A stretch of 31,568 nucleotides of DNA from a virus. The first letter of the stretch is position 1; each line of letters starts with the position of its first letter. A program made the position numbers and the translations under genes. The DNA lies in IMG/VR virus record IMGVR_UViG_3300025093_000075, positions 1 through 31,568 of that record, one strand, 5' to 3'. Positions 1-31,568 of this stretch are shown piece after piece. The notes beneath the pieces are model-generated. The model saw nothing but the letters and a program-made list of their open reading frames with translations. It searched no databases and was not told the origin of the DNA.

Positions 1-79
1 ATAACGTTGTTGGGGTTGTTTTTTAAGCAAAAAAGTCGACAAAGTTTGTAAAAAATCACAAAAAAGTTGCGAAATACGC

Positions 80-120
80 AAAAGCATAAGAGTTTGGTAG
101 TATACTCTTGTGCTTTTTTT
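80..120 (+). terminator. Rho-independent terminator
   Basis: A 14-bp inverted repeat (arms 80-93 and 104-117, one T-G wobble, 10-nt loop) runs straight into a T tract. The 5' arm starts with four A, so it could also stop transcription arriving from the other side. It probably closes a transcript entering from left of the window and insulates the terC-like gene. Confidence 0.85.
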
Positions 121-148
121 GTGTCAAATTGTGGAATAAAGTGGTATA

Positions 149-179
149 TTTATACTCGTATTATCATATAGTTAAATTG
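149..179 (+). promoter_or_regulatory. Weak promoter candidate upstream of terC-like gene
   Basis: TTAAATTG (172-179) resembles the Bacteroidota -7 box TAnnTTTG with two mismatches. TTT (149-151) sits 20 nt upstream where TTG is expected. The spacing matches the better promoters in this window, and the ATG at 185 follows 5 nt later. A promoter is expected here because a terminator lies just upstream, but the match is poor. Confidence 0.3.
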
Positions 180-184
180 TAATC

Positions 185-841
185 ATGATTTCAGGACTTA
201 TAATTATTTTAAATTTAGTGCTATTAGAGATAGTGCTAAGTATAGACAATGCAGCTGTGTTGTCTACTATGGTTAATGATTTACCAAAAAATCAACATAA
301 GAAGGCACTAACATATGGTATAGTGGGTGCATATGTATTTAGAGGTCTAGCACTTTTATTTGCTGTGTATCTAATCCAATTAGAGTGGCTTAAGATATTA
401 GGTGGATTGTATCTAGTTTATCTTTGTATTAGTTCGTTTAGAAATTCAGATAATCCACAAGCAAAGAAATTTAAGATACCATTTCTAAATAAGTTTTGGA
501 GTACAGTAGTGATGATCGAATTTGTGGATATTGTATTCAGTATAGATAATATATTCAGTGCGGTTGCATTTACTGATAACTACATATTGATTTGTTTAGG
601 TGTATTCATTGGTATATTGGCAATAAGATTTGCTACAATAAGACTAATCAAGTTACTAAACACAATACCAAATTTAGAAAGGATTGCATTCTTAGTTATA
701 GGTTTATTGGGTATCAAGTTATGTTTGTCAGCATTCATTATAGAATTGAGTAGTGAGTTTGTTGATATCATATTTTCAGCAATAACATTGATAGCATTTA
801 TAATACCCTTTATAACTTCAAGACGAAAGACGAAAGAGTAA
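185..841 (+). CDS. TerC-family integral membrane protein
   Basis: The 218-aa protein is almost wholly hydrophobic, with about seven membrane spans. It carries the duplicated acidic SIDN signature of the TerC family: E15 with SIDN at 19-22 in the first half, and E112 with SIDN at 119-122 in the second half. Family members are inner-membrane proteins linked to tellurite resistance and to Mn2+/Ca2+ export that metallates exported enzymes. TerC-like genes are known as accessory genes in some phages. The length fits a compact single-domain member without CBS or other extensions. It stands alone between a terminator and a tandem repeat, so it may be its own transcript. The substrate cannot be told from sequence. 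The last codons run into the heptanucleotide repeat. Confidence 0.88.
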   Translation: MISGLIIILNLVLLEIVLSIDNAAVLSTMVNDLPKNQHKKALTYGIVGAYVFRGLALLFAVYLIQLEWLKILGGLYLVYLCISSFRNSDNPQAKKFKIPFLNKFWSTVVMIEFVDIVFSIDNIFSAVAFTDNYILICLGVFIGILAIRFATIRLIKLLNTIPNLERIAFLVIGLLGIKLCLSAFIIELSSEFVDIIFSAITLIAFIIPFITSRRKTKE

Positions 842-896
842 AGAATAAAGAGTAAAGGGTAAAGACGAAAGAATAAAAAGTAAAGAATAAATAATA
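820..896 (+). repeat. Tandem 7-bp repeat, 11 degenerate units
   Basis: Eleven contiguous 7-mers with consensus AAGARTA fill 820-896: AAGACGA x2, AAGAGTA, AAGAATA, AAGAGTA, AAGGGTA, AAGACGA, AAGAATA, AAAAGTA, AAGAATA, AATAATA. The array is almost all purine on this strand. It spans the last codons and stop (839-841) of the terC-like gene and ends 6 nt before the next ATG. Possible roles are slipped-strand variation, a protein-binding array, or a residue of recombination. None is proven. Confidence 0.9.
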
Positions 897-902
897 AACA
901 TC

Positions 903-1184
903 ATGGAAGTACTAACAGCAATTGATTTTTTTAAAGAGAAATCCTTAAAAAGAAGAAAACAAGAGAATGAATACATTAGAGACATCATTATAAGTCAGTC
1001 AGAGTTTTATTTAACTGAAGATGATTTTATATTAGGTTATCTAGAAGAGACTGATATATGTATTAATATAGATGAAAAATATTTTCAAATAGATGGAATG
1101 GATTTTACTGATTGGTGTAAGAGACATTTTATAGTTTTAAGTGAAAGTGATAAGACAATAAGAATAGATGGTTTTAAATTTTAA
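903..1184 (+). CDS. Hypothetical protein (93 aa)
   Basis: No family recognised. The N-terminal third is charged and helical (KEKSLKRRKQENEY), and the rest is predicted mixed alpha/beta with acidic patches. No cysteine motif, membrane span or signal peptide is evident. The start is the first ATG after the heptanucleotide repeat and has the short A-rich leader used across this window. It leads the small-gene run at 903-7466. Confidence 0.75.
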   Translation: MEVLTAIDFFKEKSLKRRKQENEYIRDIIISQSEFYLTEDDFILGYLEETDICINIDEKYFQIDGMDFTDWCKRHFIVLSESDKTIRIDGFKF

Positions 1185-1195
1185 AAAGCAAACAA

Positions 1196-1369
1196 ATGAG
1201 AACAAAAGTTAGAATGTTACAATGTGTAACTATTGTTAATAACAATCATGGTGAATCTGTTGTTGTTACATGGGATAAAAATGATAAGAGAATTGTTGGT
1301 CTTACTGATGTTATTCAGTTATGGGGAGATGATGAACAAAGGGAAGTTATTAAGGCTATATTAAATTAG
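1196..1369 (+). CDS. Small hypothetical protein (57 aa)
   Basis: ATG at 1196 follows an A-rich leader 12 nt after the previous stop. The frame stays open to TAG at 1367-1369 and leaves only 2 nt before the next ATG. The protein looks like a small beta-rich fold (VTIVNNN, SVVVTWDKND) with an acidic C-terminal helix. No family recognised. Called from tight packing and coding-like composition. Confidence 0.65.
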   Translation: MRTKVRMLQCVTIVNNNHGESVVVTWDKNDKRIVGLTDVIQLWGDDEQREVIKAILN

Positions 1370-1371
1370 AT

Positions 1372-1464
1372 ATGAGTAGAATAGATAGGTTTATTGTGTC
1401 ATTGGTATATGTTGTTATATCAATTACTATTTTTAGAGTGGTATTAGAGTTTTTATTACTTTAA
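1372..1464 (+). CDS. Single-span membrane microprotein (30 aa)
   Basis: A 30-codon frame (1372-1464) starts 2 nt after the previous stop. Residues 7-30 are nearly all hydrophobic (FIVSLVYVVISITIF, then VVLEFLLL), after a short charged N-terminus MSRIDR. This fits one membrane helix with a positive N-terminal flank. Similar tiny membrane proteins recur in the window. Function unknown; small size limits certainty. Confidence 0.5.
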   Translation: MSRIDRFIVSLVYVVISITIFRVVLEFLLL

Positions 1465-1498
1465 GCCGATTTTTTTAATTACATAAAATAATAAGAAT

Positions 1499-1621
1499 AT
1501 GTTTGAAGAAGATGAAGAAGAAACATACACATGTAGAGAATGTGGTAAGGAATTAGATGATGATGATAAATATTGCTCACAAGAATGTTACAATGAGTAT
1601 TGGGCAGATTTAGAAGATTAA
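1499..1621 (+). CDS. Zinc-ribbon microprotein (40 aa)
   Basis: The frame encodes an acidic 40-residue protein with a clear paired-cysteine pattern: CRECGKEL then CSQEC, i.e. C-x2-C-x10-C-x3-C. Such knuckles usually bind one structural Zn2+. Acidic runs lie at both ends. The spacing suits a compact treble-clef or ribbon. Partner unknown; DNA, RNA or protein binding are all possible. Confidence 0.7.
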   Translation: MFEEDEEETYTCRECGKELDDDDKYCSQECYNEYWADLED

Positions 1622-1633
1622 AAATTAAAAGTT

Positions 1634-1915
1634 ATGAAAATAGAAACAATTACAAGAGCAAGTGCTGTTGAGGTTATCAATCGCACTAGAGGTAAATTTT
1701 TTACCGTAAAGTTTATGAAGAAAGATGGTAGTGTTCGTGTTATGAATGCTAGAGTAGGAATTAAGAAAGGTGTAAATGGTAAAGGTTTATCATATAATCC
1801 AGCACCTAGAGGTCTTAAGCCTATTTATGATGTAAAAGAAATGGGGTGGAGAATGATTAATTTAGATACTATATTTGAATTAAAGTGTGGTGGAAATGTT
1901 TATTTAGTATATTAA
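1634..1915 (+). CDS. SH3-barrel protein, WYL_2/DUF2693-like
   Basis: The 93-aa protein matches my memory of the small SH3-like beta-barrel family (WYL_2, DUF2693) common in Bacteroidota phages. Features: FFTVKFMKKDG near residue 22, a central NARVGIKKGV segment, and a YDVKEMGWRMINLDTI stretch followed by a short final strand. Known members are single-domain and near this length. The fold suggests ligand, nucleic-acid or protein binding, but no function is established. The family assignment rests on motif recall only. Confidence 0.65.
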   Translation: MKIETITRASAVEVINRTRGKFFTVKFMKKDGSVRVMNARVGIKKGVNGKGLSYNPAPRGLKPIYDVKEMGWRMINLDTIFELKCGGNVYLVY

Positions 1916-1934
1916 TTACAAAAAAATTGAAAAA

Positions 1935-2330
1935 ATGAGAACAGTATTTTTAAATGGAGACATAGAGTTCAAAAATAGAGGTATTAAAAACCTTGAAAGA
2001 GAAGCTGAGGTAATGATGTTTTACTACAAATTTAATGGTGTAGAATCTGACAAAGAGTTACCACAATTTCATGAGTATGGATTAAGTTTTGATTTTGTTG
2101 AAGGTGATGAAGAGGATGAACCATATTTTAGATATCAGTTGTCATGGGGTGGTCCAAGTGATGAGATTAGATTCTTCGAGGATGGAACTATTCACTATGT
2201 ATTTATGGATTGGTTTACAGGTGTAGGATTTGATGTGACAGATGATGAATCATTTAATTGGTTGTATGGTTACTTTGAGGGGTGCGATATGTTAGACTTT
2301 GAGTCAAAAATAGAAGAGTCAATGTATTAA
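1935..2330 (+). CDS. Conserved mobile-element protein of unknown function
   Basis: The 131-aa acidic protein contains the segment YFRYQLSWGGPSDEIRFF (about residues 71-88), followed by an aromatic stretch ending FMDWFTGVGFDV. I recognise the QLSWGGPSDE signature from proteins in phages, plasmids and conjugative elements of several phyla, with no known function. It is a single compact domain with no membrane span. Acidic small proteins of this sort are sometimes anti-restriction or DNA-mimic factors, but that is only a guess. Confidence 0.75.
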   Translation: MRTVFLNGDIEFKNRGIKNLEREAEVMMFYYKFNGVESDKELPQFHEYGLSFDFVEGDEEDEPYFRYQLSWGGPSDEIRFFEDGTIHYVFMDWFTGVGFDVTDDESFNWLYGYFEGCDMLDFESKIEESMY

Positions 2331-2349
2331 ATTTTAAAACAAAATAAAG

Positions 2350-2577
2350 ATGAAAGTTGAAGATATAATAATTCAGTATTGGATAACTGAAAGAGATAGA
2401 GATAGTGGTGAATCTAGCATTCACATTCCTAGTGGAGAAACTGAAGACGATGTAGTTGAAGAGGCAAAACAAATGTTTCTTAATTATAACTATGCGGCAG
2501 TAGAGGTAATTTACGAAGAAGAGGAAGATGTAATTTATCACATTTCAAATACTATTCCTAAAGGAGAGAGATATTAA
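2350..2577 (+). CDS. Acidic hypothetical protein (75 aa)
   Basis: Small soluble acidic protein with no recognised family. An N-terminal strand (EDIIIQYWITE) and a middle helix (DVVEEAKQMFLNYN) are likely, followed by a Glu-rich EEEED patch. Packed 19 nt after the previous stop with an A-rich leader (AAAATAAAG before ATG). Confidence 0.7.
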   Translation: MKVEDIIIQYWITERDRDSGESSIHIPSGETEDDVVEEAKQMFLNYNYAAVEVIYEEEEDVIYHISNTIPKGERY

Positions 2578-2605
2578 TAGTAGTGAGTAATTAAATAACA
2601 AAATC

Positions 2606-2908
2606 ATGAATATTTGGATGCAAGTAAAAAAGGTAGAGTCTCATAAAGAACAATTTAGTGTTTTAATTGAAGATTTACATGATGATATCGAGGGTTGGCT
2701 AGATGTATGGGTAGATCCAGTTTATAAAGATGTTAGTGTTGAATGGAACCAATATATATTCTTCCTCGATAACGGAAATGATGTAGAAAAAAGAAAATGG
2801 CAAGATGACTTAGGAGTATTTGACTATGCTAGTTCTCTTGCTGTATCTATATTAGAAGATAAAGGTTTAATATACCAAAATGATAAAGGTAAATGGTTTA
2901 GGAAATAA
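2606..2908 (+). CDS. Hypothetical protein (100 aa)
   Basis: No family recognised. The sequence is tryptophan-rich and acidic in its first half (WMQVKKVE, EGWLDVWVDPVY). The second half has a predicted helix and a small C-terminal hairpin (GLIYQNDKGKWFRK) that resembles the wing of a winged helix. No cysteines or membrane spans. Likely cotranscribed with neighbours. Confidence 0.7.
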   Translation: MNIWMQVKKVESHKEQFSVLIEDLHDDIEGWLDVWVDPVYKDVSVEWNQYIFFLDNGNDVEKRKWQDDLGVFDYASSLAVSILEDKGLIYQNDKGKWFRK

Positions 2909-2919
2909 AAATAAAAGCT

Positions 2920-3801
2920 ATGAAAAAATTAACTTTGAGTACCAACTTGATTGGTTTAGATGGTAAGTTCTGTACTTATTGGGGATGTGGTAATAGTGAG
3001 TATACTCTTCATGAAGATATTATTGAAGAAGATTTTTATGATGGGTATACTGATGTACATCCAGATTATTATTGGATGAACTTTGATAATGAAAAGTACA
3101 TGAAGGATTGGAATGATTGTGTACAAGATTTTGTTGAAGAACATTTGTGTGATATCTTTAGGGATGTATTGGATATTGATATTGAGTATAGTAATGAGGG
3201 GTATGGTTCACCTAGAGAGTATAATTTTTCTCATGATGTATCTTATTTTGATATCTCAGCCGATTCTTTTGATAAGTTGGTTGAGTATTGTCTGAATCAT
3301 AAGGACTTTGCCGATTTTTTAAGAAGGAATTACACAAGTTATGATGGCTTTCTATCTCACACATCAAACAATACAGATGACTTCGAAAACGATATTAAAG
3401 AAGATGATATGACAGCTTGGGGTGCAGCTGTTAGGTTCTTAATATTTGAGAATGGAATGGAGGATGAATTAGAATATTGCTATGAGGTATTTACAGATAT
3501 GTTCTATACTGAGTATGTTGACTATAAAGAACTAGAAGATTGGCAAGAGAATCTTGAGTTAGGTATCCATGATATTGACAAAGATTGGCAAAAAGAATTA
3601 TTCAAAAGAGATATATCAAAGAGTGGTAAATTAAAAGAGGCAGTAGAATATAACTACAAAGATATGACTGTAAAACAAAATGTTGAAGATGTACTAAATA
3701 AATTTGAACTCGATAAAGATACATACACAGACATTATAACCGAAATGGTTAGAGATGTTTATAAAGAGATTGAAAATTATAATTTAAAATTAAACCTATG
3801 A
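2920..3801 (+). CDS. Acidic hypothetical protein (293 aa)
   Basis: The largest protein of the first small-gene block. It is very rich in Asp, Glu, Tyr and Trp, with repeated acidic/aromatic stretches, and ends in a basic-acidic helical tail. No recognised catalytic motif, membrane span or signal peptide. The charge profile would fit a DNA-mimic or sequestering protein, but nothing in the sequence proves this. The stop overlaps the next start (ATGA at 3798-3801), so the pair is probably translationally coupled. Confidence 0.75.
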   Translation: MKKLTLSTNLIGLDGKFCTYWGCGNSEYTLHEDIIEEDFYDGYTDVHPDYYWMNFDNEKYMKDWNDCVQDFVEEHLCDIFRDVLDIDIEYSNEGYGSPREYNFSHDVSYFDISADSFDKLVEYCLNHKDFADFLRRNYTSYDGFLSHTSNNTDDFENDIKEDDMTAWGAAVRFLIFENGMEDELEYCYEVFTDMFYTEYVDYKELEDWQENLELGIHDIDKDWQKELFKRDISKSGKLKEAVEYNYKDMTVKQNVEDVLNKFELDKDTYTDIITEMVRDVYKEIENYNLKLNL

Positions 3802-4013
3802 AATTAAAAGATTATTTAAAAAATATTAATAAATTAGTAAAAGAAAATAAAGAACTACTAGAATTAGATGTTGTCTATTCGAGTGATGATGAAGGTAATT
3901 ACTTTGATAAAGTTAAGTTTACACCATGTATAGGTACATATGAAAGTGGTAGTTTTATAACATTTAAGGAAGATTCTCATAAAGGAGATTTAAATGCAAT
4001 ATGTATAAATTAA
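3798..4013 (+). CDS. Hypothetical protein (71 aa)
   Basis: Starts inside the stop of the 293-aa gene (4-nt ATGA overlap), which suggests coupled translation. The first 20 residues are a basic helix (KDYLKNINKLVKENKELLEL). The remainder looks beta-rich and acidic. The sequence VVYSSDDEGN-(x)n-V resembles small phage proteins that describe a single beta hairpin, but no family is recognised. Confidence 0.7.
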   Translation: MKLKDYLKNINKLVKENKELLELDVVYSSDDEGNYFDKVKFTPCIGTYESGSFITFKEDSHKGDLNAICIN

Positions 4014-4023
4014 ATAAATAATT

Positions 4024-4431
4024 ATGGCGAATCCATTGATACATTCAAAGAGTAGTGTTAAGCGTTGGGGTGGTAAGGTTGAAGATTATATCGATATACA
4101 CGAATTAATTGATAGCCCTAAAGCCTCAATGAATAACAATACAAGCCGAAGCTTAACTCATAATACTTGGTTCTGTTACCATATCATACCGAAGATATTC
4201 GGATATAATATAACTAATTCAGATGGTAAATCAGTAGACACAGTAGATATAGCTATGCTTCATGTGGCTGAGGACTTTAGGATGAAGTTTGTTCCAACAC
4301 CACAGGACTACCTTAAACATATGGAAGTCCAGGCTTGGATGTGTAATGGGGTTAAAGATGTGGATAATCCTGAGGCTACACAAGTGGCAAATGATTTAAA
4401 GCAAAAATTAAGTTTATCAATAAAAAAGTAA
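4024..4431 (+). CDS. DUF6915 family protein
   Basis: The 135-aa protein begins MANPLIHSKSSVKRWGGKVE and continues with a dipped helix rich in His/Asn (SLTHNTWFCYHIIPKIFG) and the segment VDIAMLHVAEDF. This matches the DUF6915 family as I remember it: PLIHAKSS start, histidine pair in the middle, GEQHVKEDxG near the C-terminus. Members occur in phages, plasmids and many bacteria. The conserved histidines could bind a metal; no function is known. Preceded by the typical AATAAATAATT leader. Confidence 0.78.
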   Translation: MANPLIHSKSSVKRWGGKVEDYIDIHELIDSPKASMNNNTSRSLTHNTWFCYHIIPKIFGYNITNSDGKSVDTVDIAMLHVAEDFRMKFVPTPQDYLKHMEVQAWMCNGVKDVDNPEATQVANDLKQKLSLSIKK

Positions 4432-4434
4432 GTT

Positions 4435-4644
4435 ATGGAAAAAGAAAAAAAGTATGTGGTGATATCACCCGATGGGTTTACTATACATCCAACTGATGAG
4501 TATATTAATGACTCCCAAGTTTTACAGGCCTTCAGAGATTGGAGTTCACAGTATGAATCACAGGGATATTATTCTTCAGTAACATTTGGTAGAATACCTT
4601 TATATGAATTACAAGATTATTGTGAAGTAAAAGAAGTAATATGA
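4435..4644 (+). CDS. Hypothetical protein (69 aa)
   Basis: Small soluble protein with an initial strand (KKYVVISPDGFTI), a central helix (VLQAFRDWSSQYESQGYY) and a final IPLYELQDYCEV segment. I have seen similar one-domain proteins in Bacteroidota phages and mobile elements without a function. The stop overlaps the next ATG at 4641 by four bases (ATGA). Confidence 0.72.
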   Translation: MEKEKKYVVISPDGFTIHPTDEYINDSQVLQAFRDWSSQYESQGYYSSVTFGRIPLYELQDYCEVKEVI

Positions 4645-4793
4645 GAGAAAAGTTAGTGCATGCAATTATTGAATATGCAGGAGATGAATTAGATTATTCT
4701 GACATTAAAAGTTTAGCAATAGAGTCAGAAGAAGAATTAGTAGATAGATTAATTAATATTTTAAAGTATTACAAAGATGGAAGAGATAATTAA
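4641..4793 (+). CDS. Small helical protein (50 aa)
   Basis: A 50-codon frame starts within the stop of the previous gene (ATGA, 4641-4644) and ends at TAA 4791-4793, overlapping the next gene by 17 nt. The product is predicted to be three short helices, acidic in the middle (IESEEELVDRLINIL). It fills what would otherwise be a gap, and the overlaps at both ends support its reality. No family recognised. Confidence 0.6.
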   Translation: MREKLVHAIIEYAGDELDYSDIKSLAIESEEELVDRLINILKYYKDGRDN

Positions 4794-5391
4794 AATTTGG
4801 AAAGAGAAAAATGTAGATAGAGTAGAGTTTCAATTCAGTTGTGGTGGAGACTCAATGAATGAAACGGCCCTAGCTATCTATGATAAAGATGATAACTTAG
4901 TAAACGATTCAGAGTTAGATGGGTATTTTGAAGATGAGGTGTATCGTAGGGTTGACTTTTATGAAGCATCTGATGGACATTACATGGGTGAGTCTGGTAC
5001 TGTATATATTGAGTTGGATGAAGATACATTCATATATAATAAATCTTCAGAGTCTGAGTGGTGCGAATCTCACCCAAGTACAATAGAAATAGAATTGACA
5101 GAAGATCAATCCAATTTTATCTTAAAACATACTGAAAACATTAATGGTGCTTACGATGAGAGTTGTAATATAAACTTTAAAAATGATTTTATTATGACAG
5201 ATGATTTATCAAAGTTAATAAAATCAATTGAAGAAAAAGTTGATTATGTAACATCCTCATTCGAACCAAGTGATTTAAGTGAAGAGATTAATGATTGGTA
5301 TACATTTGAGAGTGCTAAACCAATTATAGATAGTTCAGGCAAACTAATAATTGAAATAAGTAACGAGTATTATACATATAGAGAAGAATAA
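4777..5391 (+). CDS. Acidic hypothetical protein (204 aa)
   Basis: An acidic two-part protein. The N-terminal half contains VEFQFSCGGDSMNET, a motif reminiscent of GGDSG-type proteins (DUF6878-like) found on mobile elements; this link is weak. The C-terminal half has a long acidic helix region and a final strand pair (KLIIEISNEYYTY). No membrane span. Overlaps the preceding small gene by 17 nt and is followed after 1 nt by the next start, so the group is one operon. Confidence 0.75.
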   Translation: MEEIIKIWKEKNVDRVEFQFSCGGDSMNETALAIYDKDDNLVNDSELDGYFEDEVYRRVDFYEASDGHYMGESGTVYIELDEDTFIYNKSSESEWCESHPSTIEIELTEDQSNFILKHTENINGAYDESCNINFKNDFIMTDDLSKLIKSIEEKVDYVTSSFEPSDLSEEINDWYTFESAKPIIDSSGKLIIEISNEYYTYREE

Positions 5392-5392
5392 G

Positions 5393-6058
5393 ATGGAAAT
5401 AGTAATTAACAACGTGATATTCCCCTTTAACGAGGGTTGCAGAGTTCTTAAATTAAAAAGTGGCGAATGTCCATTTTATGAACTAAAAGATTTTTGGAAT
5501 GATATAGAACCAATGACATTTGTAGACATTGCAAAGATGATTAACTTAGAACAAAGAAGGATAGCAATTGGCTATCTTGGAATAGATGAAGTTATCAGGC
5601 AAGTAAATCCAATAGAGGTAGATAGGCAAGCCATTTTTAAAAAAACAACTTGGATAAATGAGAATGGTGTAAGGGAAGAGATTGATTTCAAAGATGTATA
5701 TGAGTTATTCAAAGTAAGTAATAATGATCTTATTCAAGAGAATAATAGATATGCAGAAACCTTCTCTCACTTTGTAAAGTGCAAAGATACATCAACAGAT
5801 AGAGAGTATCTAATATGGGTTGATTTAAATTCTGTTTATAATACAAACGATAAAAGTCCTTGGAACAAAGAGAATAAAGTAACAGCTATTGACTCAATTG
5901 CCTGGACTATTACAACTAATGTACCTGAGGGTAACATAGAGAAAATTGTAAGACAAGGTGATTGTATATTGGTTAAGCCGATTAATAAAGATAATCTATG
6001 CGAGCCAAGACACTTAACTGGTAAAGAATATTTAGAATTGTTAGAGTTAGAAAGTTAA
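5393..6058 (+). CDS. Conserved protein, DUF6745-associated type
   Basis: The 221-aa protein has a C-terminal half (from about residue 121) with CKDTSTDREYLIWVDLNSVY, then an AIDSIAWTI helix and a closing RQGDCILVKP strand. I recognise this arrangement from proteins beside DUF6745 in bacteria and phages, where it is paired with a small protein like the next gene. Role unknown. The N-terminal half includes a helix with EQRRIAIGYLGIDEVI, also typical of that group. The pairing with 6070-6330 supports the assignment. Confidence 0.7.
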   Translation: MEIVINNVIFPFNEGCRVLKLKSGECPFYELKDFWNDIEPMTFVDIAKMINLEQRRIAIGYLGIDEVIRQVNPIEVDRQAIFKKTTWINENGVREEIDFKDVYELFKVSNNDLIQENNRYAETFSHFVKCKDTSTDREYLIWVDLNSVYNTNDKSPWNKENKVTAIDSIAWTITTNVPEGNIEKIVRQGDCILVKPINKDNLCEPRHLTGKEYLELLELES

Positions 6059-6069
6059 AATAAATAATC

Positions 6070-6330
6070 ATGAAAAGAAAAAAGAAAGAAGTCCTACTAT
6101 TAGGCGAAGGTGTTCATCAACACACATTGTACGGAGATTTTTTAATTGATGAGGTTAGGGAAGATTATTCTAGCCTTAAAGTTAAAAAAGATAGCTTATT
6201 AAAACATGAACATCCTAGTGGTAAGTTCGGTGAACATAAGACACTAGAGATTGAATCAGGGGATTGGATAATGGGTAAGCAAGTAGAGTACAACCCATTT
6301 AATCAAAAAGTAACAAGAGTTTGGGATTAA
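6070..6330 (+). CDS. Conserved small partner protein (86 aa)
   Basis: A basic N-terminus (KRKKKE) leads into LLGEGVHQHTLYGD and ends MGKQVEYNPFNQKVTRVWD. This HxH ... HEH ... QVEYNP pattern marks a small family that I remember from phages and plasmids, often directly after a gene like the preceding one. The conserved histidines (about 16, 18, 47, 49) suggest metal binding or a cupin-like barrel. Function not established. Confidence 0.72.
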   Translation: MKRKKKEVLLLGEGVHQHTLYGDFLIDEVREDYSSLKVKKDSLLKHEHPSGKFGEHKTLEIESGDWIMGKQVEYNPFNQKVTRVWD

Positions 6331-6342
6331 AAAATAAAAATT

Positions 6343-6873
6343 ATGGGACAATATTATAAGCCAATTTGTTTAGATAACGAATTGCAAGAACAATGGATAT
6401 ACTCACATGAGTATGATAATGGATTAAAATTAATGGAACATTCATATATTGGTAATAACTTTGTTGGCATGGTAGAAAGGTTGTTATCTGATGGTAATAT
6501 GTGGCACATGAGACCTTTAGTATGGGCAGGAGATTATGCAGATACTGATAAGTTTCAGTTACATAACTTGTATGAACAGTGTGATGAATATAATCAATTC
6601 AAAAACAAAAAAGAATTAAAACCATTAAATGTTAGATACATTATAAATCATACAAAAAAAGAATTTGTAGATAAAAATAAAGTACCAAAGGATAAAGATG
6701 GTTGGAGAGTTCATCCACTTCCACTTCTTACTTGCGAAGGTAATGGTAGAGGTGGTGGAGATTATAGATTAGATAATCCTAACTTAGGTAGATGGTCTAG
6801 AGACATTATATCTGTATCTAGAACAAAACCAAAATATTTAGTTGAATTAGTACCAAACTTTAAAATGTATTAA
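6343..6873 (+). CDS. Conserved phage protein starting MGQYYKPI
   Basis: The 176-aa protein starts MGQYYKPICLDNELQEQWIY and carries MEHSYIGNNFV, a PLVWAGDYAD segment near residue 58-67 and a late GNGRGGGDYRL glycine-rich loop followed by GRWSRDII. The family occurs widely in phages with no assigned role. The final GRW...D motif and GGGDY loop look like a ligand-binding site. No catalytic signature known to me is present. Confidence 0.75.
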   Translation: MGQYYKPICLDNELQEQWIYSHEYDNGLKLMEHSYIGNNFVGMVERLLSDGNMWHMRPLVWAGDYADTDKFQLHNLYEQCDEYNQFKNKKELKPLNVRYIINHTKKEFVDKNKVPKDKDGWRVHPLPLLTCEGNGRGGGDYRLDNPNLGRWSRDIISVSRTKPKYLVELVPNFKMY

Positions 6874-6875
6874 TT

Positions 6876-7466
6876 ATGAAAACAAAAAGATTAAGAATAT
6901 TTCAAGATGATCCTAGTGATAGTCCTAGAGATTGGGATAACCTAGGTGAAATTGTAGGATACTGCAGAAGTTACACACTATGTGATGTAGATAATCCTTA
7001 TAGTGGAGAGGGTGGTAACCATTTAGAAGATTTTAAATTATATCTTAAAGATAAAAATCTTAAGCTAAATGATGTTATATATCTACCTGTTTATACCTAC
7101 ATTCATAGTGGTGTGACAATTAACACAACAGGGTATTCATGTCCTTGGGATAGTGGTCAGGTTGGATATATCTATGTATCAAAGGAAAGAGTAAGAAATG
7201 AGTATTCAATATCTAAGGTAACTAGTAAGTGGGTAGAAAAGATAGAAGGATATCTAAATAATGAGATAAAGACATTTGCTCAGTATCTTGAAGGTGATGT
7301 ATATTTATTTCAAATTGAAGAGTGGGACCCAGCGCCTGGTGTTGGTTGGGTTCATTCCGATTCTTGTGGTGGATTTTATGGAAGTGATTGGGATACAAAT
7401 GGTATAAAAGAATACATACCAGAAGAATTTCACAAAGATTTAGAAGATATAGAAATTAGTTGGTAG
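6876..7466 (+). CDS. Conserved phage/mobile-element protein (PWDSGQVG)
   Basis: The 196-aa protein includes SPRDWDNLGEIVGYCR at the N-terminus, then HSGVTINTTGYSCPWDSGQV followed by YIYVSKERV, and a late DSCGGFYG motif. I recognise this order from a family shared by phages and conjugative elements. Cys and Asp at CPWDSG plus the DSCGGFYG cysteine could form an active site, but no reaction is known. It is the last gene before the 7506-7560 terminator. Confidence 0.78.
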   Translation: MKTKRLRIFQDDPSDSPRDWDNLGEIVGYCRSYTLCDVDNPYSGEGGNHLEDFKLYLKDKNLKLNDVIYLPVYTYIHSGVTINTTGYSCPWDSGQVGYIYVSKERVRNEYSISKVTSKWVEKIEGYLNNEIKTFAQYLEGDVYLFQIEEWDPAPGVGWVHSDSCGGFYGSDWDTNGIKEYIPEEFHKDLEDIEISW

Positions 7467-7467
7467 G

Positions 7468-7481
7468 TTTTACTATCATCA
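7468..7481 (+). repeat. 14-bp intergenic repeat, copy 1
   Basis: TTTTACTATCATCA lies 1 nt after the stop of the 196-aa gene. An identical 14-mer is at 13790-13803, again directly after a stop codon. Too long to expect by chance at two intergenic sites in a window of this size, even in AT-rich DNA. Possible regulatory or RNA-processing site. Confidence 0.6.
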
Positions 7482-7505
7482 TTTCAATGTTTTTTTTTCA
7501 TAGCT

Positions 7506-7560
7506 AAAAGTCCCACAATCAACCTTTTTTTTGCTTTTTGGTTGTGCGTGGGGCTTTTTT
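7506..7560 (+). terminator. Strong Rho-independent terminator
   Basis: Outer arms AAAAGTCCCAC (7506-7516) and GTGGGGCTTTT (7549 onward) pair with one wobble. An inner CAACC/GGTTG stem (7520-7524 with 7540-7544) extends it across an internal loop, and a six-T tract ends at 7560. It closes the 903-7466 gene run. Confidence 0.88.
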
Positions 7561-7569
7561 ACAAAAAAT

Positions 7570-7600
7570 TTGCTAAATAAAAAATAAATAATTAAATTTA
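7570..7600 (+). promoter_or_regulatory. Bacteroidota-type promoter, leaderless
   Basis: TTG (7570-7572), exactly 20 nt, then TAAATTTA (7593-7600), one base off the TAnnTTTG consensus. Only four bases separate the box from the ATG at 7605, so the expected start site (4 nt past the box) is the A of that ATG. Placed directly after a strong terminator. Confidence 0.7.
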
Positions 7601-7604
7601 CATT

Positions 7605-8309
7605 ATGAGAAAAGTTTTTAGAAAAGATAACGAGGTTCATATATTTAGACTTGGTACTACTACCAATAAAAAGATATGTTCTTCTAGTAAAGAAAAGATT
7701 ATACAGACATATGTATTCTCTAAAAGTCAATATGATTATGTTTCAAGTGGTGGTGGTTCTCTTAAAGATTTCTTCGCTGTAGCTGATAGCAATTGTCTTG
7801 ATTGTCCTATGCGATCTTATGGTAAGTGTTATACTCATAAGTTTACTCAAGCTAGGGGTTTCTTGTCAATGCTTAGGTCTATATCAAAGGATTATAAGTC
7901 TTTTGCTGATTTACCAATACTTAATGATTCAATCAAACGTGAGATACTAGATATATCTAGAGGTAAGTATGTTAGATTTGGTACATATGGCGAACCAGTT
8001 TTACATGGTATAGACATAGTTACAGATATTGTTAGTAATGCTAAGACATGGACAGGTTATACACATCAATGGATAAAAAATAGAGATTTCAACAAGTACT
8101 TTATGGCATCCGTTCATACAGATATAATGGAGAAAAAAGCTAGGGCCCAGGGTTGGAAGTCATTTATCACAATAAAAGAAAAGCCTAGTGGTTATGTTAA
8201 CTGCCCTGCCTCTAAAGAGGGTGGGTTCAAGGCATCATGTGATAAATGTGGACTATGTAGTGGTATGACAGGTAAAGGTAAGAAGAGTGTGTTTATATTG
8301 GAACATTAA
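7605..8309 (+). CDS. Cysteine-rich conserved phage protein, DUF7227-like
   Basis: The 234-aa protein has an N-terminal cysteine cluster CLDCPMRSYGKCY (C64, C67, C75), a central VRFGTYGEPV and WTGYTHQW segment, and a C-terminal NCPASKEGG...CDKCGLCSG cluster. I recognise the CxxCP...KCY, RxGxYGxP, WTGYTHQW and CPAS...CxxCxLC order from a phage family (DUF7227 as I recall). At least eight cysteines in two groups suggest a metal or Fe-S site; the layout recalls phage radical-SAM-like proteins but the canonical CxxxCxxC is absent. First gene after a terminator and probably leaderless. Confidence 0.72.
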   Translation: MRKVFRKDNEVHIFRLGTTTNKKICSSSKEKIIQTYVFSKSQYDYVSSGGGSLKDFFAVADSNCLDCPMRSYGKCYTHKFTQARGFLSMLRSISKDYKSFADLPILNDSIKREILDISRGKYVRFGTYGEPVLHGIDIVTDIVSNAKTWTGYTHQWIKNRDFNKYFMASVHTDIMEKKARAQGWKSFITIKEKPSGYVNCPASKEGGFKASCDKCGLCSGMTGKGKKSVFILEH

Positions 8310-8321
8310 AAAATAGAAATT

Positions 8322-8549
8322 ATGAAAAAAATTAAAACAACAGAAGATGGATGGGACTGCGTTCCTGAGTTAATGGATGCAGTCAGAATGATTGAAGAAA
8401 TAGGTCATGACATCTATGAAATAAAGCATTGCAAAAGGGTTAATGATTTAGAAGGAATGGTTAGTAACATGAAAGATTATTTGCAAGATGCAATTAACAT
8501 ATTAGACGATATCGATACGGATGTAGAGTATATAACGATTAATGATTAA
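8322..8549 (+). CDS. Helical hypothetical protein (75 aa)
   Basis: A small acidic, mainly helical protein (LMDAVRMIEEIGHDIYEI, then a DYLQDAINILDDIDTD helix). No family recognised. The arrangement suggests a helical hairpin or short coiled coil that may dimerise. A-rich leader AAATAGAAATT before ATG. Confidence 0.7.
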   Translation: MKKIKTTEDGWDCVPELMDAVRMIEEIGHDIYEIKHCKRVNDLEGMVSNMKDYLQDAINILDDIDTDVEYITIND

Positions 8550-8553
8550 TATT

Positions 8554-8832
8554 ATGATTTTTATTGAATTAAGTACAAAAGATGAAGGTAAATTAGGGTT
8601 TGAAAAGTTCGCAGAAAGAATTTTGAAAGATTCTCAATTTGGAAGAAAGCACGATGCACCACACAATGAATTAGAACATAATAGGCTCAATAAGAAAGCA
8701 GTAATTGGTAAGAAATCAGTTACTATTTCATCATACACTCCAAATACAAAAAGACATTTAGATAGCCAAACTTTTAATAGTTTGAAAGAACTTGATGATT
8801 ATTTGAATAAAAATCAGATTAAAATAAAATAA
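8554..8832 (+). CDS. Hypothetical protein (92 aa)
   Basis: Start placed at ATG 8554, just after the previous stop and with the ATTATG context used by most genes here. An in-frame ATG at 8542 would overlap the previous gene and add four residues. The basic protein has GFEKFAERILKDSQFG and HNRLNKKAVIGKKSVTI segments and a C-terminal helix. No family recognised. Confidence 0.65.
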   Translation: MIFIELSTKDEGKLGFEKFAERILKDSQFGRKHDAPHNELEHNRLNKKAVIGKKSVTISSYTPNTKRHLDSQTFNSLKELDDYLNKNQIKIK

Positions 8833-8834
8833 AA

Positions 8835-8936
8835 ATGAAAGAAAAAATATTATTTCAAATTGAAGAATTTGAAGATGGAACTATAACTCCATATGAATTA
8901 GTTAAAAGAATATTAGAGATTATTAATGAAAAATAA
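8835..8936 (+). CDS. Helical microprotein (33 aa)
   Basis: A 33-codon frame fills the gap between the 92-aa gene (stop 8832) and the next ATG at 8943. Amphipathic product with strong helical potential (TITPYELVKRILEIINEK). Packing and an A-rich leader support expression; function unknown. Confidence 0.5.
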   Translation: MKEKILFQIEEFEDGTITPYELVKRILEIINEK

Positions 8937-8942
8937 TAAATT

Positions 8943-9236
8943 ATGGCTGGGCATTTACCTATACCAACAACTAGTGAACATTCCTCATTAGTTATTGAAC
9001 TTAACAAGATTAAAAGAATACAAGATTTACCACACTTTTTTAAAGTTAAAGGTAGTAAAGGTACATTCATGAGATTACCAACTGAAGATTATAATATGGA
9101 TGATGAATCTGGTTTTGTAGATGAGTATGTTATATCTCATACAAAATATAATAATCAATCAGGTAACATGGATGAGTTATTAGAGATTCATTTAGATAAA
9201 GAAGGTAGAATAAATATAGTTTATTTAGTAAGGTAA
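8943..9236 (+). CDS. Hypothetical protein (97 aa)
   Basis: Soluble mixed alpha/beta protein: an early helix (SSLVIELNKIKRIQD), a strand-rich centre (FFKVKGSKGTFMRL) and a final pair of strands (LLEIHLDKEGRINIVYLVR). No family recognised. It has the common ATTATGG start context. Confidence 0.7.
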   Translation: MAGHLPIPTTSEHSSLVIELNKIKRIQDLPHFFKVKGSKGTFMRLPTEDYNMDDESGFVDEYVISHTKYNNQSGNMDELLEIHLDKEGRINIVYLVR

Positions 9237-9246
9237 ATCGTAAAAA

Positions 9247-9420
9247 ATGAAAGAGGTAATAAAAATAATTAGTTTTTTAATGGCTGGGGTGGTTAGCTTT
9301 TTCTCTCCTCTAACAATTGCACATGGTGACACTGGATGTTGTGCTGAATGTGTATTAAAAAAAGAAGAAGAAATTGAGGTAGTTGATGAACAAGAAAATA
9401 AAATAAATAATTATGATTGA
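9247..9420 (+). CDS. Exported or membrane-anchored small Cys protein (57 aa)
   Basis: ATG 9247 opens a frame to TGA 9418-9420, overlapping the next start (9413) by 8 nt. The N-terminus is a signal-like segment: MKEVIK then a hydrophobic core (IISFLMAGVVSFFS), followed by PLTIAHG. Next comes the cysteine cluster GCCAEC and an acidic tail. It could be a signal peptide with a Cys-rich mature part or a membrane-anchored protein. No family recognised. Confidence 0.6.
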   Translation: MKEVIKIISFLMAGVVSFFSPLTIAHGDTGCCAECVLKKEEEIEVVDEQENKINNYD

Positions 9421-9685
9421 TAAATGGCTTAAAAAATTAGGGTTGGAAAAATGGACTATTAAAACAGTAGAGATAAATCCAGAATCTGTAACATACCCAG
9501 AAGATATATCTAAAGAAGATAAGTTCTTTATAGGTATTATTGGTAAACAAGAAGAATTAAATGGAACTATCTACCATGATAGACCACTTACCGAAGAGGA
9601 TGTAGTACATGAATTATTACATATAAAGTATCCTAATTGGTCAGAAGATCAAGTTAACATAGAAACAGAAAAATTATTAAGATGA
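9413..9685 (+). CDS. Putative zinc metallopeptidase-like protein (HELLH)
   Basis: The 90-aa protein contains VVHELLH (residues 64-70), giving the HExxH pattern H66-E67-xx-H70 of zinc metallopeptidases, with Asp and Glu residues downstream that could supply the third ligand. It is much shorter than typical proteases and resembles minigluzincin-size proteins. Its substrate may be a neighbouring factor or host protein; there is no signal peptide, so it should act in the cytoplasm. Overlaps the flanking genes at both ends (9413 and 9682). Confidence 0.6.
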   Translation: MIDKWLKKLGLEKWTIKTVEINPESVTYPEDISKEDKFFIGIIGKQEELNGTIYHDRPLTEEDVVHELLHIKYPNWSEDQVNIETEKLLR

Positions 9686-9960
9686 GTAAAATAGATAGAT
9701 TTAAACAAAAAGCTGAAAATATTTTAAGTAAGCTAGAAAATTTAGTAGGCACTATGCCAGAAAAAGGGAATACATCAACAGATTGTCAAAGAACATATCT
9801 TCAGCAACAGATTAATGAAGTTTACTACGCTATTAATGGAGTTGTGGAAAGAGATTTAATAGAAACACCATATTGCTGTGATAACTGTGGTGGTGGATTT
9901 ACAAAAAAAGAAATGAATTTTGGTATAGAAGACCAGGATTTATGTAAAAGTTGTAGTTAA
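9682..9960 (+). CDS. Coiled-coil plus zinc-ribbon protein (92 aa)
   Basis: ATGA overlap with the previous stop. The N-terminal half is helical and basic (RFKQKAENILSKLENLV), with a helix ending QQINEVYYAINGVVERD. The C-terminal part has a treble-clef style pattern CCDNCGGGF...DLCKSC (C-x2-C-x17-C-x2-C), seen in DksA/TraR-type fingers. It lacks the DksA coiled-coil tip I would expect, so a DksA/TraR role is only a possibility. Confidence 0.68.
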   Translation: MSKIDRFKQKAENILSKLENLVGTMPEKGNTSTDCQRTYLQQQINEVYYAINGVVERDLIETPYCCDNCGGGFTKKEMNFGIEDQDLCKSCS

Positions 9961-9983
9961 TTAATAATTTAAAAATAAAAGTT

Positions 9984-10391
9984 ATGGGGTTTTTTAGTTG
10001 GAAAACATGTGACACAAATGAGTCAATTTATAACACCTATTCTAGCAGGAAGACAATAAGTGTTGCAATGATAGATGATAAAGGTAACGTCTATATTGAA
10101 AAAGATTATGAAGGATATGGTGTATTTGGTGGTAAGGATTATTATCAATTAGTTGCTGAAATGAATGTGCTAGAAAAATGTAATGGTGATGTTGACCATG
10201 ATAGAAAATTAGGTATAGATATAGTTTTTGATTATGATAGTTCTGGAGATATAAATCATATGGATAAATTAAAAGTTAAGGTTCCTATTTTAGTAACAAA
10301 AGGACTTTTAGATTATACAAAAGATTATAAACAATTATGGTTAAATGCTCAACCACCAGTAACATGTGAGTATCAAGGATATTTTATTTAA
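9984..10391 (+). CDS. Conserved phage protein starting MGFFSWKT
   Basis: The 135-aa protein starts MGFFSWKTCDTNESI and contains YEGYGVFGGKDYYQLVAEMN (about residues 42-61). I recognise this as a family found in phages and conjugative elements with a conserved QGYF end; here it ends CEYQGYFI. No function is known. It has a glycine-rich loop and a GID motif in the middle. ATTATGG-type context at the start (AAAGTTATGG). Confidence 0.78.
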   Translation: MGFFSWKTCDTNESIYNTYSSRKTISVAMIDDKGNVYIEKDYEGYGVFGGKDYYQLVAEMNVLEKCNGDVDHDRKLGIDIVFDYDSSGDINHMDKLKVKVPILVTKGLLDYTKDYKQLWLNAQPPVTCEYQGYFI

Positions 10392-10402
10392 AATTATATA
10401 GT

Positions 10403-10945
10403 ATGGGAGCAATAAATATAATGGTTTACGAAAAAGGCGATTCAATGGCTGAAGCGTTTAGAATTGCAAGAGAGGTTTCTGAGATAGAGTTAGGAACAGA
10501 TTATTACAATGGCGGTATAAATAATTGTAGCTTAGTAAATGATTGGACTAATAGATACAATGGTAAAAATCTAAATAAGTTAGAGAATGATGCGCTAGAT
10601 TATTGTGGTAAGACAGAAGTAATAGGTATATGTATAGACAAACCTATACCAAATAAAAATAAAACAAAATCACAAGTTGATAATATAGCACAAAAAGGAA
10701 CTAGAAAGTGGGAAACAGTTTATCAAGGTGTAAGTGGTAATCGTGTAGTATGTGAAGGTAAAACACAAGGTGATTGTATTAAAAAGTCTAGGGAATACGT
10801 TGAAAAAAATAAAGGGGATGTTGTAAGAATTATGATTGCTAAACGATTATCTTCAGGAAATGAGCTATGTGCTAAGGTTTCTTATAAGAAATCTAATAAA
10901 GAAAGAAGAGGTCGATATGTATTTATTGGAGTGGCTCCTTATTAA
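10403..10945 (+). CDS. Conserved protein starting MGAINIMVYEKG
   Basis: The 180-aa protein starts MGAINIMVYEKGDSMAEAFR and follows with an early helix and DYYNGGINNC, matching a family I know from phages and integrative elements (MGAINF...KEAF...YxGxI). It then has a basic, glycine- and serine-containing C-terminal half with several cysteines. No catalytic motif. Function unknown. It is the last gene before the promoter for the methyltransferase cluster. Confidence 0.72.
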   Translation: MGAINIMVYEKGDSMAEAFRIAREVSEIELGTDYYNGGINNCSLVNDWTNRYNGKNLNKLENDALDYCGKTEVIGICIDKPIPNKNKTKSQVDNIAQKGTRKWETVYQGVSGNRVVCEGKTQGDCIKKSREYVEKNKGDVVRIMIAKRLSSGNELCAKVSYKKSNKERRGRYVFIGVAPY

Positions 10946-10957
10946 AAAATGTATTTT

Positions 10958-10991
10958 TATTAGGATATATTACAAAAAATTTGTATAATTG
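10958..10991 (+). promoter_or_regulatory. Promoter candidate for methyltransferase cluster
   Basis: TATAATTG (10984-10991) is one mismatch from TAnnTTTG. The upstream element TTAGGATAT (near 10958-10967) resembles the TTGGATATT found at the 18006 promoter with one mismatch. Expected start about 10996, giving a leader of roughly 10 nt before ATG 11006. The 60-nt gap between genes supports a control site. Confidence 0.45.
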
Positions 10992-11005
10992 TAAAAAATT
11001 AAATT

Positions 11006-11929
11006 ATGAATGTATTAAGTTTATTTGATGGGATTAGCTGTGGTAGAATGGCTTTAGATCGGTTGAATATTAATGTCACAAATTATTTTGCTAGTGAAGT
11101 TAATGAATCAGCAATTAGGGGTGCAAAAGCATTGTATCCAGATACAAAACACATTGGTAGTGTTTTAGATGTAAAGGCTAAAGATTTACCAAAAATTGAT
11201 TTACTGATTGGTGGTAGTCCTTGTCAATCTTTTAGTCGGAGTGGAGATGGTAGCGGATTTGATGGTAGTTCAAGATTGTTTTGGGAATGGGTTAGATTAC
11301 TTAGAGAGATACAATCTTATAATCCAAACGTAAAATTTCTATTAGAGAATGTTGTAATGAAAAAAGAATGGGAAGATATAATTACAAATGAGTTAGGTGT
11401 TAAACCTCATCTAATAGATAGTACGCTTGTATCTGCACAAAAAAGACAAAGATTGTATTGGACTAACATAGATGGTTTTATTGAGCCAATAGATAAAAAA
11501 ATAACAACATTAGATATAATCGATGAGGAAGATTCATTTGTTGATATGCCTGATGGCTTTCTATGGTTTGAAGATGGCGAATGGAGAGTTAAAAATGCAA
11601 CAAAAAAAGGTTACTTAGTAGTTAATAATTTTGATACTATAAACCTAGATTTCCCAAATTCTAATACAAGGAGGGGTAGAGTTGCTAAACAAAAAACAAA
11701 TACCTTAAACACAGGTTGTAATCAAGGTATATTTATTAGTGGTAAAATAAAAAAACTAACAGCTAGAGAATGTGGAAGGTTGCAAACATTAAGCGATCAA
11801 CAAATAGACATGCTTAAGTTAGTTATGACAGATAACCAAATGAAACATGCTTTTGGTAATGGTTGGACTGTAGATGTAATATCATCTATATTATGTTCTT
11901 TAAAAATGTATTTAAATAAAGTTGCTTAA
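11006..11929 (+). CDS. Cytosine-5 DNA methyltransferase (first copy)
   Basis: Transfers methyl from SAM to C5 of cytosine in DNA. All key motifs are present: motif I LFDGISCGR (residues 6-14, SAM binding), motif IV GGSPCQSFS with nucleophile C73, motif VI LENV (113-116), motif VIII QKRQR (145-149), motif IX LTARECGRLQ (about 251-260) and motif X AFGNGWTVDVI (from 282). The 307-aa length and small target-recognition region between VIII and IX fit compact phage enzymes. The start resembles DNMT3-type sequences (LFDGI). No restriction enzyme is nearby, so it is probably a solitary protective methylase. A paralogue follows 497 nt downstream. Confidence 0.92.
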   Translation: MNVLSLFDGISCGRMALDRLNINVTNYFASEVNESAIRGAKALYPDTKHIGSVLDVKAKDLPKIDLLIGGSPCQSFSRSGDGSGFDGSSRLFWEWVRLLREIQSYNPNVKFLLENVVMKKEWEDIITNELGVKPHLIDSTLVSAQKRQRLYWTNIDGFIEPIDKKITTLDIIDEEDSFVDMPDGFLWFEDGEWRVKNATKKGYLVVNNFDTINLDFPNSNTRRGRVAKQKTNTLNTGCNQGIFISGKIKKLTARECGRLQTLSDQQIDMLKLVMTDNQMKHAFGNGWTVDVISSILCSLKMYLNKVA

Positions 11930-11931
11930 TT

Positions 11932-12177
11932 ATGGAAGAAAAAGTTATTTTAAGAGTCAAAAAAGAAAACCTTATTGAATGGTATTTTGACAATTGGGAC
12001 AGGTATGAAACTCATATGCTTGTTAAACAGATAAAAGAAGATATTCTTATGTCAGGGGAATATATACTTAGGGTTGAGGATATAGCAGATAAAGTAGGTT
12101 ATTTGCCATCTCGTATCCTTGAGGGAAAACATGATAAAGAGGAGTATTTTGTATGGAATGAAATTGTATTAATTTAA
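11932..12177 (+). CDS. Hypothetical protein (81 aa)
   Basis: Lies 2 nt after the first methyltransferase with the TTATGG start context. Soluble, mixed charge, with a basic patch and helix (HMLVKQIKEDILMS) and a likely C-terminal strand. It may be a small helix-turn-helix or an accessory of the methyltransferase. No recognised family. Confidence 0.68.
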   Translation: MEEKVILRVKKENLIEWYFDNWDRYETHMLVKQIKEDILMSGEYILRVEDIADKVGYLPSRILEGKHDKEEYFVWNEIVLI

Positions 12178-12186
12178 AAAATAATT

Positions 12187-12420
12187 ATGGAAAGAAAAAT
12201 TTATGAAATTGCTAATGAGATAAAAAAAGATTGGGGAAATAAGGTAAACTTTGGTGCTGTACCATACCTTTCCGCAATGAGGTCTATAGATAGTATTGAT
12301 GATAATTATGGTATGGATAACGCAAAAACTATAGTTAGATACTTTTTATCTAATGCAACAACCTGGAGGGGTGAGAATGCTAGAAGAATAAAGAAGGAAT
12401 TAAACAATTTATTAAAATAA
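12187..12420 (+). CDS. Conserved small phage protein (77 aa)
   Basis: The protein is helical and ends IKKELNNLLK, with IANEIKKDWGNKVNFGAVPY and WRGENAR segments. I recognise the pattern IxxEIxxDWxxxxFGAxPYLxAM...YFLSNAxxWRGxxAR from small phage proteins of unknown role. Placed between the two methyltransferases, so it could serve them or simply share the operon. Confidence 0.72.
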   Translation: MERKIYEIANEIKKDWGNKVNFGAVPYLSAMRSIDSIDDNYGMDNAKTIVRYFLSNATTWRGENARRIKKELNNLLK

Positions 12421-12425
12421 AAATC

Positions 12426-13316
12426 ATGAATGTATTAAGCTTATTTGACGGAATGTCTTGTGGTCAAATTGCACTAGAAAAAGCGGGTATTAAAGTGAAT
12501 AAATACTATGCAGGTGAGATAAAAGAACATGCAATAAAAGTTACACAAAGTAATTATCCTAACACAATTCAGTTAGGAGATGTGACTAAAATAAAAGCTA
12601 GTGATTTACCAAAGATTGATTTGTTAATTGGTGGTAGTCCTTGTCAAGATTTTAGTCGAGCTAATAAAGAGACAAAAGGCCTTGATGGTGAAAAAAGTGG
12701 ATTATTCTGGGAGTATGTTAGGCTATTAAAAGAAGTAAAACCAACTTATTTTCTTTTGGAAAATGTTAGAATGAAGAAAGAGTGGCAAGATATTATCTCC
12801 GAAGAACTAGGGGTACAACCTGTTAGAATTAACTCTTCATTAGTTAGTGGGGTATTGAGAGACCGTTTTTATTGGACTAATATACCATTCAATACTAATA
12901 TCAAAGATAGGGAAATTAAATTATCTGACATTATTGACGATGGGTATGTTGATAGAGAAAAGGGTTTATGTCTGCTTGAGAGTTATTCTAGACCATTAAA
13001 AAATCCAGTTAAAATCGCTAGAAGGTATTTTCTATATGGATTTTGGCAAGTTATATTCAAAGACGAAGAAACTTATAATAAACTAAAAGAAGATTATAGT
13101 TTAGCCCAAGAAGGTGATGTTAGATACATGACAAACAAAGAGATGGAAAGGGCACAAAGTGTACCACCTGGATACACATCAGAGTTAACAAGAAATGAAT
13201 CAGCATGTCTCTTAGGTGATGGATGGACAGTTGATGTTATAGTTGAAATATTTAAAGGTATAAAAGATGAAGATAATAACAGATTGCAGTATTTGCAAAA
13301 AAGACTTTTTGTATGA
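12426..13316 (+). CDS. Cytosine-5 DNA methyltransferase (second copy)
   Basis: The 296-aa enzyme has motif I LFDGMSCGQ (6-14), motif IV GGSPCQDFS with nucleophile C73, motif VI LENV (111-114), a motif VIII RDRFYW where the usual Gln is replaced, motif IX MTNKEMERAQ and motif X LLGDGWTVDVI. It is clearly a paralogue of the first copy: N-termini align residue for residue through the nucleophile, but the target-recognition region differs, suggesting another target sequence. Its last 50 nt overlap a zinc-ribbon gene in another frame (13267). Confidence 0.9.
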   Translation: MNVLSLFDGMSCGQIALEKAGIKVNKYYAGEIKEHAIKVTQSNYPNTIQLGDVTKIKASDLPKIDLLIGGSPCQDFSRANKETKGLDGEKSGLFWEYVRLLKEVKPTYFLLENVRMKKEWQDIISEELGVQPVRINSSLVSGVLRDRFYWTNIPFNTNIKDREIKLSDIIDDGYVDREKGLCLLESYSRPLKNPVKIARRYFLYGFWQVIFKDEETYNKLKEDYSLAQEGDVRYMTNKEMERAQSVPPGYTSELTRNESACLLGDGWTVDVIVEIFKGIKDEDNNRLQYLQKRLFV

Positions 13317-13443
13317 TCCAAATTTGGACCAGGAATTATATAGAGAAGTGGCATGGGATTTCTATACGGGAGAATGTTGTTCGTATGAAGTTGTTTGTCA
13401 AGATTGTAACGAAAAAGAAAAAAAAGAAAATGACAAGAATTAA
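13267..13443 (+). CDS. Overlapping zinc-ribbon microprotein (58 aa)
   Basis: ATG at 13267 opens a 58-codon frame ending at TAA 13441-13443. It overlaps the methyltransferase end by 50 nt and the DenV-like start by 14 nt. It encodes CSICKKDF early and CCSYEVVCQDC later, i.e. two CxxC-type knuckles joined by an acidic/aromatic linker, plus a Lys/Glu tail. Paired CxxC motifs are unlikely in a random frame, which is the main support. Expected to bind one Zn2+; partner and role unknown. It fills the 113-nt space that a naive call would give to an extended DenV N-terminus. Confidence 0.72.
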   Translation: MKIITDCSICKKDFLYDPNLDQELYREVAWDFYTGECCSYEVVCQDCNEKEKKENDKN

Positions 13444-13783
13444 TGTTGGAATTCCCCCCGCCAATTTATCAACGAAACATTTGATAGCTGAGCATAGGGA
13501 AATAAAAAGAATACCTAATGTTGTTAGGTCAGGTAGATTTAGTATGGATGGTCAACCAAAAGAATTTAAACTAGGCACAGGCCATGTTAAGTTCTTTTAT
13601 GATAAGTTGGGTTATCTTAAACATAGATATATAAGTTTGTATGAAGAATGTATTAATAGAGGTTTTAAAGTTACTAATTATATTAATGCTTGGGATGATA
13701 TTCCTATTTGCTATATGGGTGAGTATAAGCCTACGGATAGAGATATATCAATTATTCTTCAACGTATAAAAGAAAGGTCTTAG
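13430..13783 (+). CDS. denV: Pyrimidine-dimer DNA glycosylase/AP lyase, DenV-like
   Basis: Excises cyclobutane pyrimidine dimers from UV-damaged DNA and nicks the site. The 117-aa product matches T4 endonuclease V: MTRIN start with catalytic Thr2 (free after Met removal), AEHRE with E24 aligned to the T4 catalytic Glu23, and LGTGHVKFFYDKL matching T4 LGAGHVTFFYDKL. I placed the start at ATG 13430 because the enzyme needs Thr at the mature N-terminus; an upstream in-frame ATG at 13313 would add 39 residues and block this. It lacks the last ~20 residues of T4 DenV. Likely useful to a phage in sunlit habitats. Confidence 0.9.
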   Translation: MTRINVGIPPANLSTKHLIAEHREIKRIPNVVRSGRFSMDGQPKEFKLGTGHVKFFYDKLGYLKHRYISLYEECINRGFKVTNYINAWDDIPICYMGEYKPTDRDISIILQRIKERS

Positions 13784-13789
13784 CACATT

Positions 13790-13803
13790 TTTTACTATCA
13801 TCA
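13790..13803 (+). repeat. 14-bp intergenic repeat, copy 2
   Basis: Second perfect copy of TTTTACTATCATCA, 6 nt after the DenV-like stop and 10 nt before ATG 13814. The first nine bases recur at 18023-18031, overlapping the promoter for the PD-(D/E)XK nuclease. Possible operator or processing site. Confidence 0.6.
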
Positions 13804-13813
13804 AAAAAATATT

Positions 13814-14011
13814 ATGGAAAAATTAACAATAAATGTATTAGAGTTAGCAAGCGAACTAGCACATATGGAATTAGAGAGAGATTGGTCAGAATCTATAAAA
13901 ATATATGAAGATGAAGAAGCTTCTATAACAACATATACAGAGGAGGCACAGGATCTATTTAATGAATACTATGATAAATACACAGATTTAATATTAACAT
14001 GTAAATATTAG
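13814..14011 (+). CDS. Hypothetical acidic protein (65 aa)
   Basis: Starts the microprotein block after a 30-nt gap. Predicted to be helical throughout (VLELASELAHMELERDW, then EEAQDLFNEYYDKYTDLI). Strongly acidic. No recognised family. ATTATGG start context. Confidence 0.7.
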   Translation: MEKLTINVLELASELAHMELERDWSESIKIYEDEEASITTYTEEAQDLFNEYYDKYTDLILTCKY

Positions 14012-14020
14012 AAGTAATAT

Positions 14021-14272
14021 ATGAAAAGCATACAACATATAAATAAAAAATGTCCAAAATGTAATAGCTGTTTTAATGATTACCACTGTAATAATGGTGA
14101 AGAATATTTTAATTGCTACAACAAAGATTGCTCATTTTCATATAAAATAGAGTTTAAAAAAAATAAGGATGGAGATATATCAAAAAAATATGATAAACTT
14201 AGTGATACTATTAATTCAATAAAAATTGAGACTGTTTGGGAAAATAATAAAAAAATTGTTAGAAAATTATGA
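14021..14272 (+). CDS. Zinc-ribbon protein (83 aa)
   Basis: N-terminal ribbon: CPKCNSCF then HCNNGEEYFNCYNKDC, giving CxxC ... CxxxxC pairs suitable for one Zn2+, a pattern like transcription-factor-type ribbons. The C-terminal half is a basic helix (KKNKDGDISKKYDKL) and a short strand. It may bind nucleic acid. Stop overlaps the next ATG (14269). Confidence 0.7.
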   Translation: MKSIQHINKKCPKCNSCFNDYHCNNGEEYFNCYNKDCSFSYKIEFKKNKDGDISKKYDKLSDTINSIKIETVWENNKKIVRKL

Positions 14273-14364
14273 GAAATGCAACTAATTTAGCTGATTGGTC
14301 AAACCATTGGGACCATTTTAATATTGAAATATATTTTAGAATATTATCAATGAAACAAAGATAG
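14269..14364 (+). CDS. Possible microprotein (31 aa)
   Basis: Frame starts in the ATGA overlap with the ribbon-protein stop. Encodes MRNATNLADWSNHWDHFNIE and a hydrophobic/basic tail. Trp/His-rich. Support is limited to the coupled start and filling of the gap. Confidence 0.4.
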   Translation: MRNATNLADWSNHWDHFNIEIYFRILSMKQR

Positions 14365-14385
14365 AAACATATAAAATTATAGTAG

Positions 14386-14490
14386 ATGAAAAAAATATTT
14401 AAAAAATTAAAATCTATTCATGAATATTTAAAATGGATAGATGAAGAAAGAATTAAAGCAATGATAAATTGTGGTAGAGGATTTAATTAA
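14386..14490 (+). CDS. Basic microprotein (34 aa), ending GRGFN
   Basis: A 34-codon helical basic protein (KKIFKKLKSIHEYLKWI) ending ERIKAMINCGRGFN. The ERxKAMIxCGRGF ending is one I associate with small proteins from Bacteroidota phages, suggesting conservation. Function unknown. Confidence 0.6.
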   Translation: MKKIFKKLKSIHEYLKWIDEERIKAMINCGRGFN

Positions 14491-14502
14491 AATAAAATAA
14501 AA

Positions 14503-14733
14503 ATGAGTACAACATTCGGAGTAAAAGTAAAAGATAATATGGTTGAAGTAGCATTTCGTAATGGAAATGGAATGAGATTCATAAATGAATTAGCAGAATT
14601 ACTGCTAGACGATACGCCTGTAATTCCTTTAGATAACACAGCACAAGGAGTTTACACAATAGGTGATGTTAAAAAAGAAATTGAACAAACAGACCCAAAT
14701 GCAGAGTATTGGAGAACTGTTCCAATTAATTAA
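14503..14733 (+). CDS. Hypothetical protein (76 aa)
   Basis: Soluble beta-rich N-terminus (TTFGVKVKDNMVEVAF), a helix (FINELAELLL) and a C-terminal segment ending YWRTVPIN. No family recognised. A repeated gene-start cassette (14732-14751) begins directly at its stop codon. Confidence 0.68.
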   Translation: MSTTFGVKVKDNMVEVAFRNGNGMRFINELAELLLDDTPVIPLDNTAQGVYTIGDVKKEIEQTDPNAEYWRTVPIN

Positions 14734-14751
14734 ACCAAAACAAAGATGAGT
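14732..14751 (+). repeat. 20-bp gene-start cassette repeat, copy 1
   Basis: AAACCAAAACAAAGATGAGT, containing the ATG of the next gene (14746), recurs identically at 14853-14872 around the ATG of the gene after it. A 14-bp core (CAAAACAAAGATGA) occurs a third time at 15041-15054 around ATG 15051. All three copies sit on start codons. Confidence 0.85.
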
Positions 14752-14874
14752 AAAGAAGAACTTATTAAAGAATTAGAAGAAATAGTATCGTACTTTAAAG
14801 AGGATGGAATGTATGCTCTTAAAGGACTAGAAGATAAAATTAATAATCTCAAAAACCAAAACAAAGATGAGTGA
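14746..14874 (+). CDS. Acidic helical microprotein (42 aa)
   Basis: ATG lies within the repeat cassette. The 42-aa product is an acidic helix pair (EELIKELEEIVSYF and YALKGLEDKINNLK) and ends NQNKDE. The last codons are themselves the second copy of the cassette. Stop overlaps the next ATG (14867) by 8 nt. No family recognised; may form a coiled coil. Confidence 0.6.
   Translation: MSKEELIKELEEIVSYFKEDGMYALKGLEDKINNLKNQNKDE
14853..14872 (+). repeat. 20-bp gene-start cassette repeat, copy 2
   Basis: Perfect copy of 14732-14751. Unlike copy 1, it is translated as the C-terminus (NQNKDE) of the upstream protein while also providing the leader and ATG of the downstream gene. Confidence 0.85.
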
Positions 14875-15058
14875 AGCTTATGAAAACTCTTACAAGTTAT
14901 TAATGGGAGAAACAACCTATGATAAGTTAGCTGAAGATGGTATGTTCTTATTGCCAGTCAATCATGAAGATCCTTCAGTTACATTAAAGTATTTTGAAGA
15001 GATTGAAGATTATGAAAAATGTATAAAAATTAGAGATAAGCAAAACAAAGATGAATAG
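14867..15058 (+). CDS. Hypothetical acidic protein (63 aa)
   Basis: Begins in the cassette, overlapping the preceding gene by 8 nt. Acidic and helical with YKLLMGETTYDKLAEDGM followed by a FEEIEDYEKCIKIRDKQNK tail that again ends NKDE from the third cassette copy. I see no catalytic motif. Helical repeats at the end resemble a UvrB/UvrC-like UVR motif (EDYEKCIKIRD), which could mediate protein contacts; this is tentative. Confidence 0.68.
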   Translation: MSEAYENSYKLLMGETTYDKLAEDGMFLLPVNHEDPSVTLKYFEEIEDYEKCIKIRDKQNKDE

Positions 15059-15140
15059 ATTTGTAAAACCAATAACATGGTTTATTATATTTGTGGTATC
15101 TTGCTATATATGGGTAAATATAATTAAAATAATAATTTAA
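15051..15140 (+). CDS. Single-span membrane microprotein (29 aa)
   Basis: Frame of 29 codons starting in the third cassette copy and overlapping the previous gene by 8 nt. After MNRFVKP comes one hydrophobic helix rich in aromatic residues (ITWFIIFVVSCYIWVNII). The basic N-terminus suggests the tail faces outside. Function unknown. Confidence 0.5.
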   Translation: MNRFVKPITWFIIFVVSCYIWVNIIKIII

Positions 15141-15145
15141 AAATT

Positions 15146-15361
15146 ATGGGGATATTTTGCGAGAATAAAACAATATATAAATCAGGATGGTGGATTCAAG
15201 TTAGTCCACTAGCTAAAATAAATCCAGAAGAATGGATAGTTGCTATATATAAAAAAGGTAAGACATCTTGGATTACTGAAGAATGTAAGGATGGATTTGC
15301 CGATCCTATATCAGCAAAAGAATGGGGAATTAGTTATATAAACTCTAAAAATAAAGTATGA
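15146..15361 (+). CDS. Hypothetical Trp-rich protein (71 aa)
   Basis: A compact, tryptophan-rich soluble protein (SGWWIQVSPLA, EEWIVAIYKKGKTSWI) with a final helix (SAKEWGISYIN). It may be a small beta-sheet domain. No recognised family. ATGA overlap with the next gene at 15358. Confidence 0.68.
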   Translation: MGIFCENKTIYKSGWWIQVSPLAKINPEEWIVAIYKKGKTSWITEECKDGFADPISAKEWGISYINSKNKV

Positions 15362-15564
15362 ATGATGAAATAGTGACAGATAAAGGAACTTTTGAGTGTA
15401 AGTTAAAGACAGACTCAGAGAAGTTTTACTTAAATCGTAATCAATGTATGGCTTACGAAATGTGTATTGTAACAGATTTAAATGGTAATAAGATATCTAA
15501 TGGTATGAAAGCATTAGATTCATATTTTAAAAAATTAAGAAAATTAGCAAATGGAGGAGAATAG
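15358..15564 (+). CDS. Hypothetical protein (68 aa)
   Basis: Starts in the stop of the preceding gene; a second ATG lies at 15362 in another frame. The N-terminal half is beta-rich (TDKGTFECKLKTDSEKFY), and the C-terminal half is a basic helix (MKALDSYFKKLRKLANG). Overlaps the next gene by 14 nt. No family recognised. Confidence 0.66.
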   Translation: MNDEIVTDKGTFECKLKTDSEKFYLNRNQCMAYEMCIVTDLNGNKISNGMKALDSYFKKLRKLANGGE

Positions 15565-15781
15565 AAGGCTATATGATAGAATGAAAAGTAGAAATATAAG
15601 TACATTACAGTTGCATAGAGTTCTAAATGAAATAGATATACATATACCTAAAAGAACTCTTCAATACTATTTAGATAGTGATATGCTTAAGTGTAAAGAT
15701 GATAGAGTGCAAAAGGTTGCCGACTTTCTAATAAAATCTTTTGATGAAACAATTTTAAATTTAAAAACAGTAATAGATTAA
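15551..15781 (+). CDS. Putative small helix-turn-helix DNA-binding protein (76 aa)
   Basis: Basic helical protein with RMKSRNISTLQLHRVLNEI then IPKRTLQYYLDSD and RVQKVADFLI. The spacing of helix, IPKRTLQYYL recognition-like helix and trailing helix matches Cro/XRE-type HTH folds. It could regulate transcription of the nearby gene block, but no operator can be named. A TATA/AT-rich target could not be seen. Confidence 0.55.
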   Translation: MEENRRLYDRMKSRNISTLQLHRVLNEIDIHIPKRTLQYYLDSDMLKCKDDRVQKVADFLIKSFDETILNLKTVID

Positions 15782-15783
15782 GT

Positions 15784-15879
15784 ATGGTAGTATTTTGGAT
15801 TTATGTAGTAATTATGTCTTACATTTCTATAGCGGTTATTGTCGCTGATTATGAAGAACAAAGTAAAAAACATAATTAA
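15784..15879 (+). CDS. Single-span membrane microprotein (31 aa)
   Basis: Frame of 31 codons fits exactly between the HTH stop and the thioesterase ATG at 15880. The first 20 residues are a hydrophobic helix (VVFWIYVVIMSYISIAVIV), followed by a charged tail DYEEQSKKHN. This gives one span with a charged cytoplasmic-type tail. Function unknown. Confidence 0.52.
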   Translation: MVVFWIYVVIMSYISIAVIVADYEEQSKKHN

Positions 15880-16284
15880 ATGGAATTAATAAATAGTTAT
15901 CCTATAAAAAAATCAGATTTAGGATTTCATGGTAATTTATTTGGTGGTAAACTTTTGGCCTGGATTGATGCTTCAGCTGCTGCTTATGCAATGCAACTAT
16001 GTGATACACCTAGAATGGTAACAGTAAGTATTGATCAATGTAATTTTGAAAAACCTGCAAGAGAGAGCCAATTAATAAAGATATATGGCTTACCTACTTA
16101 CATAGGTAACACATCTATAGCTTTACATATGGAGGCTAGAGCACACAGTGTTTATACTGGAAAACAGGTTTTAATTTTAAAAACAGAGATAAGGTTTGTA
16201 CACATTGATGAAGATGGGAATCCTATCCCCATAAATGATAGGGCTAGAAATAAAGTGAGTAATAAAATTTTAAAAAAAGAGTAA
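15880..16284 (+). CDS. Acyl-CoA thioesterase, hotdog fold (YciA/BACH-like)
   Basis: Hydrolyses acyl-CoA to free fatty acid and CoA. The 134-aa protein is a full-length single hotdog domain: GFHGNLFGGKLLAWID (15-30) is the family signature helix, then RMVTVSIDQCNF and FEKPARE strand/turn typical of cytosolic acyl-CoA hydrolases, and the closing ALHMEARAH and EIRFVHID strands. No signal peptide, so it works in the cytoplasm. A fatty-acid enzyme is an unusual phage auxiliary gene; it lies between membrane microproteins, perhaps hinting at membrane lipid changes. The stop shares a TAATG with the next gene. Confidence 0.88.
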   Translation: MELINSYPIKKSDLGFHGNLFGGKLLAWIDASAAAYAMQLCDTPRMVTVSIDQCNFEKPARESQLIKIYGLPTYIGNTSIALHMEARAHSVYTGKQVLILKTEIRFVHIDEDGNPIPINDRARNKVSNKILKKE

Positions 16285-16403
16285 TGGATTTAATAGATAA
16301 AGACTTCGTTATAGAAGTATTAATGAGAGAAAATAGAATGCTAAAAACAATTTTAATAATAGAAACAATATGTAGTATTGCTTTACTAATTTTTATACTA
16401 TGA
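16284..16403 (+). CDS. C-terminally anchored membrane microprotein (39 aa)
   Basis: TAATG junction with the thioesterase gene and ATGA junction with the next gene. The N-terminal half is charged (MDLIDKDFVIEVLMRENRML); residues 22-39 are a hydrophobic helix ending at the C-terminus (TILIIETICSIALLIFIL). Looks tail-anchored. Function unknown. Confidence 0.55.
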   Translation: MDLIDKDFVIEVLMRENRMLKTILIIETICSIALLIFIL

Positions 16404-16753
16404 AAAAACTAATTTTTTTGTTTACAACATTTATTTCATTAAATTTGTATTCCCAATTGGAATTACCTCTTCCGCAGAGTAATTATGAACAAGTTGGTCC
16501 ATATTGTGATACCAATAAATGTGGTAGGTGGATAACCTATTATAAAGATGGTAATATAGCAATGGTTGAAACATTTGATGAAGAAGGAAGATTAAAAGGG
16601 GAAAGATTCACATTTAGAACAGATGGTACAGTTAAACACTACACTGAATGGGAATATGGTATTAAAGTGGGAAAAGAAATTTTCTTTGATGAGAATGGTT
16701 ATCCTATAGAAGTTATTTATATTAAAAAAAATGATAGTCATAAAAAAAGATAA
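16400..16753 (+). CDS. Exported MORN-repeat-like protein
   Basis: Residues 1-19 form a classic signal peptide (MKKLIFLFTTFISLNLYSQ) of the type used in Bacteroidota, so the mature protein should be periplasmic or secreted; no lipobox Cys is seen. The mature part has MORN-variant repeats: GRWITYYKDGNI, GRLKGERFTFRTDGTVK and GKEIFFDENGYP. These occur in YwqK-like and secreted proteins of this phylum. Role may be envelope interaction or superinfection control; this is inference. Its end overlaps the next gene by 23 nt. Confidence 0.75.
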   Translation: MKKLIFLFTTFISLNLYSQLELPLPQSNYEQVGPYCDTNKCGRWITYYKDGNIAMVETFDEEGRLKGERFTFRTDGTVKHYTEWEYGIKVGKEIFFDENGYPIEVIYIKKNDSHKKR

Positions 16754-17114
16754 TTACGATTTAATACTTAGCTATGATTCTAGTGATTTGTTTAGACACT
16801 ACAATGTTGAGGAGATGCATGGTTTATCATTAAAAGAATCTATGAATCATCCTAATACAAAGGATAGTGCTTACATTTGTGGATTGTGTAATTATGTACC
16901 CAAAGATGATCGTATGTATAAAGTTGGAGATAGGATGTTTGTATTTATAAATTTAACTAGATGTAATAATCCTATTGAAACATTTGGACATATTATGCAT
17001 GAGATGATGCACTTATCATTTGAATTACATGATTATGATATATACAAAGAAGAAGAAATGATAACATGGGCAGAGAAAGAGTCTCATGAAGTTTATAAAG
17101 TCATTGAAAAGTAG
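16731..17114 (+). CDS. Putative zinc metallopeptidase-like protein (HEMMH)
   Basis: Contains HIMHEMMHLSFELH around residues 87-100, giving HExxH as H90-E91-xx-H94, with later acidic residues (EEEMITWAEKES) that could supply the third Zn2+ ligand. The upstream YICGLCNYV cysteine pair may add structure. Length 127 aa is minimal. No signal peptide, so cytoplasmic. It overlaps the exported MORN-like gene by 23 nt. Proteolysis is inferred from the motif only. Confidence 0.6.
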   Translation: MIVIKKDNYDLILSYDSSDLFRHYNVEEMHGLSLKESMNHPNTKDSAYICGLCNYVPKDDRMYKVGDRMFVFINLTRCNNPIETFGHIMHEMMHLSFELHDYDIYKEEEMITWAEKESHEVYKVIEK

Positions 17115-17115
17115 T

Positions 17116-17418
17116 ATGGCTGAAAATAGAAAAGAGATATCTTTTAAAATTAAATTATTGATAATATTTATATCTGCCATATTGTTAGAAGCTAATAGTA
17201 TAGCTGGAATGAGATTCCTTATAGATAATAATTATGTAGGAATGGCTATATCTGTTTTTATAACTCCTTTTGTTTGTTTACCAATGAACCACTTTACAAT
17301 AGAGGTAAAAACATTAAGAGAGAGAATATGGATTGCGTGTGCTTTTTCTACAGGATTTACACTAGGAGTAATATTAATTAGACCATTCTTTGAATTAGAA
17401 GGTGGGGGGTTTTTTTAA
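17116..17418 (+). CDS. Multi-span membrane protein (100 aa)
   Basis: Start set at ATG 17116, 1 nt after the previous stop; an in-frame ATG at 17086 would lie inside the metalloprotein gene. After a polar N-terminus come three likely spans: LLIIFISAILLEANSIAG, then GMAISVFITPFVCLPM, then IACAFSTGFTLGVILI. It ends FFELEGGGFF, where a run of six G and seven T (17404-17416) meets the stop. In the +1 frame the tract would join it to the next membrane microprotein. No family recognised. Confidence 0.65.
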   Translation: MAENRKEISFKIKLLIIFISAILLEANSIAGMRFLIDNNYVGMAISVFITPFVCLPMNHFTIEVKTLRERIWIACAFSTGFTLGVILIRPFFELEGGGFF

Positions 17419-17434
17419 AAATATCAAGGTAGCA

Positions 17435-17509
17435 ATGCTAGTAATATACATATTGATAATAGGTATATCATATTTTATTTATAAAAAAATTAAAAAACTA
17501 ATAAAATGA
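17435..17509 (+). CDS. Membrane microprotein or detached C-terminus (24 aa)
   Basis: Encodes MLVIYILIIGISYFIYKKIK plus KLIK: one span and a basic tail. The frame is open upstream through the G6T7 tract of the 100-aa gene, so it may be the fourth span of that protein separated by a one-base shift. As a separate gene it has an ATG and an ATGA overlap with the next gene (17506). Confidence 0.4.
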   Translation: MLVIYILIIGISYFIYKKIKKLIK

Positions 17510-17631
17510 AAGTTAATAAGAGAGTTGATGATTTAATTAAGATAGCAATAGAAGTTAAAAAATTAGTGTCTACCAAACCCAATGATGCTGATTTAGGTTA
17601 TGAAATAAGAAAATTAATTTTAAAGAAATGA
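17506..17631 (+). CDS. Small basic helical protein (41 aa)
   Basis: Coupled at both ends by overlaps (ATGA at 17506 and at 17628). Encodes KRVDDLIKIAIEVKKLV and a second helix YEIRKLILKK. Likely a helical hairpin. No family recognised. Confidence 0.6.
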   Translation: MKVNKRVDDLIKIAIEVKKLVSTKPNDADLGYEIRKLILKK

Positions 17632-18020
17632 GAGAAGAATTAAAAAAAGTAAAGGAATTCCATGAGGCATTTGGTTTAAAAGATAAATTGTCTGAATCCC
17701 CCTCACAAATTAGTAAATCAGATTCAGAATTGAGACATTCTTTAATGGAGGAAGAAAATACAGAGTATCTAGATGCTTGTAATAATAACGATATTGAGGA
17801 AATAGCTGATGCTCTAGGTGATCAACTATATATTTTATGTGGTACTATACTAGCACATGGTATGGGGGATATCATTGTTAACATATTTAATGAGATACAT
17901 AGGTCTAATATGAGTAAGCTTGATAAGAATGGTAAACCTATATATAGAGAAGATGGTAAAATCTTAAAGGGAGAAAATTATTTTAAGCCGAATTTTAAAA
18001 ATATCTTGGATATTAAGTAA
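17628..18020 (+). CDS. MazG-like NTP pyrophosphohydrolase
   Basis: Belongs to the all-alpha NTP pyrophosphatase superfamily (MazG/PRA-PH/dUTPase-like), which cleaves (d)NTP to (d)NMP and PPi with Mg2+. Key ligands are visible: EEENTEY (41-47, EExxE pattern) and EIADALGD (58-65), then the C-terminal EIHRSNMSKLDKNGKP typical of phage members. At 130 aa it is a single-domain enzyme. Substrate not predictable; may clear dUTP-like or modified nucleotides, or influence (p)ppGpp-type stress as proposed for phage MazG. Next to the nucleotide and replication genes. Confidence 0.86.
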   Translation: MREELKKVKEFHEAFGLKDKLSESPSQISKSDSELRHSLMEEENTEYLDACNNNDIEEIADALGDQLYILCGTILAHGMGDIIVNIFNEIHRSNMSKLDKNGKPIYREDGKILKGENYFKPNFKNILDIK

Positions 18021-18036
18021 AATTTTACTATTTTTG
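18006..18036 (+). promoter_or_regulatory. Bacteroidota-type promoter, leaderless
   Basis: TTG (18006-18008), a 20-nt spacer, then TATTTTTG (18029-18036), a perfect TAnnTTTG. The ATG of the nuclease gene begins at 18040, three bases after the box. The TTG lies inside the last codons of the MazG-like gene. Shares TTGGA...ATT upstream sequence with the 28799 promoter. Confidence 0.8.
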
Positions 18037-18039
18037 CAT

Positions 18040-18789
18040 ATGGAAAAAATCATATTACCAAGACAAGCAGAGGATGGAAACTATTATATATCTTATTCTC
18101 AATACAATTCGTTTAAAAGTCTTAAAAGTTTTAATTTAGGAATAGAAGGCAAGCATGAATACATTAGAACATACTTCTTAAATGAAACTCATCCTGATCA
18201 AGGGTGGGCAGAATTTGGACAAGATGTAGAAGATTATATATGCTATGGGAGTCTAAATAAAACTAAGTTAAAAAAACTTGACAAGGAGAGAAGTAATAAT
18301 AATCAAAAATTAGTTTCTGAAGTAATTAGTGGTTTCAATGAAGATGAAAAGAATACACTAAGTAAAATAGAACCATTAGGTAATTTTCAAGTAGAAGTGA
18401 ACTTAAAGATACTACCAAATGTTTTTATAAAAGGTTATATAGACGATGCTACAAAGGATTTAACTCATATAAGAGATTACAAAACTTGTAGTAAAAATAG
18501 CTCTAAAAAATACTATGGTGATGACTACTACCAATTAGATATTTATAGTGCTTGGGTAAAACAAGAAACAGGAGAGTTTCCAAAGAAAGCGGAAGTCTGT
18601 ATGATAGAAAGGAAAGGTAATTGCTTTGGTCTTGTAGAAAGAAGGGACTTACTTACAGTTGGTAATGAAGTTTGGTATAATGATAGAGAAATCTATAGAG
18701 ACAGAGTAGATTACGTTATTGATGATATAAAGAAAGTAGTTTCTGAAATATCAGATTTGTATAAAGTTTTTTTAAAATCAAATAAATAA
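18040..18789 (+). CDS. PD-(D/E)XK superfamily nuclease (Cas4/RecB-like)
   Basis: A 249-aa nuclease: VEVNLKIL (E119), GYIDDATKD with D135, IRDYKTCS with D146 and K148 of the D-x-K core, then YYQLDIYSAW (QxxxY motif, about 164-172). This order is typical of the RecB/Cas4 exonuclease family; no iron-sulfur Cys cluster is visible, so it is not Cas4 in the strict sense. It probably trims DNA ends in recombination. Start at ATG 18040, not the TTG at 18034 inside the promoter. Promoter position suggests a leaderless mRNA. Confidence 0.85.
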   Translation: MEKIILPRQAEDGNYYISYSQYNSFKSLKSFNLGIEGKHEYIRTYFLNETHPDQGWAEFGQDVEDYICYGSLNKTKLKKLDKERSNNNQKLVSEVISGFNEDEKNTLSKIEPLGNFQVEVNLKILPNVFIKGYIDDATKDLTHIRDYKTCSKNSSKKYYGDDYYQLDIYSAWVKQETGEFPKKAEVCMIERKGNCFGLVERRDLLTVGNEVWYNDREIYRDRVDYVIDDIKKVVSEISDLYKVFLKSNK

Positions 18790-19049
18790 TGAGGTTAGTA
18801 GCAAAATCAGAATGGTTTATGTTTGGTAAGGGATTCGAAGATGAGGTTGAATCTTTCTTAGGATCTTTTATCATAGAAAGAAAAGAGGTAAATGGTAGGG
18901 TGTCTTGGTATGGAGAAAAAAGACACTACGTTAAAGAGCCTAATTCAAAACATTGGCAAGTTATAGAAGATGAAAAAATGTATCAAACTGATGAGCCAAA
19001 GTTTGAGAAAGCCAGAAGAGAATTAGAGATGAGAATAATAGCAAATTAA
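18789..19049 (+). CDS. Hypothetical protein (86 aa)
   Basis: TAATG overlap with the nuclease stop. Basic/acidic mix with GKGFEDEVESFLGSF and a small KRHYVKEPNSKHWQVI segment. Likely alpha/beta. Coupled to the nuclease, so perhaps an accessory. No family recognised. Confidence 0.65.
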   Translation: MRLVAKSEWFMFGKGFEDEVESFLGSFIIERKEVNGRVSWYGEKRHYVKEPNSKHWQVIEDEKMYQTDEPKFEKARRELEMRIIAN

Positions 19050-19065
19050 TTAAAATCCAAATAAA

Positions 19066-19470
19066 ATGAGTGAAGAAAAAGTAGATGCAAAAAAGTTACT
19101 AGAGGAATCTAGAAAGGAAAGAGAAGCTGTAAATAAAGTTTTTGATGAGCTTTTAGTTAAACTTAGTGAAGAAGGTTATTCTAATAGGGGTTACTCTTCA
19201 GAATCAAGTATAACTATGAAGGGCGAGTTGTTCGCAACATTCTTAAATACTTTAACTTACACTAAAAACACATTAGAGAATATTGATAAGACATTGGAAG
19301 CCACTATTAGGTCTTCTGAGTTATTACAAAATAACTTTGCAAAAATGACTATTCAATTAATGGAACAACACATAAAGAATATTGAAGATGGTAATACATC
19401 AACAATGGATGAGTTAGATGCACAAGATTCTGAAAAGAAGATTAAGGAAGTAAAGAAAAAGAAAAAATAA
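19066..19470 (+). CDS. Coiled-coil protein with Lys-rich tail (134 aa)
   Basis: Three long helices are predicted (AKKLLEESRKEREAVNKVF, then FATFLNTLTYTKNTLENI, then LLQNNFAKMTIQLMEQHI), ending with an acidic linker and a KKIKEVKKKKK tail. It probably forms an oligomer, and the basic tail could contact DNA. It sits between a nuclease and an exonuclease. No recognised family. Confidence 0.68.
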   Translation: MSEEKVDAKKLLEESRKEREAVNKVFDELLVKLSEEGYSNRGYSSESSITMKGELFATFLNTLTYTKNTLENIDKTLEATIRSSELLQNNFAKMTIQLMEQHIKNIEDGNTSTMDELDAQDSEKKIKEVKKKKK

Positions 19471-19473
19471 CAT

Positions 19474-20391
19474 ATGAATAGAAGAGTAAGAACCAAGAAC
19501 GTCGAAGATTTATTATTCTTTGACATAGAGACAGTATCTCGTAATCCAGAACCCATAATTGATACAAAAGAGTATGACTTGTATGCCTGGTTTATTAGAG
19601 ATAAAGAAACAAATAAGATACCTGAGCATGATGAAATTGTAAGAAGTTACAAAATGAATGCTGCTTTAAAACCGGAGTTTAACAAAATCGTTTGTATAAG
19701 TGTTGGTTTTGTAAAAGGTGATACAATTTATTATAAAGCAATTACAGGTAATCAAAAAGATATAATAGAAGAATTTTATTCTATTGTAAATGAAACAGGA
19801 AAACTTTTAGCGGGCCATAATATAATTGGATTTGACTTACCTGTAGTTAGACTTAAGGCTTTTGAATCAGGTGTTCAAATAGGTTTGCCAGAGACTTTAA
19901 ATGATTCTGGAGCAAAACCATGGACTATAGCTGAGAATCTATTTGATACAATGGACATCACGAAGGGTACATATTTCAATAACATATCTTTAGATTCAAT
20001 GTGTATGCTGGCAAATATAGATACCCCAAAAGATGATATATCAGGTAGCCAGGTAACCGAAACCTTTTATAAAGGAGAGATTGAAAGAATTGCTAATTAC
20101 TGTAACAAAGATGTTATAGCATCAATAGAATTATTTCTAGCTCTTCAAGGAAATAGTGGAACTATAAAATATTACATTGAGAGAGGTGGAAAAATTGAAA
20201 ATAGTCCACTAATTACAGCGATTGGAATGACTAAGCAAGTTAATGATACACAAAAAGCTAGATTGCTAGAGGTAGCTAAGGGTTTAAAAACTAAAGAAAA
20301 GGAGAGGTTAGTTGACATAGTTAAGGCTTGTTTAGCAAAGAATAAATTTGAAGAAAGTGAAGAAAAGTTATTTAAAACTTTGTTAAAGTAA
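19474..20391 (+). CDS. DEDD-family 3'-5' exonuclease
   Basis: RNase H-fold exonuclease. Motif I FFDIETV (D17, E19), motif II GHNIIGFDLP (D121) and motif III YCNKD (209-213, the YX3D form, D213) give the four acidic metal ligands of DEDDy exonucleases. A C-terminal extension of about 85 residues with no known domain is present. It is independent of the polymerase, which has its own N-terminal exonuclease. Likely roles: repair, recombination or nucleotide recycling from host DNA. It is followed by a terminator. Confidence 0.87.
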   Translation: MNRRVRTKNVEDLLFFDIETVSRNPEPIIDTKEYDLYAWFIRDKETNKIPEHDEIVRSYKMNAALKPEFNKIVCISVGFVKGDTIYYKAITGNQKDIIEEFYSIVNETGKLLAGHNIIGFDLPVVRLKAFESGVQIGLPETLNDSGAKPWTIAENLFDTMDITKGTYFNNISLDSMCMLANIDTPKDDISGSQVTETFYKGEIERIANYCNKDVIASIELFLALQGNSGTIKYYIERGGKIENSPLITAIGMTKQVNDTQKARLLEVAKGLKTKEKERLVDIVKACLAKNKFEESEEKLFKTLLK

Positions 20392-20431
20392 AAAAGTACA
20401 CCATGCCAATGGAGTAAGTCCCATAACACAC

Positions 20432-20470
20432 ACCCCCTAGCAAGTTTAAAAATTTGTTGGGGGGTTTTTA
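20432..20470 (+). terminator. Rho-independent terminator
   Basis: CCCCC (20433-20437) pairs with GGGGG(G) (20459-20464), extended by CAA/TTG pairing, then five T. It closes the nuclease/exonuclease group. No recognisable promoter lies between it and ATG 20488. Confidence 0.82.
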
Positions 20471-20487
20471 AAAAAATATCTGATAAA

Positions 20488-20718
20488 ATGGTAAATGACG
20501 AAATTAAATTTGTTATATATAATAATAATATTACCTTAGATGGTGAAAGGTTAACTATAACAAGAAACAAAAAAGAAGTATACAATAATACGTTTACGGA
20601 AGTTGATTACGATTATAGTAATTTCGTTTTTAGTTGTACAGGTGGAGATGTTGTAAAGATTCCTAAGCTTGCTTTAAAAAAGTGTTCAATAAAGATTGAT
20701 AATGGGGAACAAGAATAG
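20488..20718 (+). CDS. Hypothetical protein (76 aa)
   Basis: Beta-rich soluble protein (FVIYNNNITLDGERLTI, YSNFVFSCTGGDVVKI). It overlaps the phoH-like start by 17 nt. No recognised family, but short proteins preceding phage phoH genes are common. Confidence 0.68.
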   Translation: MVNDEIKFVIYNNNITLDGERLTITRNKKEVYNNTFTEVDYDYSNFVFSCTGGDVVKIPKLALKKCSIKIDNGEQE

Positions 20719-21457
20719 ACCTACAAAAAAATTAACAGATGAGGATATTGAGGGGTTAGACGAGTATGAAAGTTTATCACAAAAATCTTCAAAGATAGAC
20801 ATACTTAATAGATTAGATAAGTTTTTTAAGCCTAATCAAAAACAAATTGATTTTATAAAAACTATAGATAAATCTATTATAACAATATGTCATGGTTCGG
20901 CTGGTACAGGTAAATCTATAACAGCTTTGTATAGAGGTTTACATCAGTCTATAAAAGAGAATATGAGGCTTGTATTGATTAGGCCTATTTTTGAATCAGC
21001 ATCTCAAGGACTTGGTTTCTTACCTGGTGAGTTGGAAGATAAAATAGAACCACATTTTAAAGCCTTTCAGTATACGCTTGATGAATTAATTGGTAGATCA
21101 AATACTAATGATTTAATTGAGTCTGGAAAAATAAAATTTGAACTATTAAATTATCTAAGAGGTGCAACATTAAATAATTCAATAATTATATGTGATGAAG
21201 CACAGAATATGACAGTTGATGAAATGATATTAGCAACAACTAGATTAGGAAGAAGTTCTAAGATAATTTTTACAGGAGATTTTTATCAGTCAGATTTAAG
21301 AAAAGCTAAAGGTTCTATAATGGAATTTGGTGATATGATAAAAAGTATAGAAGGAGTTAATAAATTTACTTTTACTAATAAGGATGTAGTAAGAAATCCA
21401 ATATTAGTAGAAGTTACAAAGGCGTGGGAAGAATACAAGGAAAAGAAGAACTTGTAA
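20702..21457 (+). CDS. phoH: PhoH-like ATPase
   Basis: P-loop ATPase of the PhoH family, common in marine and flavobacterial phages. Walker A GSAGTGKS (65-72), Walker B IIICDEAQN, a late TGDFYQSD motif and an upstream FKPNQKQIDF lead-in. PhoH resembles the helicase core of SF1 and may have RNA helicase/RNase-linked roles; its exact phage function is unsettled. I start at ATG 20702, not the alternative TTG at 20696. 251 aa, normal for the family. Confidence 0.93.
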   Translation: MGNKNRPTKKLTDEDIEGLDEYESLSQKSSKIDILNRLDKFFKPNQKQIDFIKTIDKSIITICHGSAGTGKSITALYRGLHQSIKENMRLVLIRPIFESASQGLGFLPGELEDKIEPHFKAFQYTLDELIGRSNTNDLIESGKIKFELLNYLRGATLNNSIIICDEAQNMTVDEMILATTRLGRSSKIIFTGDFYQSDLRKAKGSIMEFGDMIKSIEGVNKFTFTNKDVVRNPILVEVTKAWEEYKEKKNL

Positions 21458-21479
21458 TTTATTAAAAAATATTTGTATG

Positions 21480-21510
21480 AACCCCTTACAAATTTAGTGA
21501 GGGGTTTTTT
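21480..21510 (+). terminator. Terminator between phoH and nrdB
   Basis: ACCCCTTAC (21481-21489) pairs with GTGAGGGGT (21497-21505) through nine base pairs (one T-G wobble) with a seven-base loop, then T6. It lies 22 nt after the phoH stop and 23 nt before nrdB. Some readthrough or an unseen promoter must feed nrdB. Confidence 0.86.
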
Positions 21511-21532
21511 AACCTCTAAAATTAAAAGAAAT

Positions 21533-22543
21533 ATGGGATTATTTGATGAAAGGGTGGAGTATAAACCATTTGAGTATCCAGAGTATTATACTAAAGGTTG
21601 GTTACCTCAAGCACAGGCTTTTTGGTTACATACAGAAATATCTATGCAAGGTGATATAAAGGATTGGAACGAAAATCTAACTAAAGAAGAAAAGAATTTA
21701 GTAGGTAATATACTATTAGGATTTGCTCAAACTGAATGTGCTGTTAGTGATTATTGGACAGGTATGGTTACTAATTGGTTTCCAAAGCATGAGATAAAGC
21801 AAATGGCTATGATATTTGGATCACAAGAGACAATACATGCAACAGCTTACTCGTACTTAAATGAAACACTTGGGTTAGAAGATTTTAAAGCATTTCTACA
21901 TGAACCATCTATAGCTGATAAATTTGAATACTTAATGTCTACATCAAATAATTGGACTCATTCAGAATTATCTTCTGTACCAAAGGCTAGAAAAGAGGTT
22001 GCTAAATCTTTAGCTATTTTCTCAGCATTTGCAGAAGGTGTTTCTCTATATAGTTCTTTTGCTGTTTTATACTCATTTCAAATGAGAAACATGTTAAAAG
22101 GTATAGGTCAACAGATGAAGTGGTCAGTAAGAGATGAGTCACTACATTCAAGAATGGGTTGTCAGTTATTTAGACATATGTGCCAAGAGTACACAGATTT
22201 AAGTGAATTGGTTAAAGATGATGTCATAAAAGCAGCAAAATTAATGGTTGAAATGGAAATCAAGTTTATTGATAAGATGTTTGAAATGGGTGATTTAGAA
22301 AATCTTAAAGCTGAAGATTTAAAGAACTTTATAAAACAAAGGGCAAATGAAAAACTTGGGGAATTAGGTTATAATGCTATTCCTGGTGGGGATTTTTATT
22401 TTTATTATGATGAAGAGTCAGCTAAGAATTTAGAGTGGTTTTATCATCTAACAGGTGGTACTACGCATACTGATTTCTTCGCTATAAGACCTACAGATTA
22501 TGCAAAAGCAGGAGAAGATGATGATTGGGATGATATATTTTAA
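21533..22543 (+). CDS. nrdB: Class I ribonucleotide reductase beta subunit (R2)
   Basis: Provides the radical for making dNDPs/dNTPs. The 336-aa R2 keeps the di-metal ligands E69 (in QTECAVSDYW), E99 and H102 (SQETIHATAY), E168 (FAEGV), E202 and H205 (DESLH), plus radical Tyr106. E69 takes the place of Asp84 of E. coli. The acidic aromatic C-terminus (DDDWDDIF) should dock on NrdA. I start at ATG 21533: the upstream TTG at 21473 would put the terminator hairpin inside the gene. Followed after 12 nt by nrdA. Confidence 0.95.
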   Translation: MGLFDERVEYKPFEYPEYYTKGWLPQAQAFWLHTEISMQGDIKDWNENLTKEEKNLVGNILLGFAQTECAVSDYWTGMVTNWFPKHEIKQMAMIFGSQETIHATAYSYLNETLGLEDFKAFLHEPSIADKFEYLMSTSNNWTHSELSSVPKARKEVAKSLAIFSAFAEGVSLYSSFAVLYSFQMRNMLKGIGQQMKWSVRDESLHSRMGCQLFRHMCQEYTDLSELVKDDVIKAAKLMVEMEIKFIDKMFEMGDLENLKAEDLKNFIKQRANEKLGELGYNAIPGGDFYFYYDEESAKNLEWFYHLTGGTTHTDFFAIRPTDYAKAGEDDDWDDIF

Positions 22544-22555
22544 AAAAACTAAAAA

Positions 22556-24337
22556 ATGAATGAAGTAAATAAATTATTAGAAAAACTTAATTGGGAGAGA
22601 GGGGTTGATGTACCTGAGTGGGGTTGTACAGATGTTTACCTAAAAACAATATCTAGGGGGTATTTATTAGAGGGTGAATCACCTAAGGATGCTTATTGGA
22701 GAGTTAGCACAACAGTAGCCAAAAGATTGGGTAAGCCAGAACTCGCTAGTAAATTCTTTGATTTTATATGGAAGGGTTGGTTGTGTTTAGCCTCTCCTGT
22801 TTTAGCTAACACAGGAACAGAAAGGGGTTTACCAATAAGTTGTTTTGGTATAGATGCAGCAGATAGTATACTAGATATTGGAAATAAGAATCTAGAGATG
22901 ATGCTATTAGCAAAGCATGGGGGTGGTGTTGGAATAGGTGTAAATCAGATAAGGCCAGCAGGTTCTCCTATAAAAAACAATGGAACATCAGATGGTGTAA
23001 TACCATTTATAAAAATGTATGATTCTACGATACTTGCAACAAATCAAGGTAACGTTAGAAGAGGGGCAGCATCTGTTAACTTAAATATAGAACATAACGA
23101 TTTTTGGGATTGGTTAGAGATTAGAGAACCTAAAGGAGATGTTAATAGGCAATGTTTAAATATGCATCAATGTGTTATTGTTTCTAATAAGTTTATGCGT
23201 ATGGTTGAACAGGGTGATGAAGAAGCTAGAAAGAAATGGGCGGCTGTCTTAAGGAAAAGAAGACAGACAGGTGAGCCATATATTATGTTTAAGGGCAATG
23301 TAAATAATCAGAATCCAGATGCGTATAAAAATAATGGTCTTAAAGTCTTTATGACAAACATATGTTCTGAAATTGTTTTACATACTGATGAATCTCATTC
23401 ATTTGTTTGTTGTTTAAGTTCTTTAAATTTAGCAAAATATGATGAGTGGGAAAACACAGATTTGGTATATACAGCAACTTTATTTTTAGATGGTGTACTT
23501 GATGAGTTTATACAAAGGGCTAAATTCATGAAGGGATTTGAAAATACAATAAGATCAGCTGAGAAAGGTAGGGCGTTAGGTCTAGGTGTTCTTGGTTGGC
23601 ACACATACTTACAGGAAAAAGGTATTCCATTTGAAGGTTTAATTGCACAACATCATACAAGAAAGGTGTTCTCTCAAATGAAGATAGAATCGGATAGAGC
23701 ATCTAGAGATATGGCAAAAGAGTATGGTGAGCCATTATGGTGTGTTGGAACAGGCATGAGGAATACACACTTAAGAGCAATAGCACCGACTGTTTCTAAT
23801 TCAAAACTATCTGGTAATGTTTCAGCAGGAATAGAGCCATGGCCAGCTAATGTTTGGACTGAACAATCAGCTAAGGGTACATTTATTAGAAAAAACCCAA
23901 CGCTAGAGAAGTGCTTAAAGAAGATAAAAATAAATAGTAAGGAAATTTGGGATAAGATATTGGAAGATGGAGGTTCTATACTAGGTATTGATGAATTAAA
24001 TGATTGGGGATTTGTTGATGGTAAACTAATTAATAAAGAACAATTTGAAGGTTTTGAATCAGACTTTATTCCATTCAAAGATGTATTTAAAACATTTAAA
24101 GAGCTAAATCAATTAGATTTAGTGAAACAAGCTGGTATAAGGCAGCAATATATAGATCAGTCTGTTTCATTAAACTTAGCGTTCCCAAAAGAAGCTTCTC
24201 CAAAATGGATAAACCAAGTTCATATTGAGGCTTGGAAACAGGGTATAAAAACATTATACTACATGAGAACAGAGTCTGTTTTAAGAGGAGATATAGCCAA
24301 AGCAGCTATGGTAGATTGTATAGCCTGTGATGGTTAA
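22556..24337 (+). CDS. nrdA: Class I ribonucleotide reductase alpha subunit (R1)
   Basis: Catalytic subunit; reduces ribonucleotides with the radical passed from R2. Catalytic residues are intact: C96 (PISCFG), the N268-C270-E272 triad (TNICSEI), C285 (VCCLSSLNL), Y568-Y569 (LYYMRTES) and the C-terminal redox pair C588/C591 (DCIACDG). At 593 aa it is short and lacks the N-terminal ATP-cone of E. coli NrdA (761 aa), so the overall dATP off-switch is absent. No thioredoxin or glutaredoxin is in the window, so it probably uses host reductant. Ends before a terminator. Confidence 0.95.
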   Translation: MNEVNKLLEKLNWERGVDVPEWGCTDVYLKTISRGYLLEGESPKDAYWRVSTTVAKRLGKPELASKFFDFIWKGWLCLASPVLANTGTERGLPISCFGIDAADSILDIGNKNLEMMLLAKHGGGVGIGVNQIRPAGSPIKNNGTSDGVIPFIKMYDSTILATNQGNVRRGAASVNLNIEHNDFWDWLEIREPKGDVNRQCLNMHQCVIVSNKFMRMVEQGDEEARKKWAAVLRKRRQTGEPYIMFKGNVNNQNPDAYKNNGLKVFMTNICSEIVLHTDESHSFVCCLSSLNLAKYDEWENTDLVYTATLFLDGVLDEFIQRAKFMKGFENTIRSAEKGRALGLGVLGWHTYLQEKGIPFEGLIAQHHTRKVFSQMKIESDRASRDMAKEYGEPLWCVGTGMRNTHLRAIAPTVSNSKLSGNVSAGIEPWPANVWTEQSAKGTFIRKNPTLEKCLKKIKINSKEIWDKILEDGGSILGIDELNDWGFVDGKLINKEQFEGFESDFIPFKDVFKTFKELNQLDLVKQAGIRQQYIDQSVSLNLAFPKEASPKWINQVHIEAWKQGIKTLYYMRTESVLRGDIAKAAMVDCIACDG

Positions 24338-24360
24338 ATAAAAAAATAGTTTAAATTTTT

Positions 24361-24394
24361 AGGGAGGATTTTTTTGAAAAGTCCTCCTTTTTTT
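24361..24394 (+). terminator. Rho-independent terminator (fused to next promoter)
   Basis: GGAGGA (24363-24368) pairs with TCCTCC (24382-24387), extended by T/A pairs to a small loop, then T7. Closes the nrd transcript. The loop holds TTG (24374-24376), which also serves as the -33 element of the promoter below. Confidence 0.86.
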
Positions 24395-24403
24395 GTAATT
24401 TTG
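24374..24403 (+). promoter_or_regulatory. Bacteroidota-type promoter for replication genes
   Basis: TTG (24374-24376), a 19-nt spacer, then TAATTTTG (24396-24403), a perfect TAnnTTTG. Expected start near 24408, so a leader of about 15 nt before ATG 24423. Lies within and just after the terminator hairpin. Confidence 0.75.
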
Positions 24404-24422
24404 TAACAAATAAATATATATT

Positions 24423-24605
24423 ATGATAACAACAGTTTTATTAAGATCAAAGGTAATTAATATAGCATTTTGTGCTTTAAAGAAAAGAGAAAGAGAGTTT
24501 ACAATAATACCAACTATTGAGATAGTTGTTCCAAATGACATTGAAGGTTTGTCTTTTGAGATTAGATTTTTAAAATTTTCAATGGGTATATTTTTTATAA
24601 AATGA
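24423..24605 (+). CDS. Hypothetical protein (60 aa)
   Basis: First gene of the replication operon. Basic, beta-rich and partly hydrophobic (TTVLLRSKVINIAFCALKKR, TIIPTIEIVV). The C-terminal hydrophobic run (FSMGIFFIK) is too short for a clear span. Stop overlaps the next ATG (24602). No recognised family. Confidence 0.6.
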   Translation: MITTVLLRSKVINIAFCALKKREREFTIIPTIEIVVPNDIEGLSFEIRFLKFSMGIFFIK

Positions 24606-25177
24606 TAAGAAAGTCTTACGAATGTGAAATGGATGGTTGTAACCAAAAGGTTAGTATAAGGAGTACCTTAAGAACTGGTTCAAATAGAGGATTAAAGGTT
24701 TGCCCGTCTTGTAAAATGAGATATGATAAATCAAGCCAAACTTATAAAGGCTTAGCTTTAGCTAAAAAGAAAAAAGAAGAAGATAAGGATTTGGATTGGT
24801 ACTATAAACATCATATATCTAGATGTGATTCTAGTGAGCAAAGCGGTGTAAAAATATCTCATCCAACAAAGGCTAATATCTGCCATTTATTTGATAAGAG
24901 TAGGCATCCAGAGTTAAGGTATAATAGGTTAAACTTTTTGTACCTAACAATAGATGAACATGCACAATTTGATAATCTTTTATATACACACCAATTTAAG
25001 AAATTAGAAGAAGATTTTGAAACTAGTTGGAGGATAGCTATAGGAAGATTTGCTAAGATAATTCCAAATTGTTCATCAAAAACAACTTTTTACCATAAGA
25101 TAAGAGATTATTTATATGGTGATGGTCACGATTTTGTACACGATAAGAGTAAATATAAAAAGTATGGCTTGGATTAA
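24602..25177 (+). CDS. Putative HNH/NinG-like recombination nuclease
   Basis: The 191-aa protein has an N-terminal Cys knuckle (YECEMDGC ... KVCPSCKMRY), a Lys-rich linker, then NICHLFDKSRHPELRYNRLN, which resembles the NinG/Rap and HNH core (H, then P-x-LR-x-N-x2-N). The usual second CxxC of HNH is missing, so metal binding may be reduced. NinG-like enzymes cut branched recombination intermediates. Next to the DnaB helicase gene, so a role in replication or recombination is likely. Called putative. Confidence 0.55.
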   Translation: MIRKSYECEMDGCNQKVSIRSTLRTGSNRGLKVCPSCKMRYDKSSQTYKGLALAKKKKEEDKDLDWYYKHHISRCDSSEQSGVKISHPTKANICHLFDKSRHPELRYNRLNFLYLTIDEHAQFDNLLYTHQFKKLEEDFETSWRIAIGRFAKIIPNCSSKTTFYHKIRDYLYGDGHDFVHDKSKYKKYGLD

Positions 25178-25760
25178 TTTTGAGTATTTAGAACAAAAAA
25201 AGATGTCCGTATATGATTTTATTATATTACAGACTATAAAACAAAATAAATATGAAGATAGAGAGAAGGATATAGAAAAGATGTGTCAAAAAGTTGATAT
25301 ATTCTTTTTAGAACAAGAAGGTCTTGTTGATTATATAAAAGGTGATAAATCAGATTCTCAATACAAGAGAATGAGATTATCTAAAAAGGGAGATTCAATA
25401 TTAGATGATATATCTACAGCTGGTGTTTTAGAAGAGGATGTAACTGTTTATAATTGGTTGGCTAAGGTTTATAAAAAAGAAGGTAAAGAGCTTGGCAATA
25501 TGGCTAAGGGTAAAAGAATGTTAGCACAATTTAGAGCAGAGTCAGGGATAAGTAAAAATCATTTGGCTTACTTATGTAAAGAATTTCTAAATGATGAAGA
25601 GGCATACAAATGGTCTCAAAAACTAGAATACTTATTTTTCAAAGCACCATCTGCTTATAGTACTAGATTTGATTTAGGTGAATCTAAATTATATCAATAC
25701 TACTTAAGGAATAAGGAGAAGTTTGATAACAAATTTAAAAGTATAAATAATGGAAATTAA
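25164..25760 (+). CDS. Putative winged-helix replication protein (198 aa)
   Basis: Start set at ATG 25164 (AGTATGG context) rather than 25116, which would overlap the nuclease gene heavily. N-terminal half looks like a winged helix: SVYDFIILQTIKQNKYED, FFLEQEGLVDYIKGD and MRLSKKGDSILDDI. C-terminal half is helical and basic. The position just before dnaB suggests a helicase loader or replication organiser like DnaD/DnaT, but no family is recognised. Overlaps dnaB by 11 nt. Confidence 0.6.
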   Translation: MAWINFEYLEQKKMSVYDFIILQTIKQNKYEDREKDIEKMCQKVDIFFLEQEGLVDYIKGDKSDSQYKRMRLSKKGDSILDDISTAGVLEEDVTVYNWLAKVYKKEGKELGNMAKGKRMLAQFRAESGISKNHLAYLCKEFLNDEEAYKWSQKLEYLFFKAPSAYSTRFDLGESKLYQYYLRNKEKFDNKFKSINNGN

Positions 25761-26829
25761 GCAAATAAATGGTCTTGTTAAAGATGCCTTTGTGGAACTT
25801 AAAAAGTTTCAATCTGGTGAAAAACAGTTAGTTAAAACTGGATATGAATGTATTGATTCTCATATCGGTGGTTTGCTTAATGGTGATATATTACTTATTA
25901 GTGCATTAAGTGGTCATGGAAAGAGTGAGATGCTTTTTCGTATGAAGAAAAACATTTTAGATTTAAATGTAAATAGTGAGGCTGAAGATTATGTTTTCTT
26001 GGATATATCCCTAGAGATGAAGGTTTTTAATATAGTTCTTAGGGGTATACATAGAGAGATGAATAAATCGAAAAAAAAGATATTATTTGAAGAGTTTACA
26101 GAAGAGGAAAAAGAAATAGCAAAAAAGTGTTATGAATCAATGAAGGATGAAAGACAATTTATAAGTCAATCTCCTACAAGTCCTGATCAATTTTATAAGG
26201 GTTGTAAAGAGTTTTTAGATGGGATGGTTGATAAAAAAGCTGTTTTTGTAGCTATAGACCATGTTCTTTTAATATCTGGTGGGGATAAGAAAAAAGCTTT
26301 AGAGGATGTTGTGGAGTACATGAATAGATTAAAGTTAGATTATGAGAATGTATATTTCATAATGTTATCCCAAATGAATAGAAGTATAATGGGTAGAATA
26401 TCAGAAAAGAATAATGCAGCTATTCCTAACCCTGGAGACTTGTATGGCTCTGAATTTATGACACAGATAACATCTTATTCAATTGCACTATTTAATCCAT
26501 ATAAAGTTGGTATAGATGAGTATATGAAAGTTAATACTAGTAGGTATGAATATTTAGCTGAACATTTTGTTAGTGAGAAAGGTAGTAAGGCTAGTTTTGA
26601 TACAATAGGTAAGCTATTTTATCACGTTCTAAAGGTTAGAGAGGGTGAGGCTGTGTTTAAAGATTTATTCATTGAGGAAATGGATTTAGATAGCGATACC
26701 CTCAATAAATTAAGACAAGAGAAAATAGAAAACAAAAAAGATAATACTGTGGCAGAAGATGAAGATATAGATATTCCTGTATTCAGTAGTACTGCTCTTA
26801 CTAATGCAAAGGGTGTAGAATTTAATTAA
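25750..26829 (+). CDS. DnaB-like replicative helicase (RecA ATPase core)
   Basis: Unwinds DNA ahead of the fork. The 359-aa protein has a RecA-type ATPase with Walker A SALSGHGKS (51-59), Walker B VFVAIDHVLLI, the conserved SQMNRS segment and a late DLYGSE stretch typical of the DnaB C-terminal domain. The N-terminal primase-interaction domain of bacterial DnaB is missing (only about 30 residues before the core), as in several phage helicases; this fits the use of a separate PrimPol. C-terminal tail is acidic. Confidence 0.88.
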   Translation: MEIKQINGLVKDAFVELKKFQSGEKQLVKTGYECIDSHIGGLLNGDILLISALSGHGKSEMLFRMKKNILDLNVNSEAEDYVFLDISLEMKVFNIVLRGIHREMNKSKKKILFEEFTEEEKEIAKKCYESMKDERQFISQSPTSPDQFYKGCKEFLDGMVDKKAVFVAIDHVLLISGGDKKKALEDVVEYMNRLKLDYENVYFIMLSQMNRSIMGRISEKNNAAIPNPGDLYGSEFMTQITSYSIALFNPYKVGIDEYMKVNTSRYEYLAEHFVSEKGSKASFDTIGKLFYHVLKVREGEAVFKDLFIEEMDLDSDTLNKLRQEKIENKKDNTVAEDEDIDIPVFSSTALTNAKGVEFN

Positions 26830-26835
26830 TATTTT

Positions 26836-28794
26836 ATGGACTTAAATAAAGTAATAATATTTGATATTGAGACTAATGGTATGTTAGAAGATTTGGATAG
26901 GTTACATGTTATGTCTATTGGTTATATATCTGATAATGGTAAATGGACTATTGAATCTATGAATGATGAAAGTAAGATTAAGTCATTCTTTGAGGATTCT
27001 AATAATGTAATGGTAGGTCATAATATTATTATGTATGATATACCTGCTATTGAGAAGCTTTATCCAGGTGTTGATATCAAATGTGGGGTTATTGATACTT
27101 TGCCGATTTCTTGGTATTTATATAATGAGAGAACAAAACATTCTCTAGAGAGTTGGGGAGAAACATTTGCTACATCTGAAACAAAGAAAGTGGCTATTGA
27201 TGATTGGGAAAATTTATCTTATGAAGATTATGTTGAACGTTGTGAGGGGGATATTAGGATAAATACTAACTTATGGGTTAAATCATTGAATGTCTTTAGA
27301 CAATTATATGATTCTGATGAGGAGATAGTTAGTGTTATAAAATATCTTAATTTCAAAACTACATGTCTAAAGAAACAAAATAAAAATCCACTTAGAATAG
27401 ATACTAAACAGGCAAACAAAAATCTAGAATATCTCAATGATATAATTGAGGAAAAGAAAGAAGAGTTAAAAAAGATTATGCCATCAATACCTAAATATAA
27501 AATTGTTACAAAACCTAGTAGAGGATTGTACAAAAAAGATGGTAGTTTATCTGTAGCTGGTGAGAAATGGTTAACATATTTAGATGGGTGTGATTTACCA
27601 AGAGATTATGATGGAGAAATAAAAGTATTACATAGTGAAGAGGAGCCTAATCCAGCATCTACAATACAAATAAAGGATTTTCTAACAAGTAAGGGGTGGA
27701 AACCTAAAATATTTAAAGATGGTGCTAATGGTAAAGTTCCACAATTAAGAGATGATAATAAAAATCTTTGTAAAAGTGTATATAAACTTATTGATAAATA
27801 CCCAGAGTTAGAGGCTTTAGATGGACTATCTGTGGCTCAACATAGGTATGGTATACTTAAGGGTATAATTGAGAGTGTAGACAATAGTGGATATGCACCA
27901 GCACAAGCAAATGGTTTTACAAAAACATTTAGATTAAAACATAAAAAACCATTTGTAAATCTACCAAAACCAACTCAGCAATATGGCGAATTAATAAGAT
28001 CAGTTATAATAGCACCAGAGGGTTATTCTGTTGTTGGTAGTGATGTTGGTTCATTAGAAGATAAAACTAAGCAAATAGCCATTTATTCCTATGATAAGGA
28101 GTATGTAGAACAAATGAATACTAAAGGTTTTGATGCACACTTAGATATTGGGCTAAGTGCAAAGATGTTTTCAAAATCTGAAGTTAATTTCTTCAAGTGG
28201 TATAAGTCTTGGGAAAAAGATAAAAACGAAGAACTGATACCTGAGGACTATAAAAATGCAACAATGTTGCAAATGGAAGAATTATATGGTAAACTTACTA
28301 AAAAAAGGCATGTGGCTAAAACAGTTAATTATGCATGTACATATGGTGCTGGTGCAAATAAGATATCAGAATCAGCTAAAATACCTGTAAAAGAAGCTGA
28401 AGGAATTATTGATGCATATTGGAAAAGAAATTGGTCAGTAAAACAATATGCTGAAGATAGGAAAGTTAAAAATGTAGATGGTAAAGATTGGGTATATAAT
28501 CCATATAGTAAATTGTGGTTATACCTAACTTCTGATCATATCAAGTTTTCAGCTTGTAATCAGAATAGTGGTGCAAAATTCTTTGATACATGGGTATATT
28601 TCATGATGCAGTATGGTATAACCCCTTCAGCACAATTCCATGATGAAGTTTTACTTTACGTTAAAAAAGGAGAAGAAAAACAAGTAAAAGAAAATTTACA
28701 TAAAGCAATGGAAAAAGTAAACAAGGCTTATGAACTACCAATAATATTAGAGGTTGATGTATTGATTGGGGATAATTATGCAGAAGTCCACTAA
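26836..28794 (+). CDS. polA: Family A DNA polymerase with 3'-5' exonuclease
   Basis: Main replicative polymerase, 652 aa. N-terminal proofreading exonuclease: FDIETNG (D10, E12), GHNIIMYD and the YVERCEGD motif III. Polymerase motifs: motif A SDVGSLED (D403, E408), motif B KKRHVAKTVNYACTYG (K495, Y499) and motif C FHDEV (H602). The residue at the E. coli Phe762 position is Tyr, as in T7 polymerase, which lowers discrimination against dideoxynucleotides. A 5'-3' exonuclease domain is absent. Packed between dnaB and primpol. Confidence 0.94.
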   Translation: MDLNKVIIFDIETNGMLEDLDRLHVMSIGYISDNGKWTIESMNDESKIKSFFEDSNNVMVGHNIIMYDIPAIEKLYPGVDIKCGVIDTLPISWYLYNERTKHSLESWGETFATSETKKVAIDDWENLSYEDYVERCEGDIRINTNLWVKSLNVFRQLYDSDEEIVSVIKYLNFKTTCLKKQNKNPLRIDTKQANKNLEYLNDIIEEKKEELKKIMPSIPKYKIVTKPSRGLYKKDGSLSVAGEKWLTYLDGCDLPRDYDGEIKVLHSEEEPNPASTIQIKDFLTSKGWKPKIFKDGANGKVPQLRDDNKNLCKSVYKLIDKYPELEALDGLSVAQHRYGILKGIIESVDNSGYAPAQANGFTKTFRLKHKKPFVNLPKPTQQYGELIRSVIIAPEGYSVVGSDVGSLEDKTKQIAIYSYDKEYVEQMNTKGFDAHLDIGLSAKMFSKSEVNFFKWYKSWEKDKNEELIPEDYKNATMLQMEELYGKLTKKRHVAKTVNYACTYGAGANKISESAKIPVKEAEGIIDAYWKRNWSVKQYAEDRKVKNVDGKDWVYNPYSKLWLYLTSDHIKFSACNQNSGAKFFDTWVYFMMQYGITPSAQFHDEVLLYVKKGEEKQVKENLHKAMEKVNKAYELPIILEVDVLIGDNYAEVH

Positions 28795-28798
28795 AATA

Positions 28799-28829
28799 TT
28801 GGAATATTTAAAATAAATTAATAACTTTG
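28799..28829 (+). promoter_or_regulatory. Bacteroidota-type promoter, leaderless
   Basis: TTG (28799-28801), a 20-nt spacer and TAACTTTG (28822-28829), a perfect TAnnTTTG. The ATG of PrimPol begins at 28834, four bases after the box, exactly where transcription is expected to start. The best promoter in the window. Confidence 0.85.
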
Positions 28830-28833
28830 TAAA

Positions 28834-29826
28834 ATGGATATAAAAAAACTTGCAAAAACTTATATAAAAAATGGATTCTCTGTAATTCCTTGTGGAGAAA
28901 ACAAAACACCTTTGATACCAAATTGGGGAAAATTTCAAATATCCCCTATGGGATTAGATGAAGTTGATTCTAATTTTAGGAAAGCTAGGTATTTAGGTGT
29001 TTTGACAGGTGGTAGGTCTAGATTGTTTTGTATAGACTTTGATTTAAAATACGATTTAGCAAATGATTTGTGGGATAGATATAAAGAATCTGTTCCTAAT
29101 TCTATACTAAAAAAAGCTTATATACAGAAAACAAAGAATGGTGGTTATCATATGGTATTTATGGTTCCAAAAACTAGATTATTTGGAAATCAGAAATTTG
29201 CATCTAGGGTAACAACTGAATATGAGAAACATGAAACTTATATGCATGCTTTTAGTAATCCAGACACTAGAGCAAAGGCATTAAAAATAGCAGGAAATGA
29301 TAAATCTAGAGTATTAATAGAATCTAGATCAGGTACAGAAAAAGCTTGTGGTGGTTACTTTATTATAGCACCATCACCAGGATATGAACATGTTTATGGG
29401 AAAATGCAAGATATATCAGAATCTGAGTATGATATTCTTGTAGAAGTGGCACGATCTTTCAATGATGTTTCGTTAAAAGAGCAAGGTTATAAAGTCTACG
29501 ATTCCCCTGATAAATGGGAAGTATCTCCTTTTGAACACTTTAACCAACAAGGAGACTCAATTGAAATACTTATTTCAAATGGGTGGGAGGTTGTAAGTGA
29601 TAACAACAAAACTTCAAGGCTTAGAAGGGCAGGCCACACCCACTCTAAGTCCTCAGCTTTGTATGATAAGGATACTAAAATATTCAATTGTTTTAGTACA
29701 TCTACTTCATTTGAAGTTGATAGGGGATACAACCCAACAGGGGTTTTTATTGAGGTAGAATGTGATGGTAATGCAAAAGAAGCTTATGGTAAGCTTATAG
29801 AACTTGGATGGGGAATAAAAAGATAA
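28834..29826 (+). CDS. Bifunctional primase-polymerase (PrimPol, AEP fold)
   Basis: Makes primers and can extend them; archaeo-eukaryotic primase superfamily. Catalytic CIDFDLK gives D68 and D70 of the DxD; GGYHMVF holds H106; the LIESRSGTEKACGG segment carries a third acidic site, followed by GYFIIAPSPGY. A C-terminal part (FEHFNQQGD, GWEVV, FNCFSTSTSF) is the usual PrimPol tail. No helicase domain, so it likely works with DnaB. The upstream promoter makes it the first gene of the final transcript, probably leaderless. Confidence 0.9.
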   Translation: MDIKKLAKTYIKNGFSVIPCGENKTPLIPNWGKFQISPMGLDEVDSNFRKARYLGVLTGGRSRLFCIDFDLKYDLANDLWDRYKESVPNSILKKAYIQKTKNGGYHMVFMVPKTRLFGNQKFASRVTTEYEKHETYMHAFSNPDTRAKALKIAGNDKSRVLIESRSGTEKACGGYFIIAPSPGYEHVYGKMQDISESEYDILVEVARSFNDVSLKEQGYKVYDSPDKWEVSPFEHFNQQGDSIEILISNGWEVVSDNNKTSRLRRAGHTHSKSSALYDKDTKIFNCFSTSTSFEVDRGYNPTGVFIEVECDGNAKEAYGKLIELGWGIKR

Positions 29827-29829
29827 ATT

Positions 29830-30402
29830 ATGGAATTAGATATAGCAATAAAAGATTTTATTGATTCTACTTATATTACAACAAAGAATCAATTACAACA
29901 TGTAAAAAATAACGATTGGTCTAGTGATTCATTAAGATTTACAGACAAAGAAAGACAACACGATTTACAAGTGTTACTAACAGAAACTAATCTAGCTAAT
30001 GCAAAAAGTTTATATGATATATGTAATAAAGATGTATCTCATAAAACTGTTAAAGAGGTTATGAAAGATTTTTTAGAATTTCAACGCATTTATAAAGTGA
30101 GAGGGGAAAACTATCTTAGATCATATGATTGGTCTAGCCAGATAAATTTAGAGGAAGATGAAGATGAAGATTCAATTGGTGCTAGAGAAATAAAATTCCA
30201 AGATGGGATAAATAAAAATATAAGAAGCTTTACAGAAAAAGTTAGAAAAGTTAATGATGGTGAAACAGTTAAGTCTATAGATTTGAATATACTAAATAAT
30301 GCTCCTATACCACTTGTTATGAGTGAAATGATGGAAAATAGGCATCCTGAAATTTTAGAGTATATTAAGTATAAAGAAGAAAAAAGAAGTAAGAATGATT
30401 AA
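29830..30402 (+). CDS. Hypothetical replication-linked protein (190 aa)
   Basis: Helical protein (LDIAIKDFIDSTYITTKNQL, then TVKEVMKDFLEFQRIYKV), with an acidic patch LEEDEDEDS and a C-terminal helix rich in Lys/Glu. Between PrimPol and a helicase, so it may be a replication accessory, perhaps a helicase loader. No recognised family. Overlaps the next gene by 8 nt. Confidence 0.68.
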   Translation: MELDIAIKDFIDSTYITTKNQLQHVKNNDWSSDSLRFTDKERQHDLQVLLTETNLANAKSLYDICNKDVSHKTVKEVMKDFLEFQRIYKVRGENYLRSYDWSSQINLEEDEDEDSIGAREIKFQDGINKNIRSFTEKVRKVNDGETVKSIDLNILNNAPIPLVMSEMMENRHPEILEYIKYKEEKRSKND

Positions 30403-30865
30403 AGTAGAAGATATTGTAGATTTTAAACAGGAAACTGTTAAAGAGATTACGCAATGTTGTAAGAAGTTAGATGCATTGTGTATGGAGTATTCCGAAATAG
30501 AAGGTATTAGTGCTATATCTGATTTGGAAATATTGAAAAGAAAATTTGTTGGTGAATTCCAGTATTTTGCTAAATTATTTAGTAATGTTAAAAAATATAA
30601 GGGTGCATCACATACATATCTAGAGGACCAGAGAAAGCAAATAAAGGCTGAGGGTATAAATCTAATAATGGTTGATAAAAAGAATATAACAGCAGCTAAG
30701 GAATTAGTTTATGATACTGAATTTTATAAAGAAAGAATAGAGGTTATACAAAGTCTTATAAAGTTTTTTATAAAAACAGAGAATATGTATGACTATTATA
30801 CATCTGTATTTCAATCAATTATACAAAGTGTTTCGATAGCATCTAAGGAAAAAATAATAAATTAG
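30395..30865 (+). CDS. Helical coiled-coil protein (156 aa)
   Basis: Mostly helix: VKEITQCCKKLDALCMEYSE, LKRKFVGEFQYFAKLFSN and RIEVIQSLIKFFIKTENMY. Cysteine pair CC at about residue 15 is unusual. No family recognised. The position before the SF2 helicase suggests a partner in recombination or replication restart. Confidence 0.66.
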   Translation: MIKVEDIVDFKQETVKEITQCCKKLDALCMEYSEIEGISAISDLEILKRKFVGEFQYFAKLFSNVKKYKGASHTYLEDQRKQIKAEGINLIMVDKKNITAAKELVYDTEFYKERIEVIQSLIKFFIKTENMYDYYTSVFQSIIQSVSIASKEKIIN

Positions 30866-30866
30866 T

Positions 30867-31568
30867 ATGTGGGAATTAAGAGACTATCAGAGGAGGGCTA
30901 TTGATGAGGGCTTGAATTATCTTAATAGTTCTTATTCACAACCAGTTATAATAACGCTTCCTACAGCAGCAGGTAAGAGCTTAGTTATAAGTAAATTAGC
31001 TAAAGAATGGGGTAAACCATGTTTGGTATTGCAACCATCTAAAGAATTATTAGATCAGAATATAAAGAAGCTTATTGATTTCGGAGGAGATGCTACTATA
31101 TATAGTGCTAGTGCTGGTGAAAAAGAATTATCTAAGCTCACTTATGCAACTTTAGGTAGTGTTAAGGATATAGCAGATAGGATAAAAAAAATGGGTGTTG
31201 ATACTGTTTTAATAGATGAGGCACATAAAAGCTATTCTCCTGAGCCAGGTTCTATGTTTTCTAAATTTATGAAAAAACTTGGTGCTAAAAAGGTAATTGG
31301 TTTTACAGCCACACCATTTAGATTAAAGCAATATATGGAAGGTAGTAAATTGATGATGCTACATAGGACTAGACCTTCTTTTTTCAAAAAGATGTTATTT
31401 ACTGTTCAGGTGAAAGAAATGATTGATAATAAATTTTGGACTCCAATAAGGTATTACGAACATGAGTTTGATGATAGTAAACTTGACCTAAACTCGACAG
31501 GTAGTGAATATACCCAAGAGTCTATTGATGAGGCTGTGTCTTCACAAAAGATTAATGAGACAATGCTT
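30867..31568 (+). CDS. SF2 DEAH-box helicase, 3' end outside window
   Basis: Open frame from ATG 30867 to the window edge (234 codons, no stop). RecA-like domain 1 is present: Q-motif-like LRDYQRRAI, motif I LPTAAGKS (31-38), motif Ia LVLQPSKELL, motif II DEAH (117-120) and motif III FTATP (146-150). It resembles phage UvsW-type and RecQ/RadD-like helicases that resolve branched DNA. The second RecA domain lies beyond the window. Follows the helical protein after 1 nt and probably shares its transcript from the PrimPol promoter. Confidence 0.9.
   Translation, partial: MWELRDYQRRAIDEGLNYLNSSYSQPVIITLPTAAGKSLVISKLAKEWGKPCLVLQPSKELLDQNIKKLIDFGGDATIYSASAGEKELSKLTYATLGSVKDIADRIKKMGVDTVLIDEAHKSYSPEPGSMFSKFMKKLGAKKVIGFTATPFRLKQYMEGSKLMMLHRTRPSFFKKMLFTVQVKEMIDNKFWTPIRYYEHEFDDSKLDLNSTGSEYTQESIDEAVSSQKINETML

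Follow-up and report, generated by a model that had tools for sequence, protein, structure and literature searches.

A probable heptanucleotide simple sequence repeat across the end of a viral terC gene differs by one unit between two close relatives

The question raised by this locus is what kind of element a tandem array of heptamers forms when it lies across a gene end in a viral genome. The array is found in virus record IMGVR_UViG_3300025093_000075, and the window, that is, the whole stretch of DNA analysed, comprises all 31,568 bases of this record. The original prediction described eleven in-register AAGARTA-type 7-mers that extend through the stop codon of a terC-like gene to just before the next ATG, and suggested a variable locus, a binding array or an origin-like element. 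The evidence presented here makes it probable that the array is a lineage-specific heptanucleotide simple sequence repeat (SSR) that arose, and has since varied, by replication slippage at the junction between terC and the downstream gene. The features of the junction, all on the + strand, are as follows.

76..123, +: hairpin and T run resembling a terminator, upstream of terC
185..841, +: gene for a terC-like membrane protein (PF03741, E 2.6e-48)
820..896, +: heptamer array of AAGARTA type, 11 units
820..833, +: identical neighbouring units AAGACGA AAGACGA, the putative slippage site, one of which is absent in the relative (locus L004)
839..841, +: TAA that ends terC; it lies within the array and spans units 3 and 4
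897..902, +: AACATC, the 6 nt separating the last unit from the next ATG
903..1184, +: downstream gene of 93 aa

From position 820, the first six units are AAGACGA, AAGACGA, AAGAGTA, AAGAATA, AAGAGTA and AAGGGTA, and units 7 to 11 are AAGACGA, AAGAATA, AAAAGTA, AAGAATA and AATAATA, after which AACATC leads to the ATG at 903. Five of the eleven units are exact AAGARTA, three are AAGACGA and three are single variants. Tandem 7-nt units are present well beyond chance: the period-7 self-match from 820 is 55 of 70, whereas 200 sequences drawn from a second-order Markov model of the window have a best value of 42 and a mean of 36. Tandem Repeats Finder lists the array under periods 7, 14 and 21, and with a score of up to 90 it ranks first among the 36 rows given for the window. 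The predicted array of eleven units is thereby confirmed. A search for the repeat in the rest of the genome had also been suggested, and within the window the array is the sole one of period 7, with no second one at a looser threshold.

The upstream gene product belongs to the TerC family, with a PF03741 match of 164.5 bits against a gathering cut-off of 27.8. As predicted, the array runs through the terC stop codon to near the next ATG; to this can be added that it starts six codons before the stop, such that the last six residues of the protein (RRKTKE) are array-coded and the repeat begins directly after the conserved TerC fold, the end of which was set by alignment with one phage relative and six cellular proteins. 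The 93-aa product of the downstream gene has no Pfam or PHROGs match at E 0.001. The gap between the two genes is 61 nt, while the median of the 54 gaps listed for the window is 12 nt and 15 gaps are larger, two of these 15 being inflated by the omission of genes with TTG starts. Upstream of terC, the segment 70–125 folds with a minimum free energy (MFE) of −20.5 kcal/mol (z −5.35), and the terminator-like hairpin at 76–123 within it suggests that terC heads its own transcription unit. The hairpin is not among the predictions of a simple terminator scan, and a promoter scan gave 15 sites versus 16.8 expected.

Viral scans with the 93-aa gene and with a 293-aa gene matched a single relative, IMGVR_UViG_3300025889_000577, and this was the sole relative found that holds the junction; a scan with the DnaB-like gene gave a 56-kb contig that overlaps 12787–31568 of the window and lacks the junction. 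In the junction-bearing relative, TerC is 99% and the 93-aa gene 92% identical, and the array has 10 units rather than 11, with exactly one AAGACGA missing. The absent unit comes from the only identical adjacent pair in the array (820–833), a place at which slippage is to be expected. The remaining 76 bases before the ATG carry no substitution between the window and the relative, and terC carries nine in 657 nt. We therefore read the one-unit loss at the identical pair as the probable footprint of slippage. A collapse of the array during assembly is unlikely because the array (79 bp) is short enough to be spanned by ordinary reads. Whole-unit copy-number change between close relatives, a property of SSRs, is thus seen as 11 versus 10 units in one relative and one contig pair. 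An identical unit number in all relatives, which had been put forward as the finding that would speak against a special role, is not what the comparison gives. As a variable locus, then, the array lives up to the prediction insofar as its unit number differs in the single junction-bearing relative, but no obvious switch accompanies the difference.

The consequences of the missing unit can be read directly. Its predicted effects on the C-terminus and on the spacing to the next gene are both found, as a change of one tail residue from T to S and a gap of 54 instead of 61 nt, but TerC retains its length of 218 aa and the last 76 bases before the ATG are untouched. Each of the three frames of the unmodified array contains stops, and the C-terminal effect of a unit change is tiny because all frames soon reach one of them.

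The array looks like a young local expansion because the other viral and cellular terC junctions examined are without it. A 115-kb relative (G003; 115,584 bases), in which terC is split over both contig ends, has a TerC that is 92% identical over residues 19–147 and 79% identical over residues 58–215, and its terC junction consists of an 11-nt gap with no array. At the site of the window array this record (L150) has a 12-pair hairpin, with one G-U pair, that lies over the last terC codons and ends just before the stop. Of the 26 TerC loci from the last viral scan, 24 (20 distinct junctions) remain once the array-bearing relative and the truncated end of the 115-kb record are set aside. None of these 24 further loci has an array after terC, one of them (L440) being cut 18 bases past the stop, and their period-7 scores range from 13 to 26 of 42, versus 32 in the relative. 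Phage genes with 66 and 70% identity belong to this array-free set. Among cellular genomes, 198 from the phylum of a Flavobacterium were searched, and none of the 30 terC ends considered (the best 30 of 165 matching) carries the array. Fifteen of the 24 phage proteins have Lys or Arg at two or more of the three C-terminal positions, and in 12 of the 24 loci the next start lies from 4 nt before to 6 nt after the terC stop. The AAGARTA unit could accordingly have been seeded from the A-rich end, encoding Lys or Arg plus a stop, that is typical of many phage terC genes.

We propose that such an A-rich terC end seeded the heptamer and that replication slippage would then expand the array and change its unit number. 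In the sense orientation the TAA-bearing heptamer would stop translation in any frame shortly past the TerC fold, adding a short charged tail, and would leave an A-rich unfolded leader of the kind that may be used by starts lacking Shine–Dalgarno sequences. Given a frame-proof stop, a short charged tail and a leader of this type, gain or loss of units should be nearly neutral, and translation of the 93-aa gene would be altered mildly if at all.

The translation context leaves room for a mild leader role, which merits consideration. No Shine–Dalgarno-like motif occurs in any of 56 start contexts of the window (two of which are mis-set and not ATG, with TTG-start genes left out), and A is dominant at −13 to −9 and −5 to −3, which suggests a Bacteroidota host. 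In Flavobacterium johnsoniae, A at −3, −6, −12 and −13 together with low structure is described as favouring initiation (PMC6847099). The start of the 93-aa gene has A at all four of these positions, −3 and −6 lying in AACATC and −12 and −13 in the last unit, and the array RNA is predicted to be unstructured (MFE 0 over 101 nt). As a leader with an unstructured RNA and A at favourable positions, in a genome without Shine–Dalgarno starts, the array should not impair translation of the 93-aa gene and might favour it. A stronger proposal is that it is a functional intercistronic leader, in which the unstructured purine-rich array serves as a ribosome landing or S1-type binding stretch and unit number tunes translation of the 93-aa gene. 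In favour of such a role, the array end lies only 6 nt from the ATG, and a comparable proposal has been published for TAACTGA repeats (PMC4679880). Nevertheless, at least five other starts in the window have MFE 0 leaders with no array, so one is not needed; the observed variation is at the far 5′ end, leaving the last 76 nt constant; and other phage terC junctions manage without the repeat. On balance we regard a tuning function as unlikely.

A broader version of this idea would make TAA-bearing heptamer arrays that bridge a stop and the next start an intercistronic element that recurs under selection in bacteria without Shine–Dalgarno starts and in their phages, joining a frame-proof stop to an unfolded, length-tunable leader. 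If this were so, the clearest case would be the 64-kb record IMGVR_UViG_3300033150_001531 (G004, L185–L188; 64,275 bases), which has seven period-7 arrays built of at least six different units. All seven occupy the space that separates one gene's stop from the start of the following gene on the same strand, and by inspection every sense unit contains TAA. The same record also has ten period-6 places, five of them entirely within ORFs, and a few arrays of periods 5, 9, 10 and 11. It is thus repeat-rich in general, which lowers the odds of selection.

Surveys of similar arrays bear on the same point. The original prediction held that arrays of this kind are rare in compact phage genomes, a view that the viral contigs do not support: three AAGARTA units plus AAG occur in 20 stretches in 19 viral contigs, the relative included, and TAA-bearing heptamer arrays of at least eight units give at least 120 viral matches, as do period-8 arrays, numbers that allow no comparison of frequency between periods. 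Requiring a clean period and a position off the contig edge kept 115 of 154 period-7 and 65 of 143 period-8 arrays among the matches listed. The 115 clean heptamer arrays comprise 75 different units, and at ∼16 places both strands contribute to the count. Of these arrays, 39 have a nearby stop on the same strand versus 27 on the opposite strand, and 10 bridge a stop and a start in the sense orientation versus 14 in antisense; among the clean period-8 arrays (n=65), the corresponding counts of nearby stops are 14 and nine. That TAA-bearing arrays are never deep inside a same-strand ORF is true by construction. The sense preference of generic TAA-bearing viral heptamer arrays is therefore weak, and for this reason the three-frame-stop argument fails to explain array placement in general.

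In genome contigs, three AAGARTA units plus AAG occur in at least 119 stretches, and in 99 assemblies among the matches listed; the carriers listed include many Flavobacterium and Chryseobacterium as well as Paenibacillus, Shewanella, Chloroflexi and others. The distribution is sporadic: of 61 Flavobacterium genomes 8 carry the array, the figures for their phylum and for that of an Aliivibrio genome being 6 of 247 and 2 of 249, and every figure includes a centre genome picked because of its array. Gene ends were taken from plain ORF criteria (80 or 60 aa). Among the matches listed, a same-strand stop falls within −30 to +40 of the array start in 59 of 123 genomic arrays, versus eight in the mirror arrangement. 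Since an antisense array closes no frame, stops inside the array would bias the comparison; those 0–30 nt before the array, taken on their own, number 23 versus six in mirror image, or 20 versus six when one array is taken per assembly (n=99; p=0.009). This strand bias might reflect function, and is a point against a neutral repeat. Period 7 also does not stand alone: once the AAGARTA arrays were masked, genome loci totalling 804,950 bases held arrays of period 7 nine times, of period 8 six times, of period 6 twice and of period 16 nine times. Taken together, we consider a selected intercistronic element to be improbable.

The remaining explanations fare considerably worse. A phase-variable or contingency locus, with TerC or its neighbour turned on and off by gain or loss of units, is suggested by the 11 versus 10 units of the two relatives and by the fact that 7 is not a multiple of 3. 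However, both alleles encode a 218-aa TerC that differs by a single conservative change in the tail, every frame is soon closed, and the frame of the next gene cannot change since its start is outside the array. The locus is therefore not of the frame-switching type, and a contingency role is very unlikely.

A protein-binding array or an iteron-like replication origin would be in keeping with direct repeats within an AT-rich stretch, but neither finds support. Period scans find one copy each in the window and the relative's first 12 kb and no array in the overlapping 56-kb contig, and an exact-pattern search found no second place in the whole relative. There are three DnaA-box-like sites where 6.7 are expected and no turn in GC skew, so that the hallmarks of an iteron or DnaA-type origin are missing. 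Furthermore, the array overlies a stop codon in the sense orientation and has no counterpart at the other phage terC junctions read. Both of these suggestions of the original prediction are accordingly set aside, their probability being close to negligible.

It is just as hard to credit that a mobile or host-derived repeat module was brought in with terC: the heptamer does occur in bacteria, including the Flavobacterium genomes noted above, but its absence from the 30 best-matching cellular terC ends speaks against inheritance from a cell together with that gene, it is likewise missing from the phage homologues of 66 and 70% identity, and the different heptamers at such junctions in the 64-kb record favour local birth.

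A slippage-born SSR is also the reading that places the array within a known class. Heptamer repeats are over-represented among bacterial SSRs, for which slippage is given as an explanation (PMC4679880; PMC4692102). With prokaryotic heptanucleotide LSSRs (Mrazek 2007, as related in PMC4679880 and PMC4692102) the array shares a tandem 7-nt unit, a length above chance, a position at a gene junction and a copy number that differs between close relatives; it differs in coming from a virus record, in its degenerate units and in being the single array in the part of the genome seen. Closer in design are the TAACTGA arrays described from Beggiatoaceae, Cyanobacteria and some Bacteroidetes (MacGregor 2015, PMC4679880), which close three forward frames, may overlap a coding end by up to 18 nt and lie mostly near start codons. 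The window array is likewise TAA-bearing, closes three forward frames, overlaps the upstream stop as TAACTGA arrays may, lies near a start and has a predicted unstructured RNA. Unlike that class as described, its unit is AAGARTA rather than TAACTGA and it is one set in the parts seen instead of many sets per genome near starts, with no sign of a genome-wide network.

Other described repeats are less similar. The GGGNATC-type heptamers of Xanthomonas and Nostoc, reported by Rehm et al. (PMC4692102) to vary in length and sequence between close relatives, are also intergenic, but they are G-rich and studied there as quadruplex formers, whereas A predominates in the window array, which has a single run of three G. 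The uspA1 and uspA2 tracts of Moraxella catarrhalis (as cited in PMC4679880) are copy-variable repeats upstream of a start codon too; these are mono- or tetranucleotide tracts with measured effects on expression. Within a limited library and set of terms, a literature search returned no report of AAGARTA arrays or of phage heptamer arrays, and a search for a 14-base stretch of the array had no match. The array is a further case of the known heptanucleotide SSR class and, as it stands, an ordinary repeat. Its value lies in providing a clean natural one-unit heptamer difference in a viral genome, the coding consequence of which is exactly readable. Together with comparable junction arrays, including the seven in one record, it allows one to ask whether such repeats are tolerated noise or tune translation in genomes without Shine–Dalgarno sequences.

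Several further observations were made in the surroundings of the junction. ARAGORN, and Rfam at its gathering threshold, returned nothing for the window, L004 and L005. A tRNA-like element nonetheless lies upstream of terC at 2593–2672 of L004 and 2856–2927 of L005. Its Rfam tRNA scores, 27.3 and 24.5 bits, fall short of the gathering score of 29, and ARAGORN does not call it. By inspection, the acceptor- and T-arm changes between the two elements preserve pairing. A Cpn10 (GroES-like) gene (PF00166; L023, 411–662) is located upstream of terC in the relative. The junction-bearing relative (L004) also has ∼180 extra bases after the point corresponding to window position ∼1620, and these contain an ATG frame, a small difference in gene content. 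Farther along the window, the genes at 11006–11929 and 12426–13316 have similar products with the same starting motif, and the former matches C-5 cytosine methylases in Pfam. Other window genes encode a thioesterase (4HBT; 15880–16284), a phosphoribosyl-ATP pyrophosphohydrolase-like protein (17628–18020) and a PhoH-like protein (20696–21457).
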